Shown: piece by piece, positions 1 to 64,000 of the stretch
Layout: the number at the start of each line of letters is the position of its first letter
How positions within the stretch are numbered: the stretch's first letter is position 1
DNA from: an uncultured Ignatzschineria sp.
GTDB taxonomy: Bacteria > Pseudomonadota > Gammaproteobacteria > Cardiobacteriales > Wohlfahrtiimonadaceae
Length of the DNA stretch: 64,000 bases
Direction of reading: 5' to 3'
Assembly (NCBI GenBank): GCA_945639195.1
Contig: CALZEE010000004.1
Coordinates: 1-64,000, forward strand
Made by a program: the position numbers and the translations under genes
The notes under the pieces: model-generated
Seen by the model: only the letters and a program-made list of their open reading frames with translations
What the model was told of the DNA's origin: nothing
Databases searched by the model: none

Positions 1-252
1 GAATATATCAGTCAGAAATTAATTAATTGGGCTAATTCAAAGAAGATCACTCTGATCTATACTCAACCGGGGAAACCCACACAAAATGCTTATATTGAGC
101 GATTTAACCGCACCGTAAGAGAGGAGTTACTATCGAATTATCTCTTTGAAACAATCAACGAAGCACAAATTTACTCCACTAAATGGCTATGGAGTTATAA
201 TAATGAAAGACCCCATTCAGCCATTGGATCTGTGCCACCGTGTCAACTTTAA
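1..252 (+). CDS. IS3-family transposase OrfB, C-terminal part (5' end outside window)
   Basis: The frame is open from the first base and ends in TAA at 250-252. It encodes the last 83 residues of an integrase-core (rve) DDE transposase. Visible hallmarks are the run T-Q-P-G-K-P-T-Q-N-A-Y-I-E-R-F-N-R-T, which holds the third catalytic residue (Glu), and the C-terminal W-S-Y-N-N-E-R-P-H-S-A-I-G motif typical of IS3-group OrfB. The protein would catalyse IS transposition as an OrfAB fusion made by frameshifting. Whether the full element is intact cannot be judged here. Confidence 0.85.
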   Translation, partial: EYISQKLINWANSKKITLIYTQPGKPTQNAYIERFNRTVREELLSNYLFETINEAQIYSTKWLWSYNNERPHSAIGSVPPCQL

Positions 253-306
253 TAAACCAAGAGAAACCTTCTACTTTTAAATAGCCCTAAAAAGGGGAGG
301 ATTACA
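1..306 (+). mobile_element. Right end of an IS3-family insertion sequence
   Basis: The end of an IS3-type transposase gene stops at 252 and is followed by about 54 bp of terminal sequence. The helicase reading frame on the minus strand is recognisable up to about 307 and then loses similarity, so the IS end is placed at 306. Read inward from 306 the terminus begins TGTAATCCTCCCC, fitting the TG...CA ends usual for IS3 elements. The other end and the target duplication are outside the window. Confidence 0.7.
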
Positions 307-1163
307 ATTGCCTCATCTGATTTTTCTTCGACAAATTCACGTACAGGATAAAATATTATTGGCTTAAAATACCCATCCTCTTGTGCACGCTTCAATGGAT
401 AATTAAATATTATTTTGCCTTCTATTCTCGAGCCATCATTCCTAAATGGAGTAGCCGTAAATTGGTAAATAGATTTATCTAGAAAACTCGATTTAATACT
501 TGCCCAAGTAGAAGCAGTTACATGATGCGCTTCATCAACTATTAAATGCGTACACTCTTGTACAAGATTCTTAAAGCATTCTGGGGAAAATCTTGACAAT
601 GAAGCTGCCGTTGCAATGATAACATTAGCATCTATAATCTGAGACAATTCATCAATATCATCAATTCCATGTTTGATTGTCGAAACTACTGGATTGAGAA
701 TTTCATTAGACACCAATCCTAAATCTCTTAATAATCCCAATTGCACAAATTTATTTTTTGTTTGCTCTCGTAAAGCATCAGATGGAACAATAACAAGAGT
801 TTTTTTAAATTTCCCAGCTACAATAATTGATAAAATTGTTTCAGTTTTTCCAGTACCTGTTGGCATAACAATTGTTGCGGCACTTTTTTCATCCGATCTT
901 TCATAACCAAGCGCTGCAAAAATACCACCTAATTGTGGTGGTCTCAGCCCACTAATCTGAGCTTGCTGATTTTCTTCAATAAAAAGGAAAGGGACATTTA
1001 ACCAAGAATTAAAAACTAAATCTGAAGAATGCTCTTTATTATTTAACAAAGGATAGCTTACGGTACTCTTACCAACTTTTGTTTCTTTAATTTTCCACAT
1101 ATTAAACTCCATATAGTTCAGTATGAAATTATTGATATTTTGATTAACCCATATTAAAGACAA
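307..1163 (-). pseudogene. SF2 DEAD/DEAH helicase, 5' part only, truncated by the IS
   Basis: About 285 codons of a superfamily 2 helicase. Visible motifs are motif I (M-P-T-G-T-G-K-T-E-T), motif II (V-D-E-A-H-H) and motif III (T-A-T-P-F-R). The second RecA domain (motifs IV-VI) is missing because the IS joins at 306/307; the frame runs about 19 codons further into IS DNA and stops at 249. The furthest upstream start is a TTG at 1163 directly after the HerA stop; ATG codons at 1112 and 1100 are alternatives. It is the last gene of the six-gene defence operon and probably worked with HerA/SIR2 or the methyltransferase module. Activity is unlikely in this strain. Confidence 0.75.
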
Positions 1164-2912
1164 TTAGCGCTTCTGATATCTCCATTTTTCCACAATAGAT
1201 TCTATTTGATGTATATCCAATGCTTTCTGCTGCCAACCTTTATCAAAATCTATATCATTTGACCTTGGCAATTGATCTTCAGATAAGTTCCTTATCATTA
1301 TTCTTGATGGCAATGTCGCTGCTTCACCAACAAAAATAGCTTCCTGACGTCGTAGACTAGATAACATTTTAGTTAAACTAGACATAGTATCTGGCAATAT
1401 GCTTTTCACATGTTCTCTATCAGAGTCATTAGTAATTCTTAATACAATCCAAGAGTTACATTGCGATAAAACTGTAGCTTCGACCTCACTTGGTCTTTGT
1501 GATACTAATAATAGTCCAACTCCATACTTACGACCTTCTTTAGCAATCCTACGAATAGCTGATTGAGCCGCTGCATATTGAGCATCACCTCTGTTAGGAA
1601 CATAACGATGTGCCTCTTCGCAAACCAATAAAACTGGACTATTTTGCCTTTGCTCATTAGTTTGCCAAATTTTCAGTTGAAATATTATTCGTGCAATAGC
1701 TGCACTTGCAACCCCTGCAACTTCATTTGGTACCCCTGATAAATCAACAATTTGAATAGTTGTTTTCTGCGTTAAAAATTGATTAATAATTTCAGAAAGA
1801 TGATCACCATCTTTTTCTAAACACCAATCATTCATCAAAAATTTTAAACGCCCATCGTTCAATAAAGATGCGATTTTTCTTATAACTTTATTAAAATCCT
1901 CATGCTGTGACTGTGTTTTATTATTTGGGCGCTGCTTATTAATCTCACCAATTAAACCAATTTCATACAACCCCCCTTCTTTATGCCCAAATATATCTAA
2001 ATCATTTGGATTACCTAATGTATAAGGTATTGGGGAATCAACTGTTAATTGCTTTTGATCTATGCCTAATAATTCTGCTGTTTGTTCTCGTACAGCAATC
2101 AATGCATTCTTTAGAATATTAGATTGAGAAGTTGCAGCATATTCCGTTTTTCCTATAAATAAGTTTAAAGATTCCTCTAAATCTAATAACCAATAGGGTA
2201 GTTTTAAAGATCCTTCATCTGTAGATAAACGTTGATGTTGAGGAAATGCTTTACCATATTCATTGTGAGGGTCTAGAATAATTATTTGTGGATGCCAATT
2301 TGGATGTTCTGCTATTGTACCTCGCTCTAAAATACTGTGTATAACAGATGCAACTGTTCCTGATTTGCCAGCACCAGTTGACCCCAGAATAGCTGTATGT
2401 TTACCCAATAATTCATTCAGTTCTGCATAACATGGTGCACCACCTGAACCAACGTGTTCGCCTAGCTGAATTATAGTTCCTTTGGCATCTCCATAAATAA
2501 ATCTCAACTCAGACTTTGGTGTAATGTATATAGTCTGTTGTGGAAGAGGGTACGTCGCAATACCTCTTTCAAATTCTAAATGAAATTTATCCTCTTCCTG
2601 TTTTTTCCACTCACCTTCACCAAATAAATCTGCCTCTATAATTCGTTCATCTGATGATATAACAGGGATTCCTTTTTCTAGCTGATAATCTGCTTTCATG
2701 CGTAATCGACTAACTAAACCATAAATTGAACGTCGACCAAAATGAACTTTAATAATCGAGCCGAATTGTCCAATAGGATAATTTTCACCTGCAAATACTC
2801 TAGAGAGATCTGATATAGTAGGGTCAAGTTCTGCAATAATTCTAGAACCGTCAACTTCTATAATTTTCCCTATAGCTAGATTATCAATCGGCTTTATATG
2901 TTTATTATTCAT
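1164..2912 (-). CDS. HerA-like hexameric FtsK/HerA-family ATPase, SIR2 partner
   Basis: The 582-aa product has an N-terminal beta-barrel (HAS-barrel-like; G-K-I-I-E-V-D-G-S-R and F-G-S-I-I-K-V-H-F-G) in about the first 75 residues. The RecA-type ATPase domain follows, with Walker A G-S-T-G-A-G-K-S-G near residue 178, Walker B L-L-V-C-E-E-A-H-R-Y near residue 430, and an arginine-finger-type segment (R-R-I-A-K-E-G-R-K-Y-G). HerA family members are DNA translocases. SIR2-HerA pairs are established anti-phage systems in which the hexamer scaffolds and regulates the NADase. The start lies 2 bp after the stop of the SIR2 gene, which supports co-translation. Full length, no visible damage. Confidence 0.88.
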   Translation of the reverse strand: MNNKHIKPIDNLAIGKIIEVDGSRIIAELDPTISDLSRVFAGENYPIGQFGSIIKVHFGRRSIYGLVSRLRMKADYQLEKGIPVISSDERIIEADLFGEGEWKKQEEDKFHLEFERGIATYPLPQQTIYITPKSELRFIYGDAKGTIIQLGEHVGSGGAPCYAELNELLGKHTAILGSTGAGKSGTVASVIHSILERGTIAEHPNWHPQIIILDPHNEYGKAFPQHQRLSTDEGSLKLPYWLLDLEESLNLFIGKTEYAATSQSNILKNALIAVREQTAELLGIDQKQLTVDSPIPYTLGNPNDLDIFGHKEGGLYEIGLIGEINKQRPNNKTQSQHEDFNKVIRKIASLLNDGRLKFLMNDWCLEKDGDHLSEIINQFLTQKTTIQIVDLSGVPNEVAGVASAAIARIIFQLKIWQTNEQRQNSPVLLVCEEAHRYVPNRGDAQYAAAQSAIRRIAKEGRKYGVGLLLVSQRPSEVEATVLSQCNSWIVLRITNDSDREHVKSILPDTMSSLTKMLSSLRRQEAIFVGEAATLPSRIMIRNLSEDQLPRSNDIDFDKGWQQKALDIHQIESIVEKWRYQKR

Positions 2913-2914
2913 AA

Positions 2915-4060
2915 TTAAATTCCACCTTCAATAATTTGAGTGAGATTCTCAAATGTCCACCACTCAATATTGTTTTCAGAAAAATGCTGTTGATCAGCGT
3001 GATAGAATCCTTTACGTGCAAAAATTAAAATCTGTTCAGTTATATCAGGATCATCATGCCATTTTTTTACTACCCCAGTAGGCCCTTCTTCACTTGTAAA
3101 AATAACAACAGTTAGATTGCCATTAGATTTTTTTAACCCACGCTCAACTTCTAAATTAATATGAGCATCACCAAAACTATAGCCGGCAATCAATAATACT
3201 TTTTGCTGACCATTTTTAGGATTTAAGACACTCCTAGCTTGATCCATTAGATAAGCATATGGATCAAGTTGCGTTTCTCTATATTTGGTAGAAGCTGGCC
3301 ATATCATAATTTGAGATGATGTATCTTGATTTTTTAATAAGTAAGATGCTATTCGTACTGGTGTAAATGTCGATGGTTCTTCAACCCAATTAATTGAACC
3401 ATGCAATTTAAATACTCGTGCAGCTAAATCTTTTTGTTTAAAAACTTCAGGATTCCACCAACCAGATACACCGCCTTCGATGCCATCTACATACCTAAGT
3501 CTCGAAAGAGCCAATGAATCCTCAATTAAAGAATCATAATTCATAATTAAATAATCTATACACCCTACATAATTTTCTTTACCTGGTCGTACCGGACGAT
3601 GTAATGCCTGAATAAAACGTTCATGTATTTCCGAATTAATAGTAGGTTCATTAATAGCCTCAAAAATAGCTTTCTTTATTTCTTCAATAGCAAGCAATAG
3701 TTGATCGTGATTATATTCAAATTCACCAATTTTAATCTGATCCGAAAGTACATTTCGGTGAGTACGACGTGCTGTTATGGCTAACCAATCAATTAACTCA
3801 CTTAAATAATCCTCTATATGAGCATCAGGTTTAGCTCCAGAAAAAGCCAACTGAATAGCAACTAAGATAGTCTTTGAGTCAGCCGATAAATCATCATTTG
3901 TTAAAACTTTTTCTGTTAATTCATATGTTAAAGGTAAGCCTGCACATTTGCTCGCTCCAGCACCTAGCAAAACAGCTTTCGAATGAAAGAGTAACTCTTC
4001 AAGTTTGTTTATTGCATCTCTAAAGGGTTTTCTATTAAGAATAGACATATCTAGCGTCAT
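2915..4060 (-). CDS. SIR2-like NADase-type defence protein
   Basis: The 381-aa product has the SIR2 nucleotide-binding glycine motif G-A-G-A-S-K-C-A-G-L-P near residue 35, the N-Y-D-S-L-I-E-D segment and K-L-H-G-S-I-N-W, which carries the catalytic-type His. In phage defence such proteins deplete NAD+ on infection; with HerA they form the SIR2-HerA (Nezha-type) system. The start at ATG 4060 is chosen because GGAG lies 6 nt upstream. The frame is open to 4153, but that would overlap the GIY-YIG gene by 59 bp. The C-terminal part (L-L-I-A-G-Y-S-F-G-D-A-H-I-N) has the typical late SIR2 motif. Activity in this strain is inferred. Confidence 0.87.
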   Translation of the reverse strand: MTLDMSILNRKPFRDAINKLEELLFHSKAVLLGAGASKCAGLPLTYELTEKVLTNDDLSADSKTILVAIQLAFSGAKPDAHIEDYLSELIDWLAITARRTHRNVLSDQIKIGEFEYNHDQLLLAIEEIKKAIFEAINEPTINSEIHERFIQALHRPVRPGKENYVGCIDYLIMNYDSLIEDSLALSRLRYVDGIEGGVSGWWNPEVFKQKDLAARVFKLHGSINWVEEPSTFTPVRIASYLLKNQDTSSQIMIWPASTKYRETQLDPYAYLMDQARSVLNPKNGQQKVLLIAGYSFGDAHINLEVERGLKKSNGNLTVVIFTSEEGPTGVVKKWHDDPDITEQILIFARKGFYHADQQHFSENNIEWWTFENLTQIIEGGI

Positions 4061-4094
4061 GTACATCTCCAGTATTACTATAAATAAGGTAGGG

Positions 4095-5363
4095 TTATTT
4101 CCTAACAATTTCCCCAGTTGTATTATCCATACGATATTGATTAATAGTGCCATCGCTAATCCTAGCGACCACGTTGCGTATTGTTTTTAGTGGCACGTTA
4201 AACCATTCATTTGGCAAATATGGCTTACCATCACGGCCAATAAGCATCAATGTTAAACGCTGCGCTTCTAAGAACGTATGCACTAATCTTTCCAACATAT
4301 GTGGATTGACTTCTCTACATTCAAAGAATCTCACAATTTCAACGGGTGCTTCTAAAAAGGCTGTATCTCTTGTCGCATTTTTAATACGTTCTTCAATAGT
4401 AGTCGTAGTAAAACCAATCTTATAGAGATCTTCGAATCGAGCCAATTCGGGTTTATTACCTAAAGAACGCAACACATAAAGATACCCTAAAGGTTTATCT
4501 TTATGCGTCACATTAATTAAAGCATCAGTCACAGCATCAGCTCCTTGCATTACTCTTCGACCATTTTCATCTTTATACAAAGATGCAGCTAAAGAACGCA
4601 TAAGCATATTAGATTCTAAGCCATTTTCAAATATCAAACGCATTCTAGGATTGTGTCGATCGGTTCGTTCACTCAATGCTTCCATTGATGCAACGAAACA
4701 CGTTACACCATTTAGAATAAAGAAATCACCTTCTCTAATCTGAGAATTATTACTAAATTTTTGTAATTGAAATTCGCCATTTTTTAAGTTGTCATGCATC
4801 GAGTTAAATAATGCTTCAAACTTCCAGAAATCTAGACATTCAAAACGATCTGCGATTTCATCAGGCATATCCTTGCTTTTTTTCTGTGCAGGCACATGCT
4901 TTAAATTGAAGATATCCGCACTATCATCTAACAAATCCCCAGCCATATTGAATATATCATCCAACGAAGTGACTTTACTTGCAGCCGCAATAGTGCTTCC
5001 TGCAACCTTAGCCTGATTTCCCAGACTATTAGGCTCTGTAATACACTCCTTACCCATAGGTAACAACTGATGTCTATCCATCGATTTTAAAGCAGGATCA
5101 TCAAATGATTTATCACAAATAGCTTTCAGTGATTCTGCTAATAGTGCTTCAGTTATTTCAGAGCTATCAATATTAGGTACTATGTCATGTATATCAATGA
5201 ATTGATTAATTTCTTCAAATTTACGAGATAAGTGAGAGTCATTCGCTCTCTCTTTTGACTTAATCTTTACATTTTTTAGTAAGCCATTGGGATCATTACC
5301 TACTTCAAATATTTCATCCAATGTCATAAAGGATTGAGCATTCTTTATACCTGTAAGCTTCAT
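4095..5363 (-). CDS. GIY-YIG (T5orf172-type) nuclease-domain protein
   Basis: A 422-aa protein. The C-terminal third carries a GIY-YIG fold of the T5orf172/DUF4357 kind: G-Y-L-Y-V-L-R-S near residue 295, Y-K-I-G-F-T about 20 residues later, then an Arg (E-E-R-I) and the metal-binding Glu in M-L-E-R-L-V-H. The N-terminal 200 residues have no domain I recognise. The ATG overlaps the stop of the upstream helicase gene (ATGA), so the two are translationally coupled. The likely role is the DNA-cutting subunit of the methyltransferase-helicase module; this is inference from context. Confidence 0.78.
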   Translation of the reverse strand: MKLTGIKNAQSFMTLDEIFEVGNDPNGLLKNVKIKSKERANDSHLSRKFEEINQFIDIHDIVPNIDSSEITEALLAESLKAICDKSFDDPALKSMDRHQLLPMGKECITEPNSLGNQAKVAGSTIAAASKVTSLDDIFNMAGDLLDDSADIFNLKHVPAQKKSKDMPDEIADRFECLDFWKFEALFNSMHDNLKNGEFQLQKFSNNSQIREGDFFILNGVTCFVASMEALSERTDRHNPRMRLIFENGLESNMLMRSLAASLYKDENGRRVMQGADAVTDALINVTHKDKPLGYLYVLRSLGNKPELARFEDLYKIGFTTTTIEERIKNATRDTAFLEAPVEIVRFFECREVNPHMLERLVHTFLEAQRLTLMLIGRDGKPYLPNEWFNVPLKTIRNVVARISDGTINQYRMDNTTGEIVRK

Positions 5364-7420
5364 TCATTATCCTTTTGCTGTTTTTTCTCAGCATATCTTT
5401 TTTGAATATAAGCCAATCCCTCAGCTAATCTCTTTTCAATGTTATCAATACTATCAATCGACGGCACACGACCATGATCTTCTTTAAATTGATTAATACG
5501 AGGCCATAACATAACAGCTTCTTCTTCCGTCATATTAACCCTCTGTAATGCCAAACTAGTCTTGAGTGTTTTTAGTAATGGAGCATCAATATTTTTAGAA
5601 ATGACCTCATAAGCCCCCTGAAAAGGATTTACTGACGAAATTAAATCAACACTCAAGTCATTAAGATTCACAAATCGATTACCAATATTCACAAATTGCT
5701 GACCACTATGATCACCATCCATCTTAGGTCGTATCCCGTTATCTTGATTATTTTCTGGTGTGCTTCCCTCAACAATTGCACCTTCAGGTAGAGACTCACC
5801 TGAAACCACGCCGCCATTTTGTCGAATGAATAAGTTCGTTAATAAACCTTGATGCAATTGATCAACCTCATCCTCGGATAAATCAGGATGCAACTCACGA
5901 ATAATTTTAGGAATCACAATTGTATTCACAACTTCTGTTTCGATTAATCCTTGCTCAGACCAATATGCTTGCTGTGCCTGCCCATTGTTCAATAATGTTG
6001 CAAAGATATCATCAGTGGACCCATTCAAGATATCCAAAACTTTCTTTGAAGCTGCTTTAGTGCTGTCATCCACAATTACTGTGCCAGGCGCTAATTTCTC
6101 ACCATCCATAATTGTTGAACGAGGTCTAAACGTGATATTAGGCTTTAAAATTTGTTCCATTAGTAAAGATGCGCTGATTGCTTTAAGCATCGTATTCACT
6201 GAAACAACTACATCTTCATCTGTTGCCTCTGGCTGTGGAATCAAATTAGTAAATTGTGCATGGTTTTTACCGACACAATCCCGAGTGGCGCGACCAATGA
6301 TTTGCACGATTTCTGTTAGTGAGTTTCTAAAACCTACAGTTAATGCATGTTCACACCAAGGCCAGTCAAAGCCTTCTTTAGCCATACCTAAAGCTATGAT
6401 AATATCAATATCATCCACATGGTTAACATTGCGTAGATAATTCATCACAATGGGGCGTTCCTTACTATCGTCCACGAGATCAGCAACTTTAATCAGCTTG
6501 CCATCACTATGACGCTGTAACGTAATGATATGAGTATTAGGATCTTTAGAAATAAACTCACCAATCACATCATGAATATGCCCAACTTCAGTATATTTAT
6601 TGCCCGTAGAAGCTGAAGAATTCACATTAGGAATATGGATTAATGTTTTCTTATCTGTATCTAACACTTCTTCGAGCGCACTAATGTATTTCCCCTGATA
6701 AAAATGATAGCCAATGCCTAAAGTTTTAAGATATTCATAGCCATTTAATTGCTCATAATACGTATAAGTAACCTTATCAAATTTAGCTTCATCTTCTGGC
6801 TCTAAAATTGGTACAGCATCACCTCTAAAATATGACCCTGTCATTGCAATAATATGAGTATTAGAGCCATTCATAACATCATCTATCAATTGGCCCAAGA
6901 TGTTTTCTTCACCTGCTGAAACGTGATGAAATTCATCGATGGCTAAAACAGAATCATTAAAATCTTCAGGTGAGAGCTTCTTAAATGCGTGGCGCAATGT
7001 TGCATGAGTACACAAAATAATTTGATCCTTAAGATCATCACTATTCATAAATGCGACAAAACGATCAACCTTTCCTGTGGTTTCCCCTTCGGTTAAACAT
7101 AGATTATTGCGATCATCAATGTGCCAATTGGCATAAAAGCCATGAGCCATTAAATCTGTATCTTTAAATGAGCCACCAATGGACATTTCAGGCACACAAA
7201 CAATCGCTTTTTTAAGCCCTTGCTTAACAAGCTTATCTAGTGCTAAAAACATTAAAGCTCTAGATTTACCAGAAGCGGGTGGTGCTTTAATCAATAAATA
7301 CTGACTATCTCTATATGCATAGGCTCTCGCCTGCATTTCTCGCATACCCATATTATTATTTTGGATGCTCGAGCCTGTTTGTTCATAAGATGCATTCACT
7401 AAATTAATCGTTTGGTTCAT
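5360..7420 (-). CDS. SF2 DEAD/DEAH-box helicase of the methyltransferase module
   Basis: The 686-aa product has both helicase RecA domains. Motif I is A-P-P-A-S-G-K-S near residue 50, motif II is the variant I-D-E-F-H-H, motif III A-M-T-G-S-Y, and motif VI Q-I-I-G-R-A-T-R-D. A low-complexity linker and an unassigned C-terminal region follow. It sits 15 bp after the methyltransferase stop and overlaps the GIY-YIG start. It may translocate DNA for a restriction complex, as helicase subunits do in type I and III systems. The complex with its neighbours is inferred. Confidence 0.85.
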   Translation of the reverse strand: MNQTINLVNASYEQTGSSIQNNNMGMREMQARAYAYRDSQYLLIKAPPASGKSRALMFLALDKLVKQGLKKAIVCVPEMSIGGSFKDTDLMAHGFYANWHIDDRNNLCLTEGETTGKVDRFVAFMNSDDLKDQIILCTHATLRHAFKKLSPEDFNDSVLAIDEFHHVSAGEENILGQLIDDVMNGSNTHIIAMTGSYFRGDAVPILEPEDEAKFDKVTYTYYEQLNGYEYLKTLGIGYHFYQGKYISALEEVLDTDKKTLIHIPNVNSSASTGNKYTEVGHIHDVIGEFISKDPNTHIITLQRHSDGKLIKVADLVDDSKERPIVMNYLRNVNHVDDIDIIIALGMAKEGFDWPWCEHALTVGFRNSLTEIVQIIGRATRDCVGKNHAQFTNLIPQPEATDEDVVVSVNTMLKAISASLLMEQILKPNITFRPRSTIMDGEKLAPGTVIVDDSTKAASKKVLDILNGSTDDIFATLLNNGQAQQAYWSEQGLIETEVVNTIVIPKIIRELHPDLSEDEVDQLHQGLLTNLFIRQNGGVVSGESLPEGAIVEGSTPENNQDNGIRPKMDGDHSGQQFVNIGNRFVNLNDLSVDLISSVNPFQGAYEVISKNIDAPLLKTLKTSLALQRVNMTEEEAVMLWPRINQFKEDHGRVPSIDSIDNIEKRLAEGLAYIQKRYAEKKQQKDNE

Positions 7421-7435
7421 GGTTCCATCCCCTCC

Positions 7436-10219
7436 CTAGGATTTTTTCTTTTTCTTGGCTGTTTTAGCTTGTTTTTCTTCATTTATTAGCTTTTCATACA
7501 ACTTAAAAAGATACTCAACTCGCTCAGTGCTATCTCTAAATGGTGAATCTCTATAGAGCTTCTCAACTGCACGATCTAGGTTTTCATGAGCTTCTAACAA
7601 ATCCGCAGGCATTTTATCAGGATCATAAAGATCGGCTAGGGTTTTAGCGGGATGACGTGCTCGTACTTTTAGTATTTCTTTAGCAAGCTCTTCAATTGCG
7701 GACCGACGTTGTGATCCTACATTCTGCGGCCATGGGAATGTGTTATACACAACAGTACCTGAATATCTATAGTCTTGCTTATGTCGTCCACCCACCATCC
7801 GCATCCAATCGTTATGTATCATAGATATTAAAACACCAAATTCATATGGTGTACCATTACAAACTATTAAAGAAGCATCGGAAGCTATGATACTAGAAGA
7901 TAATATCCCTATAGGAATATAATGCCTGTTATGTGTTGTGGTTTTAGGAATAAAGATATATTGTCCTGCATCAGGCTGCCTAATCTCACCAAAAACTGAT
8001 GGTGTACTAGCAAGCTTTCTGGTCTCTGGTCTGGTACTCATTAATCGAGATTGTTCTACTCGATTTATTCTTTCTCTAATAAATGGTATGAGATATAACT
8101 CCTCTAAAGCTATACCTAATAACCATAAACAATACCTTTCTCGCCCATTTATATACTCTTCTCCGCCAAAATATGGCTTAATCCAGCTTCTTGTTATTGG
8201 GTACTCCGTAGTTAGGAGATCTTTCTCTTCAATATTTAAAGAAAACGCTCCCCTATCATCTATCGCGATGTTACCCAATGTAATAGGGGAAACTCCCTTA
8301 CAAAGAGGTTTTGACCGACTTTTAATAAGTATGTTGTCTCCTTCCAATAAGTATGAATTAATATTAGAGACGTATTTAGAATGCCATTCTTCCCCTATGA
8401 GTTTATAAAGAATTTTATTTTTCCTTTCATTCTTACTTAAACCGATTATAACAACATATACCGAGGCCTTGTCTCTAGCATTATTTTTCCATAAAAATGA
8501 CTGGTAACAAAATGTTATAAAAACATTCAAAGAAAAAATAGGATCCCATAAAATAGTTGCTTGCTCACCTTGAGTGATTGAGTTCGTTGCAACTAAGGCC
8601 ATCTCAGCATTATTATTAGCAATATATTGAGCCCCTTTATAAAACCAAGCAGAAACATAGTCCAAGTTTCCTGCTCTACTTATTCCTGAAAAAATTAAAC
8701 CTATGTCTTCTTTTTTAAGAGCACTATCATTTTTTAATTTAGCATTACTTTCCTTTTTACTGAGTCTAGCCCCCTCAAATGGCGGATTACCAACGATATA
8801 AACTTCTTGCTCTTTATTCGCAGGACAGAACTCTTCCCAATCAATACGTAAACTATTAGCTTGTAAAATATTACCACTTTCATGTAATGGCAAAGTTGCT
8901 ATATGTGTATGTAACAATCGATTAAACTCGCAATTCATTTGATGCTCAGCTAGCCATAAAGACAACAATGCGATCTCATGAGCAAAGTCATCAATCTCAA
9001 TACCATAAAATTGATTCAATCGAATATTAGACATCATCATTTCAGGCGTTGCATTTAAAGAACTTAATGCTTGAAAAACACGAATTTCTAACTGCCTTAA
9101 CTCTTTAAATGCGATGATTAAAAAGTTACCTGAACCACAAGCAGGATCAAATACTCTAATATTCCCCAAGCGAATCAAAAGTTCTTTTAGCTTTTTCTCA
9201 CTGTGTCGACTTCTGATGAATTCTTCTTCCAATGGATTTAGAAACAATGGGCTCAATACTTTCATGATATTTGGTACAGATGTGTAGTGCTGCCCTAATC
9301 GTCGGCGCTGATTTTCATTAATCACAGCTTGGAACATTGACCCAAAGATATCAGGATTAATTTCTGACCAATTTAATGCACTACACTCCAATAGCATGCG
9401 ACGTGTACGAGCATCAAATGATGGCACGGTTTCTTCTTGTGCAAATAAACGACCGTTCACATAAGGGAAGTCTGTTAAATACTTCGGTGAGTTATCACGT
9501 AATTCAGAGTTGTTATTACTGTTGAGGATCTTAAATAATGATTGCAAAAATCCCTTTAGATCTGACCCATCTACTTGAGTTGTTTTTGCTAATGTATCGC
9601 TGAACTGATTTTTTTTAAAAATATTAGTGTCTTCAGCAAAAAAACAGAAGAGTAAGCGTGTTAGAAAAACATTCAGCGCATGGACTTCTTCATCTGTATT
9701 GATATTGTTACGATAGCGAATTAAATCAAACAAACGTCCTAATCGTTCAGCTGCTTTTACATCTGCTTCTTGATCAGAATAGTCAGCATCTTTTTTCAAA
9801 CCTGCTAAAGGTAAAAAGAAACCATACTCTTTATGTAACTCTATAAACGGACAATCTATTGATTCGTCATTTTCAACATCGTATGCCAAGATTTCTTTGT
9901 AATCTGTCACAATAATAAAAGTGATATTACGAGTTTTTATTATTGCTGATTGTCGCAGTTCATCCATTACGGTCAATAGATCTTCATTACCCAAAACAGG
10001 CTTAAAATAGATCCCTTTTTGGTTAGCTACCTCACCTTGATTGGGGTATTGAGCGACATTTATATTATCAAGATCGCCATTAACTGTTTTTTTCAGACGT
10101 GTAATTGTCGCTTTAGGCAATCCATATAAACTTAAAAAATCAAAAATGAAATTTTGATGATCTGCTAATTTCGTATATTTTTCTAACTTATCAAATATTT
10201 CAGTGTGGTTGACGGCCAT
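7436..10219 (-). CDS. Large class I N6-adenine DNA methyltransferase
   Basis: The 927-aa product has S-adenosylmethionine motif I V-F-D-P-A-C-G-S-G-N-F near residue 358 and catalytic motif IV V-G-N-P-P-F near residue 478, the order of gamma-class adenine methyltransferases. A preceding G-Q-H-Y-T-S segment is typical of HsdM/MmeI-like enzymes. The long C-terminal region (about 650-880) probably recognises the target, and the tail is Lys-rich. I see no convincing PD-(D/E)XK nuclease in the N-terminus, so cutting would have to come from another subunit such as the GIY-YIG protein. First gene of the defence operon; a hairpin just upstream covers its Shine-Dalgarno region. Confidence 0.85.
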   Translation of the reverse strand: MAVNHTEIFDKLEKYTKLADHQNFIFDFLSLYGLPKATITRLKKTVNGDLDNINVAQYPNQGEVANQKGIYFKPVLGNEDLLTVMDELRQSAIIKTRNITFIIVTDYKEILAYDVENDESIDCPFIELHKEYGFFLPLAGLKKDADYSDQEADVKAAERLGRLFDLIRYRNNINTDEEVHALNVFLTRLLFCFFAEDTNIFKKNQFSDTLAKTTQVDGSDLKGFLQSLFKILNSNNNSELRDNSPKYLTDFPYVNGRLFAQEETVPSFDARTRRMLLECSALNWSEINPDIFGSMFQAVINENQRRRLGQHYTSVPNIMKVLSPLFLNPLEEEFIRSRHSEKKLKELLIRLGNIRVFDPACGSGNFLIIAFKELRQLEIRVFQALSSLNATPEMMMSNIRLNQFYGIEIDDFAHEIALLSLWLAEHQMNCEFNRLLHTHIATLPLHESGNILQANSLRIDWEEFCPANKEQEVYIVGNPPFEGARLSKKESNAKLKNDSALKKEDIGLIFSGISRAGNLDYVSAWFYKGAQYIANNNAEMALVATNSITQGEQATILWDPIFSLNVFITFCYQSFLWKNNARDKASVYVVIIGLSKNERKNKILYKLIGEEWHSKYVSNINSYLLEGDNILIKSRSKPLCKGVSPITLGNIAIDDRGAFSLNIEEKDLLTTEYPITRSWIKPYFGGEEYINGRERYCLWLLGIALEELYLIPFIRERINRVEQSRLMSTRPETRKLASTPSVFGEIRQPDAGQYIFIPKTTTHNRHYIPIGILSSSIIASDASLIVCNGTPYEFGVLISMIHNDWMRMVGGRHKQDYRYSGTVVYNTFPWPQNVGSQRRSAIEELAKEILKVRARHPAKTLADLYDPDKMPADLLEAHENLDRAVEKLYRDSPFRDSTERVEYLFKLYEKLINEEKQAKTAKKKKKS

Positions 10220-10225
10220 ATCTAG

Positions 10226-10261
10226 CTACCCATAAATGTTATTAATTAAATTTATAGGTAG
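10226..10261 (-). promoter_or_regulatory. Inverted repeat covering the methyltransferase ribosome-binding site
   Basis: Arms 10226-10237 and 10250-10261 are 12 bp each with one mismatch and a 12-bp loop. In the minus-strand transcript the second arm contains GGGUAG, 7 nt before the start codon at 10219, so the hairpin would mask the ribosome-binding site. It could also be a protein operator. It lies in the 220-bp spacer between two divergent genes, where both promoters must be. Confidence 0.4.
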
Positions 10262-10439
10262 TTTATCATCGCTAAAGAAACATGGCTAACAGGTTGCCTT
10301 AGAACAACATATATCTTACTTATTTATTGGTTTATTAATTAAGGTTTATAGAGAAATAAAGGCTTTAAATATCACGCTTAATCATGTTTTATAGTTTAAA
10401 CTGAATAATATTCTCATTTTATATAGGTAAAGATGAACA

Positions 10440-11687
10440 ATGTTCAAAGTCATTTATACAGGTACAGATAAAAATCAACTGTTACAAGATTATTGGTCAA
10501 TGAATGCCCAAGGTAAACATGTATATTCTAAGAATGATTTATCTATTAAATTTAATAGTCCGGTGCATAAGTTAGATGAATTAGTAAGGAATCTAGGATA
10601 TGCAGTAATTACAGATGCTTCTGTTTTTTGCCCTCAATGCAATCAGCCACATCAATATTTCAGCAGGAGGGATTTAGATGACCTAATAACAGAAAATACA
10701 GTTTGTTCAAATTGCCTATCTTCTAATATTGACCAAACTATTCATGATGAATATCTATATCTCGCATCAACCATTGAAACTTACTATAAAATTTTGGAGA
10801 ATAATCAGAAAAAGTTGAGATATCCAGATACGGCTCAGCTAATTAACTCGCTCAGTTTATTAGAAATGATTTTTCTATATAACATCATTAATGAAGTGAA
10901 TCCTAGAGATATGGGAGAACTTGGCCTCAAAGCCTTTTCAAAATTCCTTCATAGTGAGCCATATAACAATATCGTAATCAAAAGCTTAATCCAAAAAGAG
11001 GTGCTTTCGTATACGCCAGATGAAACTATCAATCAACGTTTATTAGATTTTGACTTTCTTTGTGATCAATATAAAAATCGCGTATCTGATTCAAATACTG
11101 TACGCATTTGCCAAAAACTCACTGGTCCAATTATATCTACCCCAAACTATGCTTTGTGGAAAAATGATCTTATTTGGAGGCCTAGCGACTATACCTTCGA
11201 AGAGTTTTCAAAACTACTGCTTCTAAAAATTGAAGGCTATCAGATTAAATTCACAGATCTTGAACAAATATCGATATATTTAAAACAAAAAAGGGACAGT
11301 GAAGTATTATTTATATCTCAAAATATTGAGTATAATCATAAAGTTAAAGTAAATAAAAACCTCGCATTTGAAGCTAAATCCAAAGAACTATGCGAGCATT
11401 ACAACATTAAAATGATCTATGGCTATTTTTTAGCAGCTATGAATCTAAGCCTAATTGCCTTGGATCATTATCCTGATATTAAGAGAAGGAAAATTATGAA
11501 TTCAGTTTACTCTAACTGTCTCATTAGCAATAAAATTGCTCATTTTTATGAAAGAAATATGCCTAGTAACTATAACTACTCTAAAAACATTTCATTTATA
11601 GAGGCTAAGTACAACTTAGAGGATATTTGGCTAGCAACACCTGTAAATAAATTTATTTCTGTATTAATCAAAAAAATAAGCAGATAA
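10440..11687 (+). CDS. Uncharacterised zinc-ribbon protein
   Basis: I do not recognise this 415-aa family. Near residue 63 it has C-P-Q-C, and about 28 residues later C-S-N-C, a four-Cys zinc-ribbon pattern. The rest looks alpha-helical with no signal peptide or membrane segment. It is the only plus-strand gene in the island, divergent from the methyltransferase and convergent with the CRISPR array 66 bp downstream. Codon use is AT-rich like the island. It might be a regulator or another defence gene; nothing in the sequence decides this. The start at 10440 has only a weak AGG about 12 nt upstream. Confidence 0.75.
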   Translation: MFKVIYTGTDKNQLLQDYWSMNAQGKHVYSKNDLSIKFNSPVHKLDELVRNLGYAVITDASVFCPQCNQPHQYFSRRDLDDLITENTVCSNCLSSNIDQTIHDEYLYLASTIETYYKILENNQKKLRYPDTAQLINSLSLLEMIFLYNIINEVNPRDMGELGLKAFSKFLHSEPYNNIVIKSLIQKEVLSYTPDETINQRLLDFDFLCDQYKNRVSDSNTVRICQKLTGPIISTPNYALWKNDLIWRPSDYTFEEFSKLLLLKIEGYQIKFTDLEQISIYLKQKRDSEVLFISQNIEYNHKVKVNKNLAFEAKSKELCEHYNIKMIYGYFLAAMNLSLIALDHYPDIKRRKIMNSVYSNCLISNKIAHFYERNMPSNYNYSKNISFIEAKYNLEDIWLATPVNKFISVLIKKISR

Positions 11688-11753
11688 AATCCTTCTTTTA
11701 AAAATATCTATACAATGACATATTTTTATATGCCTCTTTAGGTATTCTCATAC

Positions 11754-11841
11754 CTTTTAAACCACCTATTCAGCGGCACACAGCTCCAGTATTCAACTGA
11801 TTCTCGACTATTTCTTCAAAACCACCTATTCAGCGGCACAC
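11754..11841 (-). CRISPR. Minimal type I-F CRISPR array: two repeats, one spacer
   Basis: Two 28-bp repeats (11754-11781 and 11814-11841) flank one 32-bp spacer (11782-11813), giving the 60-bp period of type I-F arrays. They are identical over 23 bp and differ at two positions near one end. Read on the minus strand, positions 6-10 (CCGCT) pair with 16-20 (GGTGG), including two G-U pairs, around the loop GAATA. This is the type I-F repeat geometry, with Cas6f expected to cut after position 20. The 8-nt handles are TTTTGAAG before the spacer and TTTAAAAG at the terminal repeat. The array lies 130 bp downstream of cas6f on the same strand. No third repeat is visible on either side. Confidence 0.85.
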
Positions 11842-11970
11842 TATAGATTATATGAGAAGACTCTTGCAAAGCCAATACATTCAAAAAAATAGCGAACAAA
11901 AACCTTTATTTTCACATGCAAGATAGGTCATTGATATTATTTTAGTTTTTATTGTCGTGAGAAATAAGGG

Positions 11971-12582
11971 TTAAAACTCTGGTACGGTTGATTCAATACT
12001 TAATCCATAGGATGAAAAAGAAATATCAGTACTTGATTGACTCACTTCGACCCTTTCAATATACAATCTCACACACTGCTCTGTAGTGGCGCTACTAATA
12101 TACAAATAAGGTAGAGTGATTTCTGTCATTTTCCAATGTTGATAGCCTAACACTGCTTCTTCATACGTAATATTTTCTTGTGCAGCCTTATAAGATGCAT
12201 ACCTCTTGATTTTCTTATTTATAGCTCGATACCCATTGATACGCTTACGCTTATAAATAGCATACCGATGAGTATTTTTGGGTATTTCCCTAATAGAGGC
12301 TATATGAATGTAATCCAACCAAGGCTTTAAATATTGAACTAAATTAATCTGCTCAAGCACTGAACTAATAGGGGCAAAGACTCTTAATTTTCTACCTAAC
12401 ATCTGAATATTGTGAGTTTTGTCCGATTGATATTCAGGAAAAGATACACCTATATTTTTCTGCCCATGTACATTCCTAGCTTCTACTAATCTCAAATGCA
12501 ATTGATCATAAATTTTTGACCATAGTTTATGCAATGAAATATCTCTGTTATCCAACAAAGTTAATTCAATATAATACTTCAT
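11971..12582 (-). CDS. cas6f: Cas6f (Csy4) crRNA endonuclease
   Basis: The 203-aa product aligns by eye over its full length with Pseudomonas Csy4: N-terminal Y-Y-I-E-L-T-L, I-G-V-S-F-P-E, L-G-R-K-L-R-V, and the C-terminal S-S-Y-G-L-S followed by a V-P-x-F end. The catalytic His29 of Csy4 is matched by His29 here (D-Q-L-H-L-R-L), and the Ser/Thr-rich Y-I-S-S-A-T-T stretch sits where the active-site Ser is. It cleaves the repeat hairpin and stays bound to the crRNA 3' end. It starts 11 bp after cas5fv and is the last gene before the array. An Arg/Lys-rich helix (about 110-130) fits RNA binding. Confidence 0.93.
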   Translation of the reverse strand: MKYYIELTLLDNRDISLHKLWSKIYDQLHLRLVEARNVHGQKNIGVSFPEYQSDKTHNIQMLGRKLRVFAPISSVLEQINLVQYLKPWLDYIHIASIREIPKNTHRYAIYKRKRINGYRAINKKIKRYASYKAAQENITYEEAVLGYQHWKMTEITLPYLYISSATTEQCVRLYIERVEVSQSSTDISFSSYGLSIESTVPEF

Positions 12583-12593
12583 ATATTAATCCT

Positions 12594-13604
12594 TTAAATT
12601 AAAATATCAGAAACATAAGCTAATCCTTTTTTACCCAAATAAAAGGTTGAAACTCCAGCATTATCAATTAGACTCTGTAATTCTTTTGCTTGAGATTCCG
12701 ATATATTTAAATTAATCGTTAGTTGTCCACTCGCCTTAGTTAGCATAGACATCACTTCACCTTCACCTTTTTTCTTAACCCTAGATACGTAAGGATTACC
12801 CCAAACAATTTTTTCTGATCCAGTTGAAAATCTTTTCATGAAATTTTTAGGGGTAAAACTATTATGGGAAATACCTGTTAATCCGCCTCTAGGAGCTCTT
12901 ATCAACTTGGTATCATAGCATTCAGATAATAGATCTAATTTTAAATATAAAGCGGAACAATACAATGGAAGTACTCGAACATGATTATTTAACTCTTTTA
13001 ATGAAAACTTAGAGTATAAGCTAGATAATTTTACAGCCGCTTGTTGAATTTCAGTATTCACTAGTATATTAATTTTCTTAATTTCCTCGAATCGTTGCAA
13101 TATCTGTAATGGATCAAGTACAGGATCTACCATGGGCTCAATAGGTTCATCGTTAATAAAGCGTAGTAATTCACTTAAATCCATCCATAAAACACTCCAA
13201 AACTCTTTGGCATAAATAGCCTCTAACCAAGGATCAGCCGTCTTAATTAATCCTGTAAATGAATTTTGATCTGTGTTACCTGTAAGATTACGAATATATA
13301 CAACTTCACTACTGACAAGTGGCAGATCGATAATATCGCTATCTTGTAATATAGACTCGATTTCAGAGAAATAATAATCTGGTTTTAATCTTGCTTGATA
13401 TAGTTTTCCTTGTTCTCCTATTAAGCGATTTAATATCCCCATTACAGTATCTTTTGTAACTCGCCGTTGGATATAGTTGTTTGGGTTATTTAATAACCTC
13501 ATAGATGCAATAAAATTACGACCTTTGCTAGGTGGCTTTTCATTATTAGAACCATTTAAGAAAGAATTTCTCCATGAAGCTTCGTATTCAATAATGATTT
13601 GCAT
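12594..13604 (-). CDS. cas5fv: Cas5fv, type I-F2 (I-Fv) Cascade subunit
   Basis: A 336-aa protein. From memory it matches the Cas5 of the Shewanella putrefaciens I-Fv system: opening I-I-E-Y-E-A-S-W-R-N-S-F-L, D-T-V-M-G-I-L-N-R-L-I-G, Y-I-R-N-L-T-G-N-T-D-Q-N-S-F-T-G, and the end Y-L-G-K-K-G-L-A-Y-V. In that system Cas5fv caps the crRNA 5' handle and uses an inserted helical domain to read the PAM and hold the DNA, replacing Cas8f. No Cas8 gene is present here, consistent with this variant. It lies 11 bp after cas7fv. Subtype is assigned from remembered sequence, not a search. Confidence 0.82.
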   Translation of the reverse strand: MQIIIEYEASWRNSFLNGSNNEKPPSKGRNFIASMRLLNNPNNYIQRRVTKDTVMGILNRLIGEQGKLYQARLKPDYYFSEIESILQDSDIIDLPLVSSEVVYIRNLTGNTDQNSFTGLIKTADPWLEAIYAKEFWSVLWMDLSELLRFINDEPIEPMVDPVLDPLQILQRFEEIKKINILVNTEIQQAAVKLSSLYSKFSLKELNNHVRVLPLYCSALYLKLDLLSECYDTKLIRAPRGGLTGISHNSFTPKNFMKRFSTGSEKIVWGNPYVSRVKKKGEGEVMSMLTKASGQLTINLNISESQAKELQSLIDNAGVSTFYLGKKGLAYVSDILI

Positions 13605-13615
13605 AAAATCATCCT

Positions 13616-14599
13616 TTATTCTGCTTTAAAATACACCGCGTATTCTTGCTGTAATTCATTGTTAACCAAATGATAAGGATTCCGTTTGATACGCATCATC
13701 TTATTACTATCGTTGTAGTCTACATCTAATGTTTCTACATACATATAACCCTGAGCTTGTTGAATAACCAGGTTTTCAAGCATATTTAAAGTCTCTTTTA
13801 CCAGAATGTCTATAGAAATATTATTTAATAAAATTCCAGCCTCCCCTTCATGATAAATAGTTCCTTGTCGAACATAATTAGAGTGAAAAGTAACTTTAGC
13901 TTCTCGAGTAGAATCTAAGCTTTGAATAAATTCTTGAATACGTTCAGCAACTTGATAACCCTCCTCTTCGTGAATAATCATCGAAGCTCGATCAAACTTT
14001 TTATCGAGAGAGATAAACTGTAGTTTTTCAATATTAATGGAGCCGTATGCAATATATTCAGTGTCACCAAACGTTGTTCTTGAGAAAAAGCTATTACTTG
14101 CTACTTCATTACCATCTTTATTAAATTTTCTTTCTTTAGGTCCAGATCGACTCATTTGCTCAAAATTACCGTTATGTAGTTGATCCACAAAATCACTGAG
14201 AAATAATGGGCTAGCTCGGTGACATTGACTTTCTGGGACAGCATAACCACGGATTAAACCCGTTATTGATGCTAACGTCTCTATTAAATTATGACTTTTT
14301 ATATAATGAGAATCATAAGCATGATCACGAAACAAGTGATGGCGAATACAATTTTGGCTAATATAGAGAGGTGTTTCTTCGAAGTTTATATCATTTGCTT
14401 TTTTTAAGTATTTATAACCTGTCTCTAATTTAACTTTACCTGATAAGCTCGAATAACCCCGTAACTTAGGCAATATATGATTTTTAACAGTTAAACCGTT
14501 ATCTAACATTAAGCTAGTTGAACCATTCCAATTTACAACCCCATGCCCATAAGCGAGAATTCTAAAATCTACACTTTTTATACCTGTTATTTTGCCCAT
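13616..14599 (-). CDS. cas7fv: Cas7fv, type I-F2 (I-Fv) Cascade backbone
   Basis: The 327-aa product has I-F variant Cas7 signatures: T-G-I-K-S-V-D-F near the start, [36 protein letters not shown], and [12 protein letters not shown] near the end. Cas7fv polymerises along the spacer part of the crRNA. The start is set at ATG 14599 because AAGGAG lies 7 nt upstream, inside the end of greB, and because family members begin at this point. The frame is open to 14632. Only one base separates it from the greB stop, so greB and cas7fv are probably translationally coupled. Confidence 0.87.
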
Positions 14600-14600
14600 A

Positions 14601-15095
14601 TCATTTCTCCTTAGAGTCAATAACATTGGCATATTTAATATTTATTATTGTCCAAAACTTTGTTCCTTCCGGAGTAACAATCTCGACATCATCATCCTCT
14701 TCTTTACCCAAACATGCTTTAGCCATAGGGGAATTTAAAGAGATGTATTTACTATTCTGATAGATTTCTTCATTGCCAACGATCCGAAATGTCAATTCCT
14801 GACCATCTTCATCCTCTAGCGTAACCCACGCACCAAAATATGCTTTACCTTCTTGTTGAGGGTTATATTCAACCTTTTGAGCATCATCAAAAAGCTTAGT
14901 TAAGAATCGAATGCGTCTATCAATTTCCCGCAATTTACGTTTATTGTAGGTGTAATCTGCATTTTCAGACCTATCGCCCAAGCTTGCCGCCCAAGAGACA
15001 ATTCTTGTTATTTCTGGACGTTCCGTCCGATGAAGATAATTCAATTCGTCTAGTAGTTTTTGGTAGCCTTCGGCTGTTAATAGCTTTCTATTCAT
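14601..15095 (-). CDS. greB: GreB transcript-cleavage factor carried by the island
   Basis: A complete 164-aa GreA/GreB-family protein. The N-terminal coiled coil has the tip motif G-D-R-S-E-N-A-D-Y with the Asp and Glu needed to stimulate RNA cleavage by backtracked RNA polymerase. The C-terminal FKBP-like domain has [17 protein letters not shown] and N-S-P-M-A-K-A. Its C-terminal part differs at about half of positions from the host greB remnant at 19858-20220, so it arrived with the island. The ATG overlaps the gmtX stop (ATGA) and cas7fv starts one base after its stop. It probably replaces the greB function destroyed by the insertion; a role with the cas genes is possible. Confidence 0.9.
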
Positions 15096-15706
15096 GATAA
15101 ATGTTCCAATGCTTTTCGTATGGCGTCTAATGTACCAGTCTTAAATACTGGTTTATTCTGTTCATTCACTAAGGCGCCATACCCTGTTTCAGATAGGCGC
15201 CATTTCTCCTGAAATTCAGTACTTAGCAAGTGTTTTAAAGCTCTAACTTCTAATTCTGTTAGTTTAAAATTCACAGAAGGGTATGCTTCTCCCTTGTGAT
15301 CATAAACATCTATTCGTTGCTTAGGGGGAATCATCTCATTAATCATTGTTTTTGCCTCCTTAAGTTCCGAGGCCAATATTCTAACCAATATTTGATGCTT
15401 AGGGCTATCTATCTCAGAAATCCAGTCCTCTTCTGTCTTTGATGTTTTTCTCAATGCCTTTAACGGTTGGACAGAATCTGAAAAGGATTGAATTAAAGCT
15501 CGATATTTTTCTCCGGTTTTATTACGGATACTTTGAGCCTTTGGTACGCCTCTTTTATGTCCTAACCGAGCAATTGTTGCAATCGAGAAATCTGTTAGTC
15601 CTCGTTCTTTTTGCTCCAAGCAAATTTCATAAATAGCATCTAATGATTCTTGGATTTTATTGGAAGAGCCCGATTTCAAGGTCTCTAATAACGCTTTAGA
15701 ATCCAT
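15092..15706 (-). CDS. gmtX: Third trio gene, GmtX-like
   Basis: A 204-aa protein located directly after two tyrosine recombinases (3 bp gap) and overlapping greB by 4 bp. The first 80 residues look like a helix-turn-helix DNA-binding module (D-F-S-I-A-T-I-A-R-L-G, then K-A-Q-S-I-R-N-K-T-G-E-K-Y-R-A-L-I). A charged helical middle and a short C-terminal domain follow. Gene order, size and N-terminal pattern fit GmtX of gamma-mobile-trio elements; the positional equivalent in Tn554 is TnpC, which affects transposition frequency and orientation. The family call rests on context and memory and has moderate certainty. Confidence 0.6.
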   Translation of the reverse strand: MDSKALLETLKSGSSNKIQESLDAIYEICLEQKERGLTDFSIATIARLGHKRGVPKAQSIRNKTGEKYRALIQSFSDSVQPLKALRKTSKTEEDWISEIDSPKHQILVRILASELKEAKTMINEMIPPKQRIDVYDHKGEAYPSVNFKLTELEVRALKHLLSTEFQEKWRLSETGYGALVNEQNKPVFKTGTLDAIRKALEHLS

Positions 15707-15709
15707 ATA

Positions 15710-18430
15710 TTACCCCTCAATAAGTCTAGCTGTATTCAATAAGACCAGCTCTAAATCAGTAGCCGTGATTCGCTCTGCATAATCAAGCTCTTTAAATTTA
15801 ACCTTGCACTCAACAACATCTACAACCTTTTCCCATGAATTTAAACGTGATACTAACAGCTTAAATATCTCATTACCTGCATGTAATTGTTGCTCCTTAG
15901 TTAAAGAGAACATTTGAGGAGCCATGTCATTAAATACAGTCATCTTATCAAGCAGCTGACTACGCGGATAAATTGCCCTATCGGCATTACAAGATCTATA
16001 AATTACAGCATTAGAGCATACCTCTTGTAACTGATGAAAATGTCCGACCTCTTCCATTTCAATAATGACCTCGGTATCTTGCGTAGCTATAAGACTAAGC
16101 TTATCATCTAACGCTACTGGTTTTTTCACAGCAATAAGCGATTGACATCGTGTAATATACGCATATGCCGACTGAATATCACATAACAACATATCTAGCT
16201 TCTTAGCAGCCGTTTCATATTCAGATTCAATATTTCTCAGTTCTGTTTCGGCAAGAAGCCTCTCTTTCTTCTTAGTAAAATCCTGTTGCATTACATCTGC
16301 TATATATTCTTCTTCATCGAGTTTATTAAGCTCTTCTGTAATTCTGTTAATACTTACTTGTAACTTACTACAGGTTTCTGATTGAGAATTGGATTCTAAA
16401 AGAATTTCATTCGTGATAGCTAAAAGCCCCCCTAAAAATGCAGGCCCAGTTATAAAGTGCCTACACCTTAAACAGTTCTGCACCCCCAAATAACCATTAG
16501 GGGTTGGGGCATTAAAGCTACTTGTTTGAATCTGAGGCCCACCATCATCACATCTTGAAGCTGCGTAAGGGCAAATGCCATAATCTCTAAAAACATAGTT
16601 GCCAGCTGGAACATCGTTTGTAAGTGAACGTAATAGCTCATCATTACTCCCTACCAACTGATTTTTTAAATCTTCAATTTTATTTTGTTCAATAGCAGTC
16701 TGCACTGCACTAGCTTCAGATTTTAATGCTAATTTCTCCCCTTCATTTAATCTCTTTCTAATTTCTGCATTTGAAACCTTGCAGTAATAAATCGACATAA
16801 TGATTGAGCTATGGCCGACAATTTTCATAACGATTTCGATGGGCATACCCATTTCAACTACATAAGCAGTAATCAAACTCACTCGCATGCTATGTGGAGT
16901 ATATTTTGATGTATAATTACTCAAGCTTGCCATATTACCATTTGATTCCGCAAGCTTAAGATTAGAAGGCTGGATGTGATATAACGCAGCTGCCAATCTA
17001 GGTGTTAAGGCATTTGCAACTGTCGCTGGCTCAAAATCATTAAATCGACGAAATAGGAAACAATTTACTCCTCTTGCTTTCAGTTGAAGTGCATTCATAT
17101 TGGTCCGCTTGCACTTAGACCATGCACTTGGCTTAGAAATCGGGTTATATTTTTGTTGCCACTTTCTTAATCTAACCAGCCAATAAGCCAAGTCCTCTGG
17201 TATCCAAGGGATTGTATAACCAGCTCCATTATTATTCGTTTTATTCGTTGTCGTATAAATACCTAATTGGTCATCTTGCATTCTTGAGACAAAGGCCTGA
17301 TTCTTCGTGATCCCCGCCCAAAGCGATGGATTTTCAGCCCAAACAATTTTGCCATGAGAATCAATATCAACAATGTATTCATCAGCTTCTCCTGAATCAT
17401 TATAGGCAATTTGGCGACCCCTTAAAGGGACTTTAGTCAATGCATAAGTATGTAACCAATCAACTGGTGACCATAAAAGAGTATGCCCATCACTAATTCG
17501 ATAAATACAATCTGGATCTGTTGGGTCAATTAATTTGCTATCAACTCTTAGCCAATCTGCATCAAACTTCTGCAAATGACTCAAATCTTGAAATGTTTTT
17601 GCATCAAAAGGTATGATCCATTCCTGAACTTTTTTAACAAAATGGTACTGCAAACAAGGCTTTGTAGTTTCAGATCTAGCATTAGCAGAAACAGGCTCCT
17701 GTTGAGTTAGAAGCAATGAACATGGATTTCTAGCATTCGCAATACGAGTAACAATACCTGTATCTTCATCCTCTTCGGTTAAATCGGTATCAATAATATA
17801 ATCAAGAAATTCGTTCACAGACACAACGATTTTACGCTTCATATGCGCAGTAGGTAAAGTCTCTATAATTTCCCTAAATGGCTTAATATCGAACGTTTCC
17901 TGCGTCAAAAATTCATAAGGAGATCTGCTCTGATCAAAGGGAATAATATAGAGTTTTACAAAACGACATAGATGACTTTCCTTCGTTCCACCACCTTTTG
18001 CTTTCAACATAAATCTATTGATAGCATCTGCCCACATTTCATATTCTTTCGGAATAAAACTAGGTTTAAAAGGCTCCTCTTTACCTAAAAAAGCATACCA
18101 GTTTTCCCACTCATTCGGATATGCCGTCTGAGGGTCAAAAGAGATAGCTGCATCATTACTATCTGTCGCAAACTTCTTATACTCTTTTGCGTTTTTGAGA
18201 TTCAATGGTGCTATAAGCTTTTTCAAATCCTGATACTTCATAAAATCTGGAATATCAAAAAAGTCTCTATAACTAACCCAATCCTCGTAAATTCTTTCTG
18301 GGTGTGCAGGAAGCCCATGACGTCTATAATACTTTTTATATAAAGCTGAGTTAGTTAACCCCAACTTCTTACATTCTGCTTTAAGATCAGTATAATTAAA
18401 TTCTTTCTTAACTACTTCTGCATTGTCCAT
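15710..18430 (-). CDS. gmtZ: Large tyrosine recombinase, GmtZ-like
   Basis: The 906-aa product is far longer than a phage integrase. The catalytic domain lies around residues 330-570: box I Arg in P-L-R-G-R-Q, the H-x-x-R box in T-P-H-S-M-R-V-S, then V-G-H-S-S and the nucleophile region I-Y-Y-C-K-V. A Cys-rich segment follows (C-P-Y-A-A-S-R-C and N-C-L-R-C-R-H) around 620-665 and could bind zinc. A coiled coil lies near 690-760 (E-E-L-N-K-L-D-E-E-E). Size and position after a smaller recombinase match GmtZ (compare Tn554 TnpB). Its start overlaps the end of gmtY by 19 bp. Confidence 0.78.
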   Translation of the reverse strand: MDNAEVVKKEFNYTDLKAECKKLGLTNSALYKKYYRRHGLPAHPERIYEDWVSYRDFFDIPDFMKYQDLKKLIAPLNLKNAKEYKKFATDSNDAAISFDPQTAYPNEWENWYAFLGKEEPFKPSFIPKEYEMWADAINRFMLKAKGGGTKESHLCRFVKLYIIPFDQSRSPYEFLTQETFDIKPFREIIETLPTAHMKRKIVVSVNEFLDYIIDTDLTEEDEDTGIVTRIANARNPCSLLLTQQEPVSANARSETTKPCLQYHFVKKVQEWIIPFDAKTFQDLSHLQKFDADWLRVDSKLIDPTDPDCIYRISDGHTLLWSPVDWLHTYALTKVPLRGRQIAYNDSGEADEYIVDIDSHGKIVWAENPSLWAGITKNQAFVSRMQDDQLGIYTTTNKTNNNGAGYTIPWIPEDLAYWLVRLRKWQQKYNPISKPSAWSKCKRTNMNALQLKARGVNCFLFRRFNDFEPATVANALTPRLAAALYHIQPSNLKLAESNGNMASLSNYTSKYTPHSMRVSLITAYVVEMGMPIEIVMKIVGHSSIIMSIYYCKVSNAEIRKRLNEGEKLALKSEASAVQTAIEQNKIEDLKNQLVGSNDELLRSLTNDVPAGNYVFRDYGICPYAASRCDDGGPQIQTSSFNAPTPNGYLGVQNCLRCRHFITGPAFLGGLLAITNEILLESNSQSETCSKLQVSINRITEELNKLDEEEYIADVMQQDFTKKKERLLAETELRNIESEYETAAKKLDMLLCDIQSAYAYITRCQSLIAVKKPVALDDKLSLIATQDTEVIIEMEEVGHFHQLQEVCSNAVIYRSCNADRAIYPRSQLLDKMTVFNDMAPQMFSLTKEQQLHAGNEIFKLLVSRLNSWEKVVDVVECKVKFKELDYAERITATDLELVLLNTARLIEG

Positions 18431-19749
18431 TCTATACCTTTCAAAGCTTCCGTTACTTCTTCCAAAGTCGGCTTAATATATACTAAACATGAGTGGGGGC
18501 TTTTATGATGCATTGCCTTCTGTATTGCAATTTGATCTAGTCCAGCTTGTCTTGCTCTAAAACCATAAGCATGTCTATGTCCATGTTCCGTAGTTCCATA
18601 CTCTTTCTTCACCACGAGTCCTATTTTCTCTATGGCCCTACGATGCAATCTCTGAAAATTTTTCAAAGTTTCAGGCATACCTTTAGAGTTAGTAAACGCA
18701 AAAGGATGGTTTTCACCACGAGCTGGCTCCACTCTCTGATATTTTAAATAATTCACCCATACCAACAAAAACTCTTCTGCTTTATGGGGAGGGTTAAAAA
18801 CAACCTCAAAATAACCTGACTTAGAGGTCAACAATGGATTTTTCCAACCAGCATATAACCTTTCAGATCCTAAATAAGTATTTCTCGGCTTATATGATGT
18901 TGTTGCTAAAAGATATTCTCTTCGATTTTTAAAACCGACATCAGGTGCCTCTCCTAAGGATGGATGATAGACTCTCACCAAAGCTTCTTTAGGATAATTG
19001 GGATTAAGGGTAATATCAGAAACATAAATGTGAAATACCTCACTTTTACGTAATCCACCATAGTTTAGGAGCATCGCGATAGCTTGAGATTTGTAATCGG
19101 GGGTACCATCTCTTTTTAAAAACCCCAAATACAATAACCGCTCAAGATGCTGCTCAGGAAAACGAACTGCATATTCTGTTGAGAATACGTTCTCATTGAA
19201 ACTTTCAACCAAACGGACTCTTTTATGCTGTTCAATCTGCTCGCTATGATTTGTTAAATGATTCAAAAATACATTTGACTGCTTATGATAATAAGCACAC
19301 CAATTCAACCGCTCTTCATAACTTGTAGCTTTTCTAAAAGGATTCACTCTTACTGCTGAATAGTCATCTTGAAGCACAAGATAGTCAGTGTAATGGGTAA
19401 TATGAAACAATAGATTATTAGCATCTCGAAGAGATCTAGGTCTCCAATAAAGCCCCAAGGGATCTGTAAAAGTTTCAGGATCTATTGACCCTACCACTAA
19501 GGTTTCAGTGAATGATTTTAAAGCATCTGTAGCCTTTTTTATTTCAGGAACTGCATCTAAGTATTTTAGGAGTAAACTTAAAGCAAAACATGATCTCTCT
19601 TTCCAAGAATCACTCTTATAATTAAACCAAGCTAAATAACGCAAATGAGAAATGATCAAACCTTTTTCAGTAAGTAGCGCAGGCAAAGAGTAAGTTAAAT
19701 TACTTGAGCAGTTTTTATAATTGGTGTATATTTTTTTAACAAATGGCAT
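18412..19749 (-). CDS. gmtY: Tyrosine recombinase, GmtY-like
   Basis: The 445-aa product has the complete tyrosine-recombinase set: Arg in N-Y-G-G-L-R-K-S-E-V, H-x-x-R-type box in G-H-R-H-A-Y-G-F-R-A-R, His in M-H-H-K-S-P-H-S and nucleophile Tyr in L-V-Y-I-K-P near the C-terminus. The N-terminal 180 residues form the helical core-binding region. It is the first gene of the operon, starting 109 bp inside the island's right end, as expected for a recombinase acting on that end. With the next two genes it makes the trio typical of gamma-mobile-trio elements (Tn554 TnpA is the analogue). The enzyme class is certain; the GmtY name is moderately so. Confidence 0.8.
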   Translation of the reverse strand: MPFVKKIYTNYKNCSSNLTYSLPALLTEKGLIISHLRYLAWFNYKSDSWKERSCFALSLLLKYLDAVPEIKKATDALKSFTETLVVGSIDPETFTDPLGLYWRPRSLRDANNLLFHITHYTDYLVLQDDYSAVRVNPFRKATSYEERLNWCAYYHKQSNVFLNHLTNHSEQIEQHKRVRLVESFNENVFSTEYAVRFPEQHLERLLYLGFLKRDGTPDYKSQAIAMLLNYGGLRKSEVFHIYVSDITLNPNYPKEALVRVYHPSLGEAPDVGFKNRREYLLATTSYKPRNTYLGSERLYAGWKNPLLTSKSGYFEVVFNPPHKAEEFLLVWVNYLKYQRVEPARGENHPFAFTNSKGMPETLKNFQRLHRRAIEKIGLVVKKEYGTTEHGHRHAYGFRARQAGLDQIAIQKAMHHKSPHSCLVYIKPTLEEVTEALKGIEWTMQK

Positions 19750-19780
19750 ATAACATTTAGTACATAGTATGTGGTCATTA

Positions 19781-19814
19781 CAAGAGACTATCTTACTTTT
19801 AAGGATGGTGTCAA
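19781..19814 (-). promoter_or_regulatory. Candidate promoter of the recombinase-greB-cas operon
   Basis: On the minus strand a perfect -35 TTGACA (19809-19814) is followed by AT-rich DNA with only weak -10 candidates (TAGTCT-like at 18 bp). It lies between the island end and the gmtY start, facing inward, and is the only likely promoter position for the operon. The -10 is poor, so the call is tentative. Confidence 0.3.
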
Positions 19815-19857
19815 TAAAGAGTCATTCATAATAGTATACTTATTAGTGGGGTTATAA

Positions 19858-20220
19858 TACCAATTCAACAAGCAAAAACTGCGTGAAATTGATCGCCGTG
19901 TGCGCCATTTACGAAAGCGCCTCGAAGTATTACGCCCTGTTCCTTACGCGCCTGAGCAAGAAGGGAAAATCTATTTTGGCGCATGGGTAACCTTAATTGA
20001 CGATGAAGATAAAACAATCTTTTTCCGCATTGTGGGCGCCGATGAATTAGCACACCATAAAGATTACTCATCTATCAATTCTCCTATTGCCAAAGTCTGT
20101 TTAGGAAAAGAGATTGATGATGAGATTGTGGTTAAAACTGAATTGATGCAAAAAAAGTGGTATGTAGAAAATATCTTTTATGGCTCTCCAGAAGCCATCG
20201 CAGATAAGATCTCTTCATAA
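19858..20220 (+). pseudogene. greB: Host greB, 3' part cut off by the island
   Basis: An open frame of 120 codons plus stop that begins inside the GreB coiled coil ([14 protein letters not shown]) and continues through the whole C-terminal domain (E-Q-E-G-K-I-Y-F-G-A-W-V, F-R-I-V-G, N-S-P-I-A-K-V). The preceding in-frame codon is TAA at 19855-19857, belonging to the island. The N-terminal catalytic tip G-D-R-S-E-N-A-D is missing. A GTG at 19900 could start a shorter product, but it would lack the coiled coil and is unlikely to function. The break falls immediately after the most conserved stretch of the gene, a sensible attachment target. Confidence 0.9.
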
Positions 20221-20292
20221 TCCATACATCTGACATCTTAACCATGCATCGCATGATGCAAACGCTCTTGAAAAACAATAGCGCACCAAAAT

Positions 20293-20328
20293 AAAAAAGA
20301 GTATGGTTTATTCCATACTCTTTTTTTG
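20293..20328. terminator. Bidirectional intrinsic terminator between greB and trmB
   Basis: A perfect stem AAAGAGTATGG / CCATACTCTTT with a 6-nt loop has A and T runs on the two sides, so it can stop transcription from both convergent genes. Confidence 0.9.
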
Positions 20329-20391
20329 CATGCATTTTCGAATATTTCGTCGATGCTTTATGCATATAAGAATCTTTTTTCGATCTTTAGG

Positions 20392-21090
20392 TTATTTTTT
20401 CAAGAAAACAAGATCCCAAACACCATGCCCTAATCGAATACCGCGCGCTTCAAATTTTGTCGGCATACGATGGGTTGGCGTCTCAACAAATCCCGCTACA
20501 CTATTTTCATAATCTGGTGCTGCCTGCATAACTTCCATCATATGCTCTGCATAAGGTTCCCAGTCAGTCGCAAGACAGAGTCTTCCACCCTTTTGTAATT
20601 TCGTTGCGATTAAAGCCACAAATTCGGGTTGAATAATACGGCGTTTATTATGCTTCTTTTTGTGCCAAGGATCCGGGAAGAATACCTGCACACATTCAAG
20701 ACTCCCATCAGGAATACAATTTTTTAAAATATGTACCGCATCATAGTCAATCGCACGAATATTGGTGAGTGCTCGCTCTTCAACATCTAACAGCAAACGA
20801 CCAACCCCAGGGCGATGAACTTCTAAACCCAGGAAATCTCGCTCAGAATCACTCTCAGCCATATTAGAGAAAGACATGCCATCCCCAAAACCGATTTCTA
20901 GTGTGCGAGGTGCGCCACTTCTTCCAAAGAGTTGATCTAAATCCCACATCTCATCTACGGCATCATGCGTAATAAGATAAGGACTCTCGGCTAAAATGCG
21001 CTCTTGCCCTTTCGTTAAACGCCCCTCTCTCTTTACAAAAGAGCGAATGGCACGAAGCGGTCTATTACTACTGTTTTCTGTATTTTCCAT
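20392..21090 (-). CDS. trmB: tRNA (guanine-N7-)-methyltransferase
   Basis: The 232-aa product has the TrmB SAM motif L-E-I-G-F-G-D-G and the family signature [14 protein letters not shown]. It methylates G46 in the variable loop of tRNAs using S-adenosylmethionine. The start is put at ATG 21090; an adjacent TTG at 21093 is the alternative. Either way it overlaps the 3' end of ispG by more than 20 bp, so the two are probably co-transcribed. Length is normal. Confidence 0.95.
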
Positions 21091-22291
21091 CAATATATTC
21101 GTCTATAATCTGTTTAAATTCATTCGCGATATTCTCGCCCTTTAAAGTCACTGAACGCGCGCCATCTACATAGACAGGTGCAACAGGCTTTTCGCCATTT
21201 CCCGGCAAGCTAATGCCGATATTAGCCATTTTCGATTCCCCAGGTCCATTGACGATACATCCCATAACCGCAACAACCATCTTCTCAACACCTTCATACT
21301 GATTTTTCCAAGTCGGCATATTATTATCAATATATGCTTGAATATCTTGTGCTAAATATTGGAAATCATCGCTACTTGTACGCCCACAACCAGGGCATGC
21401 AACAACTTTAGGTGTAAATGCTCGAATTTGAAGACTCTGAAGAATCTCTCTACCCACCAATACTTCTTCTGTTCGTGATGCATTGGGTTCTGGCGTTAAA
21501 GAAATTCGAATGGTATCACCAATGCCTTGCTGCAACAGAACAGCTAATGCTGCGGTAGATGCCACTGTCCCTTTCATTCCCATTCCTGCTTCTGTTAAGC
21601 CTAAATGTAATGGAAGATTAATTTTACCGGCAATATCTTGATAAACCTTGATCAACTGTTGGCTCTGGCTGACTTTTACCGAAAGAATGATATCTTCATC
21701 TGTCATCCCGATATCTTTGGCAAAGGCAACACTCTCGAGCGCTGAGACAATCATTGCCTCACACATGAGCTCATCATTAGAAAGCGGAACCGCTTTTTTA
21801 AGATTATCATCCAACAATCGTTTTAAGACCTCTGGATCAAGACTTCCCCAGTTGACACCAATTCGTACAGGCTTTTGATACTTCAACGCCTCTTCAACAA
21901 TCGATGAAAACTGCTCATCTTTTCGTGCGCCACGGCCAACATTGCCGGGATTGATCCGTAATTTTGCAAGCGCTTTTGCGCAAGCAGGTTCGGCTTGAAG
22001 CAAACGATGTCCATTAAAGTGAAAATCTCCAACGACAGGTGTTGTATAACCTAGCGTATCGAGCTTTTCCACAATAAAAGGAACCGCTTTCGCAGCAAGC
22101 TCGGTATTAACCGTCACACGAACAATCTCAGAGCCTGCATCTGCAAGCTCTATGATTTGAGAGACCGTAGCATCCACATCTTCAGTGTTAGTATTCGTCA
22201 TTGATTGCACGCGGATCGGATAATCTGAACCAATCCCAATATTACCAACCATAACCTGACTTGTGGGGCGTCTTTTAATGGCAAAAACCAT
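21068..22291 (-). CDS. ispG: 4-hydroxy-3-methylbut-2-en-1-yl diphosphate synthase (flavodoxin)
   Basis: The protein (407 aa from this start) catalyses the next-to-last step of the MEP isoprenoid pathway. The N-terminal TIM barrel has [12 protein letters not shown]; the C-terminal domain binds a [4Fe-4S] cluster through C-P-G-C-G-R-T and [12 protein letters not shown] 22291 is preferred because AAGGA lies 7 nt upstream and the protein then begins like its relatives. The frame is open to 22393. It leads the trmB unit. Confidence 0.96.
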
Positions 22292-22545
22292 GAAGAAATC
22301 CTTTAAGGTGTTAGAAACATATAAGGGGCTATTATCGCTAAAATCCCCCCATTGCACAAGGGTACGTTCTGCCTGATTCTTTGGTATAATCAAAAGGATT
22401 ATTTACAATTCCTATATTGCCCTGACAATCTTACGATAAAGCGGCAATCATAGCCCTAAAATGATTGCATGATACTCGTGAATAACTCGATTATCGGCAA
22501 TGCCACACACTCACTTTTCTCTCACTTCGATTCATAAAGGTTGTT

Positions 22546-22983
22546 ATGTCCTATCTTGTCTACAAAGCATTACATATTATCTTCATGGTTACTTGGTTTG
22601 CAGGTCTTTTCTATCTCCCTCGCATCTTTGTCTATCACGCATCAAACAAGAGCCGAGATACGAATGCAACATTTAAAATCATGGAACGAAAACTCATGAT
22701 TATGACCAATATCGGGGGAGCAATGACTGTGCTCTTCGGGCTTATTCTGATTATAAAAAATCCTGCTCTCATGAAGATGGGTTGGTTTCACTTCAAATTA
22801 ACGCTCGTATTTTTACTGATTATTTATCACTACTTCTGCCATCATTATGTTCAAGTCTTTAAAAATGACAAAAATACGCATAGTCATAAGTTCTATCGTT
22901 ACTTTAATGAGATTCCAAGCCTTATCTTGGTGCTTGTTGTTTTCTTGGTTATTTTAAAAGCGATTCCCTTTGTTCATTTTTAA
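22546..22983 (+). CDS. hemJ: Protoporphyrinogen oxidase HemJ
   Basis: A 145-aa integral membrane protein with four hydrophobic segments. The N-terminal H-I-I-F-M-V-T-W-F-A-G-L-F-Y-L-P-R and the conserved His/Lys positions match HemJ (UPF0093), which oxidises protoporphyrinogen IX to protoporphyrin IX in bacteria without HemG/HemY. AAAGG lies 7 nt before the ATG. It is a single gene followed by a terminator. Confidence 0.88.
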   Translation: MSYLVYKALHIIFMVTWFAGLFYLPRIFVYHASNKSRDTNATFKIMERKLMIMTNIGGAMTVLFGLILIIKNPALMKMGWFHFKLTLVFLLIIYHYFCHHYVQVFKNDKNTHSHKFYRYFNEIPSLILVLVVFLVILKAIPFVHF

Positions 22984-23017
22984 CCATTTGATCCGCATTT
23001 AAACTTCAAAGTGATCA

Positions 23018-23056
23018 CAAAAAAGCGATCTTCCCTTCGGGCAAGATCGCTTTTTA
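23018..23056. terminator. Intrinsic terminator after hemJ
   Basis: The stem AAAAAGCGATCTT / AAGATCGCTTTTT encloses a CCC-TTC-GGG cap. A and T runs on the two sides allow function in both directions; the convergent bcp gene ends 90 bp further on. Confidence 0.9.
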
Positions 23057-23144
23057 TCGTTGTAAATAATAAAATACTTAACAGTCATCTCATGATCTGA
23101 TCACTCATGACTTTAAAGGCAATTTCCGTGATCAGATGCTAGTC

Positions 23145-23603
23145 CTATAATGCTTTGACAGCTTCTAATACCTCTTCGGCATGCCCTGGGACTTTCACTT
23201 TGCGCCATTCTTGTACAATTTCACCTTTTTTATTTAAGATAAAAGTACTGCGCTCAATCCCAAAACCAATCTTACCAAACATATTCTTTTCTTTAATAAC
23301 ATCCACTGCTTTACAAAGCGTCTCATCAGGATCTGATAGCAATGGAAAATGTAGACCAAACTTCTCAACAAACTTGATATGTGAGTTTTTACTGTCGCGA
23401 GATGCACCAATCACGGCACAGTTCAGCGCTTTAAACTGATCGAGTCGCTCATTAAAATCATGCACTTCAACACTACATCCCGGTGTATTATCTTTCGGAT
23501 AGAAGAAAAGCACGATATGTTCCGCATCAACTTCTGACAATGCAAGCGGTGTATCTTGTGTTTCATATTGGTGATTAAAAATTGTTTCTAATAACTGTGC
23601 CAT
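23145..23603 (-). CDS. bcp: Thiol peroxidase of the Bcp/PrxQ type
   Basis: The 152-aa product has the thioredoxin fold and the peroxidatic Cys43 in F-Y-P-K-D-N-T-P-G-C-S. It reduces hydrogen peroxide and organic peroxides with thioredoxin-type reductants. The resolving Cys usually five residues later (CxxxxC) is absent; position 48 is His, so it probably works as a one-Cys enzyme or uses another partner. It is a single gene in its own unit. Confidence 0.93.
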   Translation of the reverse strand: MAQLLETIFNHQYETQDTPLALSEVDAEHIVLFFYPKDNTPGCSVEVHDFNERLDQFKALNCAVIGASRDSKNSHIKFVEKFGLHFPLLSDPDETLCKAVDVIKEKNMFGKIGFGIERSTFILNKKGEIVQEWRKVKVPGHAEEVLEAVKAL

Positions 23604-23843
23604 TTATTCACTCCATCTCATATATTTAAGGTTTACGATTGCTTAATGCCGCTCAGCAGAACGCTGCTTAGTAACGCAAATTTAAGCCATCATACGAATT
23701 TTTATTCTTAAAAAGTGATTAGATTGTTGAAACTTACTGATAAGCGTAGATTACCAGCCTCATTGCTGAGTCTCGCTATTCCAAGATTAACATTAAAATC
23801 ATCCCTATAAATATAGCACGGAAACCTCCCAAGGAAACTGCAG

Positions 23844-25001
23844 ATGTTAGAAGCATGGCTAGCCCTCTATTACTCTCCGCTGATTGGCGCAAGAAGATTT
23901 AAAAAACTTATTGACCACTTTGGGTCAGCAGAAAATGCGATTGAAGCGGATAATCATGCATGGAAAGCGATAGGAATGTCTGCAGCCATCATCAAAGGCC
24001 GTTCACTATCGTTACAAGAAAAAATCGATCGCGCATTGCAATGGCGAGAAATCTCGGGAAATAGTATTCTTTTATTGAATGATAAAGCGTACCCTCCTCT
24101 CTTAAAAGAGATCTATGATCCCCCTATGGTGCTGTTTGTACGAGGCAGTTTAGATATTTTGAGTGCACCCCAACTTGCTATCGTGGGCGCGCGAAAACCC
24201 ACAAAAGAGGGACTTTACAATAGCCAGTTATTTGCCACTGAATTGAGTATTGCCGGACTGGTTGTCACAAGCGGTCTCGCCTTAGGGATTGATCATGCTG
24301 CTCACTGCGCGAGTGTTAAAGCCCAAAAACCCACTATCGCCATTCTGGGAACCGGGCTCAATGAAATTTACCCCAAAAGTCACATTCCCTTAAGTGAAGA
24401 GATTATCGCTTATGGTGGTGCCTTAGTCAGCGAATATCCCCTTCATATGCCCCCAAAACCGCACAATTTTCCCCGAAGAAACCGTATTATTGCAGGCCTT
24501 GCTCTCGGAACCCTTGTTGTAGAAGCCAATCTTCGTTCAGGCTCTCTCATTACTGCAAGAATTAGTATGGAAGAAAACCGGGAGGTATTTACCATTCCCG
24601 GCTCTATTCACGACCCGCAATCCCGAGGATGCCATCAACTGATTCGGGAAGGCGCAACCTTAGTTGAATCAACATTGGATATTCGCGCCGCATTATCTGG
24701 TTGGATCGATCCACATAACGAGCCACCTCAAACAGATCTTTTTATTGCCAATGAACCCTTGAATAATCCTCCGCCAAAACCGCGTATTAAAAAAGCAGCG
24801 CCCAGCCTTAAGGCATTGATGATTGCCGAAGATCACCCTCAAAAGAAGCTCTATGAGATCCTTAAAGAGCCGAAATCAATCAACCAACTTGTGGAAATTC
24901 TCGGACTATCAGCATCAGAGATCACAACCGATCTTATGATGCTAGAATTAGAAGATCTGATTACTGCAGAAGTCGGATTTTACCAACAAAAAAATCATTA
25001 A
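23844..25001 (+). CDS. dprA: DNA-processing protein DprA
   Basis: The 385-aa product has the DprA Rossmann core: L-A-I-V-G-A-R-K-P-T, S-G-L-A-L-G-I-D-H-A-A-H, I-L-G-T-G-L-N-E-I-Y-P, R-N-R-I-I-A-G-L and S-G-S-L-I-T-A. A helical N-terminal domain precedes it and a winged-helix domain follows (about 310-385). DprA protects incoming single-stranded DNA and loads RecA during natural transformation. AAGGAA lies 7 nt before the start. With comEC at the right edge it suggests a competent lineage. Confidence 0.95.
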   Translation: MLEAWLALYYSPLIGARRFKKLIDHFGSAENAIEADNHAWKAIGMSAAIIKGRSLSLQEKIDRALQWREISGNSILLLNDKAYPPLLKEIYDPPMVLFVRGSLDILSAPQLAIVGARKPTKEGLYNSQLFATELSIAGLVVTSGLALGIDHAAHCASVKAQKPTIAILGTGLNEIYPKSHIPLSEEIIAYGGALVSEYPLHMPPKPHNFPRRNRIIAGLALGTLVVEANLRSGSLITARISMEENREVFTIPGSIHDPQSRGCHQLIREGATLVESTLDIRAALSGWIDPHNEPPQTDLFIANEPLNNPPPKPRIKKAAPSLKALMIAEDHPQKKLYEILKEPKSINQLVEILGLSASEITTDLMMLELEDLITAEVGFYQQKNH

Positions 25002-25056
25002 CCCATAATGCGCCTTCTAAAAAATCTTCGTATTACGAAATCTTCGTGTTACGCGA

Positions 25057-25749
25057 CTAGCCTCTGAAATATGTCTCAATGAGTCCTTCAATCTGTTTAC
25101 TAAATTCAGGTCGAGAGAGCCCCTTAACATAGCGCCCCCATTGATCCATCAACAAAATATCTGCAGATTGATTAAAAAGATTCGTTAAACCACGACTTTT
25201 AGTCATATTTTCTAAGAAAGGTCTTGATAGTGCATCTATATGACAAATGCCACGCGCCCGTGTCACCTCAAGCAATTTTTCGGGGAGTTCGCCGATCATC
25301 ACAAGATAAGGCATTAACAAGTTTTTCTCAGTTAAATCATAAAACTGATACGCAAGATCCTCATTGCCCTTATAGAGATAAAAGAGACGCGCCTGCCCTA
25401 ACAAATGATTAAGCCCCTTAACTTTTTGATGATTGACCCATTCAAAGTAAGGAAAAGATTCCCCTAAAATAAGGGGTTTGTCATGTGCAAAAACAGATAA
25501 GTTAGGCGTTTCTAAATAGCGCTCAAACACTTCTAATCGCGCAAATGCATCTGCTTGCGCCATCCCTTTCGTTTTATCTAAATACGGCAACATTCGCCAA
25601 CTGTCTGGCGTTGCAATCTGCGCACGAGACGGTCGCCCTAGCATAATACGTTTTAGGAGCTCGAGCTCTATCGAAAATTGCGTTAAAGGCGAAATATAGT
25701 GGCGCGATAAGCGCTTTAACACTTGCTCTTTCTGACTACTATTACTCAT
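25057..25749 (-). CDS. Uncharacterised protein
   Basis: A 230-aa soluble protein I cannot assign. It has no signal peptide, membrane segment or clear motif; it is helical with several aromatic clusters (F-P-Y-F-E-W-V-N, A-R-L-F-Y-L-Y). GAGG lies 6 nt before ATG 25749, and ATG codons at 25752 and 25761 are alternatives. It is convergent with dprA and followed upstream by its own region with a terminator, so it is probably monocistronic. Codon use matches the core genome. Confidence 0.75.
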   Translation of the reverse strand: MSNSSQKEQVLKRLSRHYISPLTQFSIELELLKRIMLGRPSRAQIATPDSWRMLPYLDKTKGMAQADAFARLEVFERYLETPNLSVFAHDKPLILGESFPYFEWVNHQKVKGLNHLLGQARLFYLYKGNEDLAYQFYDLTEKNLLMPYLVMIGELPEKLLEVTRARGICHIDALSRPFLENMTKSRGLTNLFNQSADILLMDQWGRYVKGLSRPEFSKQIEGLIETYFRG

Positions 25750-25820
25750 CATCGTCCTCATTAAATCCTGCAATCTAGTGATTAATAGCGCTTATTAGTG
25801 ACTATTATATTAATTGCTCA

Positions 25821-25849
25821 CAAAAAAGGCGCTTTTAGCGCCTTTCTTT
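25821..25849. terminator. Intrinsic terminator upstream of the 25057 gene, after yccA
   Basis: The stem AAAGGCGC / GCGCCTTT has a short loop and flanking A and T runs. It lies downstream of yccA (minus strand) and can stop that transcript. Confidence 0.85.
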
Positions 25850-25914
25850 ATTGACTCATGTAAGTCTATCAAATTTTAAAATATGATTTCTACGAATCTT
25901 TCACACAACTATTC

Positions 25915-26607
25915 TTAGTCGTTACTTGCAAGAATTAAGCGAAGTAAACTAGAGAAGATATTGTAGAGCGAGATATAAATATCAAGCGCAACACTGATGT
26001 AGTTATCTTCTCCCCCTCTTACAACGCTATTGATACGCCATAAGATAATTGCCCCAGAAAATGGGATAATGAGCATTGAAATAATCAAGTTCATGATCGG
26101 CATTTTAAGGAAGAGGAAATTCAATGCAATCGTCACCATTAACACAAGTCCAACTGCACCTGCGTATTTTGCGATAGGTGAGAAGTCTTTTGTCTTATCT
26201 CCGCCCAAGATCGCTAACACAATAAAGAGTCCCGCTGTACCACCTGCTGCAATCCCAATATATTGCCAGCCTGTCTCACCCTTAGAGAGTGCGAGCGTTA
26301 AAAGTGGCCCAAGCATCATTCCCATAAGGAATGTAAACAGAAACATTAAACCCAGACCCACAACTGAGGTTTTATTGGCCTCAATTGCAAAAGATAAGCC
26401 ATAGAATGCCACCATAAAACCAACAAAGAACAGAATAGGACTCGACATCATGAGGCCTAGAACAACGTTCGTTTGTACAGAAATAAAGGCACCAATAATC
26501 GTCGGGATCAAAGAGATCGCAACAAGCGTGTAAGCTTGACGAAGCACTTTATGCATTCCCTGACGCTCAACACCACCATAGGTATCAGTTTGAAGATAGT
26601 TATTCAT
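25915..26607 (-). CDS. yccA: Bax inhibitor-1/YccA family membrane protein
   Basis: A 230-aa protein with seven hydrophobic helices. The loop G-G-D-K-T-K-D-F-S and the C-terminal V-A-L-D-I-Y-I-S-L-Y-N-I-F are typical of the BI-1/YccA family. In E. coli YccA sits in the inner membrane and modulates the FtsH protease. AGGAG lies 10 nt before the ATG. It is a single gene divergent from lptD. Confidence 0.88.
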   Translation of the reverse strand: MNNYLQTDTYGGVERQGMHKVLRQAYTLVAISLIPTIIGAFISVQTNVVLGLMMSSPILFFVGFMVAFYGLSFAIEANKTSVVGLGLMFLFTFLMGMMLGPLLTLALSKGETGWQYIGIAAGGTAGLFIVLAILGGDKTKDFSPIAKYAGAVGLVLMVTIALNFLFLKMPIMNLIISMLIIPFSGAIILWRINSVVRGGEDNYISVALDIYISLYNIFSSLLRLILASND

Positions 26608-26731
26608 TCAATAAACTCCTGAGGGTTATTAATATCAACAATAGGTTATAAGCTTTTACTTAAGATATTCCAAATTGTACCATCTTTGCATGAAATTTAG
26701 CGAGCCTTTCCATTGAAATCACACGCAAAAA

Positions 26732-29098
26732 ATGCGATTCTACTCTCCACTGAAATCATTTCCTCGATCTATGGATCATTTAAACGAGCATCTCGGCGTG
26801 CCCCAAAATAAACTTTTATTATCTAAACTAAGCATTGCGCTTATTCTTGCAATTCCGACGATTGGTTTTGCAGATCCTATCGCGTGCCAAATTTCCCCAT
26901 TAGCACAGCATATTATGCCGGAATCAGGGGCGTCTAAGTCACAAATGATTGTCAGCGCAGATAGCGGCTACCTCTCTCAAACAGAAGGGGTATTAGAAGG
27001 GAATGCGGAAATACTCTATGGCGACGACCAGATTACTAGTGAACGCTTTAGTGTTGACAGGGTCAATCAGATTGTTAAATCATCCAATGACAAAGTTCGA
27101 TACGCAACGCCAAATGCCGTTCTACAAGGAAAACAAATTGTTCACCTGCTCACCACAAATGAGACGCATCTTTCACAAGCCTCTTACTTTCTAAAAGCTG
27201 AACCCAATATCCAAGGACGCGCAAGCCAAATTGACCATAGAGGTAATGTTCAAAATACGTTGCTTAAAAATGCGACCTATTCCACTTGCTCTGTGGACAA
27301 TGAAATTTGGAGTGTAAAAGCTGCTGACCTTGATGTTGACAATGCAGCAGGGCGTGCTAAAGCTTATAACGCAACACTAGATGTGTTTGGTGTACCAATA
27401 CTCTACTCTCCTTATCTATCCTTCCCGATTGATGGAAAACGTCATAGCGGCCTACTATTTCCAGAGATGTCCGTCAGCAGAAGTAGCGGTCTCAACCTAT
27501 TTGTCCCTTACTACTTTAATATTGCACCCAACATGGATGCTATTATTGCACCCGGCATTATCCTCAAACGAGGAATGGCTGCTAAAGGGAATTTTCGCTA
27601 TTTAAATCATTGGCAACAGCTAGCACTATCTGGAACTTACATTTTTAGAGATCGCCTTTATGATCACAAAAAGCGGTGGATTATTAAAGGAGAGCAATCA
27701 CTTACCTTTACCCCTAATCTTACCGGTGAAATTCTCTATCAAAATGTCTCTGATGAGCACTATCTTCATGATATCGATGACCAAACTGGCCTATTAGAAG
27801 AGACCAACTTAGAGCGCAAAGCGGCACTCAGTTATCGCACCGAAAACTGGGAAGCTAAAATTCGTTTTCAGGACTTCTTGGTGACAGACAGAGAAATCAT
27901 TACCAATAATCCCTATGGGCGAGTGCCTCAGATCCTCTTTAATGGTAATTGGGATGTCGCAGGATTTGATGTTGGGATCCATTCTGAATTCGCACGTTTT
28001 CATGCTAAAAATGACCATCGCTTAGACAAATCCCTACCTTACGGCGCAACACGTATAGATTTAATGCCAAGCATTAGTTATCGCTTTGAAAACGCTTGGG
28101 GCTTTATTGAGCCCAAAGCCCGTATGCGCTACACGCATTATGACCTCTCTTACACAAAAGAATCGACATACAAAACCGGGCAAAAAACAAGCTTCTCTCG
28201 CTCCTTACCAATCTTAAGCGTTGATGCAGGTCTTTTCCTAGATCGTACACTCAATTTCGAGAATCTCTTCGGTGGCGGTGACTTCGTTCAGACAATTGAG
28301 CCACGTCTTTTCTATTTGTATGCTCCTTACCGAAAACAGAGTCATATCCCATTATTTGATACATCTCAAATGACATCTAGCTACAATAGTCTCTTTAATT
28401 TCAACGACTTTTATGGCGCAGATCGTCAAGCAAATGCGAATCAACTTACCACGGCATTTACAACACGATTGATCAACGATCAAACCGGCGAAGAGAAATT
28501 TTATCTCTCTATGGGGCAAACTCAATACTTTACATCCCCTCGTATTACATTGGGAAATGACTTAACAAAAGAAGAGGATAAAGTCCACCACTCCTCCTTC
28601 TTCACCCAAGCGGGCATGGAAGTCCTTCCAAAACTTCGTGTCAATGGAAGTATGGAATGGTCACCTACAACAGAACAGACTTCTCGCGCAACATTTGATA
28701 TTAGCTATCGTCCTGATGACCGCAAAATGTTTAATATCGGCTATCGCTACAATCGTGCATTAGAGTCTCTCAATGCAGAAGATAGTGAAGTAGATCAAAT
28801 CGACGTATCGTTCTTCTGGCAACTCGACAATCAGTGGGCTGTAGCCGGTCGCTACAACTACGGACTGTCTGAATCAAAAATGGTCGATAGTCATCTTGGC
28901 TTTGAATATCGCGATTGCTGTGTAACGACACGTGTTGCAACGCGTTACTATCGCAACAATATCTCAGATCAAAACAAACAATGGCGCGTCTATTTAGAGT
29001 TTGAGCTCGACGGAATGGGTAATGTTGGACAAAACACAGAAAAACTCTGGGAAAAGAGCATTTCCGGATTCAATCCTCGCAAACGAAAATACTTTTAA
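26732..29098 (+). CDS. lptD: LPS-assembly outer-membrane protein LptD
   Basis: A 788-aa protein with an N-terminal signal sequence (hydrophobic L-S-I-A-L-I-L-A-I-P-T-I-G-F-A), a periplasmic beta-jellyroll (OstA-like; E-G-N-A-E-I-L-Y-G-D) and a long C-terminal beta-barrel with many aromatic strands. The disulfide cysteines are kept: one just after the signal peptide, one in Y-S-T-C-S-V and the pair in R-D-C-C-V. With LptE it places LPS in the outer leaflet. The first ATG lacks a good ribosome site; ATG 26771 is a possible start. surA does not follow, unlike in enterobacteria. Confidence 0.94.
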   Translation: MRFYSPLKSFPRSMDHLNEHLGVPQNKLLLSKLSIALILAIPTIGFADPIACQISPLAQHIMPESGASKSQMIVSADSGYLSQTEGVLEGNAEILYGDDQITSERFSVDRVNQIVKSSNDKVRYATPNAVLQGKQIVHLLTTNETHLSQASYFLKAEPNIQGRASQIDHRGNVQNTLLKNATYSTCSVDNEIWSVKAADLDVDNAAGRAKAYNATLDVFGVPILYSPYLSFPIDGKRHSGLLFPEMSVSRSSGLNLFVPYYFNIAPNMDAIIAPGIILKRGMAAKGNFRYLNHWQQLALSGTYIFRDRLYDHKKRWIIKGEQSLTFTPNLTGEILYQNVSDEHYLHDIDDQTGLLEETNLERKAALSYRTENWEAKIRFQDFLVTDREIITNNPYGRVPQILFNGNWDVAGFDVGIHSEFARFHAKNDHRLDKSLPYGATRIDLMPSISYRFENAWGFIEPKARMRYTHYDLSYTKESTYKTGQKTSFSRSLPILSVDAGLFLDRTLNFENLFGGGDFVQTIEPRLFYLYAPYRKQSHIPLFDTSQMTSSYNSLFNFNDFYGADRQANANQLTTAFTTRLINDQTGEEKFYLSMGQTQYFTSPRITLGNDLTKEEDKVHHSSFFTQAGMEVLPKLRVNGSMEWSPTTEQTSRATFDISYRPDDRKMFNIGYRYNRALESLNAEDSEVDQIDVSFFWQLDNQWAVAGRYNYGLSESKMVDSHLGFEYRDCCVTTRVATRYYRNNISDQNKQWRVYLEFELDGMGNVGQNTEKLWEKSISGFNPRKRKYF

Positions 29099-29192
29099 AT
29101 CGGATTACGATTGAATATGTACAAAATACCGCGCCTCTTATTCACCGATAAAAAGACGACATCCATTCATTGCACTGACTCTTATTAGCCCT

Positions 29193-29223
29193 CAAAACCA
29201 CTCATATATATGGGTGGTTTTTG
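29193..29223 (+). terminator. Intrinsic terminator after lptD
   Basis: AAAACCACTC and the complementary GGGTGGTTTTT are separated by a short AT loop, followed by a T run. Confidence 0.85.
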
Positions 29224-29521
29224 CATATATACCCCAAAAAAATAGAGATAATCATGCCCTCTTTCCCCAAATATTCTAAATACTTCTCATAACGCGATCA
29301 TTAACCCCCAACTTTAAATACATTTCTGACAGGAAAAAATTTTTCCATTAAAAAAAACTATACTAGCTATACATTTTTTGACAGTTAATGAAAATATTAA
29401 TCCTCAAAGAAGCCTGTTTTAGTGCACCCCTGCGACAATTCCCTTCATTGTCCTATTTTTAAGCGATTTAAATTTTAAAAATGTCTAGCCATCTGCAAAA
29501 AAACGTGTAAAATTCCCCGAA

Positions 29522-29546
29522 CCTCAGAAACAAATGAGGCTTTTTT
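29522..29546 (+). promoter_or_regulatory. Terminator-like hairpin in the leader of the permease gene
   Basis: CCTCA and TGAGG pair over an 8-nt loop and are followed by CTTTTTT. It lies 110 bp upstream of the permease start on the same strand, where it could act as an attenuator, or simply be a leftover terminator. A second inverted repeat (GGAAA...TTTCC) follows at 29549-29564. Confidence 0.4.
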
Positions 29547-29655
29547 ATGGAAAGTGCATTTTCCATATAGATACAAGGGGGCAATAATTCATCTGAATTA
29601 ACGCGGCTAATTTATCTCTCTTTTCATGCCATTAAAGGCTGGGGGAAATAAACTT

Positions 29656-31092
29656 ATGTTACTAAAATCCAAAGCGTTATCTCCTAACGCTGTTTCAACT
29701 CCAACTACACTCTCCTCACCAGCAAGATTACAAAAAACACTTGTATTGTGGCAGCTCATTATGATTGGCCTTGCGTATATGCAACCAATGACTGTCTTTG
29801 ATACTTTTGGTATTGTAAGCATGCAGACTGGGGGTCATGTTCCTACTGCCTATATCATTACACTTGTTGCCATGATGTTTACAGCACTTAGCTATGGAAA
29901 AATGGTTCGCTATTATCCATCTGCAGGTTCTGCCTATACTTATGCGCAAAAATCATTAAATCCGAATCTTGGATTTGTGATCGGCTGGTGTACGATGCTC
30001 GATTATCTCTTTAACCCGATGATCAACATCTTATTGGCGACAATCTATCTTAAAACGCTTATCAGCAGTGATATCAGCATTTGGTTCTATGTCGTTCCAC
30101 TTGCAATTGTCATGACTTATATTAACTACCGCGGTGTTGAGCTTGTGGCGAACGTGAATACTTTAATCGTATTCTGTCAGCTTCTCCTTATGGGCATCTT
30201 CCTTGCACTTGTTCTTAAAGGTTTAATGATTGATGGCATTGGTCAAAGCACGATTGCAAGCACAAAACCTTTCTTTACTCCTGATATGCAAATTGGTGCA
30301 GTTGCCGCAGGTTCTGCGATTCTCTGCTTCTCTTTCCTTGGATTTGATGGTTTAAGCTCACTCTCTGAAGAGACCAAAGATGCAGCTAAAACAGTACCGA
30401 GAGCGATCTTCCTCACAACCTTTATTGGTGGGGTGATCTTTATTGTCATGACTTACTTCATGCAACTCTACTTTACTAATTATGTCTTCATCAACCCTGA
30501 AGAGAGTCAACCTGAAGTACTTCTTTATGTCGGCGAACGCTCACTCACTAGCTTTGTTGCTGCAACCTTCTTCCAATCAGTAGGACTTTGGCTTGCGATC
30601 TTAGCCGTATGTGCATCAGGAATTGCCGCGCATACTGGGGTTTCTCGTATGATGTATGTAATGGGTCGCGATGGTGTTTTACCACCTAAAGTATTTGGTT
30701 ATATCAGCCCTAAATACAAAACTCCTTCTATCAACATCATTATTGTAGGAATTGTCTGTTTAACAGCGGGCTTCTTCGACTTAAGTTTCGCGTTACACTT
30801 GGTAAACTTCGGTGCACTTACAGCGTTCTTCTTCGTAAACCTCTGCGTAATTGTTCAATACTACATGCGTGACAAACAATGCTACACAGTGAGCCATAAC
30901 ATTCACTACCTCCTCTTCCCAGGGCTTGGTATGCTGTTTATTATGTACCTCTGGTATAACCTTGAATATCAAGCGTTAATGATTGGCCTTGTTTGGGGTG
31001 CGATCGGAATTGCTTACCTTGCGTTTATCACAAAAGGCTTCACGCAATATCCTAAAGAGTTCTTAAATCGCTCACGCAACCCTGATGCTTAA
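29656..31092 (+). CDS. APC-family permease, PuuP-like (putrescine importer type)
   Basis: A 478-aa transporter with about 12 membrane segments. It aligns by eye with E. coli PuuP along its length: G-L-A-Y-M-Q-P-M-T-V-F-D-T-F-G-I-V-S near the N-terminus, S-A-G-S-A-Y-T-Y-A-Q-K-S-L-N-P, F-S-F-L-G-F-D-G-L-S-S-L-S-E-E-T, and S-R-M-M-Y-V-M-G-R-D. It imports an amine or amino acid with protons across the inner membrane; putrescine is the likeliest substrate but is not shown. ATG 29656 is chosen because GGGGGA lies 9 nt upstream; ATG 29626 in frame has no ribosome site. Confidence 0.88.
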   Translation: MLLKSKALSPNAVSTPTTLSSPARLQKTLVLWQLIMIGLAYMQPMTVFDTFGIVSMQTGGHVPTAYIITLVAMMFTALSYGKMVRYYPSAGSAYTYAQKSLNPNLGFVIGWCTMLDYLFNPMINILLATIYLKTLISSDISIWFYVVPLAIVMTYINYRGVELVANVNTLIVFCQLLLMGIFLALVLKGLMIDGIGQSTIASTKPFFTPDMQIGAVAAGSAILCFSFLGFDGLSSLSEETKDAAKTVPRAIFLTTFIGGVIFIVMTYFMQLYFTNYVFINPEESQPEVLLYVGERSLTSFVAATFFQSVGLWLAILAVCASGIAAHTGVSRMMYVMGRDGVLPPKVFGYISPKYKTPSINIIIVGIVCLTAGFFDLSFALHLVNFGALTAFFFVNLCVIVQYYMRDKQCYTVSHNIHYLLFPGLGMLFIMYLWYNLEYQALMIGLVWGAIGIAYLAFITKGFTQYPKEFLNRSRNPDA

Positions 31093-31144
31093 TATCGGAA
31101 ACACCGTACTATTAATGATCGAAATGTCATAATAATACGTCACT

Positions 31145-31173
31145 AAGGCCTCTATGATTAGAGGCCTTTTTCT
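31145..31173 (+). terminator. Intrinsic terminator after the permease gene
   Basis: AAGGCCTCTA / TAGAGGCCTT forms a perfect stem followed by TTTTTCT. Confidence 0.9.
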
Positions 31174-31396
31174 ATGGATACAATGTCATTACTTGCGTTA
31201 CTAAATGCTGATCTTTAGAATTATTTTAGGAATGGCGCGGAGAGTTCTCGCCCACTGTTTCTCATACTTAACTCAACCTATTTTAATTTGCATGCATTCA
31301 AATGATTAGTATGCAAGCATCTTCATCATTGATGAACGAACTATGCTTTAATAGCCTCACTATTTTATATCTATCTCACACACTTCAGGAGCAACC

Positions 31397-31732
31397 ATGG
31401 AAGATTTACAACGCATTCACCCCTTTGAAATTATCCAACATGATGAAGATTTTTTTGGACTCTATTTCCCCGCTCAAGATCGCTTTGAGATCTTTGAAGA
31501 TCTTGAGATTGAGATTAATGGTTATGGCTGGGTTGATATCATTGAGTTTTATCTCGACAATGAGTTTACAGATCTTCAAGGTCAATTTAGCTATGAGCCC
31601 GATGAAGAGAGCTGTGAATTACTAGGTTCTTTTGAAGATATTAAGTCGTTTGTCTTAAATTTCCGCCCGCTCTACTTTAATGATGATCAGCTGACACTTT
31701 TAATTCAAGAGATGCTTGAAAGCGGATATTAA
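31397..31732 (+). CDS. Small acidic protein of unknown function
   Basis: A 111-aa, strongly acidic cytoplasmic protein (many Asp/Glu; D-E-D-F-F, E-P-D-E-E-S) rich in Phe/Tyr. I do not recognise the family; the size and acidity recall some immunity or SMI1-like proteins, but no motif confirms this. AGGAG lies 7 nt before the ATG, supporting a real gene. An overlapping frame at 31302-31625 is a shadow. It is a single gene between the permease terminator and a 470-bp gap. Confidence 0.75.
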   Translation: MEDLQRIHPFEIIQHDEDFFGLYFPAQDRFEIFEDLEIEINGYGWVDIIEFYLDNEFTDLQGQFSYEPDEESCELLGSFEDIKSFVLNFRPLYFNDDQLTLLIQEMLESGY

Positions 31733-32203
31733 CCGCTCTAGCATCACGCAATGCACTCATCAGTCCATTCGTGATAACTTGAGATCTCTATTGAGGTCTC
31801 AAGTATCGCTTCCGTACTCCGTCATCAATATGACTCCATTATAGCGACACCATTAACGCCCTATCATTACAACGATAGCAATCGACAGTCATACCGCTCT
31901 TATCAAGACGCATGTCGAACAAGATTGATTTATAGGTGCCATAGTCTTCATCGCCTTCATCGCCCTTATAGGTCTTCGTAACTGCTATCGAGAGACTAGA
32001 ATTCTGTACTTATTCGCGTTACGATGAATCATTACACCATCACCTATCTCTCTAAAACGATATCTTAGCGACATCTTAGATATACACCATAAAGATTGAT
32101 GGACTGCAGATCACAGCTTCGTATCATCATAATCCCACCATAAAACTTTAAAAATCATCATCGATATCTACTGTTACCTATTCCAGATTTAAAAGGAAAG
32201 AGC
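31733..32203. other. Gap with one long hairpin
   Basis: A 12-bp inverted repeat with one G-U-type mismatch (ACTTGAGATCTC and GAGGTCTCAAGT, about 31777-31804, 4-nt loop) lies just after the 31397 gene. It lacks a T run, so it is a structured 3' end or weak terminator. I see nothing further in the remaining 400 bp. Confidence 0.5.
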
Positions 32204-33190
32204 ATGAAATTCTCAATTTTAGATTTAGCGAACATTAATCAACACCAAACCCCTAAAGATGCCTTTGATCGCGCCGTTCAGCTCGCACAATTAGGGGAGA
32301 AACAGGGGTTTACCAGATTCTGGGTTGCTGAACATCACAATATGGTGAATATTGCGAGTGCAGCAACTGCGGTCTTAATCGGTCATATTGCCGGGAAGAC
32401 AGACAAGATTCGCGTCGGCTCAGGCGGCATCATGCTTCCTAATCACGCGCCTTTGATGGTTGCTGAAAGTTTTGGGACGTTAGAATCACTCTACCCCGGC
32501 AGAATCGATCTTGGGCTCGGCCGCGCACCCGGCACAGATCAAGCGACTGCCTTTGCATTAAGACGAGACCCAAGCCGCGCAGAGGCATTTCCTAATGAAG
32601 TCATGGAGCTTTTAAGCTATTTCCATCCTGAAGATAATCAACGCATTAACGCTATTCCTGGCATGAATCTTGATGTTCCGATCTGGATTTTAGGCTCTAG
32701 CCTCTTTGGCGCTCAACTCGCTGCTCATCTTGGCTTACCTTATGCATTTGCAGGTCATTTTGCACCGATGCAGATGAAAGAGGCGCTCTCCATTTATCGT
32801 CAAAAATTTCAGCCATCGCAGTTTCTCGACAAGCCCTACGCAATTCTCTGTATGAATGCCATCGTTGCTGAGACAACAGAAGAAGCTCAATATCAATTTA
32901 CAACGATGCAACAGAGCTTTACACAACTGATTCGGGATGATCGAAAACTCACACCGCCACCGATTACGGTTGAGGCAATGGAAGCCTATTGGAATCCTCT
33001 TGAGAAGCGCCATGTATCCTCAATGCTCAAACTGTCTGCTGTCGGCGATCAAGAGACGGTAAAAGACTTTATTACTGCACTACTGACAGATATTAACGTT
33101 GATGAACTTATGTTTGCCGGCGTTATCTACGACGCGGAAAAACGCCTAGACTCCTTTAAGCGCCTCAGTGAAGTCATGGCTTCTCTCTAA
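32204..33190 (+). CDS. LLM-class flavin-dependent oxidoreductase (luciferase-like)
   Basis: A 328-aa luciferase-like monooxygenase fold (TIM barrel). Typical stretches are F-W-V-A-E-H-H-N near residue 40, I-R-V-G-S-G-G-I-M-L-P-N-H-A-P-L, L-Y-P-G-R-I-D-L-G-L-G-R-A-P-G-T-D, and I-L-G-S-S-L-F-G-A. These match the YhbW group. It probably uses reduced FMN with an unknown substrate. AAAGGAAAG lies upstream of the ATG. Monocistronic. Confidence 0.9.
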   Translation: MKFSILDLANINQHQTPKDAFDRAVQLAQLGEKQGFTRFWVAEHHNMVNIASAATAVLIGHIAGKTDKIRVGSGGIMLPNHAPLMVAESFGTLESLYPGRIDLGLGRAPGTDQATAFALRRDPSRAEAFPNEVMELLSYFHPEDNQRINAIPGMNLDVPIWILGSSLFGAQLAAHLGLPYAFAGHFAPMQMKEALSIYRQKFQPSQFLDKPYAILCMNAIVAETTEEAQYQFTTMQQSFTQLIRDDRKLTPPPITVEAMEAYWNPLEKRHVSSMLKLSAVGDQETVKDFITALLTDINVDELMFAGVIYDAEKRLDSFKRLSEVMASL

Positions 33191-33297
33191 TCTTTAAAGC
33201 CTCAATTTCATGGTGCGAATTCACAACACAAATCAAATCGTGAATCTATCAATCTCCATTCGATAAAAAAATGCTTCTACAGAGACTTTAAAACAAA

Positions 33298-33372
33298 AAA
33301 ACGTAGGGATCTCCCCATTCCAAATGGGAGCAGAAAGGAAATTATCTCATCTTCTCTACGTTCTTATTTTTA
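33298..33372. terminator. Nested hairpin structure between two convergent genes
   Basis: An outer pair AACGTAG ... CTACGTT (about 33299 and 33356) encloses an inner hairpin around CTCCC ... GGGAG (33311-33330). The right side continues into T-rich DNA. Its place between the convergent oxidoreductase and dtd genes suits a terminator; a small structured RNA is not excluded. Confidence 0.45.
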
Positions 33373-33418
33373 TAAGAATAGACGGATACGTTAGGGCAAT
33401 ATTTCACAATATCGTCTC

Positions 33419-33856
33419 TTAGCTTTCAAGCATAAATGTTACAGGACCATCATTAACCAATGAGACTTGCATATCAGCGCCAAATTCGCCTGTTTCAACA
33501 TGCTTCATCTGCATTTTGGCATAAGCAACTGCCGCATCAAAAAGTGACAATCCTAATGCTGGCGCAGCTGCAGAGGTAAAACTGGGTCGAAGCCCTTTCT
33601 TTGTATCTGCCGCAATTGTAAATTGAGAAACCATTAATAATCCCCCTTCTATATCCTTTAATGAAAGGTTCATCTTCCCCGCATCATCACTAAAAACCCG
33701 ATATTTGAGGAGTTTATCGATCCCCTTCTGAACGCTTTCAAGGGTATCCTCTCGCTCAATCCCGACTAATGCGAGTAACCCCTGATTAATCTCGCCCACA
33801 ACCTTTCCTTCAACCTTGACACTTGCTTGTGTCACTCTCTGTAATAAAATTTTCAT
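33419..33856 (-). CDS. dtd: D-aminoacyl-tRNA deacylase
   Basis: The 145-aa product is the normal length for Dtd. It has [17 protein letters not shown] near residue 78 and the C-terminal N-D-G-P-V-T-F motif that forms the cross-subunit Gly-Pro active site. It removes D-amino acids and glycine mischarged onto tRNA. Single gene on the minus strand. Confidence 0.96.
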
Positions 33857-34160
33857 ACAACCTCGCTCAAAATAGTGGTTCGCTATTATCTTTTCCCTAC
33901 ACCCTTAATTATGGGTTAAATCGCGTTTAAATGATGCCTTAATGAGAATCACAATTCAACGAATCATTCCTCACAGATCATCATAAAAAAGAAGATCCCC
34001 ACAAGACGCTTTATTCTCTTTTTACCCCCAATATCTGCGGTTGCAACATCGAACAAGGCACCGTATGATGCCTAAAGACATTTACAAAAAATAGACAATA
34101 AAAAGGGATTTTCGAAAAATCCTACATAACCAGTATCATCACCCGAAGGAGAGATTAATC
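33857..34160. other. Gap between divergent dtd and the HAD gene
   Basis: About 300 bp that should hold both promoters. I see no repeat, RNA gene or open frame worth reporting. Confidence 0.4.
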
Positions 34161-34769
34161 ATGCACTTAAAGGATATTCGCGATATTCGTCATTGGATTT
34201 TTGATATGGATGGTACGCTCACTCTCGCCGTTCATGACTTTGACATGATTAAACGTGTGCTCAATATCCCCGAAGATGAGGATATTCTTGTTAATCTTAA
34301 TAATCTTCCTGAAGCAGATAGAGATGCACGTCTTCGCTGGCTAGCTGAATACGAACTCAAACTTGCCAAGGCATCCATCCCTGCACAAGGCTCTGTCGCG
34401 CTCTTGAATTATCTTAAATCTCAAGATTCAGCGCTCGCAATCCTAACCCGTAATCTCCAAGATCTTGCTATCGTGACCTTAGATGCGATTGATGTCCTTC
34501 CTCATTTTGAAACGCCGCTTATTTTTGGTAGAGAGAGCGCCGCACCAAAACCCTCTCCTGAAGGGATCTTACAAATCCTAGAGATTTGGGGAATAGAAGC
34601 AGCCGATACCGTAATTGTAGGGGATCATGAATATGACCTTGCGAGCGGAAAAAATGCCGGCATTCAGACAATCTTAGTAAATCATCCTACCAATATTTAT
34701 CCTCATCTTGCAGATCACCACTTCAGCAGTTGTGAGGCTCTCTTAGAAGCGCTCAAAAACCCGGCATAA
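34161..34769 (+). CDS. HAD-superfamily hydrolase (phosphoglycolate phosphatase-like)
   Basis: The 202-aa product has all four HAD motifs: I F-D-M-D-G-T-L-T (nucleophile Asp near 15), II L-T-R-N, III K-P-S-P and IV V-G-D-H-E-Y-D. A small helical cap lies between motifs I and II (subclass IA). It is a phosphatase of unknown substrate. GGAGAG lies upstream of the ATG. It is followed 150 bp later by coaX. Confidence 0.9.
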   Translation: MHLKDIRDIRHWIFDMDGTLTLAVHDFDMIKRVLNIPEDEDILVNLNNLPEADRDARLRWLAEYELKLAKASIPAQGSVALLNYLKSQDSALAILTRNLQDLAIVTLDAIDVLPHFETPLIFGRESAAPKPSPEGILQILEIWGIEAADTVIVGDHEYDLASGKNAGIQTILVNHPTNIYPHLADHHFSSCEALLEALKNPA

Positions 34770-34879
34770 CCGCCCATTTTTTTGATTTTCTCACCACTAT
34801 TCCTCGCGATAAAGCCACGATAAATTGCGCTAAAAGTAGCAGAATATATGGTTAAGGATGAATTTGTAGTGAAAATCGC

Positions 34880-34885
34880 TATAAT
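34880..34885 (+). promoter_or_regulatory. Candidate -10 element of the coaX promoter
   Basis: A perfect TATAAT lies 37 bp upstream of the coaX start. No convincing -35 is present at the usual distance, so this is tentative. Confidence 0.35.
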
Positions 34886-34921
34886 GAGGACCTTTATTTT
34901 GTATAAAAAGAGCGTTGAATC

Positions 34922-35692
34922 ATGAAGCTACTCCTAGTAGACATTGGCAATACGACTGCAGATTTTCGCGTATTTGATTTTAGTGATCATTCACTAACCC
35001 CCCTTATCAGACCCACGAGTCAAGATGAGGTTCTGAGTGATACGCCCACAATTAAGGCCAAGCTCGACGCTTTTGGAATTGCATTTTCTGCGGTTGTCTA
35101 TGTCTCTGTAGTCCCCCATCTCAACGATCTTATCCGTGCAATCGGCGCGGAATATAAGATTCCTGTCTATAGTTTACGCCATGACCTCCCCGTAGATTGG
35201 TCGCGATTCAAGCTCAATAATGTTCATCTTTTAGGGGCTGACTTTGTCGCAAATTTTTATGGCATTGAGAGCGCTTACGGCTTTAAAGATTGTGCCGTTG
35301 TCGCACTGGGCACTGCTACAACGATTTTTATCATGCAAAATGGCAACTTCATCGGCACGACGATCTCTCCAGGCATTCAATCAAGTCTTCGGGGGCTCTT
35401 CTCGCAAGCGGCATTACTATCAGAGATGGATTACGAACATCTTGAAAGCGAGCTAGGCTTTAATACCTTCGAATCCATTAGCATTGGCACTATCAACGGC
35501 CATTACTATATGATTGAAGGATTACTTGCCCGTATGCGCCAAAAATACGCCTTCGAAAAAGTCCTCTTTACAGGCGGAAATCTGCGATATTATGTCGATT
35601 CAGCAGAGACTTCTGAGATCATCTTTGATGAGACGCTGATCTTTAAAGGGCTCATCTATCTCTATGAGAAGATGACTCACTCACCAATTTAG
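34922..35692 (+). CDS. coaX: Type III pantothenate kinase
   Basis: The 256-aa product has the ASKHA-fold CoaX motifs: D-I-G-N-T-T-A-D-F near residue 7, V-S-V-V-P-H-L-N, L-G-A-D-F-V-A-N, A-L-G-T-A-T-T-I and T-G-G-N-L. It phosphorylates pantothenate in the first step of coenzyme A synthesis and replaces CoaA. lpxK starts 11 bp later, so the two share a transcript. Confidence 0.93.
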   Translation: MKLLLVDIGNTTADFRVFDFSDHSLTPLIRPTSQDEVLSDTPTIKAKLDAFGIAFSAVVYVSVVPHLNDLIRAIGAEYKIPVYSLRHDLPVDWSRFKLNNVHLLGADFVANFYGIESAYGFKDCAVVALGTATTIFIMQNGNFIGTTISPGIQSSLRGLFSQAALLSEMDYEHLESELGFNTFESISIGTINGHYYMIEGLLARMRQKYAFEKVLFTGGNLRYYVDSAETSEIIFDETLIFKGLIYLYEKMTHSPI

Positions 35693-35703
35693 AGGGAATA
35701 CCT

Positions 35704-36690
35704 ATGCTCAAAGCCCCTCAATTTTGGCAATCAAAAGGTTTTGTGTCCACACTACTGCTCCCGATCGCCAAGCTCTATCAGCTGCTTTCTCAAAGAGATC
35801 TTGCGAAAAAAGCGCGTCATGCCCAATCTCTCCCTAAACCCACAATCGTGATCGGCAACATTAATCTCGGGGGTACAGGTAAAACGCCGGCAACAATCGC
35901 GTTAACAATGGCGCTTCAAGAGGCCGGGTTAAAGGTCGGAATACTCTCTCGCGGCTTTGGTCGAAATAATAAAACACTACAGATTGTTTCAGAGCACTCA
36001 ACGCCGGAAGAGATTGGTGATGAACCTTATCTTATTTTCAAAAAAACAAAAGCGCCCATGGCAATTGATGCTAATCGCTATAATGCCGGGATAGCACTCC
36101 TGACAACCTTTCCTGATATCGATTGCTTTATCTGTGATGACGCATTACAGCATCAACAGCTTAAACGAGATATTGAGATTGTGGTTGTGGGTAAGCAGGG
36201 CTTTGGAAATGGCAGAATTTTTCCAGCAGGTCCCTTGAGAGAGCCGCCCTCTCGCTTACAAAAAGCTGATTATATTTTAAGCAATAATGCCGACATTTCA
36301 TATTTAAAGAAAACGACTGATAAACCTATTATTACGCTAAAATCAACACTAGGAACGCCGATTTCACTCACAGAATCTCAACCAATCTCCTTTGATGAAT
36401 TGAACAAAAAACCGCTTACTGCCATCGCAGGGATTGCACATCCTGAAAATTTCTATACTATGCTAGCTGAAAAGGGTCTTCATTTTGAGGTGTGTAGCTT
36501 TCCTGATCATTATCAGTTTACCGAAGCTGATTTAGACCCGATTAAAACCTCCATCCTTATGACCGAAAAAGATGCGACCAAATGCCGCCATTTCAATCGA
36601 AATGATCTTTGGGCTGTCCCGCTTGAAAATAAGATTTGTTCCCAATTTATTGATACACTAGTGGCTAAAATTCGTGATTTAACCAACTAA
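35704..36690 (+). CDS. lpxK: Tetraacyldisaccharide 4'-kinase
   Basis: The 328-aa product has the LpxK P-loop G-N-I-N-L-G-G-T-G-K-T-P near residue 56, L-S-R-G-F-G-R, and D-D-A-L-Q-H-Q-Q. The N-terminal amphipathic/hydrophobic segment fits its inner-membrane attachment. It phosphorylates lipid A disaccharide in the Raetz pathway. GAGGGAA lies just before the ATG. It is not next to msbA here. Confidence 0.94.
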   Translation: MLKAPQFWQSKGFVSTLLLPIAKLYQLLSQRDLAKKARHAQSLPKPTIVIGNINLGGTGKTPATIALTMALQEAGLKVGILSRGFGRNNKTLQIVSEHSTPEEIGDEPYLIFKKTKAPMAIDANRYNAGIALLTTFPDIDCFICDDALQHQQLKRDIEIVVVGKQGFGNGRIFPAGPLREPPSRLQKADYILSNNADISYLKKTTDKPIITLKSTLGTPISLTESQPISFDELNKKPLTAIAGIAHPENFYTMLAEKGLHFEVCSFPDHYQFTEADLDPIKTSILMTEKDATKCRHFNRNDLWAVPLENKICSQFIDTLVAKIRDLTN

Positions 36691-36972
36691 ATGTAACGCC
36701 CTTCTCTCATCGATAAATAGATCAATTGAGAGAATCAATGATATTGAACGTCAAGATTCAACAATCGTTGAATGATATTTTCAAGTTTTATCGAAATTAC
36801 CGCACTTTTTTAGTAAAATCACGCATATCATTGGGGATTTCACCACAATAACATGATGTTCACGCGGATGCTTTTGAAGTGATTTTAATAAAAAATTAAA
36901 TCTCCGGCAATTCAACGTGAATAACAGAAAAAAGTATTAAAATAGACAAGCAAGGCATATAGGGAGATTCTT

Positions 36973-37278
36973 ATGACTCAAGATAATTTCAGTTCTACAG
37001 CGACCTTCCCTTTAAGTGATCCTATGCGCCTTATCAGACGTTTATGCAAACATTGGGCGCATAAAATAACCACAGAATATAGTGATCAAGAAGGATTTGT
37101 AGACTTTGGAGATCATAAAACCGCCAAGCTCTATGCCGCAAATGGCACAATAACAATTAAAATTAAAACGCCTACATCAAATGATCTTAAAACCATTCAA
37201 AACGTCGTGGAAAGCCACGTTATTAGAATGATTCCTGAAGAAGAGATATCAAAGATCGAGTGGGAGTTATCCATATAA
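36973..37278 (+). CDS. DUF2218-family small protein
   Basis: A 101-aa protein with the pattern of DUF2218: R-L-I-R-R-L-C-K-H-W-A-H-K near the N-terminus and an alternating beta-strand core. Function is unknown. AGGGAG lies 8 nt before the ATG. rnr starts 14 bp after its stop, so the two are probably co-transcribed. Confidence 0.8.
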   Translation: MTQDNFSSTATFPLSDPMRLIRRLCKHWAHKITTEYSDQEGFVDFGDHKTAKLYAANGTITIKIKTPTSNDLKTIQNVVESHVIRMIPEEEISKIEWELSI

Positions 37279-37292
37279 AGGAACAACAATTA

Positions 37293-39686
37293 GTGAATGA
37301 TATAAAAAACAGTACAAAAGATTTAACCTATTTCGCTCAATACTTCGACAATGATGCCGAATATAGCGAACAGCTCGAACAATATGGCCGAGCTATTCCA
37401 AGCCGCAACTTTATTTTCGAGCTTCTCGAGAATCACCCTGCTCTCGACTTTAACGAGATTGCAGCAGCCTTTAAACTCCGTAAAAATTGGGAGTTAGACG
37501 CGTTAGAAAACCGTCTTAATGCGATGATTCGCCAAGGTACAATTTACCTTGATCAAAAACAAAAACTCCAAATTATCAATGAAGCCCAAACATTTGTCGG
37601 CACCGTTTCAGGTCATCCTGAAGGCTTTGGTTATTTAGAGATGCGCGGTGAACCCTCACTCTTTATCCCTCCCCATGAGATGAAAAAAGTGCTTCACGGC
37701 GATACCGCAGAAGCACTATTAAATGGCATCGATAATCGTGGTCGTCGTATCGCTAAGATTAGTAAAGTCGTAGAACATGGATTAACTGAACTTGTGGGTC
37801 GCTTCTATCGTCAAGATGGCCAAAATTGTGTGATTCCTGAAAATCGTAAGATTACACAAGAATTCTTGATCCCTGATGACAAAGCGCTCAAAGCTAAAAA
37901 CTTAGACATTGTCCAGATTAAAATCACGACCTACCCTTCTGACAAAACAATTGCGAGTGCAGAAGTTTTAGAAGTATTTGGGGAAGAGATGACGGTTGAT
38001 ATCGAGATCATGCAAGCGATCTTAGAACATAATATCCCGCATCAATTCTCTCATGCAACAGAAGCGGAAATTCAAGAGATCCCTGATTCTGTCAGTGAAA
38101 AAGAGGCAAAAGGCCGAAAAGATTATCGTGATCTTCCACTCGTGACTATTGATGGAATCACTGCCCGTGACTTTGATGATGCGGTCTATTGTGAACCTTT
38201 AGCGAATGGTGCTTATAAGCTCTATGTGGCGATTGCCGACGTAGCTCACTATGTAGAACGTAACTCTGCAATTGATAACGATGCATATCTTCGCTCCACA
38301 TCAGTGTACTTCCCGAATCACGTTGTGCCAATGCTCCATCAGAAGCTCTCTAATGGCATCTGTTCACTCAACCCTGATGTTGACCGTTTAACAATGGTTG
38401 CAGAGCTCACCATTGATCGTGATGGCGAACTCGTTGGTTATGAGTTCTTTGAAGGGATCATGCGCTCACATGCTCGCCTTACCTATGATCTAGTCCAAGA
38501 AATTATTGATGGTGATGGAGCGCTTCGAGACAGCTATGAAGCACTCGTACCTCATTTAGATCATCTTTATGCTCTCTATAAAATATTACGTAAAGCACGT
38601 AATGAGCGTGGAACAATCGACTTTGATACCGTTGAAACGCTGATTTTATATGACAATGATGGGGAAATTGATAAGATCGTCCCTGATGCACGCTTTGATG
38701 CCCATAAAATTATCGAAGAGTGCATGATCACGGCGAATATTGCAGCGGCAAAACTGATTGAGGCATCTCCTCTTTCAGCACTTTATCGTGTGCATCCAAA
38801 ACCTGATAGTAAGAAGCTCAATACGCTTCGTGAGTTCTTAAAAGAGTTTGGTCTTGGTCTTGCGGGCGCAGATACACCGTCCCCAATGGATTATGCAGAG
38901 ACATTGCAGGCAGCTAAAGAATTGCCGGCATTTAACATGATTCAAACCGTAATGCTTCGCTCACTAAGCCAAGCAATCTATCAACCTGAGAATGAAGGTC
39001 ACTTTGGCTTAGCATTGACTCATTATGCGCACTTCACCTCACCGATTCGTCGTTATCCTGACCTCATTGTGCATCGCGCTATTAAGATGATTTTACAAAA
39101 AGGGGATGTTGCGACTTTCTACCCAGAAGTACAAATGGTGCATATGGGTGAGCATACCTCAATGGCGGAGCGCCGAGCAGATGATGCGACGCGTGATGTT
39201 ATGGATTGGTTAAAAGCCAAATATCTCCAACGTTTTATTGGGGATGAATTCGATGGCAAGATTACTAGCATTACCAGTTTTGGGATGTTCATTGAGCTAG
39301 AGAATGTCTTCATTGAAGGCTTAGTCCATATCTCTAAACTCAAAGGTGACTTCTTCATCTATGATGATACGCGCCACCGTTTAATTGGTGAGAGAACCGC
39401 ACAACAATACCGTTTGAGCGATCCTGTACGTGTTAAAGTGGTTGAATCTAATCCTGAAACTAAGCATATCGACTTTGAGCTTATTTCACCGATTATTGAA
39501 GGGGGAGATCAGCGCAATAATCAAGATCGCCCGGTTCCTAAAAAATCACGTACTAAACGCACTGATAGCGATAAAGGCAAGAAGCCTAAACGCCGTAGCA
39601 GCAATCAATCAGGTCGTGTTCAACGAGATGATAAGTCTTCATCAGCGAAGCCTTCTCGTAAAAAACGCAGTCGTGCTAAACGTTAA
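37293..39686 (+). CDS. rnr: Ribonuclease R
   Basis: A 797-aa RNase II/RNB-family exoribonuclease. It has an N-terminal helix-turn-helix, two cold-shock-like domains, the RNB catalytic domain (I-D-G-I-T-A-R-D-F-D-D-A-V with the metal-binding Asp residues near 300), an S1 domain (F-D-G-K-I-T-S-I-T-S-F-G-M-F) and a Lys/Arg-rich tail. It degrades structured RNA 3' to 5'. The GTG at 37293 with AAGGA about 10 nt upstream is preferred over the GTG at 37260, which would overlap the DUF2218 gene. Confidence 0.95.
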   Translation: MNDIKNSTKDLTYFAQYFDNDAEYSEQLEQYGRAIPSRNFIFELLENHPALDFNEIAAAFKLRKNWELDALENRLNAMIRQGTIYLDQKQKLQIINEAQTFVGTVSGHPEGFGYLEMRGEPSLFIPPHEMKKVLHGDTAEALLNGIDNRGRRIAKISKVVEHGLTELVGRFYRQDGQNCVIPENRKITQEFLIPDDKALKAKNLDIVQIKITTYPSDKTIASAEVLEVFGEEMTVDIEIMQAILEHNIPHQFSHATEAEIQEIPDSVSEKEAKGRKDYRDLPLVTIDGITARDFDDAVYCEPLANGAYKLYVAIADVAHYVERNSAIDNDAYLRSTSVYFPNHVVPMLHQKLSNGICSLNPDVDRLTMVAELTIDRDGELVGYEFFEGIMRSHARLTYDLVQEIIDGDGALRDSYEALVPHLDHLYALYKILRKARNERGTIDFDTVETLILYDNDGEIDKIVPDARFDAHKIIEECMITANIAAAKLIEASPLSALYRVHPKPDSKKLNTLREFLKEFGLGLAGADTPSPMDYAETLQAAKELPAFNMIQTVMLRSLSQAIYQPENEGHFGLALTHYAHFTSPIRRYPDLIVHRAIKMILQKGDVATFYPEVQMVHMGEHTSMAERRADDATRDVMDWLKAKYLQRFIGDEFDGKITSITSFGMFIELENVFIEGLVHISKLKGDFFIYDDTRHRLIGERTAQQYRLSDPVRVKVVESNPETKHIDFELISPIIEGGDQRNNQDRPVPKKSRTKRTDSDKGKKPKRRSSNQSGRVQRDDKSSSAKPSRKKRSRAKR

Positions 39687-39717
39687 TTTCAACATATTAT
39701 CGTTTCTGCTTCAGACT

Positions 39718-39750
39718 CAAAAGCCATCGTGATCCCACGATGGCTTTTTC
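39718..39750 (+). terminator. Intrinsic terminator after rnr
   Basis: The stem AAAAGCCATCGTG / CACGATGGCTTTTT has a 4-nt loop and ends in a T run. Confidence 0.92.
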
Positions 39751-39912
39751 ACTACACGAAATCCTTAATATTTGCATCAAAAGATCATGAAGATAGATTG
39801 ATCCCTGCTTATGCGCTCGTTTATAATAAAGCTTCACAGTCTAAAACCGTTATATCCAATGCCTCACCTAAACAGACTTTTTCCTCTCCCCCCACTCAAT
39901 CCGCGATAACAC

Positions 39913-41007
39913 ATGATGACGCAATCCTCTCGAAAAATTATTCATATTGATATGGATGCTTTCTACGCTTCTGTAGAGCAACATGATCATCCTGAATATT
40001 TTGGCAAGCCCTTAGTCGTCGGATTCTCAGAAGGGAGAGGCGTCATTGCCGCAGCCAGTTATGAAGCCCGAAAATATGGGATTCACTCAGCACTTCCTAC
40101 CAAAAAAGCATTAGAACTTTGCCCGCACCTTCTTTTTGCGGCGCCCCGATTTTCACGCTATCGGGAAGTCTCTCAACATATTCGTAAAATATTTGCAGAA
40201 TACACCCCTTTGGTAGAGCCGTTATCGCTCGATGAAGCTTTCTTAGATGTTACGCATAACCTTAAAGGGATCGACTGCGCAAAAACAATCGCCTTAGAGA
40301 TTAAAGCGAAAATTCAAAGCACTCTAGGATTAACAGCTTCTGCCGGTGTCTCTTATAATAAATTTCTGGCAAAAATTGCCTCAGATATTCATAAACCCGA
40401 TGGGCTCTTTGTCATTACTGAAGAGGATTCCGTAAATTTTATTGCAACCCTTCCCATTGAAGACTTCTTTGGCGTTGGTAAAGTCACCGCAAAAAAAATG
40501 CACGAGTTAGGGATTAAAACCGGAGCCGATCTTTATCAGATGAGTCTTGAAGACTTAACGCATCATTTTGGAAAAGCAGGAAAAAGCTATTATGGATATG
40601 CGCGGGGAATTTGCCATCGAATTGTCGATCCTAATCAGCCTCAGAAATCAATCAGTGTTGAAGAGACTTTTTTTGATGATTTAACGATAAAAGAGGCTGT
40701 TATCGAAGAGTTTGAGATGGTTGCCCAAGAACTTATTACGCGCTCGCTTAATAGCCAATTTCTGGGGCGTAATTGTGCAATTAAAATTCGTTACAAAGAT
40801 TTCACGCAAATCTCTAAAAGCCATACCTTTCACTTTCCTCTCGGCAACGATCTCTCAATGCTTTGGCAGGTGACGCTCTCACTCCTCAACAAGATTGATC
40901 TTGATCCCGCACGAGGTGTTCGTCTTATAGGTCTAACGATTGCAAATATTGATCTCGATAAAAATTCGCTCAATAATGCCCTCAATCAGACACAACTTCC
41001 CTTCTAA
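39913..41007 (+). CDS. dinB: DNA polymerase IV
   Basis: A 364-aa Y-family polymerase. It has H-I-D-M-D-A-F-Y-A-S-V-E near residue 12, P-L-S-L-D-E-A-F-L-D-V-T (catalytic Asp-Glu) near 105, and the helix-hairpin-helix V-G-K-V-T-A-K-K-M. The little-finger domain follows, and a C-terminal Q-L-P-F peptide fits a beta-clamp-binding motif. It does translesion synthesis. No LexA-type box is obvious upstream. ATG 39916 is an equal start candidate. Confidence 0.95.
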   Translation: MMTQSSRKIIHIDMDAFYASVEQHDHPEYFGKPLVVGFSEGRGVIAAASYEARKYGIHSALPTKKALELCPHLLFAAPRFSRYREVSQHIRKIFAEYTPLVEPLSLDEAFLDVTHNLKGIDCAKTIALEIKAKIQSTLGLTASAGVSYNKFLAKIASDIHKPDGLFVITEEDSVNFIATLPIEDFFGVGKVTAKKMHELGIKTGADLYQMSLEDLTHHFGKAGKSYYGYARGICHRIVDPNQPQKSISVEETFFDDLTIKEAVIEEFEMVAQELITRSLNSQFLGRNCAIKIRYKDFTQISKSHTFHFPLGNDLSMLWQVTLSLLNKIDLDPARGVRLIGLTIANIDLDKNSLNNALNQTQLPF

Positions 41008-41016
41008 GCGCCCGCC

Positions 41017-41901
41017 TTAACTGATCCAATCTTCTGCCAATGCAGATTTCCACCAATTAAGCGCTAAACCTTCATCATGCGTTCGCCAAGCTAAATAGAG
41101 CGTCTCCTCCTTATGCATCTCCATAACAGGCAATTCGACTAACTCCCCCGATGCTAATGCCGGAAGTGCCATGCTCTTCGGTAAGAACCCATGACCAATC
41201 CCGGCTTTTTGCAGTAATAACTTATCTTCCATACTACTGACGGTGATGCGCTTCTGCCCCTCATAAACGCCGGCTGTACGAAGAGGCATATAGCGTGCAC
41301 TATCGGGCAATATAATGGCCGGGAAAGCTAAAAGATCAGGCTTGGTGAGCGGTTTATTATAGGTTACCAAAGGATGATCAGGCGCAACACAAAAGACAAA
41401 GGGTACCACGCCAATCGGATAAGTATGATAGCCACCGCCAGAGGGTCCTTCTCCAACAGCCACCACTAAATCTGCCCGAAACTTCAGTAAAGCCTCCCAT
41501 GCGCCCATCATCACTTCACGTGTGATATTCACTTCTGTATCAACTGCCGAGCCTTGAAATCGCTGTAGTAATGATGTCATTGTCTTTAAGGGAAATATTG
41601 CATCTAACGCGATATTGATCGACGTCTCAATGCCACTCGCCATTTTGTGCAAGCGTGTTTCAAGATCCGTTGCGGCAGTGAGAAGCGTTCTTCCCTCTTC
41701 CAGTAGAACCATCCCCATCGCCGTCAAAGTAACATGGGGACCATTGCGTTCAAAAAACTTTAACCCCATCTGCGCTTCAATTTTCGCAACACTATAAGAG
41801 ACAGTTGAAGGGGCTTTATGCAAAATCTCAGCGGCTTTTGCAAAGGAGCCTGTTTTAGCAATGGTATCAATTGTTTTAATCGCGTCTAAAGTTAACTTCA
41901 T
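41017..41901 (-). CDS. LysR-family transcriptional regulator
   Basis: The 294-aa product has an N-terminal winged helix-turn-helix (F-A-K-A-A-E-I-L-H-K-A-P-S-T-V-S-Y-S-V) and a periplasmic-binding-type effector domain. ATG 41901 (M-K-L-T-L-D-A-I) is chosen because family members start there and AAGGA precedes it; the frame is open to 41973. Convergent with dinB and divergent from the pirin gene, which is the likely target; the effector is unknown. Confidence 0.9.
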   Translation of the reverse strand: MKLTLDAIKTIDTIAKTGSFAKAAEILHKAPSTVSYSVAKIEAQMGLKFFERNGPHVTLTAMGMVLLEEGRTLLTAATDLETRLHKMASGIETSINIALDAIFPLKTMTSLLQRFQGSAVDTEVNITREVMMGAWEALLKFRADLVVAVGEGPSGGGYHTYPIGVVPFVFCVAPDHPLVTYNKPLTKPDLLAFPAIILPDSARYMPLRTAGVYEGQKRITVSSMEDKLLLQKAGIGHGFLPKSMALPALASGELVELPVMEMHKEETLYLAWRTHDEGLALNWWKSALAEDWIS

Positions 41902-42302
41902 ATCCCAATATTCCTTGTTAAAATTCTGTGCGTTTCCTACCAATGGTCTGTTAAATATCCCTACAGGTTCCATACGTCTATCCCGACGATACCGGTCTTC
42001 AATAATCGCCTATAAACATCAACGATGAACCCCTTAAAATAACGCACAATCATACCGAAAACTTATCATCGAAATTATCGTTGATAAAGCACAAATCAAT
42101 TCACTTCTTCTTTTCAAAAACATCGATATAATGTGATATATCAATAAGTAGTATAACAAACTGAATGATTTAAATCGTTCATTCAAATATCAAATCATTA
42201 AGATGTTTATCCATCCATCGAGCTTTAACTCGAACATCATCATCCTTGCGCCTTATATCACAAAAATGGATTACATCATTCTTATAAAGAAGGAGTTTTA
42301 CA
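41902..42302. other. Intergenic region between divergent lysR and pirin genes
   Basis: Four hundred bases holding the operator candidate at 42063-42087 and presumably both promoters. There is no open frame I would call; a 63-codon frame from 42203 runs into the pirin gene and is a shadow. Confidence 0.45.
42063..42087. promoter_or_regulatory. Candidate LysR operator
   Basis: TTATCATCGA and TCGTTGATAA are inverted copies with one mismatch separated by AATTA. Dyads of this size with AT-rich centres are usual for LysR-type sites. It lies 162 bp upstream of the regulator start and 216 bp upstream of the pirin start. Confidence 0.4.
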
Positions 42303-43022
42303 ATGATCAAAATTCGTTATGCAAAAGATCGCGGTCATGCAAATCATGGCTGGCTCAACTCTTGGCATACCTTTTCATTTGCCAATTACTTTAATCCTGA
42401 AGAAGTAGGATTCTCCGATCTATTAGTCATTAATGATGATACTATCAGTGCCGGCCGTGGATTTGGAGAGCATCCTCATAATGACATGGAAATCTTTAGC
42501 TACGTCCTACAAGGTGCACTCAGCCATCAAGATTCCATGGGGAATGGTTCTACCATTTATGCCGGCGATATCCAACTCATGAGCGCGGGTTCTGGCGTTG
42601 TACATAGTGAAATGAATGGATCAGATAAAGAGGCTGCTCACTTCCTACAGATCTGGATTGTGCCCAATGTGAAAAGAGCAACGCCTCGCTATCAACAGAT
42701 TCATCTTTCAGATGCCGAGAAACAGGGAAAATTGAAGCTCATCATCTCCCCGGATGAAAATGATGGTGCGATGGATATCCGTCAAGATACACGCATTTAT
42801 GCCGGTAGATTCGATCAAACAGATGACTTTACTTTTGAGCTTGATCCTACGCGTTACTACTATCTGCATATTGCAACAGGCTCCGTCATCGTCAACGGGC
42901 ATACTTTTAATGCCGGCGATGGTGCCCGGATTCGTAAAGAAAAAGCGCTCCATTTTACAAAAGGTAAGGATGCAGAGCTACTGCTCTTTGATCTTCGTCC
43001 AGAAGAGCGCCCAATACGATAA
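42303..43022 (+). CDS. Pirin family protein (YhhW-like)
   Basis: A 239-aa bicupin. The metal-binding motif H-P-H-N-D-M-E-I near residue 58, with the later H-S-E-M-N, matches pirins such as E. coli YhhW, which have quercetin 2,3-dioxygenase activity in vitro. AAGGAG lies 8 nt before the ATG. It is probably controlled by the divergent LysR regulator. Confidence 0.92.
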   Translation: MIKIRYAKDRGHANHGWLNSWHTFSFANYFNPEEVGFSDLLVINDDTISAGRGFGEHPHNDMEIFSYVLQGALSHQDSMGNGSTIYAGDIQLMSAGSGVVHSEMNGSDKEAAHFLQIWIVPNVKRATPRYQQIHLSDAEKQGKLKLIISPDENDGAMDIRQDTRIYAGRFDQTDDFTFELDPTRYYYLHIATGSVIVNGHTFNAGDGARIRKEKALHFTKGKDAELLLFDLRPEERPIR

Positions 43023-43082
43023 TACGTCATATAATGCCGGCAAAATCGCCGTGTATCAGCCCTTATTTTTATGACATAAAGA

Positions 43083-43118
43083 AAAAAGCGATGAGCCCCG
43101 AAAGGCTCATCGCTTTAT
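43083..43118. terminator. Intrinsic terminator after the pirin gene
   Basis: AAGCGATGAGCC / GGCTCATCGCTT stem with a 6-nt loop; A and T runs flank both sides. Confidence 0.9.
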
Positions 43119-43214
43119 CTTATTTGAAATCCCCATTACGCTTGATTGGTCCCCTCTGCGATTAATCAGTGAATAAGGTGATTAAGCAGTCCGAATCAAT
43201 TGTAAAAGGAGTCA

Positions 43215-43358
43215 CTACAACGTGCAAGCACCACCAGCACATCCTGTATCTTCGATTTCTTCAGGTTCTGAAGCATCGATAGGATTTGCGGAGTTACCAG
43301 CGACGCCATCGTAGAGATTATCAAGATCAAAGGTTAAATCATCTAACTCATCACTCAT
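43215..43358 (-). CDS. 47-aa acidic peptide with a Cys-Gly-rich C-terminus
   Basis: A short frame with a strong ribosome site (AAGGAG 6-10 nt before the ATG). The product begins M-S-D-E-L-D-D-L-T-F-D-L-D-N-L, is very acidic throughout, and ends T-G-C-A-G-G-A-C-T-L. The pattern of acidic leader plus short Cys/Gly tail resembles precursor peptides of modified peptides or small metal-binding proteins, but no modification enzyme is next to it. It stands alone between the pirin terminator and the DUF817 gene. I do not recognise the family. Confidence 0.7.
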   Translation of the reverse strand: MSDELDDLTFDLDNLYDGVAGNSANPIDASEPEEIEDTGCAGGACTL

Positions 43359-43636
43359 TTTTGCTCTCCTTCAAAATTAGAGAGGTATTATAATCAATTA
43401 TCGCGATAAAATCTGAGCATTTACTATTTTCCACGCAATTTTTATCATGTGAATATTGACCAATATAACTTATAAAGTGTGTAATCGCCCTAATCGCAAA
43501 CATCTTCCCCTTTGCCTTAAGTCTTAGATCAATATCAAGAATTTAAGCGATCTTCAAAAAAATTGTATAAAACAGGTCTATTATTCGCATAAAATCACGC
43601 ATAATTTATGAAATACTCCGGCAGTTATCCTTTCGG

Positions 43637-44410
43637 CTATTCTGTAGCTTGGGTAACAGGATAAAGTCCATAAACAATCGCAAGCGCCGTTAGTACCAGT
43701 AAATACCATGAGATAATCTTTTGAAAAGAGACCATCTCCCAAAGATCTTCCTGATGAGGATACGTCCAAATCGTATAAAATGTCCCGATATTTTCTGCAA
43801 TCCAGAGCAATAAACCTAAGAGCATTAAGAGGACAAGATACGGAATTTGTATGCTGCCTGTTGAGATCTCAAAGCGGATTTTTGTTTTGGCAAAGACAAT
43901 CATACTCAAACCCAAAATTCCCCATCGTAAATCCCACATATAATGATGGGTTATAAAGTTCAGGTAAGCGAGGACGGCTAACAATAATATCCAGCGATAG
44001 CGCGGAAAATGCGTAAAAGTGCAATGGAAATTCCGCTGAAAACGGAGAATATACGATCCCACAGATGCGTACATAAAGCCCGTGAAAAGTGGAACCCCAT
44101 AGAGATATAAAATCCCTGCCTGCGAATAACTCCAGGACCCCATCTTTGTTTTAAATATCTCCATGAGCATGCCCAGAAAATGGAAAATAAAGATCATCAT
44201 TGATTCGCGCAATGTCTCGATTTTAAAGAGAAGGAAAAGCCCTTGCAGGAAAATTGCCGAAAGTGCTAAAAAATCATAACGCCCAAACCAGAGCCCCTTA
44301 GGATAAAAGAGCGCTGTGAGGGCAATTAATAGCAGTAACGAGATCCCAAAAATACAGCTATCTAATTGCTTATAGCTGAACTCAAAAATCCCTAGTAACA
44401 GTCGTTTCAT
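43637..44410 (-). CDS. DUF817 (YoaT-like) membrane protein
   Basis: A 257-aa protein with about eight hydrophobic segments and conserved-looking stretches G-S-W-S-Y-S-Q-A-G and Y-A-S-V-G-S-Y. I place it in DUF817. Function is unknown. The ribosome site is weak. Single gene on the minus strand. Confidence 0.75.
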   Translation of the reverse strand: MKRLLLGIFEFSYKQLDSCIFGISLLLLIALTALFYPKGLWFGRYDFLALSAIFLQGLFLLFKIETLRESMMIFIFHFLGMLMEIFKTKMGSWSYSQAGILYLYGVPLFTGFMYASVGSYILRFQRNFHCTFTHFPRYRWILLLAVLAYLNFITHHYMWDLRWGILGLSMIVFAKTKIRFEISTGSIQIPYLVLLMLLGLLLWIAENIGTFYTIWTYPHQEDLWEMVSFQKIISWYLLVLTALAIVYGLYPVTQATE

Positions 44411-44627
44411 AGCCCGCTAGTCTACCTAAATCTACAGCGAATCACCATCTCAATTCTTATACGCTGACTCGTACCGCTCAGTTTTACAAAAGTATAACGT
44501 TCCCACGACATTAGAAACATCATCAACCATCTTTATCCTCAAAAATATTGTATGCTATCAAGATGGTAGTACAGAATTAAGAAATAAGGGATTCTTTACA
44601 CCCACAATATTAATAAAGGGAATAATC

Positions 44628-45134
44628 ATGGAAAATATACAGAAAATTGTTGTCGCAGGTGGCTGTTTCTGGGGCGTTGAAGAGTATTATAGACGCCTTA
44701 AAGGCGTTATCGCAACACAAGTCGGTTATGCACAAGGAATTACAGATTCCCCCAGCTATGAAGCCGTATGCACCATGGAAACAGATCATGCAGAGGTCGT
44801 TGAAGTAAGCTATGACCCAGATATCATTACATTAGAAGATATCCTCATCCACCTTTTTAGAATGATTGACCCTATCTCGCTCAATCAACAAGGCGGTGAT
44901 GTCGGCACTCAATATCGCACAGGTATCTATTACGAAAACCGCGCAGATTTGCCGATTATTAAAGCATTTATCGCCCATGAGCAACAAGCCTATTCAGCAC
45001 CTATCGCTGTTGAAGTGGAGCCGTTAAAAACATTCTGGCCCGCAGAAGAGATGCATCAAGCTTATTTAGAGAAAAACCCGCACGGCTATTGCCATATTAA
45101 TTTTGGACTCATTAAACCTCGGGAACTCAAATAA
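44628..45134 (+). CDS. msrA: Peptide methionine (S)-S-oxide reductase MsrA
   Basis: The 168-aa product has the MsrA active site G-G-C-F-W-G-V-E near residue 12, V-G-Y-A-Q-G, G-D-V-G-T-Q-Y-R-T and G-Y-C-H-I-N at the C-terminus. It repairs oxidised methionine in proteins. The second Cys in G-Y-C is close to the end and may serve as recycling Cys. AAGGGA lies 6 nt before the ATG. Confidence 0.95.
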   Translation: MENIQKIVVAGGCFWGVEEYYRRLKGVIATQVGYAQGITDSPSYEAVCTMETDHAEVVEVSYDPDIITLEDILIHLFRMIDPISLNQQGGDVGTQYRTGIYYENRADLPIIKAFIAHEQQAYSAPIAVEVEPLKTFWPAEEMHQAYLEKNPHGYCHINFGLIKPRELK

Positions 45135-45388
45135 GCCACTGTTATTACCCCCCTTCTCTTTCTCTCTTTAACAATCAACAGCGTGCTCACAAATATTGAT
45201 GTTGTCTATAAATGATACTTTTATGATTATCTGATTTTGATCAGGTAATCAGTGTTTATCCGCCCCCCCTCCCTCTTTTTGCGTTAAAATTTGTCGAGTA
45301 ATCAGTGATTTCAATTAGTTAAATCTAAACTGATGACACCATAAATAATAAAACAGGCATCAGAGAGTTAACTAAAAGTGAGGGGTTT

Positions 45389-45985
45389 ATGAAACAAGGC
45401 GTATCTGATAAAGATCTTATCTCTTTTTATGAAGCAATTAGTAACTACACATCCGTGAAAGAGATTAAAAATTTTCACTCAAAAGATCATAAAGGCATTA
45501 ATCCTAAAATAACGCCCAATAAAGCACTCTATACGTTTATTGAGAAAACCGTATTAAGCCTCAAAGAAGAAGGTGTCGATGCCCTCCTGCAACATAGAAT
45601 GAATGTTTATCATCTCAAGCCGATTGAATCGATTCCTATCTTAAAAAGATTAGAAATCAACTTCGAAGTCATTGAACAGATGGCCTCTCTTGAAAAACTT
45701 CAAAAATCACTGCTTAATTTAATCGATTTTTCTCTATATAGCCTCGCACTTAATGATGCTTCGCACGAAACGATCAATGTAATCAGAGAGTACCTCTTTA
45801 CACTTGAAGATTACTGCTTACAGGTAGAGCACACAATCGATCTACGTGAACAGTGTCAAAATGAGAGTGCGTCTGATGATCTCCAGAAAAAACTCGCAGA
45901 AGATCTACAGTCGATGCAGGCATACTTTAATCAAATTGAGCAGATCTATCAGCTGCTCCTAAAACAGTTGAAAAAAGCCTCTTAA
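45389..45985 (+). CDS. Uncharacterised helical protein
   Basis: A 198-aa cytoplasmic protein, mainly alpha-helical with coiled-coil-like heptads in the C-terminal half (Q-K-K-L-A-E-D-L-Q-S-M-Q and the following segment). I do not recognise it. GAGGGG lies about 4 nt before the ATG and a strong terminator follows 20 bp after the stop, so it is a genuine single-gene unit. Confidence 0.75.
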   Translation: MKQGVSDKDLISFYEAISNYTSVKEIKNFHSKDHKGINPKITPNKALYTFIEKTVLSLKEEGVDALLQHRMNVYHLKPIESIPILKRLEINFEVIEQMASLEKLQKSLLNLIDFSLYSLALNDASHETINVIREYLFTLEDYCLQVEHTIDLREQCQNESASDDLQKKLAEDLQSMQAYFNQIEQIYQLLLKQLKKAS

Positions 45986-46005
45986 ATCGCCATATAGCTA
46001 TACAG

Positions 46006-46045
46006 AAAACCCCCTTATTGCTCGTCGCAGTAAGGGGGTTTTTAT
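46006..46045. terminator. Intrinsic terminator between the 45389 gene and yfbS
   Basis: AAAACCCCCTTA / TAAGGGGGTTTTT stem with a 13-nt loop; A and T runs allow use by both convergent genes. Confidence 0.92.
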
Positions 46046-46091
46046 TATTACATCATTCAAACTATGCGCATATAGTGATGACTTATAGCGC

Positions 46092-47927
46092 TTAGTGAAG
46101 CGGGAATAGCATCGGTATAAAGATCACAGCGATTGCCATCACAATAAAGACAAAGGGCACGCCGATCTTCACAAAGTCTCCAAAGCTATACTTTCCTGGT
46201 GCTACCACCAACGTATTTACTGGCGATGAAACAGGCGTCATAAAGGCTGCAGATGCTGCGATCGCCACTGCCATTGCAAATGGATAAGGTGATACGCCCA
46301 ATACATTTGCTGTTTGAATCGCAATAGGCGCTAATAACACGGCCGTTGCCGTATTAGAGATAAAGAGCCCGATAATTGCCGTAAATCCGAAGATCATCGC
46401 GAGAATAACGCGTGGACTCGCATTGCCACTTAACTCCAAGAGGACTTTTACGGCTAAATCTACCCCGCCTGTATTTTGAAGCGCGACAGCAAAGGGGAAC
46501 ATCCCCACAATTAAAATAATACTCTGCCAATGGATCGATTTATAAGCACTATCCATGGTAATACAGCCAAATGCCCCCATGAGTAATGCTCCAAAGATTG
46601 CTACCAATACCGTTGGGAAAATGCCGGAGATCATTAACACAACCGTAATGACTAGCGCTAAAATCGCATAAGGAGCACGCTCCATTGCTGGCGCTACTTC
46701 ATCGATTTCTGCAGGGATCGTTAAGACAACGAAGTCATTATTCATCGTTTGAAGCTGACGAATCGCACGCCACATGCCAAATACTAACAACGTATCGCCC
46801 CGTTTTAATTTCTCATTTAAGAGTTCATTCTCAAGCAACTTCCCTTGACGCTTAATCCCCATCACATTGAGTCCGTAGCGTGATCTGAAGGCATTTTCAA
46901 GAACCGTTTTATCAATCAACTTAGAATCTGGGTGAATGGTGACTTCAACCATGCCGATCTCTCGTGAATGTTCATTAAAGTAACTACTCATCAGTGGCAA
47001 TGAGATAAGATTGAATTTTTGTAAGAAAAGATCCACTTTTTCAGGATAGAAGAAGTCAAAAAGCAAGACGTCATTCTCTTGAATTACCCGGTCAGGAACA
47101 GCATCAAGCACGATATTACGTAGACGATTTAAGCGACGCTCAACCACCACAATATTTGCCCCATGCTTTTCACGAAGGCTCATCTCTGAGAGTCGTTTAC
47201 CAATCAAGGGGGAACCGGCCCCAACTTGTGCTCGGTAATTACGACCTTTAAGCTGATATTCTGACGCTAAATCATCAAAGTTAATACGCGCCTTGCCACC
47301 ACCCGCCTGTTCTGGTGTCTTTTTCCCTAAGAAGCGTCTTGCAAAGAGCATATAGAATACCCCCACAATAAGGATTAACAGCCCAATCGGCGTAAATGAG
47401 AAGAACTCAAATGCTTTATTGCCGGCAAGTTGTAACTGACTCGATACCACCAAGTTTGGCGCCGTTGCGACTAATGTTAGCATCCCACTAATTAAACCCG
47501 CAAAGCTTAGCGGCATCATTAATCGTCTAACATCTGCCTTCATCTTAGTCGCAACACTAATGACGATTGGGATAAAGATCGCCACAATCCCTGTAGAACT
47601 CATCACCGAGCCAAGCAGTGCAACAGAGAGCATCAAGAGTACAATCAGGCGCGTCTCACTATTTTTAGATTGCTTAACTAGCCAATCCCCCACCCTAAAG
47701 GCAACACCTGTTCGGACTAAACCATCGCCGATAATAAAGAACACTGCCACAATAATCACACTGGTATCACTAAAACCTGCCAGTGCTTGCTCAAGGGATA
47801 CGCTTCCTGTTAAAGGTAGCGCAAGGAGCGCACAGACCGCCACGACATCCATTCGGGGCTTATTCATCATGAAAGCAATCACTGCCGCAAAGAGCAGGAC
47901 TAAAACAATTATGAGTTCTTGCGTCAT
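46092..47927 (-). CDS. yfbS: SLC13-family transporter with TrkA_C domains (YfbS)
   Basis: A 611-aa inner-membrane protein with the same architecture and length as E. coli YfbS: N-terminal membrane helices with G-F-S-D-T-S-V-I and M-S-S-T-G-I-V-A-I-F-I-P, two cytosolic TrkA_C (RCK_C) domains around 220-400, then the second membrane half with F-I-S-N-T-A-T-A-V-L and F-M-T-P-V-S-S-P-V-N-T-L-V. It is a putative sodium-coupled anion transporter with unknown substrate. Single gene with a weak ribosome site. Confidence 0.9.
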   Translation of the reverse strand: MTQELIIVLVLLFAAVIAFMMNKPRMDVVAVCALLALPLTGSVSLEQALAGFSDTSVIIVAVFFIIGDGLVRTGVAFRVGDWLVKQSKNSETRLIVLLMLSVALLGSVMSSTGIVAIFIPIVISVATKMKADVRRLMMPLSFAGLISGMLTLVATAPNLVVSSQLQLAGNKAFEFFSFTPIGLLILIVGVFYMLFARRFLGKKTPEQAGGGKARINFDDLASEYQLKGRNYRAQVGAGSPLIGKRLSEMSLREKHGANIVVVERRLNRLRNIVLDAVPDRVIQENDVLLFDFFYPEKVDLFLQKFNLISLPLMSSYFNEHSREIGMVEVTIHPDSKLIDKTVLENAFRSRYGLNVMGIKRQGKLLENELLNEKLKRGDTLLVFGMWRAIRQLQTMNNDFVVLTIPAEIDEVAPAMERAPYAILALVITVVLMISGIFPTVLVAIFGALLMGAFGCITMDSAYKSIHWQSIILIVGMFPFAVALQNTGGVDLAVKVLLELSGNASPRVILAMIFGFTAIIGLFISNTATAVLLAPIAIQTANVLGVSPYPFAMAVAIAASAAFMTPVSSPVNTLVVAPGKYSFGDFVKIGVPFVFIVMAIAVIFIPMLFPLH

Positions 47928-48439
47928 ATCTATCTGTTCTTTCTCAAGTTTATCGTTTGATAGGATTTATATGTAATAAAATTCCAGCAAATGACTTGCT
48001 GGAATCTTGGAAATTGGTGCGTACTACGGCTCTACTATAGAGTAGTTGCCCTACTACCGTCATTAAAATAACGTCACAAAAAGTGATTTAGAGCGCTATT
48101 TAAGTACACTATATACCTTAAAATTTTAAAGGGAACCCTCAACAAAAAATTGAGCAAAAATTAAAAATCCAGCAATCCTAATCACCGCATAACCCTTACG
48201 ATATTTTTTTGTAAGACCAAGAATATTATCCTCAAAAAAACACTTTCAATTCGCTAATAGTTCTCGCTGTTTCCCCAACAATCTCATTAAAAAGCGCAGA
48301 GGGATCTCTCACCGCTCTACGCTCCTGAATTGATTTAGAGAATCGTGATTTAGAGAACCGCTCTAAATCACGATCGTTACAAAATGCGCGCATTTCATAT
48401 TATCTCATCAAATATCGACCCAAATAGATCACACTACCG
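47928..48439. other. Gap with short repeats and a long inverted repeat
   Basis: TGATTTAGAG occurs at 48084-48093, 48331-48340 and 48346-48355, and inverted at 48361-48370. The last two make a perfect 14-bp inverted repeat (48342-48374, 5-nt loop) without a T run, downstream of the isochorismatase-like gene. No open frame is convincing. Confidence 0.55.
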
Positions 48440-48985
48440 TTACTTGATTAAATGACTAATGGTTTTAAACTGTACATTCTCCGCGCTCTCTAGAAGCTCA
48501 AATAAACACATCTCTACGCTTGTTAAACTTGCGCCTAGCTGAATCATCTTATTCAGGCCTAACTCTGTATTACTCTCAACACGCGAAGAAACACCATCAG
48601 ACACAACTTCAACTTCATACTCTTCATTTAAGAGATCACGGACTGTTTGGTATACACAAACATGAGTTTCAATCCCTGCAACAACAAAGTGTACATGATC
48701 ATACTGCTTCAATGCTTTTTGGAACTCAGGGTGCGGTACGCCGCTAAATGTCATTTTTTCAATCGGTGACAAGCCTTTTGCTTCAAGCATCACACGCAAA
48801 GATTCAACCGTTCTACCCAATCCTTTAGGATATTGCTCAAGCCAAATAATCGGAATATCGAGCGCTAATGCGCCTTCAACTAATATTTCTAAATTTTTTA
48901 ATAATTTTTCATGTCCATTGATTACAGGCAGTAATCGCTCTTGAACATCGACTAGCACTAATACAGTATGATTTTTCGTTAACAT
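48440..48985 (-). CDS. Isochorismatase-like hydrolase
   Basis: A 181-aa cysteine hydrolase of the isochorismatase-like superfamily: D-V-Q-E-R-L near residue 13 (catalytic Asp), Lys in the I-E-K-M-T-F segment, and the nucleophile Cys in G-I-E-T-H-V-C-V-Y-Q-T. It is similar in size to YcaC-type proteins. The substrate is unknown. GAGG lies 8 nt before the ATG. Confidence 0.88.
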   Translation of the reverse strand: MLTKNHTVLVLVDVQERLLPVINGHEKLLKNLEILVEGALALDIPIIWLEQYPKGLGRTVESLRVMLEAKGLSPIEKMTFSGVPHPEFQKALKQYDHVHFVVAGIETHVCVYQTVRDLLNEEYEVEVVSDGVSSRVESNTELGLNKMIQLGASLTSVEMCLFELLESAENVQFKTISHLIK

Positions 48986-49315
48986 CGTTGTTTCCTCTTA
49001 ATAATTAGCTCTCTCAGATTACAATGACCTATCGTAGTTTCTCACCCTATTGAGGGTTATGAGAAAAACTCAATTCATCAATGTTGACCCGCATCTCACA
49101 CACTATTATCCGCCAAAAGCCGGCATTAATTCCATCTAAATTACACAATGTCCGCAAATTAACCTGCATATGCGATTATCAACATTCTATCGAACCAGAT
49201 TAGAACACTGTTACCGATTGTTGCATTAGCGTCAATGTTTATTCTCTAGGCACATTTAGTATTGATCTATCCAATAAAAAAGTACCACGTGAATTAAACG
49301 TGGTACTTTTTTATG
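48986..49315. other. Gap upstream of the isochorismatase-like gene
   Basis: Apart from the terminator at 49275-49314 and presumed promoter of the minus-strand hydrolase gene I see nothing here. Confidence 0.4.
49275..49314. terminator. Intrinsic terminator after the 49316 gene
   Basis: AAAAAAGTACCACGT / ACGTGGTACTTTTTT, a perfect stem with 7-nt loop, directly behind the stop of the minus-strand small membrane protein gene. Confidence 0.93.
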
Positions 49316-49537
49316 TTACTCTTTTTCAGCATTCGCTTCGGCGGCGCGAGCTCTACGACCTTTCGCCATCTCTACCTCTTTATGGTAGTGTGCTTCTAGC
49401 CCTTCTTGTGGCATATAGTAGGTCACCTCTTCCACTTCCTCTGCCTGATCTTCATAAAGCATGAGTAATGGCATCGTAACCATATAGATAAATACTGCAA
49501 TCAATGCCGCAAAGAGCAAATAGACCAACTTATGCAT
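49316..49537 (-). CDS. Small single-span membrane protein
   Basis: A 73-aa protein with one N-terminal hydrophobic helix (L-V-Y-L-L-F-A-A-L-I-A-V-F-I) followed by an acidic stretch and an Arg/Ala/Glu-rich tail. AAGG lies upstream of the ATG and a perfect terminator follows, which supports expression. Family unknown. Confidence 0.7.
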   Translation of the reverse strand: MHKLVYLLFAALIAVFIYMVTMPLLMLYEDQAEEVEEVTYYMPQEGLEAHYHKEVEMAKGRRARAAEANAEKE

Positions 49538-49781
49538 TTAACAACCTTTCTCTTAATTTTGTTCTAACATCTAAAAACTTACCGAATATATCATTGAATC
49601 GATGTTCTATTGAGGGCTGATTATACGACAAATTCTTATTTTATGTTAGCGTCAAACACACCAATATCGGTGGAGAGGAATGAACGCTCCATCGATATTG
49701 ATAAAAACCTCAGAAAAACAGCATTATGAAACCCACCAGTCCATTGACCATTATATTTTATGATGATCCATCGATATGGTT

Positions 49782-50591
49782 TTAAGCCGTTGTTGCTGCC
49801 TTCATCTTGGTAATGAATTCTGCCATACGCGTCAGTAACAATGCTTCATTGTTCTCATTTTCTCGAATAATTTGTGTCACTGCTGACCCACTAATCACCC
49901 CAGAAACTCCCGCATTTAAATAATGTTGCGCTTGTTCAGGCGTTGCGATGCCAAAACCTTGAATCATCGGGGGTGCGCCTGCCTTTTTAAGCTTCTCAAT
50001 ATTCTCAGCTAAAGAATTATTTTCAACCTTCTGCTCAACCCCTGTCACTCCGGCGCGAGACACAAGATATGTGTACCCTTCTCCAAATTCAGCAATGCCG
50101 GCAATGGTTTCATCCGTCACATCTGGAGGACAAATAAAGATGGGCGCAATCGCATGCTTATTTGCAGCTGCTCTGAAATCGGCGGATTCACGTAATGGCA
50201 CATCTGCCACTAAAACAGAATCGACACCGACCTGCGCACACTTTGCATAAAATTGATCAATTCCAGCCGCATGAATAAGATTTGCATACATTAATAATCC
50301 AATAGGAATATTCGGATAGAGATCTCGAATTTCTTTTAACAGCGCAAACGATTTCGCAACTGTCATACCGTTTTCAATAGCTCTTAACACAGCCCCTTGA
50401 ATTTCAGGTCCATCGGCTAACGGATCGGTAAAAGGAATACTCACTTCTAGGGCATCTGCGCCAGATTCAATCAAAGTGATTAAAATCTTTTTAGAAACCT
50501 CATAACCTGGGTCGCCAAGCACTACAAATGGGACAAAAGCACCCTCTTTATGGGCATCTAAACGGGTAAACAATTCACTATAACGGCTCAT
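49782..50591 (-). CDS. trpA: Tryptophan synthase alpha chain
   Basis: A 269-aa TIM-barrel protein. It has F-V-V-L-G-D-P near the N-terminus, L-E-V-S-I-P-F-T-D-P-L-A-D-G-P with the catalytic Glu and Asp region, and Y-L-V-S-R-A-G-V-T-G. It splits indole-3-glycerol phosphate to indole, passed to TrpB. ATG 50591 is one base after the trpB stop and gives the standard N-terminus; the frame is open to 50645. Last gene of the operon. Confidence 0.96.
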   Translation of the reverse strand: MSRYSELFTRLDAHKEGAFVPFVVLGDPGYEVSKKILITLIESGADALEVSIPFTDPLADGPEIQGAVLRAIENGMTVAKSFALLKEIRDLYPNIPIGLLMYANLIHAAGIDQFYAKCAQVGVDSVLVADVPLRESADFRAAANKHAIAPIFICPPDVTDETIAGIAEFGEGYTYLVSRAGVTGVEQKVENNSLAENIEKLKKAGAPPMIQGFGIATPEQAQHYLNAGVSGVISGSAVTQIIRENENNEALLLTRMAEFITKMKAATTA

Positions 50592-50592
50592 C

Positions 50593-51777
50593 TTACTTGG
50601 TCTCCTGAAGAATTTTATGCACTGAGAAGATATCCTTATCCCCACGACCCGATAAGTTCACAATTAATAACTGCTCTTTCTCTGGATTTTCTTGAATCAT
50701 TTTAAGCGCATATGCTAAAGCATGTGATGACTCTAATGCCGGGATGATCCCCTCATGACGCGCTAACGCCTGAAAAGCATCAAGCGCTTCAGTATCTGTC
50801 ACAGAAACATAATCCGCGCGGCCAATATTATGTAGATGCACATGCTGCGGCCCCACTGATGGGAAGTCTAGCCCCGCAGATACAGAATATGAGCCTTTAA
50901 TTTGCCCCTCTTCTGTTTGCATGAGGTGTGATTTCATCCCAAAGTAGATGCCAGGCGTTCCATGTTTTAATGATGCACCATGCTCGCCTGTATGAATCCC
51001 TTTACCACCTGGTTCTACCCCAATTAAACGAACATTTTCTTCCGGGATAAAATCAGTAAACATACCGATCGCATTGGATCCCCCACCGATACACGCCAAT
51101 ACTGCATCCGGCAATCTGCCTTCGCGTCTTAAGATCTCAGCTTTTGTCTCTTCCCCAATCATTTTTTGGAACTCTCGCACAATCGTCGGGAAAGGATGCG
51201 GACCTGCTGCTGTTCCTAAAAGGTAATGCGTTGTTTTATAGCTTGCAGACCAATCACGAAGCGCCTCGTTACACGCATCTTTAAGTGTTCCTGAACCGCT
51301 AGTAACAGGGATAATTTCTGCACCCATTAACTCCATTCTAAAAACGTTCGGCGATTGTCTTTCAATATCTTTCTCGCCCATGTAGATGCGGCACTTCATA
51401 TTTAAGAGCGCACAAGCAAGCGCCGTTGCAACCCCATGTTGCCCTGCACCTGTTTCGGCAATAATCTCGGTTTTACCCATACGTTTTGCTAATAAAGCTT
51501 GGCCCAATACTTGGTTTGTTTTATGCGCCCCACCATGAAGGAGATCTTCACGCTTTAAATAGAGCTTACTTTTTGTACCCGCCGTTAAGTTACGACAAAG
51601 CGTTAATGCTGTTGGGCGTCCCGCATAGTTTTTTAAAAGATCCATAAACTCAGCTTGGAACTCAGGGTCTTCTTGCGCTTTAATAAACTCAGCCTCTAAC
51701 TGATCTAGCGCCGGAATCAGAAGCTCCGGCACATATTGCCCACCAAACTCACCAAAATAGGGATCTAACTGTCTCAT
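50593..51777 (-). CDS. trpB: Tryptophan synthase beta chain
   Basis: The 394-aa PLP enzyme has the lysine motif H-K-T-N-Q (K in G-G-A-H-K-T-N), [10 protein letters not shown] and G-G-G-S-N-A-I-G for phosphate binding. It joins indole and serine to tryptophan. Length is normal. It lies 142 bp after trpCF and is coupled to trpA. Confidence 0.97.
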
Positions 51778-51919
51778 TTTTCTCTCTCTATATACTTTAA
51801 AGTTATTTTTTTATATCGATGTTTTCTTAAACTGTATTTTTCAATCTATCTTTTTAATCTATATTTTTAATCTGTTGGTCAGAAGCTGCGTCTCGACTCT
51901 TGTATTTTAAGACGCTTCT

Positions 51920-53335
51920 TTAATGGGTCTTTCCGCTTTGCCATTTCTGCTTAAAATCAACGATCTGCTCGAAGATCTGGGTTAATTTAAGCGGATCTTT
52001 CTGGCCTGGCGATGCCTCCACGCCGGAGTTTATATCGACTCCGAGGGGCTCATAGCCCAGCGCCTCTTCAATATTATCACTTGAAATGCCGCCTGCAAGG
52101 AAGAGTTTAGAAAGATCTTGGCCGGTTAAGAGCGACCAATCAAATGGCTCGCCACTCCCGCCTTTTTTACCATCTAAGAGATAGTAATTCACATGCTCAT
52201 AATTCATTGCCGGCAATGTTGTTGCCCCATTTTGAATATTGATCGCTTTGATGATGAGGACATCACTTGGGAGCTTCTCACGTAACGCCGTAATATAATG
52301 TTGCGGCTCCGTGCCATGTAATTGCACTGCATGTAATCCGACTTCTTGCGTGATAAAAACAATCGAATCAATATCATCATTTTGGAATACGCCGATAAAT
52401 TTCAATGGTACCTCAGAAACAAATTCTTTTGCTTTACGGTAAGTAATACCTCTTGGGCTAGAGAGAATAAAGATTAATCCCCCATACATCGCGCCGGCAT
52501 TAAAAGCCGCCATCGCATCGGCTTTAGAGGTTAAGCCACAGACCTTATGGCCCCCTGTTAAGAGCGCTTGCAAGCCTCTATCAAGATCATCGCTCTCCAT
52601 TAAATGGCTCCCAATCAAAAAGCCATCTGCAAAGTGTGACAATGCGCGAATATCGCCGTAGCTTCGAATCCCTGATTCACTAATCACAATTTGCGATTCA
52701 GGCATTAACGCTTTCAGGCGTTCCGTTTTACCAAGATCAATCGATAGATCCCGAAGATCGCGGTTATTAATACCGATCACTTTCGCTCGGAGCTTCAATG
52801 CGCGTCGCACTTCCGACTCATCATTCACCTCTGTTAATACACCCATATTGAGGCTATGCGCAATATTTGCCAAGTAGCGATACTCATCATCACGCAGCAC
52901 TGAGAGCATAAGCAGTACCGCATCAGCTCCCTTTTTTCTCGCTAAATAGATTTGATATGCATCGACCACGAAATCTTTGCAGAGAATCGGGCATGTTGCA
53001 TGCGCTTTAGCGATCGTAATGTTGTCAAAATCTCCTCCAAAATGACGAGCTTCTGTTAAAACAGAGATCGCCGTCGCATAAGGTGCGTAAGAAGTCACGA
53101 TACTTTCAAGATTAAAATCTTCTCGAATCAAGCCCTTTGAGGGGGATGAGCGTTTGCACTCTAAAATATATGCCGGCAAATTTGCCGCTTTACGTGCTTC
53201 AATCGCTGCATAAAAATCACGATCACTTGGGGTCAGTGTAGATTCAAAATCACTCAGCGGCAGCGCTATCGCCATCTTTGCTACATCATCTCTTCGAAAT
53301 TTAACGATCTTTCCTAATACTGTCTCGCTCATCAT
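51920..53335 (-). CDS. trpCF: Bifunctional indole-3-glycerol phosphate synthase / phosphoribosylanthranilate isomerase
   Basis: A 471-aa fusion as in enterobacteria. The N-terminal TrpC half (about 1-260) has A-Y-I-L-E-C-K-R-S-S-P-S-K-G, I-L-C-K-D-F and I-G-I-N-N-R-D-L. The C-terminal TrpF half has K-V-C-G-L-T-S-K, Q-L-H-G-T-E and F-L-A-G-G-I. It does steps 3 and 4 of tryptophan synthesis. ATG 53332, one codon in, is an alternative start. Confidence 0.96.
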   Translation of the reverse strand: MMSETVLGKIVKFRRDDVAKMAIALPLSDFESTLTPSDRDFYAAIEARKAANLPAYILECKRSSPSKGLIREDFNLESIVTSYAPYATAISVLTEARHFGGDFDNITIAKAHATCPILCKDFVVDAYQIYLARKKGADAVLLMLSVLRDDEYRYLANIAHSLNMGVLTEVNDESEVRRALKLRAKVIGINNRDLRDLSIDLGKTERLKALMPESQIVISESGIRSYGDIRALSHFADGFLIGSHLMESDDLDRGLQALLTGGHKVCGLTSKADAMAAFNAGAMYGGLIFILSSPRGITYRKAKEFVSEVPLKFIGVFQNDDIDSIVFITQEVGLHAVQLHGTEPQHYITALREKLPSDVLIIKAINIQNGATTLPAMNYEHVNYYLLDGKKGGSGEPFDWSLLTGQDLSKLFLAGGISSDNIEEALGYEPLGVDINSGVEASPGQKDPLKLTQIFEQIVDFKQKWQSGKTH

Positions 53336-53468
53336 CTATCCTATTCTCACGCTATCTGCGATTTTATAATGTTCTGTATTTAATTCTTTATATCTTTATA
53401 TTCTTTGAAACTAATCCTGTTTATAAGAGATTCCTAGTGACCAGCGATCAATATAAACTCTCCCAAAT

Positions 53469-54551
53469 TCATGCATATTGTGTATTGCTAGAATGGTCCA
53501 CATCCTGTTTTACAAGCTCAGTACCAGAATCGGGGTCATTAAAGGTATTGCCGGTAATCTCTGTCAGTAATCTTAATGCGCGCCCTTCGGAAATCGCACT
53601 CAATGCCTCTTGCGCATTAGCCATAAGATCATCCTTACCAAAGAGCTTTAAGAGCATCGCAACATTAATCGCCACTGCGTGACGATGCGCTTCTGGGGCT
53701 GCGCCATGAAGGAGTGTTAAGAGTGTTCTACGATTCTCTGCCGCATCTCCGCCGCGAATCGCTTCTAATGGGTGCTCGTTGAGACTAAAATCTTTCGGCG
53801 ATACATAATAGGTCGTTACCACACCTGCTTTTAACTCACTCACCTTTGTTGGGGCATGCAGTGCAACTTCATCCATTCCCCCACCATGCACTACTAATAC
53901 ATGCTCATAACCTAAAAGCTTCGCAGTTTCTGCCAAGAGCTCCGTAAGATTTGCATCATAAACGCCCATCAAAGCACGTTTAGGTCTTGCTGGGTTCGTT
54001 AAGGGACCTAAAAGATTGAAGATCGTCCGTGTTTTTAGCTCCCCTCTTGTCTTCGCTGCATGCTTAAATCCACCATGATAATGCGGTGCAAAGAGGAACG
54101 TGATTTTATCATTATCCAATGCATCTCGTGCTTCTTCTGGTGTTTTCAGAAGATTAACACCAAGCGCCTGTAAGAGATCAGATGACCCTGTCAAGCTCGA
54201 TACACTTCTATTACCATGCTTTGCCACACGAACCCCACAACTTGCGCCAATCAATGCGCTCGCCGTCGAGATATTGACCGTATTGAGACCATCGCCGCCT
54301 GTGCCCACGATATCTGCAAACGGGTAATCTGGCGTATCAAATGCTTTTGCTTCATGAATGAATGCTTCTGCAGCACCCGCAACTTCTGCCGGGCTTTCGC
54401 CACGCAGCTTCATCGCAACTAAGGCGGCACTTAAAAGCGTCTCATTCACCTCTCCACGAGCAATCGCAGTAAAAAGCGTACGACTCTCATCTTGCGTTAA
54501 CTGCTCGCCCTGATAGAGCGTATGGAAAATGGCTTTTAAATTCGTGTTCAT
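53469..54551 (-). CDS. trpD: Anthranilate phosphoribosyltransferase
   Basis: The 360-aa product has D-I-V-G-T-G-G-D-G near residue 80, H-G-N-R-S-V-S-S, and G-V-Y-D-A-N-L-T. There is no fused glutamine amidotransferase, unlike E. coli TrpGD. ATG 54551 with GGAG 8 nt upstream is chosen; the frame is open to 54587. It is the first structural gene behind the trp leader, so trpE and trpG must lie elsewhere. Confidence 0.95.
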   Translation of the reverse strand: MNTNLKAIFHTLYQGEQLTQDESRTLFTAIARGEVNETLLSAALVAMKLRGESPAEVAGAAEAFIHEAKAFDTPDYPFADIVGTGGDGLNTVNISTASALIGASCGVRVAKHGNRSVSSLTGSSDLLQALGVNLLKTPEEARDALDNDKITFLFAPHYHGGFKHAAKTRGELKTRTIFNLLGPLTNPARPKRALMGVYDANLTELLAETAKLLGYEHVLVVHGGGMDEVALHAPTKVSELKAGVVTTYYVSPKDFSLNEHPLEAIRGGDAAENRRTLLTLLHGAAPEAHRHAVAINVAMLLKLFGKDDLMANAQEALSAISEGRALRLLTEITGNTFNDPDSGTELVKQDVDHSSNTQYA

Positions 54552-54645
54552 ATGATCTACTCCAATCTCGTAATTTAGGTCTGTCATTCTTAAAGGGTTA
54601 ACTTGTAATGAATTACGCGGATTGTTTTAGCTTTTCTCGAGACAT

Positions 54646-54670
54646 AAAAAAACCCGCATATTGTGCGGGT
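54646..54670 (-). terminator. trp attenuator terminator
   Basis: On the minus strand ACCCGCA and TGCGGGT pair over a 5-nt loop and are followed by seven Ts. The 5' arm can also pair with TGCGGG inside the leader peptide gene (54724-54729), giving the antiterminator expected of a trp attenuator. Confidence 0.88.
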
Positions 54671-54714
54671 CTTTGGGTTTAGGTGCTTAAATCTTACTTT
54701 ATAACGATGCGCAC

Positions 54715-54774
54715 TTATACCTCCCGCATTTGCGAGATGTGCCACCAATAGTTATAAAAGTTTGTTGTTTGCAT
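54715..54774 (-). CDS. trpL: trp operon leader peptide
   Basis: A 19-codon frame (M-Q-T-T-N-F-Y-N-Y-W-W-H-I-S-Q-M-R-E-V) with tandem Trp codons at 10 and 11, preceded by AGGA. When charged tRNA-Trp is short, a ribosome stalling on the Trp codons would free the TGCGGG segment to pair with the terminator's 5' arm. A competing hairpin CTCGCA / TGCGGG overlaps the end of the peptide gene, completing the three-way arrangement. It is too short for usual gene finders. Confidence 0.88.
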   Translation of the reverse strand: MQTTNFYNYWWHISQMREV

Positions 54775-54844
54775 CTAAATAATCCTGTTTTGTATTTTGT
54801 GAAATCAGTCTCTTTTATTGAGTCCTAATTTTTGTTCTTCTAAA

Positions 54845-54874
54845 GTTATAGAACGCTTTGACTAAAGAGTCAAA
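54845..54874 (-). promoter_or_regulatory. trp operon promoter with palindromic operator
   Basis: On the minus strand -35 TTGACT (54868-54873) and -10 TATAAC (54845-54850) are 17 bp apart. The -35 lies in a perfect 7-bp-arm palindrome, TTTGACT / AGTCAAA (54857-54874), a reasonable site for a repressor such as TrpR, although it lacks the E. coli CTAG core. Transcription would begin about 65 nt before trpL. Confidence 0.65.
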
Positions 54875-55134
54875 TCTATTTCTACAAATCCTGCTAAAAA
54901 AACCTCAATAAAACGTATCAATCACTACGGTAGTACAAGGCGTTTAAGCATTCAGCAATCAATTATGAATTGCCTAAATTTCAGGCTATATAGAATCCCC
55001 TAATTCAATAAATCTTCACGCAATACCCTTTTAAGATCACATCCTATTACGCACAAAGATACGCTTATTCACACCCTTATTTATCTCCGTTATTACCAAC
55101 GTTTCCCATGGCTAAGCCACCCATCAAGCGACTT
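54875..55134. other. Spacer upstream of the trp promoter
   Basis: Together with the leader region this makes 360 bp without structural genes. Beyond the promoter I see no repeat or frame worth calling. Confidence 0.35.
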
Positions 55135-56292
55135 TTATTGGCAGATATTCACTACAAGATATTCCGAACGAGTTCCAATTCTAAATTTACCACCCCAAAT
55201 CCCCAAACCAGAACTCACTAAAAACTGACTACCTTCCACTTTTACTAATCCTGATGACAGCCCATTAATCCATTTGGCGAGATGCTTATAAGGCCAAATT
55301 TGCCCGTCATGAGTATGCCCTGAAAATTGTAAAAAAGGTCTTAATCCCGCGATATTTTGTAAATCTTTGGGCTGATGATCTAATACAATCATCGGGGTAT
55401 CCGCATCAAGCCCCTCAATGAGCGATGCTAAAGAGGCGCGCTGAGCATTCATTCGGTCATCTCTACCCACAAGGTAGATATTCTCCGGCAATAAAATAAC
55501 TTCATCTCGAAGCAACGTCATATTTGTCTGCGCTATAAAGGCGATGCTATTATCCATGCCGGCCAAATACTCATGGTTTCCGAGCACCGCATAAACGCCC
55601 CGCTTTGCGTGTAGCTGATCCAGCACCTCTTCGATCTTTTCATGGTAAAGCGGACGGACATCGTTATCGATCAAATCCCCACTAATAAAGATATAGTCAG
55701 CCTCTTCGGCATTTAATAACTTAACCCACGCTTCTAGCTCATTTCGACCAATTGTGTGCCCAAGATGAAGATCACTCACCATCACGGTTTTAATAACTCG
55801 GTGTGACTCGCCCTCTTCAGATTGCTGACAAGCTAATGGAGATGCTAAAGCTGTCTGCGTTGTTAGATCGATGAATAATTCTTGACGCACTTTTTGATGG
55901 TACTGCTGATTGCCATAATAAAAAACCCCACTATAAATCATCAATAATATTAAACAGAGCCAACCATTGTCTCGCCTAAAGGCGTCAATTTTTGACGAAG
56001 AGATCCAACGCGTAAAATGATTGATCATCCTAAAAATATCAATCAATAAAACCGGAATTAAAAAGTAAATCAACCCAACCATCCAAGCACCACCCACTAG
56101 ATAAAAGGGGCGCATAACAGAGAGGGGTAATACTTTACCGAAAAAAATTGTCAGCGGCATACTGATCGTTAATAACAGCATAAAAATACCGCTAATACGC
56201 TTTAGCCAACAATACTCTGGCAACATCTGATAAAAACGCCAGAGGATATAGCTCTGAATAAGGAGATATAGGGTCATAATAACGAAAAACAT
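55135..56292 (-). CDS. Membrane-anchored metallophosphoesterase
   Basis: A 385-aa protein with four N-terminal membrane helices and a C-terminal calcineurin-like phosphoesterase domain. Metal-binding motifs in order: S-D-L-H-L-G-H, G-D-L-I-D-N-D, G-N-H-E-Y and S-G-H-T-H-D-G-Q. It resembles the YkuE/YaeI group; the substrate (possibly a lipid or cyclic nucleotide phosphoester) is not shown. It is a single gene. Confidence 0.88.
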   Translation of the reverse strand: MFFVIMTLYLLIQSYILWRFYQMLPEYCWLKRISGIFMLLLTISMPLTIFFGKVLPLSVMRPFYLVGGAWMVGLIYFLIPVLLIDIFRMINHFTRWISSSKIDAFRRDNGWLCLILLMIYSGVFYYGNQQYHQKVRQELFIDLTTQTALASPLACQQSEEGESHRVIKTVMVSDLHLGHTIGRNELEAWVKLLNAEEADYIFISGDLIDNDVRPLYHEKIEEVLDQLHAKRGVYAVLGNHEYLAGMDNSIAFIAQTNMTLLRDEVILLPENIYLVGRDDRMNAQRASLASLIEGLDADTPMIVLDHQPKDLQNIAGLRPFLQFSGHTHDGQIWPYKHLAKWINGLSSGLVKVEGSQFLVSSGLGIWGGKFRIGTRSEYLVVNICQ

Positions 56293-56384
56293 AGTAATAC
56301 TGGCCCTTCATAATAAATGGTCAATCACTAGAAAAATCATTGCTTGATCGCACTAGTGGTCGTGCGCCTATTTCATAACGCACA

Positions 56385-56414
56385 ATAAAAGAAACCCCTA
56401 AAATGCCGGGGTTT
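56385..56414 (-). terminator. Intrinsic terminator after nadE
   Basis: On the minus strand AAACCCC / GGGGTTT with a 9-nt loop is followed by TCTTTTATT. The loop contains one copy of the frequent ATGCCGG motif. Confidence 0.8.
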
Positions 56415-56453
56415 GTATCAAAGGTCAAAGACCTTTACCGAATTTACCTGAAA

Positions 56454-57248
56454 TTATCGCAACGGTTTTCCCGGGAATCTCGGCATTGCACGCTTATGAT
56501 GCGAGCGCTCATGCCAAAAAGCAATACGCTCCGCTTCTGCTTTCGTTACAGGCTCTCCTCGCAAATGCTGATTCAATGCTCGATAAGTCACGCCCATTTC
56601 ATCTTCATCTGTTTGCGCTTCCCAGAGCCCTGCTGAAGGTTTTTTATCAATAATTTTGTCAGGCACACCCAAAATACGCGCCAGTGCAAAGATCTCATCT
56701 TTATCTAGATGAATCAGGGGCGCAATATCCACGCCGCCATCTCCAAACTTTGTAAAGTAACCCGTATACCACTCTACGGCATTATCCGTTCCTACAACAA
56801 CCGCATTTCTCGTTTGTGCAATCGTATAGAGCGTTGTCATACGGAGTCTGGCACTACTATTCCCAAAGATCACGCGATCTCGGCTTACATCGCCCGTTTT
56901 ATCATATTCAGGACCAATCGCTGCCATCAAAGTATCGAGCGTTTCGGTCAAATCTACCACATGATACGGCAGATCAGCATGCTCCATTACAAGCTTGGCA
57001 TCATCTAAATCATTCGGATGGCTATGAGATGGCATCATCACACCAATCGCACGATCTTGAAAATTACGTGCAAGTAGTAAGGCAATCACTGCGGAATCTA
57101 CCCCGCCACTTACCCCAAATACAAAATTTTCGGCGCCACGATAACTGAGTTCGCCTTCCAACCATGCTTCTAGCTCATGCACATATTCGTAAAGATACTC
57201 ATATGTTTTCTCAGAATGTTGTTCAGTAGATACTTTGTTCATACTCAT
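56454..57248 (-). CDS. nadE: NAD synthetase, ammonia-dependent
   Basis: The 264-aa product has the N-type ATP pyrophosphatase P-loop F-G-V-S-G-G-V-D-S-A near residue 45 and T-D-N-A-V-E-W-Y-T-G-Y-F-T-K-F-G-D-G-G. There is no nitrilase (glutaminase) domain, so it uses ammonia. It converts nicotinate adenine dinucleotide to NAD+. The nicotinate phosphoribosyltransferase gene precedes it, making a small NAD-salvage cluster. Confidence 0.95.
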   Translation of the reverse strand: MSMNKVSTEQHSEKTYEYLYEYVHELEAWLEGELSYRGAENFVFGVSGGVDSAVIALLLARNFQDRAIGVMMPSHSHPNDLDDAKLVMEHADLPYHVVDLTETLDTLMAAIGPEYDKTGDVSRDRVIFGNSSARLRMTTLYTIAQTRNAVVVGTDNAVEWYTGYFTKFGDGGVDIAPLIHLDKDEIFALARILGVPDKIIDKKPSAGLWEAQTDEDEMGVTYRALNQHLRGEPVTKAEAERIAFWHERSHHKRAMPRFPGKPLR

Positions 57249-57309
57249 CCTTTTTAGGGATTCAAGACCTGCCTGCCTTATTCCCGTCGCTTTATTAATG
57301 TCATTACCT

Positions 57310-57343
57310 AAAAAAAGAGGCTATAGAAATCGATCTATAGCCC
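57310..57343 (-). terminator. Intrinsic terminator between the nicotinate phosphoribosyltransferase gene and nadE
   Basis: On the minus strand GGCTATAGA / TCTATAGCC with a 6-nt loop is followed by TCTTTTTTT. It lies 60 bp before the nadE start, so read-through or a separate promoter must serve nadE. Confidence 0.85.
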
Positions 57344-57390
57344 ACTGTTCATTATCGCTTTATCATAAATCTTATGGTACTCATGAATAC

Positions 57391-58527
57391 TTAATCTTTC
57401 ACAATATTATCATCGTAAAGAACAGGTTCTAAACGAGGATTTGGGCGATATTTACGTCCCGCTTTTGCTTCAGGTTCACCATCAAGAAGAACATTATCGC
57501 CTGTGAAGCTGATATTCACTTTCAACAAGCTCGAGCCAACACCGTAAAAATCAACGGGGGTATTCTGCTTCTCAAATGCCGCGATTTTTTCAGCCGTAAA
57601 GCCACCACTCACCACAATTTTTACACTTTGGAAGCCTTCATTATCAAGTGCCTCTCGAAGCGCAAATACTAAGCTCGGATTCGTCCCTCGCGGGTCAAAT
57701 GTACCAAGTTTATCTTGGTTTCGCATAAAGTATTGATCCACCATCGTGTTCGAGGTATCAATCCGCACTGCTGACAATTTATCCCCAAAATGACGCGCAA
57801 CGCGAAGTGATTCTTCAATCGCATCATTATTATAATCGACTAATACCATCAATTTATCTGCGGGGAATGTCTTGTGATACGCTTTTGCCGCTTCTAATGT
57901 GTCGCCATTGAAGAGCTGAATCAAGGCATGTGGCATTGTACCTAATCCCTCAATGCCCCACCACTCATTCATTGCGTGCGTTGCTTGCGCCGATGATCCG
58001 CCAATAAATGCCGCATAACCATCGCCTGCTTGCTGACTAAAGTGATCATCCCGGTCACCCATAAAGATAATCTCTTTATCGCCCGCGGCTTCTACGACCT
58101 CTAACACATGCGTAGCAACAGAGGTTCTACGTGCGAGCGTACCATCAATAATACCTTCCAAATACCCAAAGTCTTGGTAATTGCCGGTAATAGTGAGTAC
58201 GGTTTCAAATGCATCCACGCGATCACCATCATTAAGCGCCCAAATTTCGAGTTTTTCAGGGTGATGTGCAAACGTATGGAGTAGGGAGATAGACTCATCA
58301 ATCCCACAAAGTACTGCGCCATTTTTTCGTTGGAAGAACTGCATTGTCACAATTCTCTCAGGCGCACACTGTTTGGCAATTTCTGCTGTTTTCAAGAAGT
58401 AGACAGCTGAGAACCATCCATCACCAATACGCTCATCGAATTTAAACGTTCTGTTGGTCAGTCGTTTAATTTTACCCCGATGTTTTAATTCGTATTCTTT
58501 AATATCACTAACAATTGTCGCTGTCAT
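57391..58527 (-). CDS. Nicotinate phosphoribosyltransferase family protein
   Basis: A 378-aa protein of the nicotinate/quinolinate phosphoribosyltransferase fold. Conserved-looking stretches are G-T-L-A-R-R-T-S-V-A-T, M-G-D-R-D-D-H-F, V-D-Y-N-N-D and V-S-G-G-F-T-A-E-K-I. It should make nicotinate mononucleotide from nicotinate and PRPP. It is shorter than E. coli PncB and closer to the compact group, so I leave the symbol open. Confidence 0.87.
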   Translation of the reverse strand: MTATIVSDIKEYELKHRGKIKRLTNRTFKFDERIGDGWFSAVYFLKTAEIAKQCAPERIVTMQFFQRKNGAVLCGIDESISLLHTFAHHPEKLEIWALNDGDRVDAFETVLTITGNYQDFGYLEGIIDGTLARRTSVATHVLEVVEAAGDKEIIFMGDRDDHFSQQAGDGYAAFIGGSSAQATHAMNEWWGIEGLGTMPHALIQLFNGDTLEAAKAYHKTFPADKLMVLVDYNNDAIEESLRVARHFGDKLSAVRIDTSNTMVDQYFMRNQDKLGTFDPRGTNPSLVFALREALDNEGFQSVKIVVSGGFTAEKIAAFEKQNTPVDFYGVGSSLLKVNISFTGDNVLLDGEPEAKAGRKYRPNPRLEPVLYDDNIVKD

Positions 58528-58973
58528 TATTACGGTTCTCTCTGTCCCTTTATATCGGGCCGAAGCAGGTTAATATCTTAGAAGTAGGTACTATAGCAAT
58601 TATCCCGCTCTCTTTTCAATGATTCTGCGCTTTTTAGAATAAATGGCGCAACAACTTCACTTTCATGCCAAAGCGATCATTATCAAAGTTGGTAATCATG
58701 AGATCAAAGATATAAACCAAATCTTCGTATTATCAATCAGCATATAATCTCTCAAAATCTCCAATGAGAATCGTCATGTTTACTGTCTTTGGTCAACTTT
58801 TAGGAAATCCACTCAATTATGTTATACATATGCACATTACCGATTACCGATAGCTATTATCAATAGTCATTACAGTAATGCGAATAACAGCTACATCAAG
58901 TACACGAAAATCTATCATGACGTTTGTCGAGATATGAAAAAAGCCAAAGTTTTTCAACTTTGGCTTTAAATTC
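58528..58973. other. Gap between the phosphoribosyltransferase gene and tRNA-Asn
   Basis: Apart from the tRNA terminator at 58938-58969 I see only AT-rich DNA, with no frame or repeat of note. Confidence 0.4.
58938..58969 (-). terminator. Terminator of the downstream tRNA-Asn gene
   Basis: AAAGCCAAAGTT / AACTTTGGCTTT stem immediately behind the tRNA, with a T run on the minus strand. Confidence 0.88.
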
Positions 58974-59050
58974 TGGCTCCTCGACCTGGGCTCGAACCAG
59001 GGACCCCTTGATTAACAGTCAAGTGCTACTACCAACTGAGCTATCGAGGA
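58974..59050 (-). tRNA. tRNA-Asn (GTT)
   Basis: A 77-nt minus-strand gene with encoded CCA. The acceptor stem TCCTCGA pairs with TCGAGGA; the anticodon loop reads CTGTTAA (GTT, Asn) and the T-arm GGTTCGAGC is standard. The D-arm has one weak pair. It is identical to the copy at 59203-59279. Confidence 0.95.
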
Positions 59051-59167
59051 ACAGAAGAACAATTATACCGATCTTTTTTTAAAAGGCAACTGCTTCGTAA
59101 TTTTTTATCGCCTCATTTTTAGCCAGTGAGGTTATTACATTATTCGATACTTTTAACACACAAAGAA

Positions 59168-59197
59168 AAAGCCAAAGTCTTACGACTTTGGCTTTTC
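59168..59197 (-). terminator. Terminator between the two tRNA-Asn genes
   Basis: AAAGCCAAAGTC / GACTTTGGCTTT stem with flanking A/T runs; the same outer stem as the other tRNA terminator but a different loop, suggesting an old duplication of the tRNA-terminator unit. Confidence 0.88.
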
Positions 59198-59202
59198 TAT
59201 TC

Positions 59203-59279
59203 TGGCTCCTCGACCTGGGCTCGAACCAGGGACCCCTTGATTAACAGTCAAGTGCTACTACCAACTGAGCTATCGAGGA
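59203..59279 (-). tRNA. tRNA-Asn (GTT), second copy
   Basis: The same 77-nt sequence as the gene at 58974-59050, with encoded CCA and anticodon GTT, 152 bp upstream on the same strand. Its own terminator follows. Confidence 0.95.
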
Positions 59280-59408
59280 ATAGAAAAGCAATTCTACCGT
59301 TTTTTAGAAATAAGGCAAGCCTCTTTTCGCGCCTTTTTTAGCCATTCATATAGAATGCGCATTTTTCTCTCAAACTACGAAGATCACCCTCTTGATTCAA
59401 CAGCAATC

Positions 59409-61262
59409 TTACTTCAACTTCTCTAAACGAGAAACATCTCTTACTGCACCAAATGCCGCCGATGTCGCGAGTGCTCCATAGACTTTTAAGGCATTAGATA
59501 CTTTACGCGGACGCGGCTTTGCCGGAACAAAGCCCTTCTCTCTTTGCGCCTTCATACGTGCATCAATCACAGCTTCATCGACGATCAACTCAATCGAGCG
59601 ATTCGGAATATCGATAATAATCTTATCCCCATTCTCGACAACCCCAATTAAGCCACCATCCGCTGCTTCAGGAGAAACGTGCCCAATAGAGAGACCCGAT
59701 GTACCGCCTGAGAAGCGTCCATCTGTTAATAATGCGCATTGCGCATCAATCTTTTTACTCTTAAGGTATGACGTTGGGTAGAGCATCTCCTGCATACCAG
59801 GACCACCTTTAGGCCCTTCGTAACGAATAATCACTACTTCCCAAGGCTTTACCTCATCCCCTAAAATGCCGGCAACTGCAGCATCTTGGCTCTCATAAAC
59901 ACGCGCTGTTCCTTCAAACTTCAAGATTGAAGCATCCACGCCAGCTGTCTTCACGATACAACCATCCGTTGCAAGATTACCGTAAAGAATCGCAATCCCT
60001 CCATCTTGGCTATACGCATCTTTTACGGCACGAATACAGCCATTTTCACGATCCAGATCCAATGTGTCAAAGTGACGATCTTGGGAGAATGCTTCCGTCG
60101 TACGAACACCACCAGGTGCTGCTTTAAAGAAATCGTGATGTTGTTCATTTCGCACGATATCCCACTCATCTAAACCCGCTTTTAAACTGGAATGATAAAC
60201 GGTTGGCTGGTCTGAATGGAGCAAATTCATACGATCAAGCTCGCCCAAGATCCCGTAGATCCCTCCGGCACGATGCACGTCTTCCATATGATATAAGTTC
60301 GTGGAAGGCGATACTTTTGAAAGGTGTGGCACTTTACGAGAGAGGCGATCAATATCTTTCATCGTGAAATCAACCCCTGCCTCATGAGCGGCTGCCAATA
60401 AATGAAGAACCGTATTCGTCGATCCACCCATCGCAATATCAAGCATCATTGCATTCTCAAAGGCGTTAAAATTCACGATATTTCTTGGAAGAACCGCTTG
60501 GTTTCCATTTTCATAATGATCTTTCGTAATTTTTACAATGGTTCTTGCCGCTTCTAAGAAGAGTTCTTTACGGCGTGCATGCGTTGCTAACAATGAACCA
60601 TTTCCTGGAAGCGCTAATCCTAACGCCTCTGTTAAGCAGTTCATCGAGTTTGCGGTAAACATCCCAGAGCATGATCCACATGTTGGGCATGCCGCGCTCT
60701 CAATGGCAGAAACTTTTGCATCTTCCGCATCATCACTTGCCGCCATAACCATCGCATCTACGAGGTCAAGCTTCATCTCTTTACCATCCCAGATCACTTT
60801 CCCGGCTTCCATTGGACCACCAGAAATAAAGATCGTTGGGATATTCAAACGTAAAGATGCCATAAGCATTCCCGGCGTAATCTTGTCACAGTTAGAGATA
60901 CAAATTAACGCATCTGCACAGTGCGCATTGACCATATACTCCACCGAATCTGCGATAAGATCGCGACTCGGTAGCGAATAGAGCATGCCATCATGGCCCA
61001 TTGCAATCCCGTCATCGACGGCAATCGTATTAAACTCTTTCGCAACACCGCCCGCAGCTTCAATCTCTCGTGCGACCATCTGTCCAAGATCTTTAAGATG
61101 AACATGTCCTGGTACAAATTGGGTAAATGAGTTAGCGACCGCAATAATCGGTTTTTTAAAGTCCTCATCTGTCATGCCTGTTGCGCGCCATAAAGAGCGT
61201 GCTCCGGCCATATTTCTACCCTGAGTTGATGTATGTGATCGGTACTTTGGATCCTGAACCAT
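59409..61262 (-). CDS. ilvD: Dihydroxy-acid dehydratase
   Basis: A 617-aa iron-sulfur enzyme of branched-chain amino acid synthesis. Cluster and active-site motifs: [11 protein letters not shown] near residue 125, [18 protein letters not shown] near 195, and [11 protein letters not shown]. It dehydrates dihydroxyisovalerate and dihydroxymethylvalerate. ATG 61262 with GAGG about 8 nt upstream is chosen; the frame is open to 61283. Confidence 0.96.
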
Positions 61263-61970
61263 GATTTTTCCTCTATTCTCCATATCATTTTAATAGATGC
61301 CGGTAGTGTATGAGGTAATCTCCTCACAATATTTACTACCTGCTCTGCTCTATATCTTCATTCACTTACAATTTTTGCTATTTCAATAGAACTTTTCAGT
61401 AATACTATCTGTGCTACTTCTATTTAGCTTATTTCCGCTGCATTTTAAATTTCTTAAATTCATTAATAAATAGATCTATTCATCAATTTATTTTGCAAAT
61501 CCAATCCCGTTTAAGGGAGCGATTCTTGCCTATCTCGCCTACAATAATGGCGCATGCTCATCATTAATCATACGTTAAGATCGCTTATTGATGCCCTTTA
61601 TCATAAGAGGCGTTACGCAAACACTTTATAAGTGCAGAGGATTGATGATAAATATTTTATTTATCAATACTTATAGGCTTTGTAAGCCAAGCAAACTCCT
61701 CTCTAACGGCGTTTATATCTCTATAAAATTAACATTAACACACTTTAAAAGAAACACCACTATTCGACCAATTAATACAATTTAAGCCTCTCAAAGAAAG
61801 ATGTCGCGGCTTAATGTCTATCTCTCACTAACGTCCGATTTCATTGAAATATTTTATGATCTTCAATACACGTGTTAACTAAAACTCGTCAAAATAAACA
61901 GATAAAAATAAATAGCTAAAATTATTAACAAATAGATAGTAGAGATATATCACCGCAAACGCAACTTGCT
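61263..61970. other. Long AT-rich gap between ilvD and ychJ
   Basis: Seven hundred bases without a supported gene. A 65-codon plus-strand frame at 61588-61785 has no ribosome site and no recognisable product. I looked on the minus strand for an ilv-type leader peptide rich in Ile/Val/Leu with an attenuator and did not find one. Confidence 0.45.
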
Positions 61971-62381
61971 TTAGAGAAATTCCCCATCGATATAACGAAG
62001 TTTCCCCGCCTCTACAATAAAGCGACTACGCTCTGTAAATTTATTTGCGCGTCCATTCTCACGATAACGCGCCTCAAATGTTACAAAGTGCTCACCATGA
62101 CTATTTTCTGGCTCCGTTTTAATAATTTTCAAAAAGAACCATTGAAGCTCGGCAGAATCTGGCGTTAAAACTTTCTCAGGTCTCGTTGAACTGTGCCAGC
62201 TTTCTGATAAATAAGCTTCTAATTGATACGTAAATGCTGTAAAACGCGAGCGCATTAAGGACTCTGCAGTTATCGGAATTTCCCCCTGATGATAAACCTC
62301 ACAACATTCATAATATGCCTTTCCACTTTGACAGGGGCAAACGACCTTCTCTCGTCTCTTTTCTTGATTCTTAACTGACAT
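61971..62381 (-). CDS. ychJ: UPF0225 (YchJ) SEC-C protein
   Basis: A 136-aa protein. The N-terminal SEC-C zinc motif is C-P-C-Q-S-G-K-A-Y-Y-E-C-C, followed by the YchJ signature A-E-S-L-M-R-S-R-F-T-A-F and an NTF2-like domain with F-E-A-R-Y-R. Function is unknown. ATG 62381 gives a family-like start but the AAGGA is very close; a GTG at 62420 is the alternative. Confidence 0.85.
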   Translation of the reverse strand: MSVKNQEKRREKVVCPCQSGKAYYECCEVYHQGEIPITAESLMRSRFTAFTYQLEAYLSESWHSSTRPEKVLTPDSAELQWFFLKIIKTEPENSHGEHFVTFEARYRENGRANKFTERSRFIVEAGKLRYIDGEFL

Positions 62382-62543
62382 ATCCTTACTAAACTCCCGA
62401 TAAATGAACTGATAAATCACCCTAATTATTCTAGCATGCCCAAAAATCTTGTTATTCCACTAAAGTTACGCTATCGCCATTAAATGATGTTTGCGCCTCT
62501 TTAATGCCCGTTCCTTTAATAGGTATCCCCATAATCGAGATCT

Positions 62544-64000
62544 ATGCTTCCTATCGCACTATCACTTGTCATCGAATCTCTTTGGCTGATTCTCTCCCCT
62601 TTTAATCTTCAGTCAACACTTACTGTTTCTGGGTTATGCCTATTATTGTTTCTACTGTTAGGAAGTATCTTCTTTTACCAACGACACTTTTACCGCTTCT
62701 CTATCTGCCTCTTCTCTATTATCGGAATCTCTCTTTCACTTTTTCTCTATATTCCTCAATTACATCACTATCAAATTATTCAACAATCCTATCCGCTCTC
62801 TTTTTCTGCAACCTTTGAAATCGATCGCAATCAATACGCTAGTAGCACCACCATCAAACTCCTCAAAGTCCACACAATTGATGCGCCCAATGAAACTCAG
62901 CAGGAGTCCCTAAAAAGTGCACTCAAACAGAGTTCTATACGGGTTTATAATATTGAGCCTGAGATTAAAAAAACACTTCAAGAAGGCGAACAGTATCAAG
63001 CAAGCATTCAGGTTCGGCCACGGACTTATCGCAATATCCCCGGCGACTCTCAAAAAATTTTACAAGCACTCGCTCGAAAAGAGATTGGCTATGGTCGCTT
63101 TAATGATTCTCCTCTCAAAATAAAAGAGATTTCGGCAATTGATTCTCAAAGAAACTTCATTGAAGCGCACCTTCTTAAGCATTACCCGCAAGGTCATTAC
63201 TTAAGCGCTCTCTCGGTTGGAAAGACCCAGCATCTCCAACAAAAAGATTGGAATATACTGCGCCAAACCGGCACGATCCATCTTGTGTCGATCTCAGGGC
63301 TGCACCTCTCGCTGACAGCCTTTTATGCCTTCATCTTCTTTAGAGTACTCTTTGGCTTACTGGCCTTTAAGAATGTGACACCCTTTAAAGTTGCCGCAGG
63401 CTTATCCATTATTGTTGCATGGTATTATGCGCTTTTCGCCGGCATGAGCTTACCAACCCTACGAGCTGCTATTATGTTTTCCATCGCAATGCTCTCGCTC
63501 TTAATTTCCCGGCCGATATTTAGCTTACAAGGCGTCAGTATTGCCCTCATTGTTATTCTCAGCATTATGCCGCTCTCCCTTTTAATGCCGGGATTTTGGC
63601 TCTCTTTTGTAGCGGTTATTATTCTGATTCTTTCAGCGAAGATTTTTTCAACACCATTAAAAGCGATTGTTTTAACGCAAATTGTTATCTCTCTCTTATT
63701 GATACCATTAACCGCGAGCTTCTTTGGTGAAGTATCCCTCGTGAGCCCTTTTATTAACTTTTTTGCTATTCCATGGACGTCCACCATGATTATGCCGGCG
63801 CTACTCATCGGCACGCTACTTCTCTTTATTCATCCCATGCTCGCTGCACCCTTTTTATCGCTTGCAGACCAAGGTGTCTTTGTCTTAATTAAAGCCATTG
63901 ATGGAAGTGCAAAAGTACCTTACGCCTCGATATTAACCGCTAAAATGTCTCTATCCCTCGCCGTGATAATAACATTTACTACCTTAAGTCTTCTCTATGC
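62544..64000 (+). CDS. comEC: DNA internalisation protein ComEC (5' part, runs off the window)
   Basis: The frame is open from ATG 62544 to the right edge, 485 codons without a stop. Several N-terminal membrane helices and an OB-like region (DUF4131) are followed by the competence domain with the hallmark H-L-V-S-I-S-G-L-H-L-S-L near residue 250, A-G-M-S-L-P-T-L-R-A, and further helices. ComEC forms the inner-membrane channel that takes up single-stranded DNA in transformation. The C-terminal nuclease-like domain is outside the window. Confidence 0.93.
   Translation, partial: MLPIALSLVIESLWLILSPFNLQSTLTVSGLCLLLFLLLGSIFFYQRHFYRFSICLFSIIGISLSLFLYIPQLHHYQIIQQSYPLSFSATFEIDRNQYASSTTIKLLKVHTIDAPNETQQESLKSALKQSSIRVYNIEPEIKKTLQEGEQYQASIQVRPRTYRNIPGDSQKILQALARKEIGYGRFNDSPLKIKEISAIDSQRNFIEAHLLKHYPQGHYLSALSVGKTQHLQQKDWNILRQTGTIHLVSISGLHLSLTAFYAFIFFRVLFGLLAFKNVTPFKVAAGLSIIVAWYYALFAGMSLPTLRAAIMFSIAMLSLLISRPIFSLQGVSIALIVILSIMPLSLLMPGFWLSFVAVIILILSAKIFSTPLKAIVLTQIVISLLLIPLTASFFGEVSLVSPFINFFAIPWTSTMIMPALLIGTLLLFIHPMLAAPFLSLADQGVFVLIKAIDGSAKVPYASILTAKMSLSLAVIITFTTLSLLY

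What the first reader, a model, noticed from the sequence alone, without database searches (positions are those of the whole stretch)
11754..19749. Tyrosine-recombinase trio, GreB and a type I-F2 Cascade with one spacer in a single operon
Seen: gmtY-like, gmtZ-like, gmtX-like, greB, cas7fv, cas5fv and cas6f follow each other on one strand with overlaps or gaps of 1-11 bp, and a one-spacer array lies 130 bp behind. Known: type I-F3 CRISPR-associated transposons pair a nuclease-less Cascade with Tn7 proteins for RNA-guided insertion; gamma-mobile-trio islands carry defence cargo. Inference: translational coupling of recombinases to the crRNA complex suggests that the Cascade serves the element, for instance guiding target choice, protecting or silencing a competing element, or controlling its own recombinases. 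I know of no described tyrosine-recombinase counterpart of Tn7-type systems.
Basis: partly seen in the sequence, partly recalled or inferred. Interest (0 to 1): 0.95.

Follow-up and report, generated by a model that had tools for sequence, protein, structure and literature searches.

The report
Nuclease-less CRISPR in greB-hopping mobile element
A bacterial mobile element that sits inside the gene greB and carries its own spare greB also carries, in the same row of genes, the RNA-guided DNA-binding half of a CRISPR system without its cutting and memory-making genes, which is predicted to silence rival DNA rather than cut it or steer the element.

Summary
gmtY-gmtZ-gmtX-greB-cas7fv-cas5fv-cas6f is one tight run of genes, followed by a one-spacer I-F-type array (28-nt repeat, 32-nt spacer). 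It is not chance. A Wohlfahrtiimonas relative (56-75% protein identity) has the same seven genes, no cas1 or cas3, a nine-spacer array and the same gene behind it. A third genome has a 99.5% identical copy of the examined 4.1 kb, with four spacers, the last being the window's.

The new point is that the element sits inside the chromosomal gene greB, between the codons for D47 and Y48, and the operon greB is its replacement. Four of 18 family genomes show the same split. Cascade-free relatives have trio plus greB, and one is split at the same codon, so the site does not depend on Cascade. I found no credible spacer match to greB, the element ends or a known invader. RNA-guided insertion is therefore unlikely.

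Of the 80 closest Cas7fv loci examined, 78 have cas3 and only these two have trio genes. I read it as the Cascade half of an I-F2 system captured by a Tn554-like element that uses greB. It is under purifying selection and probably blocks rival DNA without cutting. New variant of a known kind; targets unknown.

The parts
18412..19749 (-). gmtY, tyrosine recombinase (445 aa)
   Evidence: NF040693 509 bits, PF00589 36 bits; H-x-x-R..HH..Y stretch visible in the C-terminus (motif recalled)
15710..18430 (-). gmtZ, large recombinase (906 aa)
   Evidence: NF047926 778 bits, PF13009 279 bits
15092..15706 (-). gmtX, small trio protein (204 aa)
   Evidence: NF040692 225 bits
14601..15095 (-). element-borne greB, complete (164 aa): replacement of the disrupted host gene
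   Evidence: TIGR01461 216.5 bits; 47-59% identical to the intact host greBs of 13 family genomes, 73% to the element greB of G289/L009
13616..14599 (-). cas7fv (327 aa)
   Evidence: NF040577 432.5 bits; aligns over 1-326 with Cas7fv of solved I-Fv complexes 5o6u, 9g44
12594..13604 (-). cas5fv (336 aa) with complete helical domain
   Evidence: PF20158 179 bits; aligns 1-334 with Cas5fv of 5o6u
11971..12582 (-). cas6f (203 aa), His29 kept
   Evidence: PF09618 148 bits; His29 aligned (its catalytic role recalled)
11754..11841 (-). one-spacer CRISPR array: repeat 11814-11841, spacer 11782-11813, terminal degenerate repeat 11754-11781
   Evidence: same last spacer and same degenerate last repeat in G283
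11842..11970 (-). leader, with a promoter-like site ending 5 nt before the first repeat
   Evidence: the promoter scan as a whole is not above chance (35 found, 33.3 expected)
10440..11687 (+). orf415, convergent with the array, no known family
   Evidence: 57% identical orf at the same place in L009; 16 proteins including itself found among 5.8 billion
19829..19857 (.). right terminus of the element; inverted copy of the left terminus (AACCCC, spacer, TATACTATT)
19858..19863 (.). 6-nt core TACCAA (host Tyr-Gln codons) at the right junction; ACAGCT stands at the left junction on contig C2
   Evidence: joined flanks give one open greB frame
19858..20220 (+). 3' part of the host greB, codon 48 onward, left by the insertion
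   Evidence: the 5' part (codons 1-47) is on G000:C2 1844-1984, minus strand
249..10219 (-). defence-type cargo on the far side: DEAD/ResIII, HerA 1164-2912, SIR2 2915-4153, GIY-YIG 4095-5363, helicase 5360-7420, MmeI-like type IIG enzyme 7436-10219

Best explanation
This is a gamma-mobile-trio element inserted in greB that carries a spare greB and, in the same gene row, the crRNA-guided DNA-binding half of a type I-F2 CRISPR system without cas1 or cas2-3, and that complex is predicted to bind and silence rival DNA without cutting it. Shown: the insertion between greB codons 47 and 48, the spare greB, the gene order conserved in a distant relative, no I-F cas1 or cas3 match in the host assembly, differing spacers in near-identical copies, and a Cascade-free relative at the same codon. 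Inferred: GmtY and GmtZ, helped by GmtX, cut out a circle joined by a 6-nt core and insert it into greB, as Tn554-like elements do. The spare greB likely restores the lost host function. The Cascade module was probably captured once from an Acinetobacter-type I-F2 system and placed between greB and orf415. Cas6f would cut the array transcript; Cas7fv and Cas5fv would bind the crRNA and a matching target; the R-loop would block transcription or replication of competing mobile DNA, as type IV-A does without cutting. New spacers would have to come from a Cas1-Cas2/3 pair supplied in trans by some host.
For: Element and site: greB split at one codon in 4 of 18 family genomes (G000, G280, G283, G289), both halves found in all four; joined flanks of G000 give an intact greB frame; matching inverted ends and 6-nt cores. 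Mobility: a Halomonas trio-greB relative is deposited both inside a plasmid (47,888 bp) and as a separate 47,894-bp circle joined by the 6-nt core GGTGTA. Replacement gene: greB follows gmtX in 4 of 4 relatives opened whose GmtY or GmtZ is 43-65% identical: G112, G334 (decayed), Halomonas (two identical copies counted once), P. aeruginosa plasmid. Cascade kept for use: cas7fv, cas5fv, cas6f open in window and L009, dN/dS 0.11-0.15 with dS high; near full-length against solved I-Fv structures; repeats with the I-F stem, 5-nt loop and 8-nt tail. One capture: the eight Cas7fv rows labelled GMT form one side of a branch, SH-aLRT 100. Changing array: G283, 99.5% identical over 4.1 kb, has three further leader-side spacers ahead of the window's one; L009 has nine. 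No cutter: no I-F cas3 or cas1 match in any of the four greB-split genomes. Setting: SIR2-HerA and a type IIG enzyme beside it, SIR2-HerA in L009 too.
Against: No credible protospacer was found for any of the 12 distinct spacers, so the targets, and with them the defence role, are unproven. Nothing here shows that the genes are expressed or that silencing occurs. A Cas2-3 could act in trans in other hosts: 10 of 18 family genomes have I-F cas1, and the same 10 a cas3 match, 6 of them over the cut-off. Type IV-A uses a DinG helicase (recalled); no such helper was looked for. Of the eight Cas7fv rows labelled GMT in the tree, only four are linked to trio genes by locus or shared contig length (P0001, P0003, P0005, L009). 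In G280 neither Cascade nor the spare greB was found; the middle of that element seems unassembled. The left end of the window's island lies on another contig, so contiguity is inferred.
Confidence: 0.55

Rival explanations
1. Split immunity: the element brings the Cascade and array, and hosts with a resident I-F system supply Cas1 and Cas2-3 in trans, so that it is ordinary cutting immunity made portable.
For: Arrays have grown at the leader side or turned over without cas1 on the element, so some adaptation machinery has probably worked on them. I-F cas1 is in 10 of 18 family genomes. The window's Cas7fv is 58-70% identical to that of the 78 loci that have cas3.
Against: None of the four greB-split genomes has an I-F cas1 or cas3 match, against 10 of the other 14 (Fisher p 0.023; few, related and partly incomplete genomes). 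The element's repeats differ strongly from that of the one family I-F2 array looked at, L010.
Confidence: 0.2
2. Cascade regulates a host or element gene through a fixed crRNA, as CreR RNAs (recalled) or the chromosome-targeting crRNA of type IV-A1 do.
For: The window has a single spacer; the oldest spacer is kept in two genomes. Regulation by a natural type IV-A1 crRNA is described (PMC11551745, abstract start in a search listing).
Against: Against the reconstructed greB site and the left end of the element the spacers' best matches lie close to those of shuffled spacers (largest excess 2.6 of 32). In the rest of the window island the longest seed run was 13 nt, G283 spacer 3 near window 6874 (flank CA; best overall match of that spacer in the island 20 of 32; no control on that long stretch). 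L009 shares no spacer.
Confidence: 0.09
3. Cascade gives the trio a second, RNA-guided targeting mode, a tyrosine-recombinase analogue of CRISPR-associated Tn7.
For: Same gene row and strand; no nuclease, as in I-F3 elements (recalled). The 6 nt at the far junction are unlike greB in the three known Cascade carriers, so these copies may have come from other sites.
Against: Insertion is at one greB codon in four of four genomes with differing arrays, and a Cascade-free relative uses the same codon. Cascade-free copies also sit on plasmids with no split greB annotated beside them, so other sites do not need Cascade. No spacer has a credible match to an attachment site; the nearest was L009 spacer 6 in the G000 greB region, 20 of 32 with a CC flank, shuffles 18.0.
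Confidence: 0.07
4. Decaying passenger: a chance remnant of an I-F2 locus with no present use.
For: cas1 and cas2-3 are missing; the last repeat is degenerate; the window has one spacer only.
Against: Three intact open frames at 56-75% identity in L009 with low dN/dS; ten repeats there, the first nine identical; gene order and the following gene conserved.
Confidence: 0.07

Closest known systems
Gamma-mobile-trio (GMT) islands (Mahata et al. 2024, Nat Microbiol; not held; known here from NCBIfam models, recall and passages of PMC12039261)
   Same: Adjacent gmtY, gmtZ, gmtX over the curated cut-offs; defence cargo.
   Different: greB as target and replacement gene, and a Cascade row behind it. 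Whether that paper reports greB is not known to me.
Tn554-like transposons, above all Tn552-II with tnpABC and a target-gene-like gene (PMC12486829, passages)
   Same: Recombinase trio, insertion into a coding gene, a homologue of the target gene behind the trio, a short core brought in from elsewhere, circular intermediate.
   Different: Found in Staphylococcus; 7-bp core there, 6 nt here; no CRISPR genes mentioned in the passages seen. Sequence kinship of the recombinases was not tested.
Strand-biased circularizing integrative elements and GInts (PMC10214605, PMC5385486; abstracts, and passages of the first)
   Same: Several tyrosine-recombinase-type genes plus a small protein at one end, circles, 6-bp footprint (SEs).
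   Different: Other core genes (intA-tfp-intB-srap; ginABCD). The word CRISPR does not occur in the first paper's main text.
Type I-F2 (I-Fv) CRISPR-Cas, solved as 5o6u/5o7h
   Same: cas7fv-cas5fv-cas6f order, I-F repeat layout.
   Different: No cas1, no cas2-3; diverged repeat; lies behind a recombinase trio.
CRISPR-associated Tn7 transposons (I-F3; recalled)
   Same: Nuclease-less I-F Cascade on a mobile element.
   Different: No Tn7 genes among the proteins scanned; site choice does not follow the spacers.
Tsy and Tn6022 with TnsF (PMC10293859, passages)
   Same: Tyrosine-recombinase element that aims at one conserved gene (comM).
   Different: Target greB, spare target gene, CRISPR row; protein kinship not tested.
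VPI-6 and other Vibrio islands with type I-F systems (PMC6360697, passages)
   Same: CRISPR-Cas on an island moved by a tyrosine recombinase; some V. cholerae variants with cas7fv and cas5fv.
   Different: The VPI-6 system is called canonical and has cas1; no recombinase trio in the passages seen.

Membership tests
Gamma-mobile-trio element | gmtY, gmtZ and gmtX adjacent and in order | tested here: met
   all over the curated cut-offs
Gamma-mobile-trio element | mobile island with definable ends | tested here: met
   host gene split, matching ends, empty site restored by joining flanks; far part on another contig; movement itself not seen in this genome
Tn554-like transposition | short core exchanged at the junction | tested here: met
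   6-nt cores differ between junctions in four genomes and are equal in G112; circle core in Halomonas
Tn554-like transposition | sequence homology of the recombinases to TnpA/TnpB/TnpC of Tn554 | not tested
   only generic Phage_integrase and Integrase_2 matches
Type I-F2 CRISPR-Cas | cas7fv, cas5fv, cas6f, no cas8f | tested here: met
   no Csy3 match in the own genome; Cas8f itself was not searched for
Type I-F2 CRISPR-Cas | cas1 and cas2-3 in the locus | tested here: not met
   absent from the locus and not found in the genome
Type I-F2 CRISPR-Cas | 28-nt repeats, 32-nt spacers | tested here: met
CRISPR-associated transposon (I-F3 kind) | Tn7 genes (tnsABC, tniQ) with the Cascade | tested here: not met
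   none among the 20 window proteins scanned with Pfam; the part of the island on contig C2 was not scanned
CRISPR-associated transposon (I-F3 kind) | insertion next to a match of a spacer | tested here: not met
Target-gene-like (tgl) carrier | element brings a homologue of the gene it disrupts | tested here: met
   complete greB behind gmtX, host greB split
Type IV-A-like nuclease-free interference | silencing without cleavage | not testable with these tools
   needs an experiment

The most novel reading that the evidence does not exclude
A tyrosine-recombinase counterpart of CRISPR-guided Tn7: the trio normally inserts into greB by protein recognition, and the Cascade gives it a second, RNA-guided route into plasmids or phages, which would explain why Cascade-bearing copies arrive in greB with 6-nt cores that do not come from greB.
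Probability: 0.07. Interest if true: 0.97.

Novelty: new variant of a known kind. Interest (0 to 1): 0.7.

Why it matters
It shows a mobile element that keeps only the DNA-reading half of a CRISPR system beside the enzymes that move it and a spare copy of the gene that it breaks. It gives a further setting, besides Tn7 and plasmid type IV systems, for asking what a Cascade without nuclease is good for. It also suggests a testable rule for part of the GMT islands: greB is both the landing site and the spare part.

Tried and rejected
RNA-guided insertion: rejected as the main reading, see rivals. Chance cargo in one genome: rejected by L009. The G000:C6 repeat-like match is a single 30-nt stretch, not an array in the part viewed. 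Four IMG/VR matches to L009 spacer 4 are 23-25 of 32 with the mismatches mainly at the far end; not taken as protospacers. Phage matches of the L009 array: 80 records at E up to 10, of which 30 were listed; repeated at E up to 5, all 20 records listed, best E 0.6, most of them on the repeat. orf415: no Pfam, NCBIfam or PADLOC match, AlphaFold model too poor to use (pLDDT 41); kinship to the 425-aa protein at the same place in G112 is inconclusive (probability 3%, E 0.014). G384, G281 and G290 carry other kinds of GMT; no greB match lies in their fetched stretches, except the separate partial greB on another contig of G290. Contig-length matching of protein lists links trio and Cas7fv in W. chitiniclastica J7560 and in one metagenome contig, but clusters hide members, so it was not used to claim absence. 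Only the best 80 of 161 Cas7fv relatives in genome contigs were kept by the tool and examined. In an early note I wrote 12 intact host greBs; the recount gives 13. I had also noted G334 as trio plus greB; it lacks gmtZ.
Full report
What is there. On the minus strand of the window lie gmtY, gmtZ, gmtX, greB, cas7fv, cas5fv and cas6f, overlapping or 1-11 nt apart, then a leader of 129 bp and a one-spacer array. Family scores are over the curated cut-offs where those exist, with Cas5fv named by Pfam and PADLOC. The window's 28-nt repeat folds as a 6-bp stem with a 5-nt loop (6 of 200 shuffles fold as well), the layout of the I-F repeat of L010, an Ignatzschineria I-F2 locus, but with a very different sequence. 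The host is of the Ignatzschineria-Wohlfahrtiimonas group, judged by named relatives.

The element is inside greB. Next to the gmtY end, on the plus strand, is a greB that begins at codon 48. Codons 1-47 are near the end of contig C2. Joining the two flanks in a script gives one open greB frame with the motif GDRSENADYQFNK. The break is just behind the loop that holds the acidic residues D41 and E44 of GreB (their role is recalled, not tested). The same split, with both halves found, occurs in G280, G283 and G289. Of the 18 family genomes, 13 have an intact host greB, 4 have the split one, and G290 shows only codons 1-67. Thus the spare greB in the operon stands in for the gene that the element breaks. 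It is 47-59% identical to the 13 host greBs and 73% to the element greB of G289, so it is a lineage of its own, not a fresh copy.

Ends and cores. Left junctions read AAAGAACCC or close variants, right junctions the inverse of TTATAACCCC, both followed inward by TATACTATT or close variants. Between the host Asp (Glu in G112) codon and the left end stand 6 nt: ACAGCT (G000), TCACGC (G283), TAAGAT (G280), CAAGAA (G289), TATCAG (G112). At the right junction the native Tyr-Gln codons follow, or Tyr-Lys in G289. Only in G112 are both cores alike and like greB. By analogy with Tn554-like elements and SEs, where a core is brought in from the last site (PMC12486829, passages; PMC10214605, passages), the other four copies would have come from sites other than greB; this is inference.

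Relatives without Cascade. GmtX was found in 4 of 369 class genomes: the own one, G112, G334 and G384. G112 has trio and greB, no cas match, and its host greB is split at the same codon at both ends of an 18,779-bp island. G334, on a 3,244-bp contig, is a decayed copy: parts of gmtY and gmtX, no gmtZ, an intact greB, no cas match on that contig. G384, G281 and G290 have trios only 23-35% identical in GmtY or GmtZ and no greB beside them. Among plasmids, GmtZ relatives over at least 80% of the query occur in 7 of 144 matching records. I opened four of the seven: two Halomonas THAF12 records and one P. aeruginosa plasmid have gmtY-gmtZ-gmtX-greB with no cas annotated in the stretch; Marinobacter has the trio without greB. 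The Halomonas pair is telling: the 47,894-bp 'plasmid' b equals the 47,888-bp element in plasmid a plus the 6-nt core GGTGTA, so b is most simply the excised circle. Hence circle formation, the greB site and sites on plasmids do not need Cascade.

The Cascade module. A scan of 84,980 species genomes with a Cas7fv alignment gave 161 relatives, of which the tool kept 80. Of these 80, 78 have cas3 beside cas7fv, and two, L008 and L009, have trio genes and greB instead. L008 is the 4,340-bp G283 contig, so only part of gmtZ and no gmtY is on it. L009, from G289, has the same seven genes and order at 75, 70, 72, 74, 75, 67 and 56% identity, and orf415 at 57% in the same place. In a separate sample, 4 of 274 class genomes have Cas7fv: the own one and three with cas3 beside it. 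Cas5fv is in 4 of 72,556 plasmid records; the three opened have cas1 and a Cas3 gene. In viral contigs 1 relative was found, with cas3. In the family, Cas7fv is in 7 of 18 genomes: G000, G283 and G289 with trio genes, and four others that also have I-F cas1. In the protein lists, the Cas7fv and GmtX of W. chitiniclastica J7560 (tags 06670 and 06655) share a contig length. In a tree of 171 Cas7fv rows, the eight labelled GMT rows form one side of a branch (SH-aLRT 100, quick method) on a stem of 0.35, within a group rich in Acinetobacter rows (four of the eight labels are assumed from similarity). Between window and L009 dN/dS is 0.11, 0.15 and 0.15 for cas7fv, cas5fv and cas6f, and 0.09 and 0.07 for gmtY and gmtZ; dS is high (1.4-3.1), and for gmtX and greB it is saturated.

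The arrays. Window: one spacer. G283, 99.5% identical over 4.1 kb: four spacers, the last being the window's, with the same degenerate last repeat. L009: nine spacers, eight distinct. So there are 12 distinct spacers, and the G283 array has gained, or the window's has lost, three at the leader side. I-F cas1 and cas3 matches are absent from G000, G280, G283 and G289; cas1 is in 10 of 18 family genomes. The exclusion has Fisher p 0.023, on few and related genomes, three of the four being 93-94% complete.

Targets. The arrays were compared with 50,697 phage and 72,556 plasmid records and 18 family genomes; nothing credible (best phage E 0.6; best plasmid E 3). For 7 of 12 spacers I scanned IMG/VR with patterns: six found nothing, one gave four partial matches that I reject. 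Against the fetched loci the best non-self match was 26 of 32, for G283 spacer 3 in two host chromosomes, without a CC flank. Against the empty greB site and the left end, spacers score close to their shuffles (largest excess 2.6); the nearest to a candidate is L009 spacer 6 in the G000 greB region, 20 of 32 with a CC flank against 18.0 for shuffles. One 13-nt seed run of G283 spacer 3 near window 6874, flank CA, has no control.

Reading. The recombinases and ends explain the site; greB explains how the host bears it; the Cascade is an added, maintained function. With no I-F nuclease found in the genome, the simplest use is binding that blocks transcription or replication of competing DNA, as type IV-A does (abstract starts in a search listing). 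This step is inferred. Trans-acting Cas2-3 remains the best rival.

Print. I found no paper in the held library that joins a GMT or other tyrosine-recombinase trio with a nuclease-less Cascade, by the searches, of which I saw the listings, with passages or abstracts of seven papers. The GMT paper itself is not held, so greB insertion by GMT islands may already be known there.

Noticed in passing
NZ_CP045401.1 (L209) and NZ_CP045400.1 (L204, L208, L229): Halomonas plasmid pTHAF12_b looks like the excised circle of the trio-greB element in pTHAF12_a: 47,894 = 47,888 + 6 bp core.
   Followed up: yes
window 1164-4153; L009 14795-17733: SIR2-HerA pairs whose best PADLOC models differ are cargo of both Cascade-bearing elements.
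   Followed up: partly
window 7436-10219; L194 18437-20000 (runs on into L195): MmeI-like type IIG restriction enzyme-methyltransferases of one PADLOC family (PDLC03598) ride on the window element and on the Cascade-free G112 element.
   Followed up: partly
window 14601-15095; L009 9473-9946: The element GreB of the two Cascade-bearing lineages has Thr right behind the insertion codon (NADYT), while the four Cascade-free element GreBs looked at have NADYQ: perhaps protection against self-insertion.
   Followed up: no
G281:C1 891018 and 3023293 (L152, L153): Two copies, 99.97% identical over 13.2 kb, of a different GMT element in one genome, without greB in the fetched stretches.
   Followed up: partly
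L009 13079-13110 and 13139-13170: Two adjacent identical spacers, a duplication of one repeat-spacer unit.
   Followed up: no
window 10440-11687; L156 2-1024: orf415 belongs to a small family (16 proteins with itself); a 31% relative lies at the left end of the greB-inserted element in G280.
   Followed up: partly
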